Shown here in pieces: positions 1 through 46,771 of a DNA stretch of 46,771 nucleotides. The stretch comes from a virus. The translations under genes were made by a program, and so were the position numbers. The first letter of the stretch is position 1; each line of letters begins with the position of its first letter. The notes beneath the pieces were generated by a model. The model was not told where the DNA came from. It worked only from the letters and a program-made list of their open reading frames with translations, and made no database searches. The stretch lies in IMG/VR virus record IMGVR_UViG_3300010885_001803, positions 1 to 46,771 of that record; one strand, 5' to 3'.

Positions 1-1
1 C

Positions 2-559
2 AATCCCTCCAATCAACTCAACACAGACACATCAGAAAAACTCATCAGATACCTCATCAAACACCAACACTGGAGCCCACTCGAAATGGTCTCCGCCTGT
101 ATTGAAATTACCACAACAAGAGATATTGCACGACAGATCCTTAGACATCGTAGCTTCAGCTTTCAAGAATTCAGTCAGCGATATGCTGACCCTACTAAAG
201 ACCTGTCGTTTGTATTGCGAGAAGCACGACTCCAAGACACCGCAAATAGACAGAACAGCATCCCAGTCGATGATCAACTGTTACAAAACGAATGGGAACG
301 TGCTCAAAAAAGAGTTATATATGCCGCACAAAGAGAGTACGAGTGGGCTATCGCTAATGGCATAGCAAAAGAACAAGCTCGTGCTGTATTACCAGAAGGG
401 CTTATTGAAAGTCGCTTGTATATGAATGGTACATTACGTAGCTGGATTCATTTTATTGAATTGCGTAGTGCTAATGGTACTCAAAAAGAGCATCAAGAAG
501 TAGCAATTGCCTGTGCAAAAGTTATTGCTGAAATCTTTCCTATGGATCTTAAGTCTTAA
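2..559 (+). CDS. thyX: Flavin-dependent thymidylate synthase ThyX (5' end outside window)
   Basis: ThyX makes dTMP from dUMP with FAD, methylene-tetrahydrofolate and NADPH, supplying thymidylate for phage DNA synthesis. The frame is open from base 2, so the start lies upstream; 185 residues are visible and probably a few tens are missing. Before the first internal ATG (base 86) the frame encodes a HWSPLEMV stretch, typical of ThyX just ahead of the substrate region, so that ATG is not the true start. The diagnostic RHRX7S motif is present (RHRSFSFQEFS) and is followed by SQRY. Near the C-terminus LRSWIHFIELR and a Gln/Glu-containing helix match the family's FAD/dUMP-binding end. T4 itself uses the unrelated ThyA enzyme, whereas many marine T4-like phages carry ThyX. 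The last 11 bases overlap, tail to tail, the 3' end of the minus-strand gene that follows. The identification is firm. Confidence 0.95.
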   Translation, partial: NPSNQLNTDTSEKLIRYLIKHQHWSPLEMVSACIEITTTRDIARQILRHRSFSFQEFSQRYADPTKDLSFVLREARLQDTANRQNSIPVDDQLLQNEWERAQKRVIYAAQREYEWAIANGIAKEQARAVLPEGLIESRLYMNGTLRSWIHFIELRSANGTQKEHQEVAIACAKVIAEIFPMDLKS

Positions 560-1265
560 ATAAATTAGGCGGAACGGTCTTGATATGATGTTGGTATTCA
601 TTTTCAAGCCATGCATAGTCGTTAATCTTAGCTAGCATAGCAGGATCGTTTTTATAAGTAGAGCCAAACCATTCTCCCGCAGTTGCTCCTCCCCTAGCAT
701 ATTCTGCGTATAGCTTTTTACTCAAATTAAACTTCCATACTTTTAACCTATCAGCAGTTTCTTGATCAAATTGTCCGTCAATTACTCTACTGGATAGTTT
801 AGCACATTCTCTAAAGGCACTGCGCCAAGCACTAAAGCCGTCCATATTAAAATTAGTAATGTTAGAAACTTCATCCATTGCTTTGAATCTTTTAGATATG
901 CTAGTTGTCATATCAGGCTTATTCATGTCCATGTTAAGTGTTAATTTAGTAGGAAGCAGTTTAATGCCTCCATATCCATATTCTAAATCATTAACAGGAT
1001 TACGACTACGCCATACATGAACAATATCTTCTTCGCTAGGATCTAATTTTAAATTAAATCTAAATGTAGGCAAGATAACTGCATCTGCATCTACAACATA
1101 AAACATATTACTGCTAACTAATTTGGCAGCTTCTCTATGCGCATTGTGTATACCAGAAACTCCGTGTACTCTGTAAATTTTGTTACGAAGATTCAAAGAT
1201 GTTAATCTAAGAAATCCAAAATTTGCCAACGGTTCATTATAAGAAATAAAAACAATGTCGTACAT
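549..1265 (-). CDS. DxD glycosyltransferase-like protein (paralogue of next gene)
   Basis: A 238-residue protein starting with an alternating hydrophobic strand (IVFISYNEP), then a VHGVSG motif at about 33-38 and a hydrophobic strand ending in a DAD triad (D59-A60-D61, context YVVDADAVI). This is the layout of GT-A fold glycosyltransferases, where DxD binds the metal and nucleotide sugar. A later YGYGGIKLL segment and an AWRSAFRE segment are shared with the upstream neighbour, showing that the two are paralogues. No membrane segment or signal peptide is seen. Its ATG overlaps the stop of the preceding gene by one base (TAATG), which implies translational coupling. The stop lies inside the thyX 3' end on the other strand. 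Donor and acceptor are unknown; modification of virion or host-surface glycans is inference. The fold assignment rests on motifs only. Confidence 0.6.
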   Translation of the reverse strand: MYDIVFISYNEPLANFGFLRLTSLNLRNKIYRVHGVSGIHNAHREAAKLVSSNMFYVVDADAVILPTFRFNLKLDPSEEDIVHVWRSRNPVNDLEYGYGGIKLLPTKLTLNMDMNKPDMTTSISKRFKAMDEVSNITNFNMDGFSAWRSAFRECAKLSSRVIDGQFDQETADRLKVWKFNLSKKLYAEYARGGATAGEWFGSTYKNDPAMLAKINDYAWLENEYQHHIKTVPPNLFKT

Positions 1266-2161
1266 TAGCGTTTCCTAATAATCCTAGGACTATTGTTAAA
1301 AACAGTTTTAAAAAATTTACTAGACTCTGCACACGGATCAAACAGCTCTAAACCGCACTCGTGATGTAATGTCTCTCCAATACCCATAATTTCGTAAGGC
1401 AACATTTTGTCAGTTATTTTACTGTATTTTTCTTCCCACACATTTGTAAGCCATTCAAAATCACGCACATTGGAATAATCCCAGTCTGTACAATTAGTAA
1501 GATATGCGCCTTCACGTGCGCCATATATACTCCACATACCATTAGGAACATCTAAGCCAACATTACACCATACTAATAATCGATGATAATTTTGCCACCA
1601 AATCTTTTTAAGGTCAGTAGTCTTAGCACCCTGATCTAATGACATTTTTACACCCTCACGGAATCCTGCTCGCCATGCTTGAAAGGGACTTGCGTTTGTA
1701 AAACTTTCACTATAGTTTTCATTAAACTGATAATACTTGTCGTCAAAACAAAACTCAACTAACCCCTTAACATCGTCTGGGCTACTATTTTCATGTGTAC
1801 GCATGTTATTAACAAACTTACGTGTCCACATTTTTAATCCACCATTACCGTACATAAGTCCGTTAACATGAACTTTTCCACACCAACTAAACACATGATC
1901 CGGTGTAAGTCCTAATGCATCTATATCTACTTCAACTTCAAGAAATTTTGGATCAACAATATTGTCTGCATCTACAGTAACAAAGTATTCTGTATCGCTT
2001 AACGCGGCACAGGCTTTGTGTGCGGCATCGCTACCTTTAACTCCATGTACACGTTTAGCCCAAGGCACTTTGTTGCATAAATCTGCATAGTTCTTTTCAG
2101 CATTTGGTTCGTCATAGCTGAGGAATATGATATCCTGTTCTATAATTTTAATTGGTGTCAT
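1265..2161 (-). CDS. DxD glycosyltransferase-like protein
   Basis: A 298-residue protein with the same order of motifs as the downstream neighbour: IIFLSYDEPNA near the N-terminus, VHGVKG at about 38-43, a strand ending TVDADN (D64-A65-D66) as putative nucleotide-sugar/metal site, MYGNGGLK in the middle and AWRAGFREGVK further on. It is about 60 residues longer than its paralogue, mostly in the C-terminal half. No secretion signal or membrane segment is visible. The gene overlaps the preceding gene by 14 bases and the following gene by one, so it belongs to a coupled operon. GT-A-type glycosyltransferase is the best reading; the substrate cannot be told from sequence. The main alternative is a sugar- or nucleotide-binding protein without transferase activity. 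Confidence 0.6.
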   Translation of the reverse strand: MTPIKIIEQDIIFLSYDEPNAEKNYADLCNKVPWAKRVHGVKGSDAAHKACAALSDTEYFVTVDADNIVDPKFLEVEVDIDALGLTPDHVFSWCGKVHVNGLMYGNGGLKMWTRKFVNNMRTHENSSPDDVKGLVEFCFDDKYYQFNENYSESFTNASPFQAWRAGFREGVKMSLDQGAKTTDLKKIWWQNYHRLLVWCNVGLDVPNGMWSIYGAREGAYLTNCTDWDYSNVRDFEWLTNVWEEKYSKITDKMLPYEIMGIGETLHHECGLELFDPCAESSKFFKTVFNNSPRIIRKR

Positions 2162-2753
2162 CTATTTTCCATATATTTAAAGAATAAGTTAGCTCTGATA
2201 AATTAGATGTAATTGAAATTGCTTCAATTGTTTTTTCCCACGTAGTGTTAAATTTAACAACAGCATTGTTTATTAGATCTATTAAGCGAATTCGAATTAT
2301 ACGTATTAAAAAATTTGGATCATTTCCTATTATTACAAAAAATAATATTTCTGAAGCTGGGATTTCATTGTTAAAATATCGAGTTTTAAATTCAACAGAT
2401 GCATTAAACAACCAATGCTCGTTAGTTTCATCCCATACAATTGAAATATCAGTCTCCGAGTCGCACCCTTCGATCCACGATAGAAGTTTATTTTTAAAAG
2501 AATTTTCTAAAGATAAATGATGCGAGATAATTCCTAACGACGAATTTCCGTTTTCATCAATAACTGTACCTATTCGAAAATTTTCAAATTGTTCTTTACC
2601 AGAAATGAATTTTTCATAAGAAGCAAAATCTATTTCTATTATATTTGTAAAACTTTCGTTTTTAAAATTTGTAACAGCTATTATTTGTTTATCGTCAGTA
2701 TATGCAACATAAAATTTTGGAGTCAGATCAAGTATTTTTTTTCGTTTAGCCAC
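2148..2753 (-). CDS. Hypothetical protein in glycosyltransferase operon
   Basis: A 201-residue protein that I do not recognise. It begins with a basic tail (MAKRKK) followed by predicted beta-strands (FYVAYTDDKQIIAVTNF) and has a hydrophobic centre (EILFFVIIG) before a basic stretch rich in Ile and Arg. It contains no Cys-rich motif, nucleotide-binding loop or obvious catalytic signature. Ile, Phe, Asn and Lys are abundant and the DNA is especially AT-rich. It overlaps both neighbours (8 bases upstream, 14 downstream) and lies between two pairs of glycosyltransferase-like genes, so it is probably translated with them. A role with those enzymes or in early takeover is only inference from position. 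Confidence 0.7.
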   Translation of the reverse strand: MAKRKKILDLTPKFYVAYTDDKQIIAVTNFKNESFTNIIEIDFASYEKFISGKEQFENFRIGTVIDENGNSSLGIISHHLSLENSFKNKLLSWIEGCDSETDISIVWDETNEHWLFNASVEFKTRYFNNEIPASEILFFVIIGNDPNFLIRIIRIRLIDLINNAVVKFNTTWEKTIEAISITSNLSELTYSLNIWKIDDTN

Positions 2754-3579
2754 CTGTTAACTCCTTTAATTTAGTAATAATTTTTGGAGATAAAAAATCC
2801 TTTTCTACATAATGAAATAAACGCTGTTGACGAATATTACCTACTGTCAATTCTCCAGTAAAATTAAACATTACTGATTTTTGCCAACTAGGTTCTCCAG
2901 TTTTCCAATTTTGCAATGGTGTTTTCATATGTATGAATTCCATTGGATTTAGCACATCTAAAACCTGCTCGTGCGCTCCTAGTATTTCTATTGTAATAGC
3001 CACTGCTAAATCCATACTGGACCACGATTGATAATTTTCTGGAGCAAATTTAGACCAACACCATTGCCAATTATTACATACAAATTCTAATACTTTATAA
3101 AATTCTTTTGCATAATCACTTTTCTTAAAGTAATGTAAAGCAAAATAAGGACTAGATAAGTTGTTAGATATAAATGCTTTTCTATGCACTGTATCAACTA
3201 CTGTTTCTAATTTATGATTTTTAATTCTATTACAGAATTTAATATCATGATTGCTACAGTAATCCCACCACAATGAAATGTCATCTAACATAAGCATGTC
3301 AGTATCTAGTACAATAGTTTCATCGTAAGGTGTTGCATAATACATCTGATATCTATGTTCAGTTTTAAATGAACTGCTTATGTCCTTATTAAAATAAGGA
3401 ATAGGAATTATTTGATCAAATGCTGTTACATATTCCTCAGGTACAATATCATTTGTAACAAGTGAAATTTTATCAATTTCATTTTGAGAAAGTTTTATAC
3501 TTAAGGCTAATGCATAAGCCTGTTGAATATAATCAACAGTATCAGTACGTTGAGCTAAAACTAAAAATCCTTTAGACAC
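2746..3579 (-). CDS. GT8-like glycosyltransferase (DTD motif)
   Basis: A 277-residue soluble protein. It opens with MSKGFLVLAQ, a Rossmann-like first strand, and has a strand followed by the DTD triad (LDTDMLMLDD, D92-T93-D94) in the position where GT8-type glycosyltransferases bind Mn2+ and the nucleotide sugar. Aromatic-rich segments (WWDYC, NNWQWCW, YQSWSSMD) follow and could form the acceptor site. It is clearly paralogous to the upstream gene, sharing the MSKG start, the xQxxxYxxxPYDxTxVxDxD block and a late NGT/NxTG region. It overlaps the gene before it and the gene after it by 8 bases each. The actual sugar and acceptor are unknown. The DxD and fold pattern are seen; the enzymatic role is inferred. 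Confidence 0.6.
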   Translation of the reverse strand: MSKGFLVLAQRTDTVDYIQQAYALALSIKLSQNEIDKISLVTNDIVPEEYVTAFDQIIPIPYFNKDISSSFKTEHRYQMYYATPYDETIVLDTDMLMLDDISLWWDYCSNHDIKFCNRIKNHKLETVVDTVHRKAFISNNLSSPYFALHYFKKSDYAKEFYKVLEFVCNNWQWCWSKFAPENYQSWSSMDLAVAITIEILGAHEQVLDVLNPMEFIHMKTPLQNWKTGEPSWQKSVMFNFTGELTVGNIRQQRLFHYVEKDFLSPKIITKLKELTGG

Positions 3580-4420
3580 CCGAACCTCCGTCTATAAATC
3601 TACTTAGACTAAATTTGTTCATCACATGTACATCAAGATTAGTAGTTTTTGCTATAATATACTCACCGTTATAATTTTTCTTTTCCATTAAAAATTGCAT
3701 TGTGCCGTTGTGCATTTCAACCAACACATCCTTATCTCGAGTATAAATCATTTTACCTGGTAACTCTACTGTAAAATTTCCGTCCATTTTTGAGTTTAAT
3801 ATGTGTATTGCAATACTAAATGCATAATCATTTCTAAATAAAGATGCATCTATGTTATACAACATTTTATAGTAATCCCAATTTGTTCTTATATAAGAAA
3901 TTAAATCAAAAAACGATTCCATCATTGGATTTTTTTTAAAAATAAATGCCGTAGCCCAATAAAAAGGAATACCCCGATCATTAATACGATTAAACTCATC
4001 TGCAGATCTTTCGTGTGCTAGATCCATGCTTTGAGAATAAATTTGCAAATCAGCATCTCGATCAAATGCTGATTTTAATACACTACTGTTTATTATAAAG
4101 TCGCTGTCAATCACAAGAGTTGTATCGTATGGGCTAAGTGCATAGGCTTGATACCTAGCAAAATTTTTCCATTCTAAACTTTTTGAAGATAGGGCGCCAT
4201 CAAAGAATGCTTTCTTTTGCTTGTATGCTATTTCGTGTACTTCAATAACTTGATCAAAAGGGTGATCAAGATAGGTAGTATTCAACCAGGTCAGACTATC
4301 AGTAACTAAACTAACAGGTAAATCTAAATAATGCTGTGCTTGTTTGGCCGCAAATATAGATAGCTTGATATAATCAATGCTAGAATTGTTTTGCGCAAAA
4401 ATTACAATACCTTTACTCAT
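3572..4420 (-). CDS. GT8-like glycosyltransferase (DSD motif)
   Basis: A 282-residue paralogue of the neighbouring downstream gene. It has the same MSKG-x-hydrophobic first strand (MSKGIVIFAQ), the ARYQAYALSPYD block, and a metal/nucleotide-sugar-like triad D105-S106-D107 in VIDSDFII. The C-terminal third is divergent. It overlaps the 114-residue gene upstream by 4 bases and the paralogue downstream by 8 bases. Two tandem pairs of unrelated GT-like families in one operon suggest that the phage builds or edits a glycan. Whether this is on its own fibres, its DNA or the host envelope is not shown by the sequence. No signal peptide or membrane anchor is present, so it should act in the cytoplasm. 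Confidence 0.6.
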   Translation of the reverse strand: MSKGIVIFAQNNSSIDYIKLSIFAAKQAQHYLDLPVSLVTDSLTWLNTTYLDHPFDQVIEVHEIAYKQKKAFFDGALSSKSLEWKNFARYQAYALSPYDTTLVIDSDFIINSSVLKSAFDRDADLQIYSQSMDLAHERSADEFNRINDRGIPFYWATAFIFKKNPMMESFFDLISYIRTNWDYYKMLYNIDASLFRNDYAFSIAIHILNSKMDGNFTVELPGKMIYTRDKDVLVEMHNGTMQFLMEKKNYNGEYIIAKTTNLDVHVMNKFSLSRFIDGGSGV

Positions 4421-4761
4421 AGGTCAATAATATCTGCAATTTTTCTCTTAGATTTTATATCTAAGTATTTAGAAAAATACTCCAAAGATGCATTATCGTA
4501 TTTTTGAATAATGTCATTTAAAAATTGTTTTGGGTTGGATATTTTAACAGGAAGATTATTAGCATCAATTAATATTAAATCAAATGGCCTATCGCACATT
4601 GTCTTTACAAAACTAATCAAATCTGGTGTAATCTTAAAGGTGGCACCTTCAACATAATAGATTAATTGTTGATTATATTCTTCTAGAATTATGCGTTTTT
4701 GATTAGCCAAAGTTGCCATATAATTGGCAACAGCAAACGCTTTTTCGATTCTCTCATCCAT
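4417..4761 (-). CDS. Conserved small phage protein, unknown function
   Basis: A 114-residue protein, first gene of the glycosyltransferase operon. The N-terminal part is helical (ERIEKAFAVANYMATLANQK), followed by a short beta region (QLIYYVEGATFKI) and a second half with FDLILIDANNLPV and a basic C-terminus ending in DIIDL. I recognise no catalytic motif. The start is supported by a GGAG ribosome binding site (plus-strand ctcc at about 4768-4771) six bases before ATG and by the sigma70-type promoter directly upstream. The stop overlaps the start of the next gene by 4 bases. Function is unknown; being the promoter-proximal gene of an apparently early unit, it may be regulatory, but that is a guess. 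Confidence 0.75.
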   Translation of the reverse strand: MDERIEKAFAVANYMATLANQKRIILEEYNQQLIYYVEGATFKITPDLISFVKTMCDRPFDLILIDANNLPVKISNPKQFLNDIIQKYDNASLEYFSKYLDIKSKRKIADIIDL

Positions 4762-4771
4762 GATAAACTCC

Positions 4772-4811
4772 GTAGTGTACTATAATAACACTACAATAGT
4801 TATCTTGTCAA
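4772..4811 (-). promoter_or_regulatory. Sigma70-type promoter with inverted repeat around the -10 box
   Basis: Read on the minus strand, TTGACA (plus coordinates 4806-4811, 6/6 match) is followed after 18 bases by TATTAT (4782-4787, 5/6 match), placed 20-odd bases before the start of the 114-residue gene. A 7-bp perfect inverted repeat, GTAGTGT at 4772-4778 and ACACTAC at 4788-4794, encloses the -10 box in its 9-base loop. This looks like a host-type early promoter, possibly with an operator. It differs from the ATAAATA sites in front of the structural genes. The sequence is seen; activity is inferred. Confidence 0.6.
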
Positions 4812-4823
4812 GAGTTTAGAGTA

Positions 4824-6002
4824 TTAAGGTCCTGATGTGGAAACTGTTGGATACGTTGCCGATACAGTTCCGCTAGAGTAAAATGCTCGTACGGTACTGT
4901 TTAATGTACCTGTTACGTTTTCATCAACCCCATAGATGCCATGGCCCGATGTAGTTGCATCGTCTTTGAATTGTATAGTAAATGTAAGCACATTGCCACC
5001 TGCGTTAACCTTAGCAAGGATATTGTACTGGTTAGGAGTGTAGGATGGGCTAGATGTTGTTTTATTAATGATGCTAATGTCTGATGTAGTTAAATTATAA
5101 AATCCTGTATTTGGGGCAATAGTTGTGTAACTTCCGGTACAAGTAGTACTATTATAATTCATAACGACTGTTTTTAAATTAACCAACAAAGTATGCCAGT
5201 CATCAGATTTTGTATAACCAGGATCTGTAACTAGATATCCATTCAATGATCCAAAAAATTGAAAATTTCCACCTGAATTAAAAAATGCTTTGGCTGCGGC
5301 GGCACTTGGCCAAGTTAATGTAACTGTATGTGTTACTATTGTATTCCAAGGAGTTGTTCGGTTTGGAGCTGACACGGTAACCAAACTTGATTGACCTGAA
5401 CCAATTGCAAGAGCATTAGCAAACACTGTGTTAGCTATTGCTAGATATCTTGAAAAATCTATTGCATTAACAATTGCGGCAGGATTTGATGCATTGGCTT
5501 TAGTTGGTATAGACGGGTATGTAAGATTACCAGGAATACCCTGATGTAAATATGCACTTAACAAGTCTGTTCTTAAATTATCCCATTGTAATGCACTAAT
5601 AGCCGTAGGACCTGATGCTAAATCAGCGGTAGCTAAAATAGGCATATTATAACCAAGCGGTGTTGGTAAACCAGTTGTTGGGGCTCCTAGCACCTTACTA
5701 GTTATTCCTCGGATATAATTATAATCTGCCGCAGTAACTACAGCGGCAGTAGTTGCTTGAAATGATGCAGGAACTCCCAATTGGCCAATTGCTTGGCTTG
5801 TACTAACTGTATATGTTCCTGTACCGCCTGTTCCTGTTACAAATGCAACTATGTGGGTGTTTATTGTTGTTGAACCGCCAGACACAGCCATTCCCAACTG
5901 TATTGTTCCAGTCGTCATTGTGGTTATATTTAAAACAGTACCCGCAATACCGCTAGTACCATTACTAATATAACCTTGAAATGTAGCCAATGTTGCTGCC
6001 AT
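4824..6002 (-). CDS. Virion structural protein with inserted GTYTVS module
   Basis: A 392-residue protein, low in charge and rich in Thr, Ser, Gly and Ala, typical of fibre or adhesin proteins. From residue about 88 it is paralogous throughout to the 305-residue protein encoded just upstream: both have an ADYN-like start, LRxDxxxAYxHxGxPGNLT, a TxTLTWPxxxAAxxFFNSG block, and a DENVxGTLxSTVxAxYSxG C-terminus ending in SGP/TGP. Residues about 10-80 are an extra module absent from the paralogue, containing GMAVSGG and GTGTYTVSTSQ. A similar module occurs in the 639-residue fibre gene of this window. It is the only gene between a TATAAATA late-type promoter and the glycosyltransferase operon. Role inferred: tail-fibre or baseplate decoration. 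The precise position in the virion is unknown. Confidence 0.7.
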   Translation of the reverse strand: MAATLATFQGYISNGTSGIAGTVLNITTMTTGTIQLGMAVSGGSTTINTHIVAFVTGTGGTGTYTVSTSQAIGQLGVPASFQATTAAVVTAADYNYIRGITSKVLGAPTTGLPTPLGYNMPILATADLASGPTAISALQWDNLRTDLLSAYLHQGIPGNLTYPSIPTKANASNPAAIVNAIDFSRYLAIANTVFANALAIGSGQSSLVTVSAPNRTTPWNTIVTHTVTLTWPSAAAAKAFFNSGGNFQFFGSLNGYLVTDPGYTKSDDWHTLLVNLKTVVMNYNSTTCTGSYTTIAPNTGFYNLTTSDISIINKTTSSPSYTPNQYNILAKVNAGGNVLTFTIQFKDDATTSGHGIYGVDENVTGTLNSTVRAFYSSGTVSATYPTVSTSGP

Positions 6003-6027
6003 GAGTTCCTCTGTTTAAAACGCTTTG

Positions 6028-6035
6028 TATTTATA
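6028..6035 (-). promoter_or_regulatory. T4-like late promoter box, TATAAATA
   Basis: The minus-strand octamer TATAAATA is a perfect match to the T4 late -10 consensus read by gp55-RNA polymerase. It ends 26 bases upstream of the ATG of the 392-residue structural gene. It lies in the gap between two structural genes, where no sigma70 -35 box is evident. Four other sites in the window share its ATAAATA core and similar spacing, which raises confidence. Confidence 0.75.
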
Positions 6036-6059
6036 ACCAGGCGTTGCTGGCAACACAAG

Positions 6060-6977
6060 TTATGGTCCTGTTGTTAGGACTGTTGGCAATACTGCTTGAA
6101 CTGCTGATCCTGTTGAATAATATGCTTGAACTGTACTAGTTAACGTTCCCGAAACGTTTTCATCAACACTTGGGCCGCCAGTATCTAAATCTTTAAATGC
6201 TATTGATAACGATAACTGTGTTCCGGCAGAATTAACCGAAGCGTTAATAGCGTATAAATTAGGACGATACGATATATCAGTTGACCCTTTTTGGAAAATT
6301 AATTTACTTGTTTGACTCAATAAATAAAATCCGCCAACACCATTTACCGGAGTAAAAATAACGTCGTATGACCCTGTCGTTGTAACACTGCCAAAACCAA
6401 GTGATATAGTACCCATGTCACTTAACATTTTTTTCCAATCGTCGTTTTTTGCTTTGCTTGCATCGTTAGCATATCCTGCTAAACTAGCACTGATTCTAAT
6501 TTGACTTCCTGAATTAAAAAAACCTCTGGCAGCATTATTATTAGGCCAAGTTAATGTTACATTTTGCGTTACTATACCATTCCAAGATGTTGTTCTAACC
6601 CCTTGTGCTAGTGTAACTAAACTAGCCTGTCCTGATGGCGGAGTGGTCGTTGATGCGGCATACGTAGCGTTTAATATTGCCAAATAATTATTATAATCAG
6701 TAGCTGTTACTTTATTTGCATTAGTAGGATTGTTTGGAACTGTAAGATTACCAGGATTGCCAATATGAGTATAGGCATTAACAATATCGTTTCTTAACGC
6801 TCGCCAATCAGTTAATCTAATTGGAGGATACTTGCCTGAAGTAGCAATTAGTTGAGAACTTTGTAAAGTTTGGTTATATCCGTATAAGCCAGTGCCTGTA
6901 CCCATAATTGTACTAATCGTGGATTGCAACACGTTATAGTCACTAGCATAAATTTTTGCGCCTTGAATAACTGCCAT
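6060..6977 (-). CDS. Virion structural protein (paralogue of 392-residue protein)
   Basis: A 305-residue Thr/Ser/Gly-rich protein. It starts directly with the domain that in its downstream paralogue begins near residue 88 (MAVIQGAKIYASDYN). It carries the LTVPNNPTNANKVTATDYN segment, the VTLTWPNNNAARGFFNSG block and the DENVSGTLTSTVQAYYSTG C-terminus. The TWPxxxxAxxFFNSG signature occurs in structural proteins of marine T4-like phages as I recall them; no enzymatic motif is seen. It starts 9 bases after the stop of the 510-residue fibre gene and has no promoter-like box of its own, so it is probably the second gene of the unit starting at 8519. The tail location is inferred from neighbours. 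Confidence 0.7.
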   Translation of the reverse strand: MAVIQGAKIYASDYNVLQSTISTIMGTGTGLYGYNQTLQSSQLIATSGKYPPIRLTDWRALRNDIVNAYTHIGNPGNLTVPNNPTNANKVTATDYNNYLAILNATYAASTTTPPSGQASLVTLAQGVRTTSWNGIVTQNVTLTWPNNNAARGFFNSGSQIRISASLAGYANDASKAKNDDWKKMLSDMGTISLGFGSVTTTGSYDVIFTPVNGVGGFYLLSQTSKLIFQKGSTDISYRPNLYAINASVNSAGTQLSLSIAFKDLDTGGPSVDENVSGTLTSTVQAYYSTGSAVQAVLPTVLTTGP

Positions 6978-6986
6978 GATATACCT

Positions 6987-8519
6987 TTATAAAATTACAC
7001 ATTCAACTAGTTTAACACCTTCGTCATCACTAGTTTCTAAGGCAATACCAAATACATCTTGGTGTCCATGGTTAATTGCAATTGCGCATCCATCATTATC
7101 TGCAATGATACGATCGCCTTTAGCCACTGTTCCTCGAATTTTAACTGGAACACGGCCTTTTAATGCAATATATACTCCGTCCTTTAGGTCTTGATTCATC
7201 ATGAACGCTGGATTTTCGCTAACCGCACCTAATGCACGATCACCTGATCGGCATGCCGTTACTTCTTTTTTGCCGCCTACTGAAACAACAGTACCTATTT
7301 CATATTTTTTATCTGCAAGATATTTTTCTGCTAAGTCAGCGTAATCAGCGGCTGTAGCTGTACCATTAAAAGTTGTTGCAAAAATTGTGTTTGTTGCATC
7401 ACGTGCGGCAATTGTACTTGCAACTGCGGCTGTAGTTGCTGTAACAAATGCACCATTAAGATTTAAATTATTTGCATTGGTAGCAGTACCTAGGAAACTA
7501 GTAGCATATACACTATTCCATTGATACGAACTGCTTCCAATATTGTTAACACCTGTACTAAACGGTGCATTTGACTGACTTCCTCCAGGGAGTAGATCAG
7601 CTCCTTTTATTGTCAAAGGATAAGATAATGCTTGATTGGCATTAGTTGTTTGGAACACAATTGTATCCGATACGGTACCTTGTACTGTAGGAAAACTAGA
7701 TGTTGAATTAATGAATACTTTTAATGGAGGAGCACTGGCAGTTCCAACTGTATAACCTTGCGGGAAATTTACAAGATTTTGGAATACAGGACTTGCGGCT
7801 TTTACATAAGAAGTTGCGGCTTCGCCCCCTAAACGATCTGAATTAGTAGCAGTACCCCAGAATCTGTGGGCAACGCTTGGGTTAGTAACGCCAGCAGATG
7901 CACCTGTAGCATTAGAATCGGTATACGCTAGGGTAATACCTTGTTGTATACGTCCAAATCCTGTAATAGAATTAACAGAATTGTTTAATGTAAATGCGGT
8001 GTCTGCACTAATAATAGCAATAGTTTGATTATTATCAATAGCTTGAATAATTGCATGAGTATTACCATTGTTATCTTGAACAGTAGTAGATTGCATCTGT
8101 GTAAGACCTGCACCCGACACGCCTTGCGGGCCAATTAACTTATAAGGTGTTACAGTATCGCTAGTATATGCAAATAATTGATTAGTAACCGTATTAAACC
8201 AAAAGTCGCCAACAGTTAAACCAGTTGGACTAGAAGGTCCAATTGCGGCGCCGCCAGTAGTTCTCCAGTTAACACCGTCAAAAAACTTTAGTTTTGTAGC
8301 ACCAGGAGTGCTATCAAACCAGATTTGACCAGCCATTGGGTGTGGCGGCTGTGTAGTATTGGCAAAATTCTCTAATAACCAGACAAAATTATCGTTCTGG
8401 GCTTGCCCATATCCGGCATAATTCTTGCCTATTAGCGTAAGATCAGTACTAGTATCAACAGTTCCGTCCGCTACGGTTGTTAAAAGAGTTCCATTATAAT
8501 GAGTAATCGTATATGACAT
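6987..8519 (-). CDS. Tail-fibre-like protein with G2-peptidase-like C-terminal domain
   Basis: A 510-residue protein. Residues about 1-75 form an N-terminal domain shared with the next two upstream genes: a GT.DTSTDLTLIGKNYAGYG stretch, NDNFVWLLENFAN and a PMAGQIWFD segment. A second shared block (GDFWFNT...QLFAY, then IAIISAD) follows at about 95-175. The centre has short Ser/Thr-rich repeats. The C-terminal about 125 residues start at ADYADLAEKY and continue with GTVVSVGG, DRALGAVSENPAFMMNQ and an Ile/Val-rich end. This resembles the C-terminal peptidase G2 (intramolecular chaperone-type) domains that end many phage fibres. Whether it self-cleaves cannot be judged here. The protein is probably a trimeric tail fibre or adhesin. 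A CATAAATA late-type box lies 22 bases upstream. Confidence 0.75.
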   Translation of the reverse strand: MSYTITHYNGTLLTTVADGTVDTSTDLTLIGKNYAGYGQAQNDNFVWLLENFANTTQPPHPMAGQIWFDSTPGATKLKFFDGVNWRTTGGAAIGPSSPTGLTVGDFWFNTVTNQLFAYTSDTVTPYKLIGPQGVSGAGLTQMQSTTVQDNNGNTHAIIQAIDNNQTIAIISADTAFTLNNSVNSITGFGRIQQGITLAYTDSNATGASAGVTNPSVAHRFWGTATNSDRLGGEAATSYVKAASPVFQNLVNFPQGYTVGTASAPPLKVFINSTSSFPTVQGTVSDTIVFQTTNANQALSYPLTIKGADLLPGGSQSNAPFSTGVNNIGSSSYQWNSVYATSFLGTATNANNLNLNGAFVTATTAAVASTIAARDATNTIFATTFNGTATAADYADLAEKYLADKKYEIGTVVSVGGKKEVTACRSGDRALGAVSENPAFMMNQDLKDGVYIALKGRVPVKIRGTVAKGDRIIADNDGCAIAINHGHQDVFGIALETSDDEGVKLVECVIL

Positions 8520-8540
8520 CGTGTCGTTCCTTATTCCTAG

Positions 8541-8548
8541 TATTTATG
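8541..8548 (-). promoter_or_regulatory. T4-like late promoter box, CATAAATA
   Basis: The minus-strand CATAAATA (7 of 8 to TATAAATA), followed by C, ends 22 bases before the ATG of the 510-residue fibre gene, in the 50-base gap after the 639-residue fibre gene. It matches the spacing and core (ATAAATAC) of the other late-type boxes in the window. Confidence 0.65.
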
Positions 8549-8569
8549 CAGTTTTATACATTAAAATTC

Positions 8570-10489
8570 TTAGGCTAAATCTAATTCCCAAGTCCAAACG
8601 TTAGCTTGTAATGCATAAAGTTTAATAATTCCGCTTGGATTACATTGTACCCTACACAGTGTATTTGCCCTATGTTCGCCTGGAGGGAACATTCTTTGTA
8701 ATAATTGTGTTCCAATTTCTGTATCGGATAGCCCAGTAGTTACCAGGCTAATACCTAATGAAGCTCTAGCAACTGCTTCATCAACATAAAATTTTGTGGA
8801 AGCATCGGTATCGTCGTACGGAGTATCAAGATTTTTAATTTTAGCGCCGCTTGCACTAATATAGCCTGTTCCTTTTGGTCTTAGTGTTATATTTCCTGAA
8901 ACTTGAATACTAGAATATGCAATTGTACTACCAGTAATACTTAAATTAGAAACTGCTAAACTGGTTAATGTTCCTACACTAGTTAATGCCGGAGCTGAAG
9001 TAATTGTATTTCCTAAGGCCTGCCCACTTAAAACTAATTGTCCGTTTACATAATAACCAGCATTACCTCCGCTTGTACCAACGTTAACATAATCACTAAA
9101 GTTCCAATAGCCTGTATTGGTTGATGCACTACTTGTAGTTGCATTAGCGGTCCAAGATATTACTTTATCTGTTGCACCTTTAACTGTTATACCGCCGCCA
9201 CTGGCAGTAGTATCGGTAGGACTAGCAACTTTGGCTAATTCAATATTTTTATCTGCAATAGTAACTACTGTACTACTAACAATCTCAGTACTACCTTGTA
9301 CTGTTAAGTTGCCCTGAACAATAACATCACCTGCTACATCTAACATAGCATTAGGACTAGCTGTGTATATACCCATACGTTGTGTATTAGTATTGATATA
9401 TAAACTGTTTGATAATGTTCCGCCGGCATTTTTTAAGTTAATACCAAAGTTTTGCCCTAATGTATTTGAGTTTATTGTAAATGTATTTGAGTTTGTATCA
9501 ATTTGCATCGTCATATTCGATGCGGCACCTAATATCAATGGTGTATTGTTTTGTATACTCAACGATCCTGTTGTAGTATTATTGTCGCTGGTGGTTAAGA
9601 AACTTTCCGCTGTTTTTAAACTACCATTGGCTGCTAATAAACTTTGAGCTTGTGTGATAAGTCCATTATACACAATACCAGGAAGAGATCCTGTATTAAA
9701 TCCAATTTTAATAATATCGCTAGTTGCAATCATAATAATCGGAGCAACTGAACTACCAATAATGTTTGAAGTACTAACTGTATAGGTGCCTGCGCCACCA
9801 GCTGTTCCAGAAGTTTGGTTTGTTATAGTTGTGTTTGCAATAACGTTAGCACCAGATAATGTTTGACCTACTACTAATGTACCAGATATAACCGATGTAA
9901 CAATTAAAGAGTTTGCTATTTGATAAGCAGATACGGTAGCTGTACTGGTAAAACCTGGTAAAGTAGTTGACGGGATAAACGTGCTTTTACTATAAATTCC
10001 TATAATAGTTGAAGCTACATAAAGTACTACAACTGTATGCGATACTCCATTAACATCAATAATAGTTTCTACGTTGAAGCCGCTAGTTCCTTGATTTCTA
10101 GAATAAATTGGACCTGCTAGTGTTGTCGATGTACCATCATTAAAATATAACTGGCCATTAGTACTATCAATCCATAAATCTCCAGCAGTAATTCCACTAG
10201 GAACTGTATTAGATACAATAGTTCCACTTGTAACTGCAAAAGTTGTACCGTTATAAACTTTTAATCTATTTTCCCCAGTATCATACCATAGTTGTCCAGT
10301 AATTGGTTTGTTTGGTTGACTTGTGTTGGCAAAATTTTCTAATAGATAAACAAAGTTGTCATTTAAGAAAACACCGTAACCAGTAGAATTTTTTCCAATC
10401 AATGCAATGTCAAGAGCAGTTTGATCAACTATTCCGTCGGGTACAGTATATTTTAACGTACCATTAGTTAAGTAAATTGAATAACTCAT
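8570..10489 (-). CDS. Tail-fibre-like protein, LENFA family, with inserted module
   Basis: A 639-residue protein with the shared fibre N-terminus: DGIVDQ, LIGKNSTGYG at 30-39, NFVYLLENFANTSQPNKP at 45-62, GQLWYDT, and the second block GDLWIDSTNGQLYF and FIPSTTLPGF (171-180). Directly after that block, residues about 186-252 are an inserted module with GQTLSGANV and GAGTYTVSTSN, absent from the 739-residue paralogue at the corresponding place. Further on come shaft-like segments (MLDVAGDVIVQGNLTVQGST, GNITLRPKGTGYI) typical of phage fibres, and a KFYVDEAVARAS helix before a distinct C-terminal domain ending in a Trp-rich WTWELDLA. No collar domain or G2-like domain is seen. Its ATG overlaps the stop of the upstream gene by one base. 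Probably a tail fibre or adhesin. Confidence 0.75.
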   Translation of the reverse strand: MSYSIYLTNGTLKYTVPDGIVDQTALDIALIGKNSTGYGVFLNDNFVYLLENFANTSQPNKPITGQLWYDTGENRLKVYNGTTFAVTSGTIVSNTVPSGITAGDLWIDSTNGQLYFNDGTSTTLAGPIYSRNQGTSGFNVETIIDVNGVSHTVVVLYVASTIIGIYSKSTFIPSTTLPGFTSTATVSAYQIANSLIVTSVISGTLVVGQTLSGANVIANTTITNQTSGTAGGAGTYTVSTSNIIGSSVAPIIMIATSDIIKIGFNTGSLPGIVYNGLITQAQSLLAANGSLKTAESFLTTSDNNTTTGSLSIQNNTPLILGAASNMTMQIDTNSNTFTINSNTLGQNFGINLKNAGGTLSNSLYINTNTQRMGIYTASPNAMLDVAGDVIVQGNLTVQGSTEIVSSTVVTIADKNIELAKVASPTDTTASGGGITVKGATDKVISWTANATTSSASTNTGYWNFSDYVNVGTSGGNAGYYVNGQLVLSGQALGNTITSAPALTSVGTLTSLAVSNLSITGSTIAYSSIQVSGNITLRPKGTGYISASGAKIKNLDTPYDDTDASTKFYVDEAVARASLGISLVTTGLSDTEIGTQLLQRMFPPGEHRANTLCRVQCNPSGIIKLYALQANVWTWELDLA

Positions 10490-12708
10490 TAGATTGCACC
10501 TGTAAAAATTATATAATTAATAGTTTGATACGGATTCATAACGTTTACTGGAATTCCTGTAGCACCATTAACACTACCTGTATTTAAAATACCAGAACCT
10601 ACTGTACCCGAACCCGATGTTCCTACGTTACCAATTGCATATGGATCTGGAGCTTCACGCGGAGTGTTAACTGCGTAAAACTGACTAGTTCCGTCATTAA
10701 GACTGTGATTGTGATCTGGAAGATTAGATGCAATCAAAGTAACTGTACCATTTGCTACTGAATTTCCTGAACCTACTGACTTAGCCGATGCATCGGCGAT
10801 ACGGTTTGCTGTAGAACTTGTATTGCCATTTATATCTACGGTTGTTGTAATTTGAGTTCCTGAACCGTCTTTACTAGGTACAGAAATATTGTTATTCATA
10901 CCATCCGAGCCTAAAGGAAAACGGCCACGCAAATCTGGTAAGGCAAACGTTCCTAAACCTTTTAATAACCCAGATGCTTTGTAGGTAAATCCAATAACGC
11001 TGTATAAACCTGAATATTGACTAATTAATACTTCCGATCCGTCACATAACAAATATCCTGAAGGGATAACTCCTCCTGCAAATGGTAAAATTGTTGCTAC
11101 AGGCACCATTGCTTGGTGTTTAAATAAGTTTGCTTTGGTCATTTTTAGCAAACCTAATCCTGATCTGTAAACTAATAATTGATCATTTGTATAAGAATCA
11201 GTAGCGGCGTCTTGTGCGGCAATAAAGTCTGGACTAATTTTTGTAGAAAATACTGCGGTACCTGTTGTAGTTTGTCCGTTAAAACTTAATTGATTACTAG
11301 TAACATCGCCTGTTAAACTAAAAACTGTTGGACTGGCTAAGGCTGCGGCTGTTCCGCTAATACTGCCTTCCAGTGTCCCTGTAAATGTTCCACTAAAGTT
11401 TCCTGAGAAGTTTGTAGCGTAAATATTTCTAAAACTTCTTGTACTAGTTCCAATATCGTATACGCCACTTGGCACATACGGAATAACTAAATTGTTTGCT
11501 TCAGTTTGACTGGTACTATATCCAGGTAACAAGACTGAAGCGGCGATTGGTGCGCCACTATTATCATAATAATTAAAATAATTTTGTCCGTAAAACGTCG
11601 CATCATCGCCAAAAGTTGATGTCTTAGCTACTGTTAATCCGCCTTGTGTAACAATACTGCCAGTAGCTGTAGTAAATAGTGTACCTGGAGTGTAATTGCT
11701 ATCAAGTGTACTAGTTATATTTAAATAGCTAGTAATGTTATTAACAACATCATCTTTAATTGTCAATACGCCCTTAACATCCAATGTAGATACCGGTGCA
11801 GTATTAGTATATCCAATACCAACACGGCCATTTGAACTTATATGTAGAATAGGACTAGTAACCGCAGAATTAGTCAAATTAAAATTAATGCCAGCGCCAC
11901 TTAATGTTGATTTAATTGTGGGAACATTATTTTCAATATCAAATATAAAACTAGAGTTTGATCCAATTGTCAAACCGGTATCTGCTCTAATATTTAAAAT
12001 ACTGTTAGTAGTGTTTACTTTTCCATCAGTTGTTAAAAAACTTGCGGCAGGAACAGTGTCACCGTTAATTATTAAGGCGTCTGCTTTTTCTGAAATTCCA
12101 TAGAACTTACTAGTTCCAAGATTGCTTAAAGTTGTTCCGCGATAGATTGTATCAAACCCCGGTATTGTAGACTTAGGAATGAATTGAGAAGAACTAATAA
12201 TAGCAATGCGTTCATTGTTAGCGTAGATACTAACGATTGTATGAGATACGTTGTCAGTATCAGTAATTGCTTCAGCTAACGGGCCTGATTGTGTGCCTGT
12301 ACTAAATTGTGGTCCAACTAATAGCCAAGCTGATCCTGAGAAAATATATAACTGACTAGTTGTAGTGTTTGCCCACAAGTCACCTGCAATACTATTAGCA
12401 ACTGCTGGTGCTGATGAACTTTTCTTTAAACTACCTGCTGTAGTCCAAGTTGTACCATCATATACTTTTAAAATGTTTGTACCAGTATCGTACCACAATT
12501 GTCCTTGTATAGGATTTGGTGGACTGGCAGGAGCGGCAAAGTTTTCTAACAAATGTAAAAAATCGCCTGCTAAAATTGAACCGTACCCTGGATAATTTTG
12601 TCCTACAAACGTAAGACTAGTCGATGAACTATTAACTGTTCCGTCAAGAACTTTAATAGGCGGTTTGTTTGGGTTAGTTGAATCAGTGTATTGAATTTGA
12701 TATGGCAT
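10489..12708 (-). CDS. Short-tail-fibre-like protein with collar domain (gp12-like C-terminus)
   Basis: A 739-residue protein. The N-terminal part is the shared LENFA domain (LTFVGQNYPGYG, FLHLLENFA at 50-58, GQLWYDTGTNILKVYDG) and the second block ends in IAIISSSQFIPKSTIPGF. The middle resembles a fibre shaft. From about residue 535 a phage tail collar domain is evident: ILPFAGGVIPSGYLLCDG, LPDLRGRFPLGSDG and, later, LPDHNHSLNDG, with the C-terminus NPYQTINYIIFTGAI. This is the arrangement of T4 gp12 and many phage receptor-binding fibres. The NHS-type histidines could ligate metal, as in gp12. A good AAGGAG ribosome binding site precedes the ATG. Inferred role: trimeric fibre contacting the host surface. 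Confidence 0.85.
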   Translation of the reverse strand: MPYQIQYTDSTNPNKPPIKVLDGTVNSSSTSLTFVGQNYPGYGSILAGDFLHLLENFAAPASPPNPIQGQLWYDTGTNILKVYDGTTWTTAGSLKKSSSAPAVANSIAGDLWANTTTSQLYIFSGSAWLLVGPQFSTGTQSGPLAEAITDTDNVSHTIVSIYANNERIAIISSSQFIPKSTIPGFDTIYRGTTLSNLGTSKFYGISEKADALIINGDTVPAASFLTTDGKVNTTNSILNIRADTGLTIGSNSSFIFDIENNVPTIKSTLSGAGINFNLTNSAVTSPILHISSNGRVGIGYTNTAPVSTLDVKGVLTIKDDVVNNITSYLNITSTLDSNYTPGTLFTTATGSIVTQGGLTVAKTSTFGDDATFYGQNYFNYYDNSGAPIAASVLLPGYSTSQTEANNLVIPYVPSGVYDIGTSTRSFRNIYATNFSGNFSGTFTGTLEGSISGTAAALASPTVFSLTGDVTSNQLSFNGQTTTGTAVFSTKISPDFIAAQDAATDSYTNDQLLVYRSGLGLLKMTKANLFKHQAMVPVATILPFAGGVIPSGYLLCDGSEVLISQYSGLYSVIGFTYKASGLLKGLGTFALPDLRGRFPLGSDGMNNNISVPSKDGSGTQITTTVDINGNTSSTANRIADASAKSVGSGNSVANGTVTLIASNLPDHNHSLNDGTSQFYAVNTPREAPDPYAIGNVGTSGSGTVGSGILNTGSVNGATGIPVNVMNPYQTINYIIFTGAI

Positions 12709-12718
12709 CTATAGCTCC

Positions 12719-13327
12719 TTACACTGACACGAGGCCGGTTAAACTTTGTATACGCACAGTATAATCAATTTGAATCAAACGATTTAAACTTTTTAATACT
12801 GGATGGAATATCACATGAGTTAATAATAAACTTTGTCCTGAACCACTGTAATTTACCAAGCCAAGTTCATCAAATGTAAATGTGCTGTTGTTACTACTTA
12901 CAGTATCAAACGCTGTTTGGTCGCTAGGCTCGCCGTAATCTAATAAACAACTGACAAACAAATCACTGTGAGTTGTGCCGTTAGTATGTCTAACTTCAGT
13001 AAAATTCCTTGTTGGGTCTGTATTTGCCGCACTACCTGGGTCAACTACCTTAACATATTTCTGGCTATACAAACTGGCGTTAGTGCCGCTGGTATTTGGT
13101 GTGAGATATGAAATAATACCTGTAGGATCAACTGCTGTTCCGCCATTACCAAACGCCATCTGATAAACATACCCGCCTGTTGACGCATTTGCCAATGAAT
13201 TGGCTAGTGCAATACTCATATTTTCATAATGAATAGCGTTACGTTTGTTCACGAAGGTTTCTTTAGTTTTAGGGTCAAATATATGAATGTGCCCTTCTAT
13301 GTGAATTCCTGTTGCGTCCTTGTGCAT
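12719..13327 (-). CDS. Virion structural protein, unknown function
   Basis: A 202-residue protein beginning with GIHIEGHIHIFDPKTKETF and KRNAIHYENMSIALANSLAN, a conserved start that I associate with small structural proteins near the fibres of marine T4-like phages. The rest is beta-rich with many Ser/Thr/Asn (VSSNNSTFTFDELGLVNYSGSG) and the C-terminus returns to a hydrophobic strand pattern (LIQIDYTVRI). No catalytic motif, membrane segment or signal peptide is seen. It is the first gene after a GATAAATA late-type promoter box and is followed by the collar-domain fibre 10 bases downstream. It may be a fibre attachment or baseplate-peripheral protein; this is inference. Confidence 0.7.
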   Translation of the reverse strand: MHKDATGIHIEGHIHIFDPKTKETFVNKRNAIHYENMSIALANSLANASTGGYVYQMAFGNGGTAVDPTGIISYLTPNTSGTNASLYSQKYVKVVDPGSAANTDPTRNFTEVRHTNGTTHSDLFVSCLLDYGEPSDQTAFDTVSSNNSTFTFDELGLVNYSGSGQSLLLTHVIFHPVLKSLNRLIQIDYTVRIQSLTGLVSV

Positions 13328-13347
13328 ATTTGTCTCTCTTTATCTTG

Positions 13348-13355
13348 TATTTATC
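13348..13355 (-). promoter_or_regulatory. T4-like late promoter box, GATAAATA
   Basis: The minus-strand GATAAATA, followed by C, ends 21 bases upstream of the 202-residue structural gene, in the 51-base gap downstream of the sedolisin stop. The shared ATAAATAC core and spacing match the other boxes. It would start a unit of three genes (12719-13327, the collar fibre, the 639-residue fibre). Confidence 0.65.
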
Positions 13356-13378
13356 AATGTTTATAATGTGCTAGTTTA

Positions 13379-14953
13379 TTACCTGACACCTGTTGTACGT
13401 CTAGGGTAAACTTGCCCAGTTGTTGATCTAAACCCATAATTTTGTTTAGGAAAAGTGCTACCAGTATGGAATAATTTGTAAAGTTCAGCGCCTTTTGGAC
13501 TTCCTAGTCCGGTTGCGGCGTCCCAACCTACAGTAGTAGTGTATCCTGTTGTATATCCATTACGATTATTGCCTAATATTATATCGGTAAATGCTTGAGT
13601 ATTTGAATAAAATAACGAGTTGGCAAACGACGGTCTGCGTCCCCATAGCTGAGTTAGTCTAGTAATCATACCGGCTAACCACGGAGCTGCCGCGCTTGTG
13701 CCTCCGTATTGTACCAGTGTGCCGTTGACATAAAATTGGTATCCTGTACTAGGATCTGCTGGCGCACTAACGTCTGGAATTCCACGTCTAGGTAATGCTG
13801 TTGCTGTGCCAGTTGTACTAGCAGTTACAGTTGTCGAAGTTAACCCTGTTTGCCAACTAGGTAAACTAACTATTGCACTAATTCCTCCACCACCACCCGA
13901 CCATCCGGCTTCGTTATTCCAAGTATTATCATTATTAAGATACAAACTTGTACCACCGCTGGCAATTTGATAAGCATTTGTTCCTGGATAACCTGTTACT
14001 AAATTGTAAGCACCAGCATCTCCTGTTGCTACAAAACAAGTTACACCAACAGCCACACACGCTTGGAATGCCGATAACAAATAATCAGTGCTTTCGCTAC
14101 TAGATCCCCAGCTAATTCCAAGACTGCTAGGTTTATTTGTTGTGTCAGTTGATGCCGCCAAAATAGCATCTCTAAATCCTGCACCACTATTTGGCGCCAT
14201 GTATATTGCAATAGTTGCACGTGGAGCAACACCCCCCGCACAATAAATATCTAGCATAGTTTCACTATCACTAGTAGTACTACGAGTTGCACCGCCTACT
14301 AGTACATCAACAATAGTTGGCACAGTAAGACCAATACGAGTAAAACTGTTTGTTACATCGGTTGTATTATAACCAGCAACATATCCGCTGTAAGTTAATT
14401 CTAAAAGACCAATACATCCACCATAGCCATCACCTGCAGGTAAATTATATGCAGTTGCAACCTGCACAGGTGTTACCGCTGCCTTGCTTGGATACACAGC
14501 TGGATCATCATTGGTGTGGATTTGTTCATCAAACTCAACAGCATTATGAGTAAAAATGGGTTCGTCATCAAATCCTAAAATCATTTCAACAACATCATCA
14601 ATGTCTGTAGGTATAATAACAACACCATCGTGTGTTTGATATTCATGACCGTCTTCAGTTGTAGCTATTTTTAAAGTTATACTAAACAGTGCGTTGAATT
14701 GTTCAAATGTTCCTAAAACTTTTACAGTAGCAGTTGCCGCATTTGAATCTACCACAGTTAAATTATTTGTAGTAGCCCAAGACTCAACAACTGCCACTTC
14801 ATCTGCAACTGCTCCAAACTGATAGGCAAATGCATCTTGACTAAGTACTGGTTGAGTTCCTGCTATGATAGCATCGGTATACTCTTGAAGAGACATTCCA
14901 TTTTCATGTTTGTCTCTTTTTAAATATATACTAATTGTTGTTTGGTTAGACAT
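13379..14953 (-). CDS. Sedolisin (S53) serine-carboxyl peptidase with propeptide
   Basis: A 524-residue endopeptidase of the kumamolisin/sedolisin family, with a subtilisin-like fold, a Ser-Glu-Asp triad and usually an acidic pH optimum. Residues about 1-135 look like the pro-kumamolisin activation domain (VKVLGTFEQFNALF, VVIIPTDIDDVVEMILGFDD). The catalytic domain runs from about 160 (TPVQVATAYNLPAGDGYGG) to 497. Putative catalytic residues are E231 and D235 (SETMLDIY), the oxyanion Asp D312 (VATGDAGAY) and the nucleophile S420 (GGTSAAAP). The family's PDVSAPADPSTGYQFYVNG stretch precedes Ser. C-terminal Ca2+ ligands are represented by FTDIILG (D457) and GWDAATGLGSPKG (D478). No signal peptide is present. 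It lies 2 bases after the 877-residue fibre gene, with a weak ribosome binding site. The family call is firm. Whether it is virion-borne, processes virion proteins or attacks host proteins is open. Confidence 0.93.
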   Translation of the reverse strand: MSNQTTISIYLKRDKHENGMSLQEYTDAIIAGTQPVLSQDAFAYQFGAVADEVAVVESWATTNNLTVVDSNAATATVKVLGTFEQFNALFSITLKIATTEDGHEYQTHDGVVIIPTDIDDVVEMILGFDDEPIFTHNAVEFDEQIHTNDDPAVYPSKAAVTPVQVATAYNLPAGDGYGGCIGLLELTYSGYVAGYNTTDVTNSFTRIGLTVPTIVDVLVGGATRSTTSDSETMLDIYCAGGVAPRATIAIYMAPNSGAGFRDAILAASTDTTNKPSSLGISWGSSSESTDYLLSAFQACVAVGVTCFVATGDAGAYNLVTGYPGTNAYQIASGGTSLYLNNDNTWNNEAGWSGGGGGISAIVSLPSWQTGLTSTTVTASTTGTATALPRRGIPDVSAPADPSTGYQFYVNGTLVQYGGTSAAAPWLAGMITRLTQLWGRRPSFANSLFYSNTQAFTDIILGNNRNGYTTGYTTTVGWDAATGLGSPKGAELYKLFHTGSTFPKQNYGFRSTTGQVYPRRTTGVR

Positions 14954-14954
14954 A

Positions 14955-17588
14955 TTAATTTTCTAATTTTAAATATGTGATCGTTACAGTTATTGCAGTT
15001 GTGCTACCACTGTTATTGGTAATTCTCAAATACATGTTTGTACTAGGAGTGCCATCTGCATTATAACCATAGACAGCAGGAGTAAAATAAGTTGTAGTTG
15101 CGGTTGTGGTGATTGCCTCAGCAACTACACCACTACCTGGTGTAGGATCTGTTGTGATTGCCCTGGCGCTGTCGCTTGACTGCGCAGTTGAACTAGTATA
15201 TATTGATACCCATGCTCCTGCACTAACTTGTATGCTATACAATGCATATCCTTTGGCGGCTGTAACTGTTGCGGTGGCCGCGGCATTTGATGCCAAACTT
15301 GCCGTTGTAGTTGCAACAGTAGCACGTGAACTTAATGTTGATGTAGTTGCGCTAATAACACCACTGCTGATAGTAATTGTGCTTCCGTCAACTTTAACTC
15401 CACCTAGTACACTTGTTGTTGCAGTTGGAAGAACACTACTAATAACACCACTGCTGATAGTAATTGTGCTTCCGTCAACTTTAACTCCACCTAATTGAGT
15501 TGTGCCAGCTGTTGCTAAACTTAATGCCCCACCTGTATTAATAATTCCACTTGTAGCTACCGCAGGAATTGTAACACCTCCAAGTAAACTAGTTGTTGCG
15601 GTTGGTAATGTATAAGAAATAATACCATTATTACTTGTAATAGTAGTACCATCAATTTTGACTCCACCTAGTACACTTGTTGTTGCTGTTGGTAATGTAT
15701 ACGGTGTGGCTACTAGTTGATTACTACCATTTAATGTGATAGTAGTATTGTCAATTTTAACTCCACCTAATACGGTAGTACTTGCTGTAGGCAATGTGTA
15801 TGCTGAAGAAGAACTAATTACTCCATTATTAATTGTAATTGTTGTACCGTCAACTTTAACTCCACCTAGTACACTTAAACTTGCTGTTGGTAATGAGTAA
15901 TTTGTATAGTTGGCAGTAATTGTACCATTAACTATACTAATTGTTGAACCGTCAACTTTTACTCCACCTAGTACACTTGTGCTTGCTGTTGGCAATGTGT
16001 ATGTGTTTTGTGTTGCTGATATAACACCAGCTCCGTTGATTGTAATTGTTGAACCGTCGATCTTAACTCCGCCTAACGCACTTGTTGTTGCGGTTGGTAA
16101 TGTATATGATGTCACGCCACTAATAGTTCCAGTTATTGGATTAACTGTTATAGTGGTGCCATCTACTTTAACTCCACCCAACTGGCCAGTACTTGCAACT
16201 GGTAATGAGTAATTTGTATAGTTGGCAGTAATTGTACCATTAACTATACTAATTGTTGAACCGTCAACTTTAACACCGCCCAGTACACTTGTGCTTGCTG
16301 TTGGTAATGAGTAATTTGTATAGTTGGCTGTAATAACTCCTGCGTTAATACTAATAGTTGTCCCGTCAACCTTTACTCCACCTAGTACACTTGTTGTTGC
16401 AGTTGGTAAACTATACTGCAATGCTGTTATAATACCAGATCCGTTGATTGTAATTGTTGAACCGTCAACTTTAACTCCACCTAGTACACTTGTACTTGCT
16501 GTTGGCGTTACACTAGAAATTATTCCACTAGTAGCTGTTATAGTTATACCGTCAGGTTTAACTCCACCTAATACTGAAGTAGTTGCTTGGGGTAAGGTAT
16601 AACTACCTGTATTAATTGTTAGTGTTGCGGTACTTCCGCTAACACCAGCAGTGACGCCAGTACCGGTAAAATTTAATGTAGTAACTGCGGATGCGGCTCC
16701 TTGTGTAGACCCTGCATTTTGTACAGTAACTCCTGTAATGCCTGATCCGCCACCGCCACCTGTTACAATAGATGACATCAATCCAGTGCCACTGTTGTAA
16801 CTAAATGTTATTCCTGTTTGTGTACCGCCTGTTAACATTGCCGCGGCTACTGCTTTAATATTGGCAGGTATTACTGCTAACTGTCCACCAGTTGATGCAA
16901 TTGTTGTACCGTCAACTGTTACACCGCCTTTGACACTAGTAGTAGCTGATGGCAGTGAATAATTAGAACTGATTACTCCGTTATTAATTGTTATACTTGA
17001 ACCATCAACAATAACACCGCCTAAAGAACTTGTAGTTGCAGTTGGCAAAGAAAAAGTTCCTGTAGCACTAATGACGCCGCTGCCATTAATTATAATGGTT
17101 GAACCGTCGACCTTAACACCACCTAAAGAACTTGTAGTTGCAGTTGGTAATGAAAAAGAAGATACTCCACTAATAACTCCGGTTGTAGGATTAATTGTAA
17201 TTGTTGTACCGTCTACCTTAACTCCTCCGCGAACGCTAGTGCTAGCTTGAGGTAAAGAATATGTATACGGAGCGGAAATAGTACCGTTATTAATTACAAC
17301 AGTGGTTCCATCAACTTTAACTCCACCTAGTACACTTATAGTTGCTGTGGGTAATGCATAGTTTGTGTAATTAGCACTAATAACCCCAGTTCCATTAATA
17401 CTAATAGTGGTTCCATCAATCTTAACTCCACCCAATGTTGCGCCGGTGGCGGTTGGCAACGTATAAGAATTTACTAACGAAGCATAAACTTCAGTAAAAT
17501 TAGAATTAATTTTTAAACCGGCAGTTCTTAAACTATCGCCTGTTTTATCTCCGGGGTTAGTTCCCGTGTTTATTAGTTGTAAAGCCAT
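14955..17588 (-). CDS. Long tail fibre with 19 LGGVKVDG repeats
   Basis: An 877-residue fibre-like protein. The N-terminus (LINTGTNPGDKTGDSLRTAG...INSNFTEVYASL) is a conserved start of fibre proteins in marine T4-like phages and may be the virion attachment part. About 19 units of 28-35 residues follow, each of the form LPTATTSVLGGVKVDGTTITINNGVIS with small changes. Between units 6 and 7 a non-repeat segment of about 95 residues interrupts the array; it holds a run of five Gly followed by SGITGVTVQNAG. The C-terminal about 130 residues (from STLSSRATV) form a distinct beta-rich Ala/Thr/Ser domain ending ITVTITYLKLEN, a likely receptor-contact tip. A SD-like AAGGA precedes the ATG. The gene lies between the giant virion gene and the sedolisin. 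Fibre identity is strong; receptor unknown. Confidence 0.85.
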   Translation of the reverse strand: MALQLINTGTNPGDKTGDSLRTAGLKINSNFTEVYASLVNSYTLPTATGATLGGVKIDGTTISINGTGVISANYTNYALPTATISVLGGVKVDGTTVVINNGTISAPYTYSLPQASTSVRGGVKVDGTTITINPTTGVISGVSSFSLPTATTSSLGGVKVDGSTIIINGSGVISATGTFSLPTATTSSLGGVIVDGSSITINNGVISSNYSLPSATTSVKGGVTVDGTTIASTGGQLAVIPANIKAVAAAMLTGGTQTGITFSYNSGTGLMSSIVTGGGGGSGITGVTVQNAGSTQGAASAVTTLNFTGTGVTAGVSGSTATLTINTGSYTLPQATTSVLGGVKPDGITITATSGIISSVTPTASTSVLGGVKVDGSTITINGSGIITALQYSLPTATTSVLGGVKVDGTTISINAGVITANYTNYSLPTASTSVLGGVKVDGSTISIVNGTITANYTNYSLPVASTGQLGGVKVDGTTITVNPITGTISGVTSYTLPTATTSALGGVKIDGSTITINGAGVISATQNTYTLPTASTSVLGGVKVDGSTISIVNGTITANYTNYSLPTASLSVLGGVKVDGTTITINNGVISSSSAYTLPTASTTVLGGVKIDNTTITLNGSNQLVATPYTLPTATTSVLGGVKIDGTTITSNNGIISYTLPTATTSLLGGVTIPAVATSGIINTGGALSLATAGTTQLGGVKVDGSTITISSGVISSVLPTATTSVLGGVKVDGSTITISSGVISATTSTLSSRATVATTTASLASNAAATATVTAAKGYALYSIQVSAGAWVSIYTSSTAQSSDSARAITTDPTPGSGVVAEAITTTATTTYFTPAVYGYNADGTPSTNMYLRITNNSGSTTAITVTITYLKLEN
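15352..15406 (-). repeat. 55-bp exact direct repeat, copy 1
   Basis: Identical to 15439-15493, 87 bases (29 codons) away, so the last two fibre repeat units are a recent in-frame tandem duplication. Confidence 0.9.
15439..15493 (-). repeat. 55-bp exact direct repeat, copy 2
   Basis: Second copy of the exact repeat at 15352-15406; the period of 87 bases keeps the reading frame. Confidence 0.9.
15888..15959 (-). repeat. 72-bp exact direct repeat, copy 1
   Basis: Identical to 16200-16271, 312 bases (104 codons, three units) away inside the fibre repeat array. It encodes the segment around SIVNGTITANYTNYSLP. Exact identity suggests duplication of a block of several units or gene conversion. Confidence 0.9.
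16200..16271 (-). repeat. 72-bp exact direct repeat, copy 2
   Basis: Second copy of the repeat at 15888-15959; the offset is a multiple of three, so recombination between the copies would add or remove whole units in frame. Confidence 0.9.
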
Positions 17589-17592
17589 GTTA

Positions 17593-20500
17593 TTATCCTT
17601 GGTCCATTGTTAAATTAGGGTCATCAAATGATGTTGATGAGTCAAATGTCAGTTGTGGGTTAAATTTCCCACCAAGTGTTGTATTACTTATTTGATTGTA
17701 TTGAGCATACCATATACCTGGTTTTGCTTTAATAAAGTTGGCAATCAGACTAGTATCGTCTAAGATATTTGGAGTTTGTTTTCCATCCCAATCAACACCA
17801 GTTCGTTTGTACACAGTTACTTGTGTAGTTATATCTAACTTGTTAGTTAATCTTATCTGAGAAGAAGATCCGTTAACTGAAAAATCAGCATCAAATTTCA
17901 CATCGCCTTCTGGACTCTTTGGTCCTTCATTTATATTGAATACAGTATATGGTGTTTTCTTTAAATGTATATTTCCTACAAAGAAACTCCAGTTTGCACG
18001 GTCAGTTTTAAATGCATCCGAGCTAGTGTGTGCTGTCACACATCGGTATGTATAACTTCCAACATTAACTACTGCATTTTCTATATAAGAAATTCCTGGA
18101 GCCCAGTTGCCAGCTGAAATATAACCGCCAACAAATACATCTAACGAATTATTTTGTCCGTAGCCTGGAGGAATTGTTGTTGGATACACTTTCCAATAGG
18201 CATTTGGAGTTGCCGAGGAAACTACAGTTGCTGGAGAATAATCAATATTTGGAAGTCTTGCAGAAACTGCTAGTATTGACTTGACAGTATAATAGTATGT
18301 GCCATTATAATTTACCACATTGTTAACACCGTAAGTTGCGGCACTACTAAACACGCCTGTGTAAGTATAACCAAACATTTTAAACCAGTTAACAATTCCA
18401 GAAGGATCTGTACTAGATCCTTTGTCAGGAGTAAATTCTAAATCAATATAGTTAGTACCATCTGACGGTATTTGCCAGTAGCTTATTGTATCTTGATATG
18501 GTATAGTTTCTGCAGATCCGATATCCTGTACATAAGTACCTGCTGGATTTGATTTTGCAATCCCTGTTCCTAAAATACTTCTGCGTAACTGACTTAATAC
18601 ATTACCAGTTTTAGCGTAATATTCGATACGTTCGCCTTGAATTTCAATTACTCCTGGAATTCTGTCCGCTATGTTTGGCTCTTGGAAGTTTGACGCATCT
18701 GCTAGCACCATAGATGTATCAGTCCACAATAACGGCTCTGCCAATCGTGTTTGTTTTTCAGCACTTAATCTCGAGTAGGACGTTCTGTTTAACATATCTT
18801 TAAACTGAACATACGCAATACTTGGTTTTAATATAGTAGATCCAAAAGTCATTATCTCAAAAACATCGGAGATTACAGGAATCTTTGCTAGTTGTATTGT
18901 AATTAAATCATCATTTAATCTATAATCAACCCCAGGAATTAATAGTGTTGAATTTTTTGTTACCCATACATAATTTTCATCAATAACTGGTCTTTCAAGA
19001 ATTAGCAAACCACCTTCTGTATTTGTTATTGTATAGTACGTAGAACTATCTGGTACTAGAGCTGTTGTAGCTTCAACAATAAGTTCAGTTCGTTGTAAAT
19101 CTAAAGTATTGTGTTGGTATGACGACAATATTTCAATAACATCGCTTGAATTATAAGTTTGAGCAAACGTAATCTGTTGTCTACTTGCATTATAAGTATA
19201 CCCATTAGGCAACAACACACTAATTACCATTGTTTGATTCAAATAAGTTGTGTATGCAGTAGTCGTAATATTGATAGTAACTCCACCAATGTCTACATAA
19301 TAGTCACGTCCAGCTAATAGCACATCATTTCCAACAAGTACTGAAACTGCACTTGTTTCTAACGAGTACGGAGGTATTTTATTTGGGCTCAATGTGTAAG
19401 CAAAATTTCCTTGTCCTATTGTAAAATATGAGTTAACCGGCGCTGGTAATATTTGTTGGTTAACTCGCACAATCATATAAGTTTCATTTGGCAATAAATT
19501 ACCAATTAAATTTTGCAATGAATATGTTTTTGCTCCAGAAGGATAAATTCTTTCAGTATTAGTAATTGCAAATGTTGGTTGATCGCCACTGACAATAATG
19601 TAATTAATTAATGAATTAATAGGAGGAGGAGTAACAAATCTAATACCTACAGATTTAACTAAAATATAATTAGTATCTGTTTGGAAATATTCAACAGTCT
19701 GAGGAACCCCATCAACAAATATTGCGGCTGTAAACATATCAAGCCAAGGAGCCTTAGTAATAAACTCTGTAGTATTTCCATCTCCAACAAAATAATCAAG
19801 GTCTAAAATATTTTCTCCAGCGTACCCGATATTAAAAATACTAACAATAGAGCCATCTGCTGGTGGAACATTAAATGTGACTGTACTAGCTTGATAATTT
19901 ATAGAATAATCAGTATTAAGTGTCTGTATTCCAGTTGCTCCAGTAGTGCCGGTTACTTTAACAACAATTGAATTAATTGTTACCGGTTGTTGAGATATTG
20001 AAAATACAACCGTAGAACCGTTGGCAACATAATTGTCTACTTTAATCTTAGCAGATCCAGAATTTGGTCTGTCAAATACTCTAATAGCAAGAGTATCAAC
20101 TACCTGTCCTGGTACCACTTCTTCTGGAGCAGGGCTTGATGTAGGTGTTACAAGACCGTCGCCGTCAAGTATAATATCGTCAGCTAATATTCCTCTTGCT
20201 GTTGAATATGCAAGATCGCCTCCTGAGATATCAGTATCTCTATCAGCTGGAGCAATAGTTCCGTCACTTGTCTGTTTACGGAATATAAAAATGTCGCCTG
20301 ACTTAGTAGGGAAATTAGAAGGAATAGAAACCACTCCACTAGTGCCAGTTATATACAACGAATTCATTACTGCATCAGGATTTGTTTGATGCGGCAGTTC
20401 AGGATGTAACGGATCTAATGGAGTTCCATAGTAAGGATCATCTATTCTAATAGGATCTAAATTGCCAACAATATTAACTACCGAACCTACTGGTGGCGGT

Positions 20501-23500
20501 ACTCTAAATATTATAAATCCTGCAAGTCGTGTGTTTATATCAATAGGATCAACTAAATTTCTCTTAAATGTTAATGCAGTATTATCTGGTATATTTTTAA
20601 GTATAATTTGATCCAGGGTTAATTGTGTACTAGAGTCGATACTTGCAATCTTAGCTTCGTACCCAAATGCTTCTAAAAATGTTTCCGAGTATACAATGTC
20701 GCCAACTGTTAAATTAACAGTATTATCAATTGTTAATACTGTTGATCCTGCAGAATTTTTGATAAATTTAACAGTTGCCCCTATTGTAGGAATTAATGAC
20801 GGCGGTCCGCTTAGAATTAACGACGTTGTATTAATAAGTTTAGTCACAGTTTGTGTGTCAAACCCTGTGCCAACAACTCCTAAATTGGCTACAATGCCCG
20901 CAGTACTTGCTACAGTTAATATTGTTCCTAAAGTAAAAAATTCATATAATTGATCTACCGACGAAGCAGTAAGATTTTGTGACAATGTAATTTGTAAATT
21001 TGTAACTTGAATAACAGTTGTGTTATAAGGTACTCCTGTACCTGAAATAAATTGTCCTGCTACAATATTAGAAGCGTTATCAACTAAGATTGAAGATTGC
21101 CCCACATTTCCAGCTAACGATTTAGCCACAGCTACTATGGTTGTACTAATCGGATACGAATTAACTGGAGCAATTAAGGTAGTAGTTGCAGAGATTGAAC
21201 TAATTGCCTGAAGTGGGAAAGTTAAAACTACTGTTGGATACAAAAATAAACTATAAGGAAAATAGTCAGTAACTCCATCTACTGAGATATCAGTTGTACC
21301 GTCAAATGTTGTAGTTATGTACTCGCCCCAATAGACGTTAATTGGAATTCCAGAATCTGACACATACGGTAATGTCCAAGTATGCAACAACGGATTGTTA
21401 ACTGTTGGGAAAAATGTTTGTGTTACTTTATAATCAGAATATTCAGGATCAAATGAGTCCCACTTATCCGAGTTAAATGGCAATGCATCCCATCCGCCGC
21501 CAGTATTAAATCCTAGATTGCCAACAATAGTACCGCCGTAATCAATACCTGTCATCAACTGATTTAATTCTTTGCCAATCATTCCGCTGTTTGGATTATA
21601 ATAAAAATTAATTCTGTCGGCAGCATTTAAAATTGTTATATCTTTTATATAAGACACAGTGGCAACTTCGTCAGACGTTAATGCTGTAGTAAATGTAATC
21701 TTACCAGAAGAATAAGTAGCTCCGTTAATTTTAGAATTAACGATTATAAGTTTATACATCTCCCTTAGCATTGGGTAAGTTGTTAACGACTTAGTGTTTA
21801 ATACAGTTACTGACGATTTGCCAACTTGGATACTAGGTGGCCATGTTAAATCAAATGTCAGCTGAGACCCAGTTCCGTATATAGTTTCCGTGGCATTAAT
21901 ATCGTTAATGTAAGTAGTTTGGCCAATACGGTCAAATTTGATAGCTGTTAAATTTGACCTAACGACGCCATCTCCTATAATTGCAACTATTCTTGCTGGA
22001 GTTCCGCCAACAGCAAGTCCACCTTTAACTTCTATCGTAGGGGCAGACAAGTACCCGCTTCCACTATCTTGTAATATAATTCGATTGATTACGCCATTAG
22101 TAAAAAATACTTGTGCTTTGGCTCCAGATCCAGAGTTGCTGTTAAAAATAATTTCTGGAGCAGTAACATATTTGCTACCGCCTGATACAATCTGTAAATC
22201 AACTACTTTAAATCCTAAATTGTCTGCCCAGAATTTCCAAGGATATGTTTGAATTGCTGGAGTATCTACAGATATCTCTCCATTAACTATGAAAGAAGTT
22301 ACAATGTTCAAAGCATTGTTTGTAACTGCTGACGGCAAATCAAAATCTGTAACTGCATTTGGATTTAAATCCGGTGTGGTTGTATTTGTATACTGACTAA
22401 TATATTCTCGTACCTTAGTTCTATATGGTTTTACTTCATTCACATAGTCCTGAAAATTACTTAAATTATCTACAGGATAATATACCGGTTGGGTAAATCC
22501 TCCAACATTATGAGTAGCTCTAACAAAACTTGTTTTAAATATCCAATCGAGATACGGCTGTTCGCTATGTGCGTATCTTATGCTTCTAAAAAATATATCT
22601 AAATAATTTTTATAAAGAACGCCAGTTAAAATTTTATTTTGCAAAGTATTAAGAATGATTCGTAGTTCAGTCGAAGCTTTAACATCAAATGCTCCAGAAT
22701 CAAAAGTACTTGCATCATAACCAACTGCCGAGAAATCTGTTTGGTATATACTAGAATTAAATTGAATTGTTCCGTCCTGTACTCCAATAACTTTGTAAGA
22801 TTGTGTCCAGTCTGCACTTGTAGAATTTGCATATTTTTCTAATAACATCCATTGTGTAGGACTGGCTGTTACAACCTTAACAATGTCGCCTATATTAGTT
22901 GTAATAAAGTTTAAATCAACAAATATTTGCACAGAAAAATCTGCCGCAGTAAATTGATTATATCCTGTATCATACCAATCGGTGGTATGCCAGTATTGCG
23001 TAACATCAAACGACTGTGTTAGTGTTCTTGACCAAATGCCAACTGTACTGTCGTTGTTATTGACATACGTTGGATCAAAAGAATAGATGCTCCAAGCGCC
23101 TGCGGCTTGACTATCGCTATGTACTAATACTGAATAATCTCGTACAGATACTGTAGTATTATCGTCATATCCTATTCCAGATGATATGATATCAAAATCT
23201 TGAATTCTTCCTAGAGTATCAATTTTAGCTCTAACTAATGCATCTTGACCTGTTCCTGAAATTTGAATATATGGTGCTTGCAAATAGCCGCGGCCAGTTT
23301 CAATAATTATGATATCTGTAATTCGGCCATTAGTTATTACAGGTGTTAATGTAGGTCGAACAAATAAGTTTATATTAGCATAGGCTAATTCGGTACTTGT
23401 GTCAATAGCCTTATCATATAAACCTGTTATAATATTAGGCTCGACATCTTTTAAATATAAATCAGATATGTTAAAATTTTCTATAATTTGTTGTTGTTGT

Positions 23501-26500
23501 AATAATTCATTTATACCTTCCATTACCTCTTTAAGAGCTTCTGAACGATTAACGAACATACTCTGACGCGGACGATTTTCAATACCGTATTGTAATTTTA
23601 CAGGTAAGTTTACATCAGGTACAGCTCTACCAGCTTCGTCAACTCCGCATAAACTATCAATCCATTTTTGTTTTATAGTATTTGGAATTTGCACGATATC
23701 ATCGGCGCTAATTAGTTTCCATTGACTATGAATATTTTGATGAATCTTATCAGTTGTCCAGTATTCTATTGCTAATACTGTGTTTTTGTCGTTCAAATAT
23801 TGTGAAATGTTAACTAGACTATAAGAATTTATTCCAATCAATGATAGGTATGTGTAGCCTTGACCTCTTGGATTTGCAATAAGAGTGGCAACAGATTCGG
23901 CAGAAATATATCTACCTTCTATTGAAGGCACATTTGTTTTATTTTTAACCCAATAGTAATAGGTATTTTTAAAAGTTTTAGTTGTTGAATTATAAGTTTT
24001 AGTTACACAATATGCATTATCTCCGTATAGAGTAGTACCAGTAATGCCAACAGTCTTGCCTGCCGGTGTTGCCGATTGTGTGTCCCATTGCGAAGGCAAT
24101 AGCGAAGATGCTACCCATTCGTATACATCTACACTTGCGCCAGGTGCTAGTTCATTCCATGTGTTGTTACGATAAGCAGGATCTTTAAAATAAGGAACTT
24201 TAAATTTTGTAGTTCTTAAATCCCACCATAATTGGCCGCGTTGTTCACTTGACCAACTAGCACTATCGTTTACTGTAACTTCTACCGAAGCAGTACTATA
24301 AGAATATGTTGCTGGGTCATAGAATGTTTTAAATTTAATTTCTTCTTCTGCAGGACCTGCAATTTTTCCTTGTAACGGATCAATAACATCAATGTAAGTT
24401 AATAATGTACTTGTTGTTTTGTCATATAAAAATGCATTTTTAACTTTAGAAATATCTACAACATCAACTGCTGTTTTGTCAATATTCCACGATAGTGTAG
24501 ACGGCGATTTAGAATATATAGCCAGCTGGCCTTGCAAGGTATTAGAGTTAATTGTAACAGTTGGAGCTCCTACAAATATATTATTTGCGCCAACTGCAAA
24601 TCCTTGACCGTAACTACTAATAGAATTATAAGAATGTGCGAGGCTTTCGCTAAACACCCAGTTCAAATTATAACGGTCATACACATCGACACGACCGCTA
24701 GCTAATTGAGTAGTTATAAAGTTCGTTGATTTTTTATCATAAGTTGTTCTAGATTCATCATAGGTAGTTACAATGGTGCTCGACCCATTTTGACTATATA
24801 CCACTAGAGTCTTTGAATCATTCATAAATGATAATTTAGTACCAAACTCTTGATTGTCTTCAGGAGCATGAGGAATTAAATTCTGTAGTAAACTATACTG
24901 CCCAGTTGCACTGTTAAGTTTATAAACTCCTACATTGCCAACATTATTAATTAATGAATCAAGTTGTATATTATTGTTTATAACTAGGTAAGAAGCATCG
25001 TCTGAGAATGAAGTTGCTTTTCCAAAATCTGGAGATAAACTAGTCAGCGTTTGAATTACGGTTCCATCATTTTTATATACATGAACAACTCCGCCTGCAC
25101 TAGGATTCGGCGTGTCAGTTAACAAATTACCAGAGTATGCTGTTATTGCTACTGTAGATCCGTCTGCACTCAAGCCTACATGATTTCCAAAATAGTTATC
25201 GCCAGTCTGTCCCAAGTTTCTAGTGCCAGTAAACACAGTATCATATGCCCACGATGTTGAAGAAAAGGTGATTGCACCTTTAGGTGTCAAATCGGGAGGT
25301 GCCGACAATACTACTGCGTTTGAACTTTGTATAGTATAGATTGAAAAAGTTAATGTAGTGTCGCTGTTAAATTTTGCAGTAGTAACAGGTAATGCTGACG
25401 GGCCATTTGTTAAATCTTTTTGACTACTTACTTCAACAAAACTATAATTTACAATTTTATAAAATTGATAATCGCCGCTACCTTGTACAATAAAGTTTTG
25501 TATTGCACCCACAAAATCTACTAATGTAATTTTATAAGAGCCGTTTAAAGTAGTGATGGCGCCTACATAACCACCAGTAGGAATTCCTTTTCCAACAACT
25601 AGATAACCAATTGATACACCTGTTGCAGACAGTAGATTGAATGTATTTGCTCCAACAGCGCCACCGGATAATAGTGGACGAGTTGCAGATAACACATTTA
25701 AAGAAGTTAATCCAGTTGCTGTAACTCTAACATCAGGCAAATTAAAATTGTAAGAATTTTGATATAAGTCAACAGTTGAGCCAACTGTGATCTTAGACAA
25801 ATTAATACTAGTTGAAGATATATTAAGAATATTATTAATTGCTCCAGTAACTGGAACAAACAACAATCGAGTAAGAACAGAAACTACTACTTGATTACTA
25901 GTAAATGCAGGATTTTTTCCTAATACATCAAATCCGCTAACTGTCATGCCAGCAGATATACCACTAGTAGATGTAAGTTTTAAAACAGACCCTACACTAT
26001 TAACTTCATCATAAATTGATGTAACTTGTGGAATAGTCTTGTATGATAATTTATAAACACGACCTAGATTGTTTCCGTAATTAGTAGCACTAATATATAA
26101 ATTAGTATTATCAAAAATTAAATTTGATCCAAATTGTTCTGAAGATATACTAGGACTTAAAATAGAATCTACAAACTGATAGTTGTTATTTGCATCTTTT
26201 TGATATAACGTTATCATTCCGTTATTAGCAATATTAGTTGAATGACTTGCTGTAGATGATACAGGAATATAAAATATCTGATTCCAGAACACACTAGATT
26301 GGGTTGGTAAATCTAATGGCGGGACTGGATATAATGCTTGATAATATTTTCCTTGGTAGGAAACAATATCATTTTTAAGATAGGTATTGCTAGAAGAATA
26401 CGCTCCTATATAATCCGTACTAGAAAAACCAACTGTTGGGCTTCCGGTAGCCATCCAAGTCCCGTCGGGACTAATTGCTACTGCCGATACAGTTGTTGTC

Positions 26501-29500
26501 GATGCAAGATTACCAATTCTATTGAAAGGTGGCTGGATTAATTGGCGTTGTGTCCAATTAACCGAAGACGATAATTTATCGTAGGTTGCAATTTGTGTAG
26601 TACCTACCGATACTGCGGCCATATTACCTATTTTGTTTACTGAAATAAATTTAGCAAACTGTGTATTAGCAATTGCTACTGGAGAATTTATTGTTGCAGA
26701 CTCGTAAACTTTTTTGTATTTCCAAGAAGCCCAATTATTTGTAGTATAGTCGCTAACGTCAGTCCAAATAATATTGCCATCATCAAGTTTTGAAGGAAGT
26801 ATAGTGTCAATGTTATCAATATAATCAGTGCGTTGCGATACCAATGTATATACTGTTAAACTATCAATCTGAGTAAACGGTGATGGTACTGCTTTTAATC
26901 CTGGTGCTAAAATAGTAATTTTATTCAACGATACATTATCTACTTTATAAAATCCTTGGATAGATTTAGCTTGAGATATACCAACATAAGATCCTGCTGA
27001 TATTGGAGCATCATACAAAGTCGTTATAGTTAAGACTCCGTTTGTATATTCTACTCCGGTGACACGCAAATGAATATCTGTAAAACGATATACGTTCCAA
27101 CTATTTGCACCATCAAATGCACACCAGAAATATGCACCTTCATTAATTTGTGTAATATCTAATGTAACAGTTCCGGTTCCTGCACCTGTACCTGTTGCAA
27201 TAAATGTAGCGCCAACGTCGTTGCTAGTTGAACCTATCTTAGTAAAATCAGTAGTGCCAGCAGTTAAAATTTTATAACTAATACCTACAGTGATTTTAGT
27301 AGCAGGATGAGAAACTACATCACTCAAGTGTCCTAAACTAACAAATACATCCGAAGGATCTACATAACCTGCACTTCTTAAAAATTGATTAACAGATGTT
27401 GACACTTGTACTCCAGTTGTTGGATCTGGAATTGTATAAATGTTTGTAGGTAAAATAGGAAACGGTGACGAATTGTAACCTAATGGCTTGACATAAACGT
27501 CATTAATAGTTTGTTGTATAATAAAAGGATTAACATTACTAGAAACTGACTGTGTTAACAATGTGCCTTGCGGATTATTTGCATATTTGGTTTCATCTAA
27601 AACAAATTCAATTGCTTCAAAGCCATTAACTGCACCATATTGTCCTACACGCAATGCCCACTCTTCGTAGAATGTTAAACTTTCTTTATTTTCAGAGTTT
27701 AAAACTCCAAACAATTGATTTAAAACATTCTGTGTGCCTTTTTCACGAATCATTCCTTGATAGAATTTAAATTCGCTAACATCATCTTGAATAATATTAT
27801 TTAGATATTGACGCTTTTGATATCCTATCAAATGTTGCGCCATAGTTTGCTGTGCTGAATTAAAACTATCAACATCTAAACTATAAAAATCTGTAAACTG
27901 AGTTGCAATATTAGTCCAATTAGGTAAAATTTGCGGGGCTGGTTTTTTATCTAGTTTTGTCCAGTTTAAAGGGTTAAAAGTAGGTGATCCTGCAATAAAC
28001 ATATCGGCACTATAATAGTAACTTTGATAGCTAACTACATCGCCAATGTTATAATCTTGCCAAGTTTGCCATTCTTTTACTATTGCGCTATCAAATATAA
28101 ATCCTGGAATGTCTAATCCACCGTACCAACCAGTTGTTAAATATCCAGAAACTTTTAATCGTTCTTGTCTGTAGCCGCTTGTAGGGCTATAAATGACGTC
28201 ATTAAAAATCGTAGTGTTGTCTATTATAATAACATGCTCGTGCTGTACTAGATAAAAACTTGCACCATATATGCCATCAGCAGTGCGTGGAGTATATGTT
28301 ACAGAATTCCCTTGACGATAACTATCAAGATTTGTTATTTCAAATGGTGTTCCATTAACTTTAAAAATTTCATAGGTATTAAATCCATTACCAATATTAT
28401 CTACTACAGAAAGATTTGTATTAAAATTTATAGAATTTGCGCCTGGGCTTAAACTAATTACACTTGCACCTTCAATGTTCAACCCTGGTAGAATATTCCA
28501 TTTTTCATATTCAAATTCATTAGACTGTGGGATATTTTGTATTGCACTATAGTAATCGCCTTCATATCTAACAATGGTTGCGTAATTATATGATTTTGTT
28601 GGATCCCAATCGCTCCATTTATCTTGGCCGGCGCTCCAATTTTGTGTAGACCAGAATAAAAATTCTCGAGTACTTGTTCCCCAATTAGATACTGTGTTTA
28701 AATTATTGTTATAATCATCAAAGACAAATCCTTGATCTTTTAAGTATTCTCCATAACCTAACAAGAAATCTACAACTTGTTGAACAGTTTCAAACATAGT
28801 GCCGTACGGAGCAATGACACTGTCAGTTCTGTCCCAATTAGTTCGCATGATTGCCGTTACACCGCCAGTCATTGGCAATGAAGGTAGCGGTATAAAAATT
28901 TTAATATCTAGCGTGTTGCCAGCAGTTGCGTTTGATATGGCTCGATAGAATTTTCCATTATTATGAACTACTGAACCTGCAATATATTGCTGGCCTGGTG
29001 TCCAATCCATATAACTTTCAGAAATTCCGCCTACATTAGTTGCTACACCACTACCTGTATATTGATAATATTTAAAATAGGGTTGTGTAATACTATACCC
29101 TTTAATTTCAAATCCAGTAGATACTTTGGTAATAATTACACCGCTGTATGTTAATCTACTAACCGGGCTTGATTTGTTTAAAAAGACTTTGTAATTTTCA
29201 GTAGGAATAAAAACATTGCCCTTACTGCTAGGAGTTTTTGATTCCAATAATAAATTAAATTGATCTTGATTAGTAAATGCTCCTACTCGATAACTCAATC
29301 GTGGAGTTATTGCAGATAAATCTGCAAGATAATTATTGTAGGCTTTGACATCGTTACTAAAGATATAATTAAAAATTAAATCAACAACATAATTAATTAA
29401 TCCTGCTGTCTGTACACGAGTTTTACTTGAGTACACGCTAGGTAATATAACATCTTTTGGTCTTATTCTTAATCCGCTTATGGTGTATATTAACTGCCCA

Positions 29501-32500
29501 GCTAAATTTCTAGTGGTATTATTTCTGTCTAGTAATATTCCAAATACTTTTGCAGGTTGTAATAATAGTGCTGTAGAAATTACGCTGAACGGATAATAGC
29601 TACTACGAGTCCACGCATTTTCTACTGGACTGCCGTCACCAAAAATAAAGTTATTATCTATATTAGGCTCAACAAGTCCAGTGGCTAAACCAGACGATAA
29701 TGGACTAATAAGATTGCCATTGCTATCAACCGGGATGTGATTATTTAAAAATGGTTTTGCATATTTGGCATCTGCAACTACTGGCTTACCTGGCTCACGA
29801 ATAATGCCTGAAGCAATATCTTTCCACATTGGAATATTATCACTAGTGTATGGTGCGCTGCCGTATAGGCCTTGCCACCACGCAGGTTTGATTGAAAACC
29901 CTAGCATTTCCCAAGGACAAATATTAGGACGATCCGTGTCTAGTACCCAACGATAGACACCTCTCCAGTATCCCGGTAATGGTTTACCATCAGGGGTAGT
30001 ATTTAAAGAGTAATTGTATGTAAAACTATTAGTTCTATCATAGTTAAGAGGTGTTGTTAAATCTTTTCCTATTAATCCTACCCAATTATAAAAATTGGGA
30101 GATAGCACATCGTTAAATTCTTCCCTTGAGTAAAGGGTAGTTCGATTGTAACTAGGAATTATATCAGTAACATCAAAGATAGTTTTATTGTACGTAACTT
30201 TAATATTATTAAAAATTCGTTTTTCTAATTCTAATATTAAATCATCTCTGTAATCGTTATAAGCTAACATGACACTGCCGTCATGTCCTTGAATAACATT
30301 TACTGGGTTTATTAATGTGGTATCTAAATATTTTTTAGGTTCATACTTTGGCCACATGCCTAACTTAGTAGGAGTTGCTGGTACAAAACTTCCATCAGTA
30401 CTGTCATATTCTACAGTCGTAATAGTATCTCCGTCTGTTAATACTACACGATTAGTTATTACTACAAATCCTTGTTCATCAAATGTGTAATCTAGTCCGT
30501 ACACCAACTGTCTGCCTACTGGAGGTTGGAATCCGTTTAAATAAATTCCAATTGCCTTATTAGACAAGCTAGTTAAATTAAACGGTGTTGTTAACGGATA
30601 TTTTCGAATGCGGCGGTCGACAACATTTAATACTGTTGTTACTGTGGCTCCGTAAGGAACCATATCGCTTAGATAGTATGGAGCTACTTTAGGTTTATTA
30701 GCGTTGATTTTATTCATAATCAACTCTAGGGTAGTTACCGGATCACCGTGAACTCCTAATGAGCCTGCGGTGTTTATAAAAAGTCTTTTAAAATTATTGT
30801 AATCAATTTTTGATTGGTCGATTGCTTTAATTACATTAAATGACTCTGACGCTATATGATAAATCGCTAAACTAAGAGGACCGCTATGTTGTACAAATTT
30901 AGTACCATATTGAGTTATGTTACCAAGGTCTCGAATGTTTGGATGGTCTGGATCGTAAGTCTGGCCGCTGGTAGTTTGTGTAGCAGAAGATTCAGTAGAC
31001 AAATCTCGCAACATTGGAATATTATCAATAATACTGTTAACGTGATCTTTTACTTCACCTAACGTGAAATCTCCAATATCTTCGTTTAACGGGTTGCTTT
31101 CTAAATTTAAAGGAATCTCATAGTAACCGGTTGCATTGATAGGCTGTTTAGCGTAAGTTTTAATTGTTAGTACATCGTTTAACTCAATGGAATTTGTTAA
31201 CTGTATAGTTTTATACTTAACTGAACTAACTACAGACCAGTACTGAGTGTCTAATCGTAAGCCGTTAACATATACCTTCACGATTAAATCGTCAAGGTTA
31301 TTAATATCATCAAATATATCAATATCAAAGTTATTAATCAGTCCTGAATTGTCATATACTCGCACGCCAGCTTGAACTGTTTTAGTAGTACACAACTGCC
31401 ATCCGTTAGCAAATGACGATACTCCATTATAATCTAATACTGATAAAAATCCAGTATCCACGTATGACGATTGCACAGCATTTGTCACAGGATTTTTATA
31501 GTTAAATGTATCTGTTGCTAGATTAAAATTAAAAACAATATCTCCAATGTTATTAACGTTAAGATAGCTTAATGGAAATCCAAGAACTACATCGTTTGCA
31601 CCTGAACCAAGTTTGTAAGAAAATATAGGAGTTCCTATAAATGTTGATCCAACATACTTTGTAAGATCTCCAAAACTTATTTTTTCTGAATCGTATACAT
31701 CAAACAATGGAGGCTGATTTACTTTAGTTTTTTGTTGTGCTTTTTTCCACTCTGTACCAGTGTACCAATAAGTTGAGCCTTGATTGCCTACACCGTTTTG
31801 TACTAACACTGATTGATCAACAACCGGTGATGAAATTTCAACTAAGTGTAGTTGGTTACTTCCACCATTTATATGTTTAACATCAATATATTCTACTTTA
31901 AAAGTTTTATCTTTTACCAACGGGTCTTGATCAGCAGTAAAAATTACTAGCATGCCAGCTCTTAACTGTACTCCATCGATATTGTAGCCTGCACTACCTT
32001 CAATAGTAGAAAATACATTGGATGTAAATGTATCAATTAAATCAATATCTTCAATTGCGTGTGTTCCAAAATTAAAAAGACGAATATCTTCAACGAATTC
32101 AATAATTGGACGTTTGGCTCTAGCAGTTTGATCTAACTCAGGAACGTTGTTATTGTAAACAGCACTGGCTGTTATTACATCTTTATGGAACCAACGATTA
32201 TATCTACTCCAGGGATTTTTATCTTTGCCTGAACGATTAATTGTGATATAATCTAATTGCCCAGCATAGCCGCTGGCGTTGTCAAACGGTTCTTTGTCAA
32301 ACGGAAGATTATCAAACTCAACATCTTGAGATACTGTAAACGGACTAATAATTTCTAAAGAATTTACTAATACTAATTTAATAGCAGTACCAACACCTTC
32401 AACATAATATTGTCCAACAGCATAACTTGCAGGCTCTACTTGTCCTTTAAAAACTAATTTCATGCCATTGCTTAACACAGTTCCGTTAGTTAAAGTATAA

Positions 32501-33363
32501 TTAGTTTTACCTATAATTTCAGCTTCGACATTGATAGTGGTATCATCTGCTTTAGAATAAATCTGTATTGTTCCGCCTAGATTTATGTCATTTTCGCTTT
32601 GATAATATAATATTGTAGGAGCATCAACCGGTACTGTAAATGTAATAGTTCCAGACTCTACAGCATAATTGTCGATAGCATTTATATGCTGATATCTATC
32701 TGTTTTACCAGTTGTTCTTGCAGTCTTGATACTGAATGGATTATTAGGACTGTCAATAACAAAAGTGTACGTTTGACCTTCATACAATACCAAAACTGGA
32801 TTAGGTGTAAATCCGTCAGGACTAAACACATATTGATTATTTGATCCTTCAGATTCTACCTTAACTGTATAGGTACTTTGAATTGGGATTTCATGTCCGT
32901 ATACTGTTATAACGTCGGGGCCGTAAGGCAACCAATAGTAGTTTTGAAAGTTAACAAACTTATCCCATTCAATATGCGGATCCCAACTATAAAATTCTTG
33001 TTCGTTAAGACGTGCATGATTATTAGTAATTCCACCAAACACACCAACTTGATTAATATAATCTTGATAGTCTTTAAAAAATGTTATATTATCTAAAGAA
33101 TCTTTAATTGTTATCGCTGGTTCTAATTGATAATTTTGTCGTGTCTGATCAGCCGCTGTAACATAGATATCTTTACCAGTGCTTGCTTTTGCATTTTTTC
33201 TGCCAACAAAGCCGCTAGTCTTTGATAAAGTGCCTGGCTGATACAGTTGGTCAAGCGTAGCTTGTAAAAACTTTTTGTTAGCATTTGTTTGATAAAACTT
33301 AGGCAGTAAATTTACACTAAATCCATTGGTGTTAGATTTAGTAGTATTTTTTTTTGTAGCCAT
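17593..33363 (-). CDS. Giant multidomain virion structural protein (5256 residues)
   Basis: One uninterrupted frame of 5256 residues, likely a baseplate or tail protein. It starts with LLPKFYQTNANKKFLQATLDQL and, at about 125-150, WDPHIEWDKFVNFQNYYWLP, as in very large structural proteins of marine T4-like phages. Visible modules: six short Trp/Tyr CBM5/12-like motifs at about 1453, 1580, 1763, 2316, 5000 and 5085; a YKILTAGTTDFTKIG module at about 2025-2065; FG-GAP/beta-propeller-like strands between about 2290 and 2930 (SPDGTWMATGSP, SADGSTVAITA, GANNIFVGAP); two GRGYLQAPYIQISG/GSGYLSAPTIEVKG-type stretches near 3350-3400 and 3725-3790; and GERIEYYAKTGNVLSQLRRS near 4905. No signal peptide is seen. 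The ATG overlaps the gp6 stop by one base (TAATG), with GGAGG upstream. By position it takes the place of T4 gp7, gp8 and gp10. Structural role is likely, exact role unknown. Confidence 0.85.
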   Translation of the reverse strand: MATKKNTTKSNTNGFSVNLLPKFYQTNANKKFLQATLDQLYQPGTLSKTSGFVGRKNAKASTGKDIYVTAADQTRQNYQLEPAITIKDSLDNITFFKDYQDYINQVGVFGGITNNHARLNEQEFYSWDPHIEWDKFVNFQNYYWLPYGPDVITVYGHEIPIQSTYTVKVESEGSNNQYVFSPDGFTPNPVLVLYEGQTYTFVIDSPNNPFSIKTARTTGKTDRYQHINAIDNYAVESGTITFTVPVDAPTILYYQSENDINLGGTIQIYSKADDTTINVEAEIIGKTNYTLTNGTVLSNGMKLVFKGQVEPASYAVGQYYVEGVGTAIKLVLVNSLEIISPFTVSQDVEFDNLPFDKEPFDNASGYAGQLDYITINRSGKDKNPWSRYNRWFHKDVITASAVYNNNVPELDQTARAKRPIIEFVEDIRLFNFGTHAIEDIDLIDTFTSNVFSTIEGSAGYNIDGVQLRAGMLVIFTADQDPLVKDKTFKVEYIDVKHINGGSNQLHLVEISSPVVDQSVLVQNGVGNQGSTYWYTGTEWKKAQQKTKVNQPPLFDVYDSEKISFGDLTKYVGSTFIGTPIFSYKLGSGANDVVLGFPLSYLNVNNIGDIVFNFNLATDTFNYKNPVTNAVQSSYVDTGFLSVLDYNGVSSFANGWQLCTTKTVQAGVRVYDNSGLINNFDIDIFDDINNLDDLIVKVYVNGLRLDTQYWSVVSSVKYKTIQLTNSIELNDVLTIKTYAKQPINATGYYEIPLNLESNPLNEDIGDFTLGEVKDHVNSIIDNIPMLRDLSTESSATQTTSGQTYDPDHPNIRDLGNITQYGTKFVQHSGPLSLAIYHIASESFNVIKAIDQSKIDYNNFKRLFINTAGSLGVHGDPVTTLELIMNKINANKPKVAPYYLSDMVPYGATVTTVLNVVDRRIRKYPLTTPFNLTSLSNKAIGIYLNGFQPPVGRQLVYGLDYTFDEQGFVVITNRVVLTDGDTITTVEYDSTDGSFVPATPTKLGMWPKYEPKKYLDTTLINPVNVIQGHDGSVMLAYNDYRDDLILELEKRIFNNIKVTYNKTIFDVTDIIPSYNRTTLYSREEFNDVLSPNFYNWVGLIGKDLTTPLNYDRTNSFTYNYSLNTTPDGKPLPGYWRGVYRWVLDTDRPNICPWEMLGFSIKPAWWQGLYGSAPYTSDNIPMWKDIASGIIREPGKPVVADAKYAKPFLNNHIPVDSNGNLISPLSSGLATGLVEPNIDNNFIFGDGSPVENAWTRSSYYPFSVISTALLLQPAKVFGILLDRNNTTRNLAGQLIYTISGLRIRPKDVILPSVYSSKTRVQTAGLINYVVDLIFNYIFSNDVKAYNNYLADLSAITPRLSYRVGAFTNQDQFNLLLESKTPSSKGNVFIPTENYKVFLNKSSPVSRLTYSGVIITKVSTGFEIKGYSITQPYFKYYQYTGSGVATNVGGISESYMDWTPGQQYIAGSVVHNNGKFYRAISNATAGNTLDIKIFIPLPSLPMTGGVTAIMRTNWDRTDSVIAPYGTMFETVQQVVDFLLGYGEYLKDQGFVFDDYNNNLNTVSNWGTSTREFLFWSTQNWSAGQDKWSDWDPTKSYNYATIVRYEGDYYSAIQNIPQSNEFEYEKWNILPGLNIEGASVISLSPGANSINFNTNLSVVDNIGNGFNTYEIFKVNGTPFEITNLDSYRQGNSVTYTPRTADGIYGASFYLVQHEHVIIIDNTTIFNDVIYSPTSGYRQERLKVSGYLTTGWYGGLDIPGFIFDSAIVKEWQTWQDYNIGDVVSYQSYYYSADMFIAGSPTFNPLNWTKLDKKPAPQILPNWTNIATQFTDFYSLDVDSFNSAQQTMAQHLIGYQKRQYLNNIIQDDVSEFKFYQGMIREKGTQNVLNQLFGVLNSENKESLTFYEEWALRVGQYGAVNGFEAIEFVLDETKYANNPQGTLLTQSVSSNVNPFIIQQTINDVYVKPLGYNSSPFPILPTNIYTIPDPTTGVQVSTSVNQFLRSAGYVDPSDVFVSLGHLSDVVSHPATKITVGISYKILTAGTTDFTKIGSTSNDVGATFIATGTGAGTGTVTLDITQINEGAYFWCAFDGANSWNVYRFTDIHLRVTGVEYTNGVLTITTLYDAPISAGSYVGISQAKSIQGFYKVDNVSLNKITILAPGLKAVPSPFTQIDSLTVYTLVSQRTDYIDNIDTILPSKLDDGNIIWTDVSDYTTNNWASWKYKKVYESATINSPVAIANTQFAKFISVNKIGNMAAVSVGTTQIATYDKLSSSVNWTQRQLIQPPFNRIGNLASTTTVSAVAISPDGTWMATGSPTVGFSSTDYIGAYSSSNTYLKNDIVSYQGKYYQALYPVPPLDLPTQSSVFWNQIFYIPVSSTASHSTNIANNGMITLYQKDANNNYQFVDSILSPSISSEQFGSNLIFDNTNLYISATNYGNNLGRVYKLSYKTIPQVTSIYDEVNSVGSVLKLTSTSGISAGMTVSGFDVLGKNPAFTSNQVVVSVLTRLLFVPVTGAINNILNISSTSINLSKITVGSTVDLYQNSYNFNLPDVRVTATGLTSLNVLSATRPLLSGGAVGANTFNLLSATGVSIGYLVVGKGIPTGGYVGAITTLNGSYKITLVDFVGAIQNFIVQGSGDYQFYKIVNYSFVEVSSQKDLTNGPSALPVTTAKFNSDTTLTFSIYTIQSSNAVVLSAPPDLTPKGAITFSSTSWAYDTVFTGTRNLGQTGDNYFGNHVGLSADGSTVAITAYSGNLLTDTPNPSAGGVVHVYKNDGTVIQTLTSLSPDFGKATSFSDDASYLVINNNIQLDSLINNVGNVGVYKLNSATGQYSLLQNLIPHAPEDNQEFGTKLSFMNDSKTLVVYSQNGSSTIVTTYDESRTTYDKKSTNFITTQLASGRVDVYDRYNLNWVFSESLAHSYNSISSYGQGFAVGANNIFVGAPTVTINSNTLQGQLAIYSKSPSTLSWNIDKTAVDVVDISKVKNAFLYDKTTSTLLTYIDVIDPLQGKIAGPAEEEIKFKTFYDPATYSYSTASVEVTVNDSASWSSEQRGQLWWDLRTTKFKVPYFKDPAYRNNTWNELAPGASVDVYEWVASSLLPSQWDTQSATPAGKTVGITGTTLYGDNAYCVTKTYNSTTKTFKNTYYYWVKNKTNVPSIEGRYISAESVATLIANPRGQGYTYLSLIGINSYSLVNISQYLNDKNTVLAIEYWTTDKIHQNIHSQWKLISADDIVQIPNTIKQKWIDSLCGVDEAGRAVPDVNLPVKLQYGIENRPRQSMFVNRSEALKEVMEGINELLQQQQIIENFNISDLYLKDVEPNIITGLYDKAIDTSTELAYANINLFVRPTLTPVITNGRITDIIIIETGRGYLQAPYIQISGTGQDALVRAKIDTLGRIQDFDIISSGIGYDDNTTVSVRDYSVLVHSDSQAAGAWSIYSFDPTYVNNNDSTVGIWSRTLTQSFDVTQYWHTTDWYDTGYNQFTAADFSVQIFVDLNFITTNIGDIVKVVTASPTQWMLLEKYANSTSADWTQSYKVIGVQDGTIQFNSSIYQTDFSAVGYDASTFDSGAFDVKASTELRIILNTLQNKILTGVLYKNYLDIFFRSIRYAHSEQPYLDWIFKTSFVRATHNVGGFTQPVYYPVDNLSNFQDYVNEVKPYRTKVREYISQYTNTTTPDLNPNAVTDFDLPSAVTNNALNIVTSFIVNGEISVDTPAIQTYPWKFWADNLGFKVVDLQIVSGGSKYVTAPEIIFNSNSGSGAKAQVFFTNGVINRIILQDSGSGYLSAPTIEVKGGLAVGGTPARIVAIIGDGVVRSNLTAIKFDRIGQTTYINDINATETIYGTGSQLTFDLTWPPSIQVGKSSVTVLNTKSLTTYPMLREMYKLIIVNSKINGATYSSGKITFTTALTSDEVATVSYIKDITILNAADRINFYYNPNSGMIGKELNQLMTGIDYGGTIVGNLGFNTGGGWDALPFNSDKWDSFDPEYSDYKVTQTFFPTVNNPLLHTWTLPYVSDSGIPINVYWGEYITTTFDGTTDISVDGVTDYFPYSLFLYPTVVLTFPLQAISSISATTTLIAPVNSYPISTTIVAVAKSLAGNVGQSSILVDNASNIVAGQFISGTGVPYNTTVIQVTNLQITLSQNLTASSVDQLYEFFTLGTILTVASTAGIVANLGVVGTGFDTQTVTKLINTTSLILSGPPSLIPTIGATVKFIKNSAGSTVLTIDNTVNLTVGDIVYSETFLEAFGYEAKIASIDSSTQLTLDQIILKNIPDNTALTFKRNLVDPIDINTRLAGFIIFRVPPPVGSVVNIVGNLDPIRIDDPYYGTPLDPLHPELPHQTNPDAVMNSLYITGTSGVVSIPSNFPTKSGDIFIFRKQTSDGTIAPADRDTDISGGDLAYSTARGILADDIILDGDGLVTPTSSPAPEEVVPGQVVDTLAIRVFDRPNSGSAKIKVDNYVANGSTVVFSISQQPVTINSIVVKVTGTTGATGIQTLNTDYSINYQASTVTFNVPPADGSIVSIFNIGYAGENILDLDYFVGDGNTTEFITKAPWLDMFTAAIFVDGVPQTVEYFQTDTNYILVKSVGIRFVTPPPINSLINYIIVSGDQPTFAITNTERIYPSGAKTYSLQNLIGNLLPNETYMIVRVNQQILPAPVNSYFTIGQGNFAYTLSPNKIPPYSLETSAVSVLVGNDVLLAGRDYYVDIGGVTINITTTAYTTYLNQTMVISVLLPNGYTYNASRQQITFAQTYNSSDVIEILSSYQHNTLDLQRTELIVEATTALVPDSSTYYTITNTEGGLLILERPVIDENYVWVTKNSTLLIPGVDYRLNDDLITIQLAKIPVISDVFEIMTFGSTILKPSIAYVQFKDMLNRTSYSRLSAEKQTRLAEPLLWTDTSMVLADASNFQEPNIADRIPGVIEIQGERIEYYAKTGNVLSQLRRSILGTGIAKSNPAGTYVQDIGSAETIPYQDTISYWQIPSDGTNYIDLEFTPDKGSSTDPSGIVNWFKMFGYTYTGVFSSAATYGVNNVVNYNGTYYYTVKSILAVSARLPNIDYSPATVVSSATPNAYWKVYPTTIPPGYGQNNSLDVFVGGYISAGNWAPGISYIENAVVNVGSYTYRCVTAHTSSDAFKTDRANWSFFVGNIHLKKTPYTVFNINEGPKSPEGDVKFDADFSVNGSSSQIRLTNKLDITTQVTVYKRTGVDWDGKQTPNILDDTSLIANFIKAKPGIWYAQYNQISNTTLGGKFNPQLTFDSSTSFDDPNLTMDQG

Positions 33364-36300
33364 TAAATACTGCCTCCAAGGATTGCACTAGTTATTGATT
33401 GATTTCCAACAGCGTTAGTTGCTGATGATGTTGTTATTGTTTTTAAATTAGTATTAGTAAATCCTGAAACAACCACAATGTTGTCTGTAGTAGCACAGCT
33501 TAATAAAATTTTATCGCTTGGGCAATGTATTTCAAATAAATTTCCAAAGTAAGATCCTGGCTGTGTAGGAACTATTGCAAAATTAATAACATCTGGCGTT
33601 AGTTGATTAACTACATAGGTAGATAATTCTGAGAAATAGAAGGTATCTCCAAAATTCCAATTGTCTAAACTAAAGAATGTGTTTATTGCTGTAAGTATTC
33701 GTGCCTTAACATCTGATTCTGATACTGCGCTATTTGGATTTATCATAACATTAAAAACTGCCTGTACACTTGGATCTGCTTGTGCTCCAAACAATAATTT
33801 ATAGTTTACAGGATGATAAATTATTTCATCCGATATAGATTTAATTAAATTCAAATTAGAAGACAACAGTGAATTTAATGCATCACTACTTGGAGGAAGA
33901 GGACGAACTCCACCATTTTGTATCCATTGTCTAAAACTAGTATCATAATTTCTAGTTAAAATATAAACATCAATGATATTACTAGATCCTGGGTCTATTC
34001 TACTGTCGTAATCTGCACTATGAATATATTGAAATTTTAAATTGCTACGGCCTGTATATACTCTATAGTCTAGAGTAGGAACAAGTTTTAAAACTCCGCT
34101 TAGTGTTAATTTAAACACGGTTGCAGTATCTATAAAATAAAAATATGTTCCGTCGGCATATGATCCTAACGACCCTGCATTACTTTGAGATTGTAAAATT
34201 ATCACAGGACCTGTAGTTGGATTGTTATCCACATATTTGTAATCTTCTTGGCCTGTTGATATAGCATATCGCTGTTCTACAATGAATTTGCTAGCAATGT
34301 TACCGGTTGATGCGCTAACTATATCTGAAAATAATTGCGGATTGTCTACAACACCAGTACCTGTAGCATCAGCAAATGCTACTACAATTTTCTTAGGGTC
34401 AACATATCCATCTTTACCAATGTATTCAGACACAATTTGCCAAGTAAGATCTTGTGTGAACGGAATTAATAAATCAGGCTGAGTATTAACACTGAGTATT
34501 TTAATAGTATCTAGTACTGTTGAGCTTGATGTATTATCGTAAACTTTTACATTTGTATCAAAATAGAATGTCAATTCTTTGTCGCTTTCAAAAATATATC
34601 GAAGTTTTCTTGCTGTTATAGTGTATTGCAATGTATTAGAAGTAAACAATAACATCCAACTAGAATCTAAATTCTGATTAGTCACATCGCCTTGATTTCC
34701 TAAGCTAAATGCTCCTGAAAAATTTAAATTGTTTGCATAAATGATTTGCCAAGAAGTTGATGTTGCGTCGTATCGTAGACCAAAATTAATGTTGGCTTTA
34801 ATTAAATCTAACATTGTTGTAATAACTGTAGGAGTTATTGTTCTGTTAAATTGTGGCATTATCTGTGTTAATACGGCCGCGGTTGGTATTACTTTGTCTA
34901 ATACTACTGGGCCCATACCACTAGTCAATACTCCTGTAGAACTTGCTGTGCCATCACCGGCTACACTGACTACTTGTGCCCAAATATAATTTACTAAATT
35001 TGGCAAAGTAGGAACATATACAGTTGTAGTTACGCCATTAATTGTTTGTACAATTGCCGATGCGTTTGTTGTAGTCCCAATTGTTGTTACAATGTTTACT
35101 AGTGTATTTGTATATGTGTTAAAGAATTTACCGGCAGGTGCATCAAATCTTAAGATAGCACCTGGAGTGATAAATTTTAAATCCGTTGCTGTATAAGATC
35201 CTAATTTATAAGGGATGTTTTGTCCTGGAATACTGACAAATCCGCTAACACTATTACTGTCTTTAGTAACTGTTACCCATGAAGCGTTAACACTTACATT
35301 TAAATAATCAAGATAATTTGCATAATAGAAATTTCTTAAATCTGGAGTATTTAAAATTTCATAAACAGTATTGTTAATAACACCTTGAATATCTAAATCT
35401 GTAACAAAAGAAAATCCAGTAGCAGAGGTGTATATTTCTTGATATAAAATACCGTCATCGCCAAACAAATTGGTAGTACTGTATTTTCCAGTAGGATCAA
35501 TTAAATCAAAATATCTACTAATACCACTGCTAGATCTGTTTACTGCTTTAACTTTGGCCACTTGAAGGTTGGCTGATAACGGACTAATATTATAATCTTC
35601 CGCGGTTATCATTCGATTTTGTGTGTAGTACGTTTGCGGTGCATTAGTTTTAATGCTAGCATTTGTTTCAGTAGGACTAGAGTTTGTTACACTAGTAGCA
35701 AGGCTTAAACTGATAGTCAAAGTTTCTGTTTGATTACTAGCACTGATATAAGGAATATTAAACAATACATTAACAATGTCGGCTGGATTAATAGTATAAC
35801 TCAATCCATTACTTGTTCTATAATAAACTAAAAAGTCGCCTTGTGGTAAATTACCAAACGTGCCGTCTGCAAATGCCAAACTAATTGCATCGTTTGCTCT
35901 AGTAACTATACTATAAATGTCTTTGATAGAACTGTTTAAGCTGTTATAGATAACATTGTTGCCTGCAAGCGTTGGAACTTGAGTCCATAGTGAACTTTCT
36001 AATCCTGTCTTAGCATTAACGCCATATAACCATACATCAGTATCGTTTATATTTTTTGTAGCAATGTCAATTTGCTGATTAGCTGTAGGGTTTGATACTG
36101 TAAATGTTGCTGTGTTTAATGTACCTTGAGTAAAATTAAAAAAGAAACCAGTACCTGGACTACCGGCACCGTGGCCATCATCGCTGTATATACATGCAAT
36201 ATGATTGCCAACTTTTGGTGCTTCTTCGTAAATATAATCTTTACCTTTGAACGTAGTGCTAGTAATTTCAAAATTCATACTACGACCAGAAATTGTTTTT

Positions 36301-36905
36301 GCAAAATCGTAGATTGGCACATTAGTATTAGCACCATTGAATCGATATTGTGCCGTAGACACACCGTAAATTACTGACGAATCTATTGGGTTTCCAAATT
36401 GTTGATTCTTAGGCAAGGCGGCATTTAGCACACTAATAAACTGATTGTACCAATTAGCATTACTTGGATCGTTCCAAGTAACATACTGTCCTGCTAAATT
36501 TCTACCATTGTTATCTATAACAGTTTCTGTTGTACTAACTGTATTAAATTTTAATAATCCTCGTGCGGCATTGTTTCGTTTAGCATTATAATTAATCATG
36601 CGGGCTAAACGCAATACACTTTCACGGCGTTCTGCTAATTCTAAGAAGTTTTCACGGGCATTTAAGTCAACACGGAAAGCTATGCTTTGGCCCACATACG
36701 CAATCAGATCAATCAGGGCAAGGTATTCGCTAGACTCAATATAATCGTTAAAATCTTCAGGGAAATTTGTACGGATATACTCAATCATTGTACGGCGCAA
36801 GTTATCAAAATCGTAACTTTGGAAGTCAGCGTTCTTAAACGATTGATATATCTTCTGCCAGTCTTCACTAACTAGCAGGTTATTTTGACGATCCGTTGAG
36901 CTCAT
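33363..36905 (-). CDS. 6: Baseplate wedge protein gp6
   Basis: A homologue of T4 gp6, the wedge protein whose dimers form the ring around the baseplate hub; it belongs to the baseplate J family. The N-terminal 30-110 region carries the recognisable wedge signature (DFDNLRRTMIEYIRTNFP, EYLALIDLIAYVGQSIAFR, RVDLNARENFLELAERR, LARMINYNAKR). The C-terminal region (about 1040-1140) has the J-like ending, with SESDVKARILTAINTFFSL and LSTYVVNQLTPDVINFAIV. With 1180 residues it is much longer than the 660-residue T4 protein; the extra length is beta-rich central sequence. The start is supported by an AGGG-type site close upstream and by a GATAAATA late box 18 bases before ATG. It heads a unit that continues into the giant protein, the repeat fibre and the sedolisin. 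Confidence 0.92.
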   Translation of the reverse strand: MSSTDRQNNLLVSEDWQKIYQSFKNADFQSYDFDNLRRTMIEYIRTNFPEDFNDYIESSEYLALIDLIAYVGQSIAFRVDLNARENFLELAERRESVLRLARMINYNAKRNNAARGLLKFNTVSTTETVIDNNGRNLAGQYVTWNDPSNANWYNQFISVLNAALPKNQQFGNPIDSSVIYGVSTAQYRFNGANTNVPIYDFAKTISGRSMNFEITSTTFKGKDYIYEEAPKVGNHIACIYSDDGHGAGSPGTGFFFNFTQGTLNTATFTVSNPTANQQIDIATKNINDTDVWLYGVNAKTGLESSLWTQVPTLAGNNVIYNSLNSSIKDIYSIVTRANDAISLAFADGTFGNLPQGDFLVYYRTSNGLSYTINPADIVNVLFNIPYISASNQTETLTISLSLATSVTNSSPTETNASIKTNAPQTYYTQNRMITAEDYNISPLSANLQVAKVKAVNRSSSGISRYFDLIDPTGKYSTTNLFGDDGILYQEIYTSATGFSFVTDLDIQGVINNTVYEILNTPDLRNFYYANYLDYLNVSVNASWVTVTKDSNSVSGFVSIPGQNIPYKLGSYTATDLKFITPGAILRFDAPAGKFFNTYTNTLVNIVTTIGTTTNASAIVQTINGVTTTVYVPTLPNLVNYIWAQVVSVAGDGTASSTGVLTSGMGPVVLDKVIPTAAVLTQIMPQFNRTITPTVITTMLDLIKANINFGLRYDATSTSWQIIYANNLNFSGAFSLGNQGDVTNQNLDSSWMLLFTSNTLQYTITARKLRYIFESDKELTFYFDTNVKVYDNTSSSTVLDTIKILSVNTQPDLLIPFTQDLTWQIVSEYIGKDGYVDPKKIVVAFADATGTGVVDNPQLFSDIVSASTGNIASKFIVEQRYAISTGQEDYKYVDNNPTTGPVIILQSQSNAGSLGSYADGTYFYFIDTATVFKLTLSGVLKLVPTLDYRVYTGRSNLKFQYIHSADYDSRIDPGSSNIIDVYILTRNYDTSFRQWIQNGGVRPLPPSSDALNSLLSSNLNLIKSISDEIIYHPVNYKLLFGAQADPSVQAVFNVMINPNSAVSESDVKARILTAINTFFSLDNWNFGDTFYFSELSTYVVNQLTPDVINFAIVPTQPGSYFGNLFEIHCPSDKILLSCATTDNIVVVSGFTNTNLKTITTSSATNAVGNQSITSAILGGSI

Positions 36906-36922
36906 ATGTTATCCCTATATGG

Positions 36923-36930
36923 TATTTATC
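36923..36930 (-). promoter_or_regulatory. T4-like late promoter box, GATAAATA
   Basis: The minus-strand GATAAATA followed by C ends 18 bases upstream of the gp6 ATG, in the 46-base gap between gp6 and gp25. It shares core and spacing with the other late-type boxes and would drive the longest unit of the window (gp6 to sedolisin, about 23.5 kb). Confidence 0.65.
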
Positions 36931-36951
36931 GGTTTTAATTAAGTGGGTAGT

Positions 36952-37386
36952 TTATCGTGTCATCAGCCCATTTGCCTGATCAAACTTCATTTGCAGGTTT
37001 TCTTGTAGGTTATATAGGAAATATTTTAAACTACACTCTATTTGTAAACCAGTGTCGTACGGAGTTATAACAATATTAGACGCTTGAATACGTGGATCGC
37101 TATTAAAAATCTCATTTACATTTTGTAAAATAATATTTTGAACTTCAGGTGTTAATGGTTCAAATAGTAAATCCCATATAATAGTTCCAAAATTAGGTTG
37201 CATTAGTCGCTCACCTTGTCTAATATAAAAATGATTTAACAAATCTTGTTTAATTAATTCAAAATCATATAAGGCAAAATTTTGTGTATTTTTGTTTACA
37301 GTACTAAATCCACGATATCGTTGAACAATAGTATCTTGTGTAGCATTTGTGTTAGCAGTAGTTGGTACTCTAGAATAGATTGTCAT
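36952..37386 (-). CDS. 25: Baseplate wedge protein gp25
   Basis: A 144-residue homologue of T4 gp25 (GPW/gp25 family), the wedge protein that anchors the first sheath ring and joins gp6 and gp53 in the wedge core. Family landmarks are YDFELIKQDLLNHFYIRQGERLMQP (about 40-64, read in two parts), then NFGTIIWDLLFEPLTPE (65-81) with the conserved FEP, and a late IVITPYDTGLQIECSL strand pair. Length equals the usual 130-145 residues. The ATG overlaps the gp5 stop by one base. The gene order gp5-gp25-gp6 supports the call. Confidence 0.93.
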   Translation of the reverse strand: MTIYSRVPTTANTNATQDTIVQRYRGFSTVNKNTQNFALYDFELIKQDLLNHFYIRQGERLMQPNFGTIIWDLLFEPLTPEVQNIILQNVNEIFNSDPRIQASNIVITPYDTGLQIECSLKYFLYNLQENLQMKFDQANGLMTR

Positions 37387-39092
37387 TATAATTGCTCTCC
37401 GGCTAGACTTTCATCCGCAGGCGGTGCGTTGCGAGCAAATGTGTCTATAGTTGTTGAATAAGTTTTCCAGTTTGGCGGAACATCAATGGCGGTAGCCGCT
37501 TCTCTGTCAGTTGCATCTGATTTAAACATTGTACCATCCAAGTTTTCGTGATGCGGGTAAGGTTCAGTAGTTGGTATGCGAGCCATGATACTTGTAATTG
37601 TTTCCCCGTCAACTTCTGTTGGGTTATCAATTGTTGGTAAAGGATCTGGTGGTGTTGCGGCTGTTGCCGTACCAGCATCTCCAGCAATACCAGAGTTGAA
37701 ATTAATATTGCCGCCGTCAATAGCAGTATTTGCCGCACTAATAGTAAAATCGCCCGAGCTACTAACAACGCTTGCTCCGCCTATATTAAAATTAAGATCA
37801 CTGCCTGTTGTAATATTAACAGCATCACCGGTTGTTACATCTAATGTGCTTTCGTAAGATTTATAAACGGCGCCCGTAATTGTTTCGTCGTGATCTAAAT
37901 CTGTTTGCAATGCTACATTACCGTTTACTATTCTAATAAAATCGCCTACTGCTTCAACTTGAATTCTTCCAGCAGTTGCTGGGTCTCCTAAACCTGCGGC
38001 ATCAGTAGCTTTTATATTAATATTTCTACCAGCTTCCATATTAATATCGCGGTCAGCATATAAATTAAAATCGTTTGCTGTTCTTAGACTAATGCTATCT
38101 TGTGCAAAAATATCAATTTTGCCGTCGCTAGTTAATTCTATCCAGGCAGTTCCTCTAGCATTAGTAATGTAAATTAAATCTTCGGTATTGTGAAATAATA
38201 TCTGATGCCCAGTTCGTGTGCGAATTCTAAACAATTCGTTATGCGGTAACGTTGTATCGCCATCAGTTTCGCCTTCTTCTACTGCGGCGTAATCGGGTGG
38301 GCCTTCGCTAGCGGTTGTTTTTCGAAGAAACTTATCGTCTCCGTCATCCATAACAAACGTTGTTCCGCCTAATCTACTAACAGGTGCTCCTACAACTACG
38401 TGTTCGTCTTTACCATAGTTTCCTGTTTGACCGTTTTTATCAAGAGGTCCTGGTGTACTGATACCAAACACCATACTAGGACTTTCTCGTCTAGCACTAC
38501 TAGTGGTAATTCCTCTAATGTCATCTAACAATAATCCTTGCGCATTTAATACATCTGCAAAAGGATGTGTTGGTTTTAATAACGTAGTAGAATCGGCTGG
38601 TGTAGAATTTTCAGATAATGTTTTATTGTATTCAGCAACTGGTACTCTATCAGCACTATCACCTAAATCAGTTGTATATGCACCTTCTACTACTGCTTGT
38701 GTTGCCGCAAGGCCTGGTACCATAAAATCCATGTTCTCGTCTGGAACACAACCAATCCAATAGCCGCGCTTAGGATCTCCGTCAATAAAAATTATAACAA
38801 CAGTAGTACCTGGGTCAGGCGGAATCATCCACATACCATAACTTTTTTGTGTATTATTATAGTCATTAGTTGAGCCATTATATTTTACACTAGTTTGGCC
38901 AAAGAAAGGACTCATATACTTGACTTGGTGTAACTGTCCTTCAGATGTTGATCCGCCAACTGGGTGTAGTATTTCTACTTCTAATACACCCATGTAAGTA
39001 GGGTCAATAAGACTAATAACTTTGGCCAGGAACGGGCCGGGGCGCGGGTCTGGTTGATTTACACTACTGTGGTCTGCGTCATTATTTGCCAT
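37386..39092 (-). CDS. 5: Baseplate hub/spike protein gp5 (OB-fold, no lysozyme)
   Basis: A 568-residue relative of T4 gp5 and VgrG. Residues about 20-125 form the OB-fold: GPFLAKVISLIDP, GVLEVEILHP, and the block SYGMWMIPPDPGTTVVIIF, DGDPKRGYWIGCVPDENMDF. The T4 protein has a lysozyme domain next; here residues 130-290 are a linker with Pro/Ser/Asp-rich segments and no lysozyme E-D-T pattern that I can find. From about 290 to 480 short repeats (IDIFAQDSISLRTANDFNLY, INMEAGRNINIKA) fit the trimeric beta-helix needle. The C-terminus ends in a Pro/Glu-rich tail. It is 2 bases after the hub-like protein gene. The protein would form the membrane-puncturing spike; peptidoglycan cutting must come from another protein. 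Confidence 0.88.
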   Translation of the reverse strand: MANNDADHSSVNQPDPRPGPFLAKVISLIDPTYMGVLEVEILHPVGGSTSEGQLHQVKYMSPFFGQTSVKYNGSTNDYNNTQKSYGMWMIPPDPGTTVVIIFIDGDPKRGYWIGCVPDENMDFMVPGLAATQAVVEGAYTTDLGDSADRVPVAEYNKTLSENSTPADSTTLLKPTHPFADVLNAQGLLLDDIRGITTSSARRESPSMVFGISTPGPLDKNGQTGNYGKDEHVVVGAPVSRLGGTTFVMDDGDDKFLRKTTASEGPPDYAAVEEGETDGDTTLPHNELFRIRTRTGHQILFHNTEDLIYITNARGTAWIELTSDGKIDIFAQDSISLRTANDFNLYADRDINMEAGRNINIKATDAAGLGDPATAGRIQVEAVGDFIRIVNGNVALQTDLDHDETITGAVYKSYESTLDVTTGDAVNITTGSDLNFNIGGASVVSSSGDFTISAANTAIDGGNINFNSGIAGDAGTATAATPPDPLPTIDNPTEVDGETITSIMARIPTTEPYPHHENLDGTMFKSDATDREAATAIDVPPNWKTYSTTIDTFARNAPPADESLAGEQL

Positions 39093-39094
39093 GA

Positions 39095-41440
39095 TTACTC
39101 AGGTTCCTTTTCAGTACCGGCGTCGGCACTGGCTTGAATTTCACTTTCAGTTCTTAATTCTGGAGAAGCCGCTGTAGGAGGTGCTTGCTTATCTTGTTTG
39201 GCCGCAGGCACTTTATTAGATGTAGTCAATACGCCGTTTGTTGTTCCTGGTCCTGTTAATTCTTGTAATGGTCTACGTTGTAATTGCAGTACTTGTTTAA
39301 ATTCATTTTTACTAAATGTACTGTTAATAATTCTTACCATGTACAATCCGCTAAACATTGCTACTGGTGCGCTGGCATTTTTTCCAAAATCATACAATCC
39401 GGTGCTTTGATTAATGTCTACTGGCGTTCTAAAATTTACTAACACATCCACTTCGCCACTTTGATGATTGATGCTGCCTTCACTGTTAAGATTTGAATAC
39501 TGTGTCGGTTTAGCTGTAAAATTTCCTGTGCCACTTTGTACAATAAAATACGGATCTCCTATAATTTCCATATCTAATGTAGTCATGTCTGTGCCTTTAG
39601 TTATACTATCATTAAAAGCACGGGCCGCACGAGTAGATTCAGTTTCGTTTCCGCCACCGCCTAACTTATCGCTTTTAAATGTTGACTGAATAAATCGAGT
39701 TACTGTTGGTGCGGTACCTGGTTTAGTACTAGGTTTTTTGCCGCCAGATAATGTTTTAATATCGCCTTCATTTTTATTTTCAGCGCCGTCATTACCTGTA
39801 TTTTCTTTATCTTGAGTTTTCTTTCCGCCATCACTTGGCATTAAATTTTGAAAGTTGGCATTGTATGTTATATCAAATTTTAATACATCAACATTTTTGC
39901 CAGTATAGATATAATTGTACTGTTTAACTGCTTGTTTTTTTAATTCTTCGTAACCTGGAGGTTTAGAGTTAGGAGCAGTTGGTGCAGAACTAGCGTGTAC
40001 CTGATACTCTGCAACTCGATAGACTAACAATTTAGGTTTTAAACCTGTTGCGGCATTTACTTCACCATTAGTATAAACTTGAACATCAATATTCCACCAA
40101 CCTTTATAACCTTCAGGAGTTATCTGTTTAGAATCTAATGCTTGATCAACATACGTACTTGCCATGATAACTTGGCTAATTGCATTTAATACATCGGTAT
40201 CTTGTCTAAATTTAAAATCACTAACTTGAGGATTTATTGTATTTTTAGCACGTTGATTAATTTTAGTATCTTTGTTATAAACTGCATTATCTTTGCCCAT
40301 TGGGGCGTCACCTTTACGCAATTCACTAAAGCCCATTTTTGCGGCGCCAATGTTATTAAGACTAGTTGCACTTTGAATAAGATTAGAATCAGGACCTTGA
40401 CTTACTCCTAATTTAGTTAAAATTGCTGAATCTACAGGAACCGCTGGAGAAGTAGTTGCAGAATTTCCTGACTGGTTGGCGCTGTCTGTCGATGCTGTTG
40501 TAGTAGACACAGATGCTAATGCTTTAGGAAATAAAATAAGAATTTGATCTGGTTTAGCAATACCGTTTAATTCTGCAACTTCTTTTAATTTTTTATTAAT
40601 TACTGCTTGTAAACTTTTATCTCCAGTTTGTAAAAGTTCTTGAACTGTTCGGCCTGCAATGGCCATGTCGCTTTGAAACTTAGCATTAGCATCTGCAATC
40701 GCTTGTTGATTATACACTAGCGTTGTACAATCATAGACTGAACCTTGTTCAGTAACTTTCATAGACATGGTACTAAATTTAATAGGAATTTGTCGGCTAG
40801 TTCCTGGAATGTTATCCATCTGCCCAGTTTCTTTGTTGCCCCTAAAATCAATGGTTAATAAAAATGGAGCTTCGTTCCAATTGCCGTGTCCGTTTTTCTG
40901 TGCGGCAGCTTGTAATGCTTGAAAAAATAATCCCATACTATACGGTTCAACAATCTTAAAAGTAATATTACCAACTGCATTAGTGTTAGCACCCGACTCT
41001 TGGCCTATCTGACTTTGAATTCTTACATCGTCAATATAAAACTCAAACGCACCATATGCTGTTTTTACACGATTGTTAGGATCAACGCTACCAGATTTAC
41101 AAATTAAATCAGCACGTTTTCCTTTACGATAAGTATTATCTGGATCATTGAGCATTTTATCTGTCATTGCAGATAAACCAATTACATAGTTATAAGTTGC
41201 ATAGGCAAACAATGGATTAGGTAACGGCAGTTTTACTCCAGGCAGATTAACTCCGCCTTTGCCAGCTAAAGAAGTAAACACACTTCCAACACCGCCAGCA
41301 ATTGACGACAGGCCGCTAGCAAGGCCGCCAGCAATTGCTCCTATACTTCCACCAATTGCTCCGGCAGCATTTGAAACTGCACCTTCAACAGAACTCTCAA
41401 CAGAACTTATAGTTGCGCCTAAATCATCAAACACACCCAT
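39095..41440 (-). CDS. Probable baseplate hub structural protein
   Basis: A 781-residue protein with an Ala/Gly-rich N-terminus containing amphipathic small-residue repeats (GAIGGSIGAIAGGLASGLSS), then a core from about 75 with NPLFAYATYNYVIGLSAMTD and a FEFYIDDVRIQSQIG segment. The C-terminal half has FLLTIDFRGN, a linker rich in Lys/Asn/Gly/Asp (GGKKTQDKENTGNDG), and a tail with MYSGLYMVRIINSTFSKNEFKQVLQLQRR-like ending motif (MVRIINSTFSKNEF). It sits between gp53 and gp5, where hub components are expected, and is of the size of hub proteins fused with other domains. I cannot match it to T4 gp27 by motif. The hub assignment is inference from position; structural role is likely. SD-like AGGAT precedes the ATG. 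Confidence 0.6.
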   Translation of the reverse strand: MGVFDDLGATISSVESSVEGAVSNAAGAIGGSIGAIAGGLASGLSSIAGGVGSVFTSLAGKGGVNLPGVKLPLPNPLFAYATYNYVIGLSAMTDKMLNDPDNTYRKGKRADLICKSGSVDPNNRVKTAYGAFEFYIDDVRIQSQIGQESGANTNAVGNITFKIVEPYSMGLFFQALQAAAQKNGHGNWNEAPFLLTIDFRGNKETGQMDNIPGTSRQIPIKFSTMSMKVTEQGSVYDCTTLVYNQQAIADANAKFQSDMAIAGRTVQELLQTGDKSLQAVINKKLKEVAELNGIAKPDQILILFPKALASVSTTTASTDSANQSGNSATTSPAVPVDSAILTKLGVSQGPDSNLIQSATSLNNIGAAKMGFSELRKGDAPMGKDNAVYNKDTKINQRAKNTINPQVSDFKFRQDTDVLNAISQVIMASTYVDQALDSKQITPEGYKGWWNIDVQVYTNGEVNAATGLKPKLLVYRVAEYQVHASSAPTAPNSKPPGYEELKKQAVKQYNYIYTGKNVDVLKFDITYNANFQNLMPSDGGKKTQDKENTGNDGAENKNEGDIKTLSGGKKPSTKPGTAPTVTRFIQSTFKSDKLGGGGNETESTRAARAFNDSITKGTDMTTLDMEIIGDPYFIVQSGTGNFTAKPTQYSNLNSEGSINHQSGEVDVLVNFRTPVDINQSTGLYDFGKNASAPVAMFSGLYMVRIINSTFSKNEFKQVLQLQRRPLQELTGPGTTNGVLTTSNKVPAAKQDKQAPPTAASPELRTESEIQASADAGTEKEPE

Positions 41441-41441
41441 G

Positions 41442-41744
41442 TTATAATCCTAACACATTAGTTAAACTGCTTTTTTTACAAATATAAATTTGTGTACCTG
41501 GTGCAAAATCTAAAATAGGATCTTGCAATACATCCATATTACGTTGTATGAATACCCACCATAAATTTGCAGTACCATACAAATCGTATGCTAATAGATC
41601 TGGACGATAAGCATACTGCGCTTCTATTGTATAAAGGTAATCACTTGCTTCAGCACTTACTGGTCTAATAGAAAAAATGTCAAGGTAATTACTAGAAATA
41701 GGAGTTGTGGCCCATGGGCTTGTATTTGTGTATGCTACTGTCAT
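41442..41744 (-). CDS. 53: Baseplate wedge protein gp53
   Basis: A 100-residue homologue of T4 gp53, which joins neighbouring wedges around the hub. The family signature is clear: YRPDLLAYDLYGTANLWWVF at about 47-66, followed by RNMDVLQDPILDFAPGTQIYI at about 69-89. The protein is shorter than T4 gp53 (196 residues), as in other marine T4-like phages, whose form is often this compact core. Its stop is separated by one base from the next gene, and it follows the gp48-like gene by three bases. Function rests on homology. Confidence 0.9.
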   Translation of the reverse strand: MTVAYTNTSPWATTPISSNYLDIFSIRPVSAEASDYLYTIEAQYAYRPDLLAYDLYGTANLWWVFIQRNMDVLQDPILDFAPGTQIYICKKSSLTNVLGL

Positions 41745-41747
41745 GAT

Positions 41748-42749
41748 TTAGATATATCCAAATTGATTATTTAAATAGCCGCCTGTAACAAATCTATCCA
41801 GGCTAAAATTCTTAGAACTATTTCTACTATAAACTGGTTGTAATGTTACTGTAAACATGCTCTTAGTTGGTACATGGCTCACTCCGCCGCTGGTAGTGCC
41901 ACCTAACCCTAAACTTCCGGCTACTCCTGCAATGTCACCAACCGCACCAGCTATACTACTTACCGAATTCGTGATGTCCGAAATGCCAGGAATGGAAGAT
42001 CCTAAACTTTCTGCAAGTCCACCAATACTACTTCCAAGACCTTGGATGCCGCCAGCGGCACTACCAACTACGTTAACACCAATATAGTCGCACTGAGCAT
42101 TTAATGCAATTGATATAGCTGTCACAACAACTGGGACATTTTTAAAAACGTAATTTCCATAACCGTTCAACATGATCACCGGTGGAGGATTTCCGGCCTT
42201 TGGATCAGATCCAGTGAACATTTTGGTAAGACTTCGTAAATAGTGTACCGCCGCAATCCAATACAATCCTTGAGTAGCATCTTCTACGTTCATTGGAGCA
42301 CTAATTGTTATCGCTCCTGGATCACTATGTTGGAACGCTTGGAATGTATAATTGGTATGAGTAGTTTGTATCTTACTGTAAGTTGCACTACTAGAAATAT
42401 TAATATCAGGAGTGTATGGAAATATGAGACCGCCTGCATCTTTCAAAGGTTTAAGCACTGGACTAGTTTTAAAAGCTGTCCAGTTTGCTAAACTTAGTCG
42501 AACACGCCAGTCGTTTGCCGCGGCATCACCACCAAAACTACTAACTGCTCCAATGATGTCGCCAATTGCTTCTCCCGCTTCTGGTAAATTCACGCTACGG
42601 AGAGCACTCATTATACCGCCAGGATCGCTGTTGTATCCTGTACTTAATGCGCCGGCTAGATTGCTGGCAACATTCACGCCCTGCCCAACTGCACCGATTA
42701 AATTTTGTGAAGCCGTTGCTGTTTGGATAAAACTATCGCCTAAAGCCAT
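41748..42749 (-). CDS. Baseplate tail-tube cap protein (gp48/gp54-like)
   Basis: A 333-residue protein. The N-terminal 80 residues are small and Ala/Gly/Ser-rich. From about 80 comes a characteristic core: DWRVRLSLANW, then GGLIFPYTPDINISSSATY, THTNYTFQAFQHSDPGAITI and NVEDATQGLYWIAAVHYLRS. This layout is found in tail-tube-end proteins of marine T4-like phages, comparable to T4 gp48 (364 residues) and gp54 (320 residues), which connect baseplate and tube. The C-terminus has a Gly/Ser-rich stretch and ends NNQFGYI. It is the first gene of the late unit that continues with gp53, hub, gp5 and gp25, and an AATAAATA box lies 24 bases upstream. Whether it corresponds to gp48, gp54 or both is unresolved. 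Confidence 0.65.
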   Translation of the reverse strand: MALGDSFIQTATASQNLIGAVGQGVNVASNLAGALSTGYNSDPGGIMSALRSVNLPEAGEAIGDIIGAVSSFGGDAAANDWRVRLSLANWTAFKTSPVLKPLKDAGGLIFPYTPDINISSSATYSKIQTTHTNYTFQAFQHSDPGAITISAPMNVEDATQGLYWIAAVHYLRSLTKMFTGSDPKAGNPPPVIMLNGYGNYVFKNVPVVVTAISIALNAQCDYIGVNVVGSAAGGIQGLGSSIGGLAESLGSSIPGISDITNSVSSIAGAVGDIAGVAGSLGLGGTTSGGVSHVPTKSMFTVTLQPVYSRNSSKNFSLDRFVTGGYLNNQFGYI

Positions 42750-42772
42750 ATTGAATACTCCTTTTGATACTC

Positions 42773-42780
42773 TATTTATT
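42773..42780 (-). promoter_or_regulatory. T4-like late promoter box, AATAAATA
   Basis: The minus-strand AATAAATA ends 24 bases upstream of the gp48-like gene. It matches the ATAAATA core of the four other boxes but is followed by G instead of C. Its outer base is shared with the -35 element of the divergent sigma70-type promoter for the gp55 gene. Confidence 0.6.
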
Positions 42781-42808
42781 TGACTTTATTATGTGCGTAG
42801 TTTATAAT
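42780..42808 (+). promoter_or_regulatory. Sigma70-type promoter for gp55-gp47-gp46 unit
   Basis: TTGACT (42780-42785, 5/6 match) is separated by exactly 17 bases from TATAAT (42803-42808, 6/6 match). The ATG of the gp55-like gene follows 20 bases after the -10 box, with a GAGGA ribosome binding site at 42818-42822. This is one of the closest matches to the bacterial consensus possible, in line with an early gene transcribed by unmodified host RNA polymerase. Confidence 0.85.
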
Positions 42809-42828
42809 ATACTTTACGAGGACTCATA

Positions 42829-43665
42829 ATGACAGCAAAAGTTAACTACCTAAACAACAAGGATATGTTGTTGGAAATACATAGATCCAAAACATCGTAT
42901 TGTGTGTTTACAGATCCAAAATACCATCAGTACGATTTGATTGTACCTAGTTTGGACAAAATTAACATCAGAACTATAGCCGAAGCTAAACGGGTACAGG
43001 CAAAACGTATGGGTCAACAAGAATTTGAAAGGCGTAAAGCGTCTGGCGAAAAAGTTAAAATTGCAGATTGCGAAGTTGACTATAAAAAAGTAGCCAAAAC
43101 AGACGTAGTATTTAGAGTTATGACTTTTGATCATATTCCGCTAAACAACGTTCGTAAAAAAAATCCTAAAAGCCTGGCAGATCACAGAGACAAAGTAAAC
43201 TTCCCGCCATTCCAACATTGGAAGTTTGACGATGAAACTGGCAAAACTTTAGTTTGTGTGGGCAAGAGTCACTGGAAGGGTGATCTAGAAAAAGGACACT
43301 TTGATAAAGATGCTGGACAAATTACTAATACACTTGCCCGCATGATGATTAAACTGTGTGAGCGTTACGCTACCCGGGGTAACGTTCGTGGTTATACATA
43401 TAACGACGAAATGAAGGGCATGGCTATTCTTCAACTAACACAGATTGGTTTGCAATTTGATGAAAGCAAATCAGATAATCCGTTTGCTTACTTTACAGCC
43501 GCAGTTACTAACAGTTTTGTTAGAGTTATTAACACTGAAAAACGTAATCAAAACATTAGAGATGACATTTTAGAAATTAACGGCATGAATCCAAGTTATT
43601 CACGCACTGGCGCAGGCGAACATGCGGCTGCTTTGAAACGACATAACGAGGACGTATCTGAATGA
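42829..43665 (+). CDS. 55: Late-transcription sigma factor, gp55-like
   Basis: A 278-residue relative of T4 gp55 (185 residues), the sigma factor that directs RNA polymerase to late promoters of TATAAATA type. The N-terminus (KVNYLNNKDMLLEI) corresponds to the T4 start NYVNNKELLQAI. The sigma-like core is at about 165-245: ITNTLARMMIKLCERY, RGYTYNDEMKGMAILQLTQI, GLQFDESKSDNPFAYF and AAVTNSFVRVINTEKRNQ, matching the NFDETKYKNPHAYITQ region of T4. Between them lies about 120 residues absent from T4, with FTDPKYHQYDLIVPSLD, a basic helix (AEAKRVQAKRMGQQEFERRK) and SHWKGDLEKGHF. The T4 C-terminal clamp-binding LDFLYE motif is missing; this protein ends HNEDVSE. The stop overlaps the gp47 start (ATGA). 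Identity is firm; the insertion's role is unknown. Confidence 0.9.
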   Translation: MTAKVNYLNNKDMLLEIHRSKTSYCVFTDPKYHQYDLIVPSLDKINIRTIAEAKRVQAKRMGQQEFERRKASGEKVKIADCEVDYKKVAKTDVVFRVMTFDHIPLNNVRKKNPKSLADHRDKVNFPPFQHWKFDDETGKTLVCVGKSHWKGDLEKGHFDKDAGQITNTLARMMIKLCERYATRGNVRGYTYNDEMKGMAILQLTQIGLQFDESKSDNPFAYFTAAVTNSFVRVINTEKRNQNIRDDILEINGMNPSYSRTGAGEHAAALKRHNEDVSE

Positions 43666-44675
43666 CGCAACTGTTTAAGAAGGTGGCTTGTTTCACCGAC
43701 ATTCACTTTGGGTTAAAGTCTAATAGCTCTGTACACAATCAGGATTGTGAAGACTTTGTTGACTGGTATATTGCTAAAGCCAAGGAGGAAGGCTGTGACA
43801 CAGGAATTTTTATGGGCGATTGGCATCACAATCGAAATAGTCTTAACATTACTACTATGGATTATAGCTTACGAGCACTTGAGAAACTCGGCCAAGCGTT
43901 CGATAATTTTTATTTCTTTCCTGGCAATCATGATCTGTACTATAAAGATAAGCGAGATATTCACTCAGTTGAGTTTGGAAAATACATTCCAGGCGTTACA
44001 GTGGTCCACGAACCGACTACCATTGGGGACGTTACACTCTGCCCGTGGCTTGTAGGAGAAGAATGGCGAGCAATCAGTAAAAAAGGTGGCAAATATATCT
44101 TTGGACACTTTGAACTTCCTAGTTTCTTTATGAACGCCATGGTGCAGATGCCAGACCACGGAGAGATTCAATTAGATAGTTTCAAACAATATGAGCTAGG
44201 CTTTAGTGGACACTTTCATAAGCGTCAGCAAAAAGGCAACATGATTTATATTGGCAATGCGTTTCCACACAACTACTCAGATGCATGGGACGATGAGCGT
44301 GGCATGATGACTATGGAATGGGGCGGTACTCCAGAATATCATACATGGCCAGGTCAACCAACATTCCGCACAGTTAAACTAAGTCAGCTAATTGACAATG
44401 CAGACTCAATCATCTTGCCCAAGCAACATTTACGTGTTACACTAGACATAGATATTACATTTGAAGAAGCAAGTTTTATCAAAGAAAAATTTATCAGAGA
44501 TTACAACATCCGAGAAATGACTTTAATTGCTGAAAAGAAAGATACTGAAATCAATACTAATATTGATATACAGGCATTTGAAAGCGTGGATCAAATTGTT
44601 AGCAGTCAGATTATTAGTATTGAAAGCGAACAGTTTGACAAAAATACCTTATTGGCGATTTATAATAGCTTATGA
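43662..44675 (+). CDS. 47: Recombination nuclease subunit gp47 (Mre11-like)
   Basis: A 337-residue metallophosphatase-type nuclease, the Mre11/SbcD equivalent of T4 gp47, which with gp46 resects DNA ends for recombination-dependent replication and host DNA breakdown. The motifs occur in order: FTDIHFG (D13, H15), GDWHHN (D53), FPGNHDLYY (N89, H90), FGHFELPSF (H149) and SGHFHKRQ (H184, H186). These form the two-metal site. The size agrees with T4 gp47 (339). The ATG overlaps the preceding stop as ATGA, and the gp46 gene starts inside the gp47 stop in the same way, so equimolar coupled translation is expected. Confidence 0.96.
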   Translation: MTQLFKKVACFTDIHFGLKSNSSVHNQDCEDFVDWYIAKAKEEGCDTGIFMGDWHHNRNSLNITTMDYSLRALEKLGQAFDNFYFFPGNHDLYYKDKRDIHSVEFGKYIPGVTVVHEPTTIGDVTLCPWLVGEEWRAISKKGGKYIFGHFELPSFFMNAMVQMPDHGEIQLDSFKQYELGFSGHFHKRQQKGNMIYIGNAFPHNYSDAWDDERGMMTMEWGGTPEYHTWPGQPTFRTVKLSQLIDNADSIILPKQHLRVTLDIDITFEEASFIKEKFIRDYNIREMTLIAEKKDTEINTNIDIQAFESVDQIVSSQIISIESEQFDKNTLLAIYNSL

Positions 44676-46450
44676 TAAAAATTAAAGAATTAACAGTTAA
44701 GAATTTTATGAGTGTGGGCAACCAGACTCAGGCTGTAAACTTTGCACAAGAAAACTTAACACTTGTTCTAGGAGAAAACTTAGATCAAGGCGGTGACGAT
44801 AGCGGCAGTCGTAACGGCACCGGTAAAACTACTATTGTAAACGCACTAAGTTATGCATTGTATGGCAACGCACTGACTAATATTAAAAAAGATAATCTTA
44901 TTAATAAGATTAACAATAAGAATATGTTAGTTACCCTGTCGTTTAACAAAGACGGCACTGATTATCGTATTGAACGTGGTCGTAAACCTAACATACTACA
45001 GTTCTTTGTTAACGATCAGGCACAAGAAACAGAAGAAACAGATGATGCGCAAGGCGATGTCCGCGAAACGCAGAAAGACCTAGACGACTTGTTGGGTATG
45101 AGTCACGATATGTTTAAGCATATTGTTGCACTTAACACTTATACTGAACCGTTTCTTAGTATGCGGGCCAATGATCAACGGGTTATTATTGAACAGTTAC
45201 TTGGTATTACGCTGTTAAGTGAGAAAGCAGAAACTCTTAAAGAACAAATCAGATTAACTAAAGATAGTATTTTGCAGGAATCTGCAAATATTGAAGCTAT
45301 TAAGAAATCTAATGAGAATATTCAGAAAAGTATTGATAGTATTTTAACTAGACAAACTGCTTGGAATAGTCAGCACGATAACGAACTAGAAAAGATTGGC
45401 CGCGCTATTATTGAATTAGAAAGTGTGGACATCGATGCTGAACTAGTAAAACACGCAGAGCTTAAAGCCTATGAAGAGCGAAGCGGAAAGCTGAAAAGCC
45501 TGAATAAAGAGCGGGCAACGCTAGAAGCCGCGCAAGCGCAAGCGGAGCGAAGCGTAAAAAAGTACGCTAGCGAGCTTGCTAAGTTGCAGGATAAGAAATG
45601 TCACGCTTGTGATCAAGAACTTCACGATCATAAACATGAAGAAATGAGCGCAGAAGCTACAAAACACTTGACAGATGCTGATTCATATAACAATAAAATT
45701 ACTGCTGACCTTGTAAAAATAACTCGAGATATTGCAGATATAGGCGAAGTTGCGGCAAGGCCAAACACTTACTATGACACAGTAGAAGAGGCGTTAAAAC
45801 ATCAAAATAATCTTAAAACTCTGGAAACAAGCCTTACTATCAAGGCAGGAGAAACAGATCCATATCAAGAGCAAATTGACGAATTAACCAATACTGCTAT
45901 GCAGGAAATCACTTGGGACACAGTTAATCAGCTGAATACTCTTAAAGAACATCAGGAATTCTTGTTAAAGTTACTAACAAGCAAGGACAGTTTTATACGT
46001 AAGAAGATTATAGATCAAAACCTAGCGTACTTGAACAATAGATTAACTTATTATTTGGATAAGATGGGCTTGCCACATACAGTCTTGTTCCAAAATGATC
46101 TAACAGTTTTAATTACACAGCTAGGGCAAGACTTGGATTTTGATAACCTAAGTCGAGGAGAACGTAATAGACTTATCCTTAGTTTGTCATGGAGTTTCCG
46201 AGATGTGTGGGAATCATTGTATCAACCTATCAATTTACTGTTTGTTGACGAACTTATTGACAACGGACTAGATGCATCGGGCGTTGAAGGCGCATTGGCT
46301 GTACTTAAAAAGATGGCACGTGAGCGTAAGAAGAACATATTCTTAATTTCACACAGAGATGAGCTAGTAGGTCGTGTTAATAATGTACTTAAAGTTATTA
46401 AAGAAAACGGTTATACCAGCTATGCTAACGACTTGGAAGTAAATGAGTAA
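44672..46450 (+). CDS. 46: Recombination nuclease subunit gp46 (Rad50/SbcC-like ATPase)
   Basis: A 592-residue SMC-type ATPase partnering gp47 in end resection. Seen motifs: Walker A (SRNGTGKTT, K52 with T53), Q-loop-like region after it, long coiled coils at about 185-305 and 320-460, a zinc hook CHAC (C310, C313) that would pair two molecules, the ABC signature LSRGE (493-497), Walker B LLFVDE (522-527) and the H-loop ISHRDE (H561). T4 gp46 has 560 residues. The stretch 45471-45570 (in the first coiled coil) is about 53% GC by count against an AT-rich surround, and carries GAGCGAAGCG twice. It overlaps gp47 by four and the next gene by eight bases. Confident identification. Confidence 0.96.
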   Translation: MIKIKELTVKNFMSVGNQTQAVNFAQENLTLVLGENLDQGGDDSGSRNGTGKTTIVNALSYALYGNALTNIKKDNLINKINNKNMLVTLSFNKDGTDYRIERGRKPNILQFFVNDQAQETEETDDAQGDVRETQKDLDDLLGMSHDMFKHIVALNTYTEPFLSMRANDQRVIIEQLLGITLLSEKAETLKEQIRLTKDSILQESANIEAIKKSNENIQKSIDSILTRQTAWNSQHDNELEKIGRAIIELESVDIDAELVKHAELKAYEERSGKLKSLNKERATLEAAQAQAERSVKKYASELAKLQDKKCHACDQELHDHKHEEMSAEATKHLTDADSYNNKITADLVKITRDIADIGEVAARPNTYYDTVEEALKHQNNLKTLETSLTIKAGETDPYQEQIDELTNTAMQEITWDTVNQLNTLKEHQEFLLKLLTSKDSFIRKKIIDQNLAYLNNRLTYYLDKMGLPHTVLFQNDLTVLITQLGQDLDFDNLSRGERNRLILSLSWSFRDVWESLYQPINLLFVDELIDNGLDASGVEGALAVLKKMARERKKNIFLISHRDELVGRVNNVLKVIKENGYTSYANDLEVNE

Positions 46451-46712
46451 GCACGTTGATCCGGTTCCTTATCAAAATGAAGAGTCGCATGAACAACTCA
46501 TGGCGGCTTTTAGAGAATACTTTAAGGCAAATCAAGATTGGCAAAGCAAAGGCACACGCATAGCAGGTGAAAATATGCGCTACTGGCTAGCGCAGATTAG
46601 AATTATAGCAAAACAAAGGCGCGAGCATGTACAACAGTATCGTGTTTATTTAGATACTGCCAAACGTGAACGTAAGGCAAACCAAAAGGCACAAGGTGGT
46701 GGGACAGAATAA
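46443..46712 (+). CDS. Small helical protein, unknown function
   Basis: An 89-residue protein, almost all predicted helix, rich in Arg, Lys, Gln and Ala (IAKQRREHVQQY, TAKRERKANQKAQ). The acidic/polar start (HVDPVPYQNEESHEQLMAAF) is followed by a basic C-terminal half, which could form a coiled coil or contact nucleic acid. It overlaps the gp46 stop by eight bases, so it is very likely a coupled member of the gp55-gp47-gp46 unit. I do not recognise the family. T4 has no obvious equivalent that I can name between genes 46 and 45. Confidence 0.7.
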   Translation: MSKHVDPVPYQNEESHEQLMAAFREYFKANQDWQSKGTRIAGENMRYWLAQIRIIAKQRREHVQQYRVYLDTAKRERKANQKAQGGGTE

Positions 46713-46724
46713 ACTACATAGTTA

Positions 46725-46771
46725 ATGTCCTGGTACTATAATAATGAATTAATTACAGAATTGCCCGAATC
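46725..46771 (+). CDS. 5' end of next gene (truncated by window)
   Basis: An ATG at 46725 opens a frame that stays open to the window edge and encodes MSWYYNNELITELPE, fifteen residues. There is no clear Shine-Dalgarno sequence close upstream; a GGTGG lies too far away. The gap to the preceding gene is only 12 bases and in the same direction, in keeping with operon continuity. The W-Y-Y-N-N start resembles N-termini I have seen on phage GIY-YIG-type nucleases, but fifteen residues cannot support a function. Confidence 0.45.
   Translation, partial: MSWYYNNELITELPE

Follow-up and report, generated by a model that had tools for sequence, protein, structure and literature searches.

A kumamolisin-like peptidase encoded next to a phage fibre gene, and a candidate docking tail common to S53 and S8 peptidases

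A complete S53 peptidase in a fibre operon

We analysed a stretch of viral DNA of 46,771 nucleotides (IMG/VR record IMGVR_UViG_3300010885_001803), called here the window. On its minus strand, positions 13379..14953 encode an S53 peptidase (sedolisin) of 524 aa, with the ATG at 14953. The protein comprises a pro-kumamolisin activation domain (residues 3-129; 14567..14947, minus strand), which scores 45.4 bits against a cut-off of 23.5 for the Pfam model PF09286, and an S53 catalytic domain (residues 158-493; 13475..14482, minus strand). The sole Pfam match to the catalytic part is the general subtilase model PF00082, and an NCBIfam search with the peptidase gave no match. A phmmer search against the PDB retrieved intact pro-kumamolisin (1t1e, E 3.8e-70) over residues 6-493, that is, propeptide and enzyme together. 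Kumamolisin is the best match in both sequence and fold, at about 31-36% identity.

The AlphaFold model of the peptidase is of moderate confidence (pLDDT 70, pTM 0.76). When this model was compared with the PDB by Foldseek, 1t1e ranked first (E 1.4e-33, TM 0.78) and all of the top 17 matches were S53 enzymes (kumamolisin, TPP1, sedolisin), so that the predicted structure is a subtilisin-type fold nearest to the sedolisins. In the phmmer alignment to 1t1e, E231, D235, D312 and S420 fall on the catalytic positions of kumamolisin, which we take to be E78, D82, D164 and S278; D457 and D478 correspond to the Ca2+ site, and Glu32 and Trp129 of kumamolisin have their equivalents in E185 and W282. No signal peptide was found: the propeptide starts at residue 3 and there is no strong hydrophobic run.

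An earlier note on this DNA had read the same open reading frame, from the letters alone, as a complete S53 peptidase with a propeptide and no signal peptide. Pfam, phmmer and the AlphaFold-Foldseek comparison bear out each of these points. The boundaries of the frame and the numbering of the four catalytic and two Ca2+ residues were correct; the strand, which the note did not give, is minus. The S53 identity of the protein is beyond chance.

The partner fibre and its neighbours

The S53 start codon is separated by one base from the stop of an upstream fibre gene (14955..17588, minus strand), whose 877-aa product has a repetitive shaft and matches phrog_15343 and Phage_head_fibr. It is preceded by a giant structural gene (17593..33363, minus strand; 5256 aa), which is syntenic with genes of S-H38 and S-CREM1 and holds the position of the giant 'baseplate wedge initiator' of cyanophages. 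Counterparts of similar size are found after gp6 in Agrobacterium and Sinorhizobium jumbo phages and before the FCD fibre (see below) in Synechococcus phages. Next comes a gp6-like baseplate wedge protein (33363..36905, minus strand; phrog_10646, E 1e-281); here, among catalogued phages, Sinorhizobium phage Phosso, Salicola phage SCTP-2 and Agrobacterium phage Atu_ph07 come nearest. Directly downstream of the S53 gene we found a virion-type protein of 202 aa (12719..13327, minus strand; phrog_11259), and beyond it a fibre with a tail-collar domain (10489..12708, minus strand; PF07484). PHROG assignments identify gp6, gp25, gp53, gp46/47 and late sigma homologues, which mark this large phage as a T4-like myovirus.

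Two further observations concern the same region. Another fibre of the operon (6987-8519) ends in a Peptidase_G2/IMC autoproteolytic C-terminal domain. In many relatives, as in the window at 549-4420, the fibre operon is followed downstream by a conserved run of genes that are glycosyltransferase-like by eye or hypothetical, with no Pfam or PHROG match for those tested.

At nearly all S53 loci a fibre gene of the same type stands directly upstream, usually one base away. These fibres differ greatly in length, and their constant part is the final ~125 residues, which we call the FCD (14958..15332, minus strand, in the window). AlphaFold predicts the 125-residue FCD as a confident beta-sandwich (pLDDT 95.4). 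Against the PDB, Foldseek gave a weak match only, to a turret protein of a Haloferax tailed virus (E 1.5e-4, TM 0.41). The domain matches Synechococcus-phage fibres in both fold and sequence: it stands at the end of fibre proteins in 40 Synechococcus-phage records, and those C-termini have a fold nearly identical to that of the window FCD (best TM 0.94-0.96).

We then considered the gene that follows the FCD. In scans near the window and near S-H38, taking the best 80 matches each, 243 FCD reading frames were followed by S53 (119), S8 (106), another gene (15) or none (3); a contig with overlapping loci enters more than once, and these counts are not population rates. Expressed as distinct complete proteins from the same best 80 matches per scan, the downstream genes encode 59 S53 peptidases, 80 S8 peptidases and 11 other proteins. 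The fibre stop and the peptidase start are separated by exactly one base in 110 of the 119 S53 cases and in 56 of the 106 S8 cases, again among the best 80 matches per scan.

The FCD fibre and S53 pair recurs amid otherwise different gene orders (for example, L002, L009, L035, L144, L147, L161 and L176); since the pair is kept while other genes differ, it moves as a unit. At four loci that share the flanking genes (L266, L267, L269 and L270), the FCD fibre is followed by the 202-aa gene with no peptidase between them. The FCD fibre therefore works without a peptidase, and the enzyme is an accessory, not a required part. A tree of the FCD shows seven label changes for S53, only two of them forced by well supported branches, and because this tree is too short, swaps between S53 and S8 are not reliably countable.

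S8 counterparts in cyanophages

In Synechococcus phages the gene after the FCD fibre usually encodes a subtilisin of the S8 family (phrog_9158, phrog_15006). It is annotated as 'subtilisin-like serine protease' in S-H38, S-WAM2 and S-H9-1 and as 'peptidase' in S-CREM1; the Pfam S8 domain is also present in proteins called hypothetical (S-RSM4, ACG-2014h) and in S-CAM1. The gene order in S-H38 and S-CREM1, giant baseplate gene, FCD fibre and S8, parallels that of the window, where S53 takes the last place. These S8 proteins have the same kind of tail as the window peptidase (described below) and, by eye, a propeptide-like N-terminus of their own. However, their family is defined by an Asp-His-Ser triad and is not S53, and no catalogued phage contains a sequence match to the window protein. 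A coarse pattern check recognised the D, H and S motifs together in 44 of the 80 S8 proteins and the Ser motif in 73 of the 80. No signal peptide was found in the phage S53 or S8 proteins.

The record of cyanophage S-SCSM1 lists as 'virion protein' a product that contains an S8 domain, and its authors report 45 virion proteins identified by mass spectrometry (PMC9602691). This S8 protein comes nearest to direct evidence for a peptidase in virions, and it is indirect, bearing on S8 only. In the phage search, cyanophage S-SZBM1 gave no S8 match.

A C-terminal tail common to the two peptidase families

The window peptidase ends in a tail (residues 499-524; 13382..13459, minus strand), STFPKQNYGFRSTTGQVYPRRTTGVR, which is conserved in nearly all viral S53 proteins and which we regard as a putative fibre-docking peptide. 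It has five basic and no acidic residues and contains the motif R-x3-G-x2-[YFW]-P-R, here as FPKQNYGFRSTTGQVYPR. Viral S53 proteins continue after the Ca2+ loop as FPKQNYGFRxxTGxxYPRKTTGxR, and S8 proteins behind the FCD have similar ends, such as NTFPKINYKPRPTSGAVYPR or EMYPKQNYLYRPSSGILYPR; the pattern common to S53 and S8 of the FCD slot can be written (FPKxNYxx)RPxxGxx[YFW]PR. In the AlphaFold model the tail is disordered (block pLDDT about 30-39).

Because this regular expression was composed with both sets in view, we trained a profile from S53 tails alone (57 sequences). It matched 24 of the 80 S8 proteins at a domain E-value of at most 1e-3 and 43 of the 80 at most 0.1, the best matches sitting at the C-terminal ends. 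Controls gave no match: 0 of 87 bacterial S53 proteins, 0 of 11 non-peptidase proteins encoded downstream of the FCD and 0 of 160 shuffled or reversed S8 sequences. Among 863 other reading frames the profile had three matches, all of them viral S53. Likewise, the strict motif was absent from 610 other reading frames of at least 300 aa, and apart from an unrelated frame shared by contigs L051 and L053, a pattern scan of the DNA recovered S53 genes only. Because the bacterial S53 proteins lack the tail, we reject a shared ancestry of S53 and S8 as the sole cause of the likeness. Since two peptidase families have this tail in common only in the FCD slot, it is most simply read as a peptide that docks the enzyme on the FCD fibre.

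In keeping with this reading, the tail is missing from two viral S53 proteins outside the FCD context (L175:9974-11923 and L179:10019-11308), which are encoded between fibre genes and have C-terminal extensions of other kinds. L156 and L159 are exceptions: the tail is present with no FCD gene adjoining. Within S53 alone the association between tail and FCD is modest (Fisher p 0.015-0.03), because few S53 proteins are without an FCD.

We also observed two unusual architectures. At L183/L185:9920-14161, with no FCD upstream, S53 is fused to some 1,000 residues that look repeat-like (Ig/cadherin-like by eye), giving a protein of 1413 aa. In phage ACG-2014h (L190:4302-7226), the S8 tail motif is followed by 400 more residues, esterase-like by eye; at the limit used, Pfam finds no domain other than S8 in this protein.

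Distribution and conservation of viral S53 proteins

Two scans of viral contigs gave 35 and then 76 distinct loci with S53 relatives, about 99 confirmed stretches, at identities from 90% downwards. Neither the window protein nor a relative without propeptide, used as query, found any S53 in 50,697 catalogued phage records. The same type of search in plasmids recovered S53 in Burkholderia, Caballeronia and others; the method used for catalogued phages therefore works. The earlier note had named prior description of such homologues as tail proteins as grounds for giving up its reading. We found them to be common in metagenomic viral contigs and absent from the catalogued phages, and no such description turned up in the open-access literature.

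Conservation was assessed in 60 proteins, namely 59 viral S53 of the fibre slot and the window protein. E231 and D235 are invariant in 60/60, D312 and S420 in every non-truncated protein, and the putative Ca2+ residues D457 and D478 are kept in 58/58 ungapped rows. The invariance of the catalytic residues implies that selection maintains an active enzyme. One locus (L034:9938-11204) has its S53 broken into two frames of 169 and 261 aa, possibly through a frameshift or an assembly error; in L032, otherwise very similar, S53 is intact.

A quick tree separates all 34 viral S53 rows, as a single group, from 36 bacterial rows (SH-aLRT 100). A viral subgroup of 16 rows is also supported and, unlike kumamolisin, its members examined have no propeptide; most of these proteins are about 407-425 aa long, some being longer through C-terminal extensions. 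A single capture from bacteria followed by a single loss of the propeptide would fit this tree, although the method used does not place its root.

Proposed role and alternatives

We consider it probable that virions carry the window protein as a kumamolisin-like endopeptidase capable of catalysis, which is held on the fibre by its tail and acts on a protein of the host surface. The parts of this reading differ in strength. Docking on the fibre by the tail, suggested by co-occurrence in sequence, is very likely; a host-surface protein as the substrate has about even chances; activation by acid is a tentative proposal. S53 enzymes favour acid pH, and the enzyme would therefore stay quiet in the cytoplasm of the host, where the propeptide would assist its folding and keep it inhibited. 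Through the tail (RPxxGxxYPR) it would attach to the FCD that terminates a baseplate-associated fibre, and the propeptide would be removed by self-processing, perhaps upon release into acidic water. A free virion with active peptidase could then trim surface or matrix proteins of the host (S-layer, pili, outer-membrane proteins), which may help it to reach the membrane or to come free of debris. In cyanophages, an S8 peptidase would play the same role on the same fibre domain.

The earlier note had placed the gene in a tail-fibre operon and thought its product probably virion-borne. That view gains from the strict pairing with the FCD across different gene orders and from the tail that S8 proteins of the slot also carry; the tail itself, the FCD, the S8 counterparts and the propeptide-less relatives had escaped it.

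It has to be weighed against the unlikely alternative that the S53 protein is a maturation protease, docked on the fibre in assembly to cut that fibre, the 5256-aa protein or neighbouring fibres, with a target other than the host surface. Long repetitive fibres and a giant protein are indeed co-encoded with S53, and the fibre with a Peptidase_G2/IMC domain suggests that fibre processing may belong to the biology of this phage. However, related phages keep the giant protein, the FCD fibre and the downstream genes without any peptidase; moreover, S53 and S8 alternate behind the same fibre domain, and the fibres that precede S53 are of very different lengths.

The one-base spacing and the pairing maintained in different phage genomes also argue against an enzyme foreign to the virion, at work inside the host cell during infection or at its lysis, whose gene is found beside the fibre only as a fellow late gene. 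The lack of a signal peptide speaks for this reading, which we nevertheless hold to be quite improbable: the C-terminal tail is common to two peptidase families and found only in the FCD slot, S53 proteins found elsewhere have different C-terminal extensions fused to them, and the acid preference of S53 does not suit the cytoplasm. A purely adhesive function of the subtilase fold, as a gp38-like binding head on the fibre, would agree with the position of a separate protein encoded right after the fibre, as in T4-type gp37/gp38 pairs, but is very improbable given that the catalytic Glu, Asp, Asp and Ser are invariant in 60 diverse proteins, propeptide-less ones included, and that the D, H and S motifs are recognisable in most S8 counterparts by the coarse pattern check.

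Returning to the docked virion peptidase, we somewhat favour a more general extension of it: a plug-in system of T4-like and other phages, made of the FCD and the tag RPxxGxxYPR, in which S53 and S8 are interchanged and the tag would be a portable docking peptide that arms a fibre with a protein-cutting enzyme.

Relation to known systems and significance

Kumamolisin (1t1e, 1gt9) and kumamolisin-As have, like the window protein, a propeptide and an S53 domain with a Glu-Asp-Ser triad, an oxyanion Asp and a Ca2+ site. Kumamolisin, however, is a secreted bacterial enzyme, whereas the window protein has no signal peptide and bears a conserved basic C-terminal tail. Phage fibre enzymes are usually thought of as cutters of polysaccharide or peptidoglycan. 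Tailspike and fibre depolymerases and tail-associated lysozymes, likewise enzymes on the adsorption apparatus, cut such substrates and usually do so within the spike chain; the window peptidase appears instead to be docked via a short linear tail. At the tip of the long tail fibre of T-even phages (gp37/gp38), the fibre gene is followed by one for a second protein, which is considered to cap the fibre. Unlike S53, gp38 of T-even phages is an adhesin without an enzymatic domain, and the likeness considered here is one of gene arrangement.

S53 enzymes are already on record, as are FCD fibres and the S8 genes of cyanophages, these two mostly as unknown function. In the open-access literature, we found no description of a phage sedolisin or kumamolisin, nor of the FCD fibre and peptidase as one module or of a docking tail; the plug-in docking system is possibly new. 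A Histophilus paper that contains both words refers to a generic S8/S53 cluster name and is no such description.

These results provide a candidate function for PHROG families listed as unknown (phrog_9158, phrog_15343), and the short candidate docking tag is open to immediate test in cultured cyanophages. Present in cultivated Synechococcus phages as well as in uncultivated relatives, the conserved and widespread pairing of FCD and peptidase would imply an attack on protein layers of the host surface by many T4-like phages.
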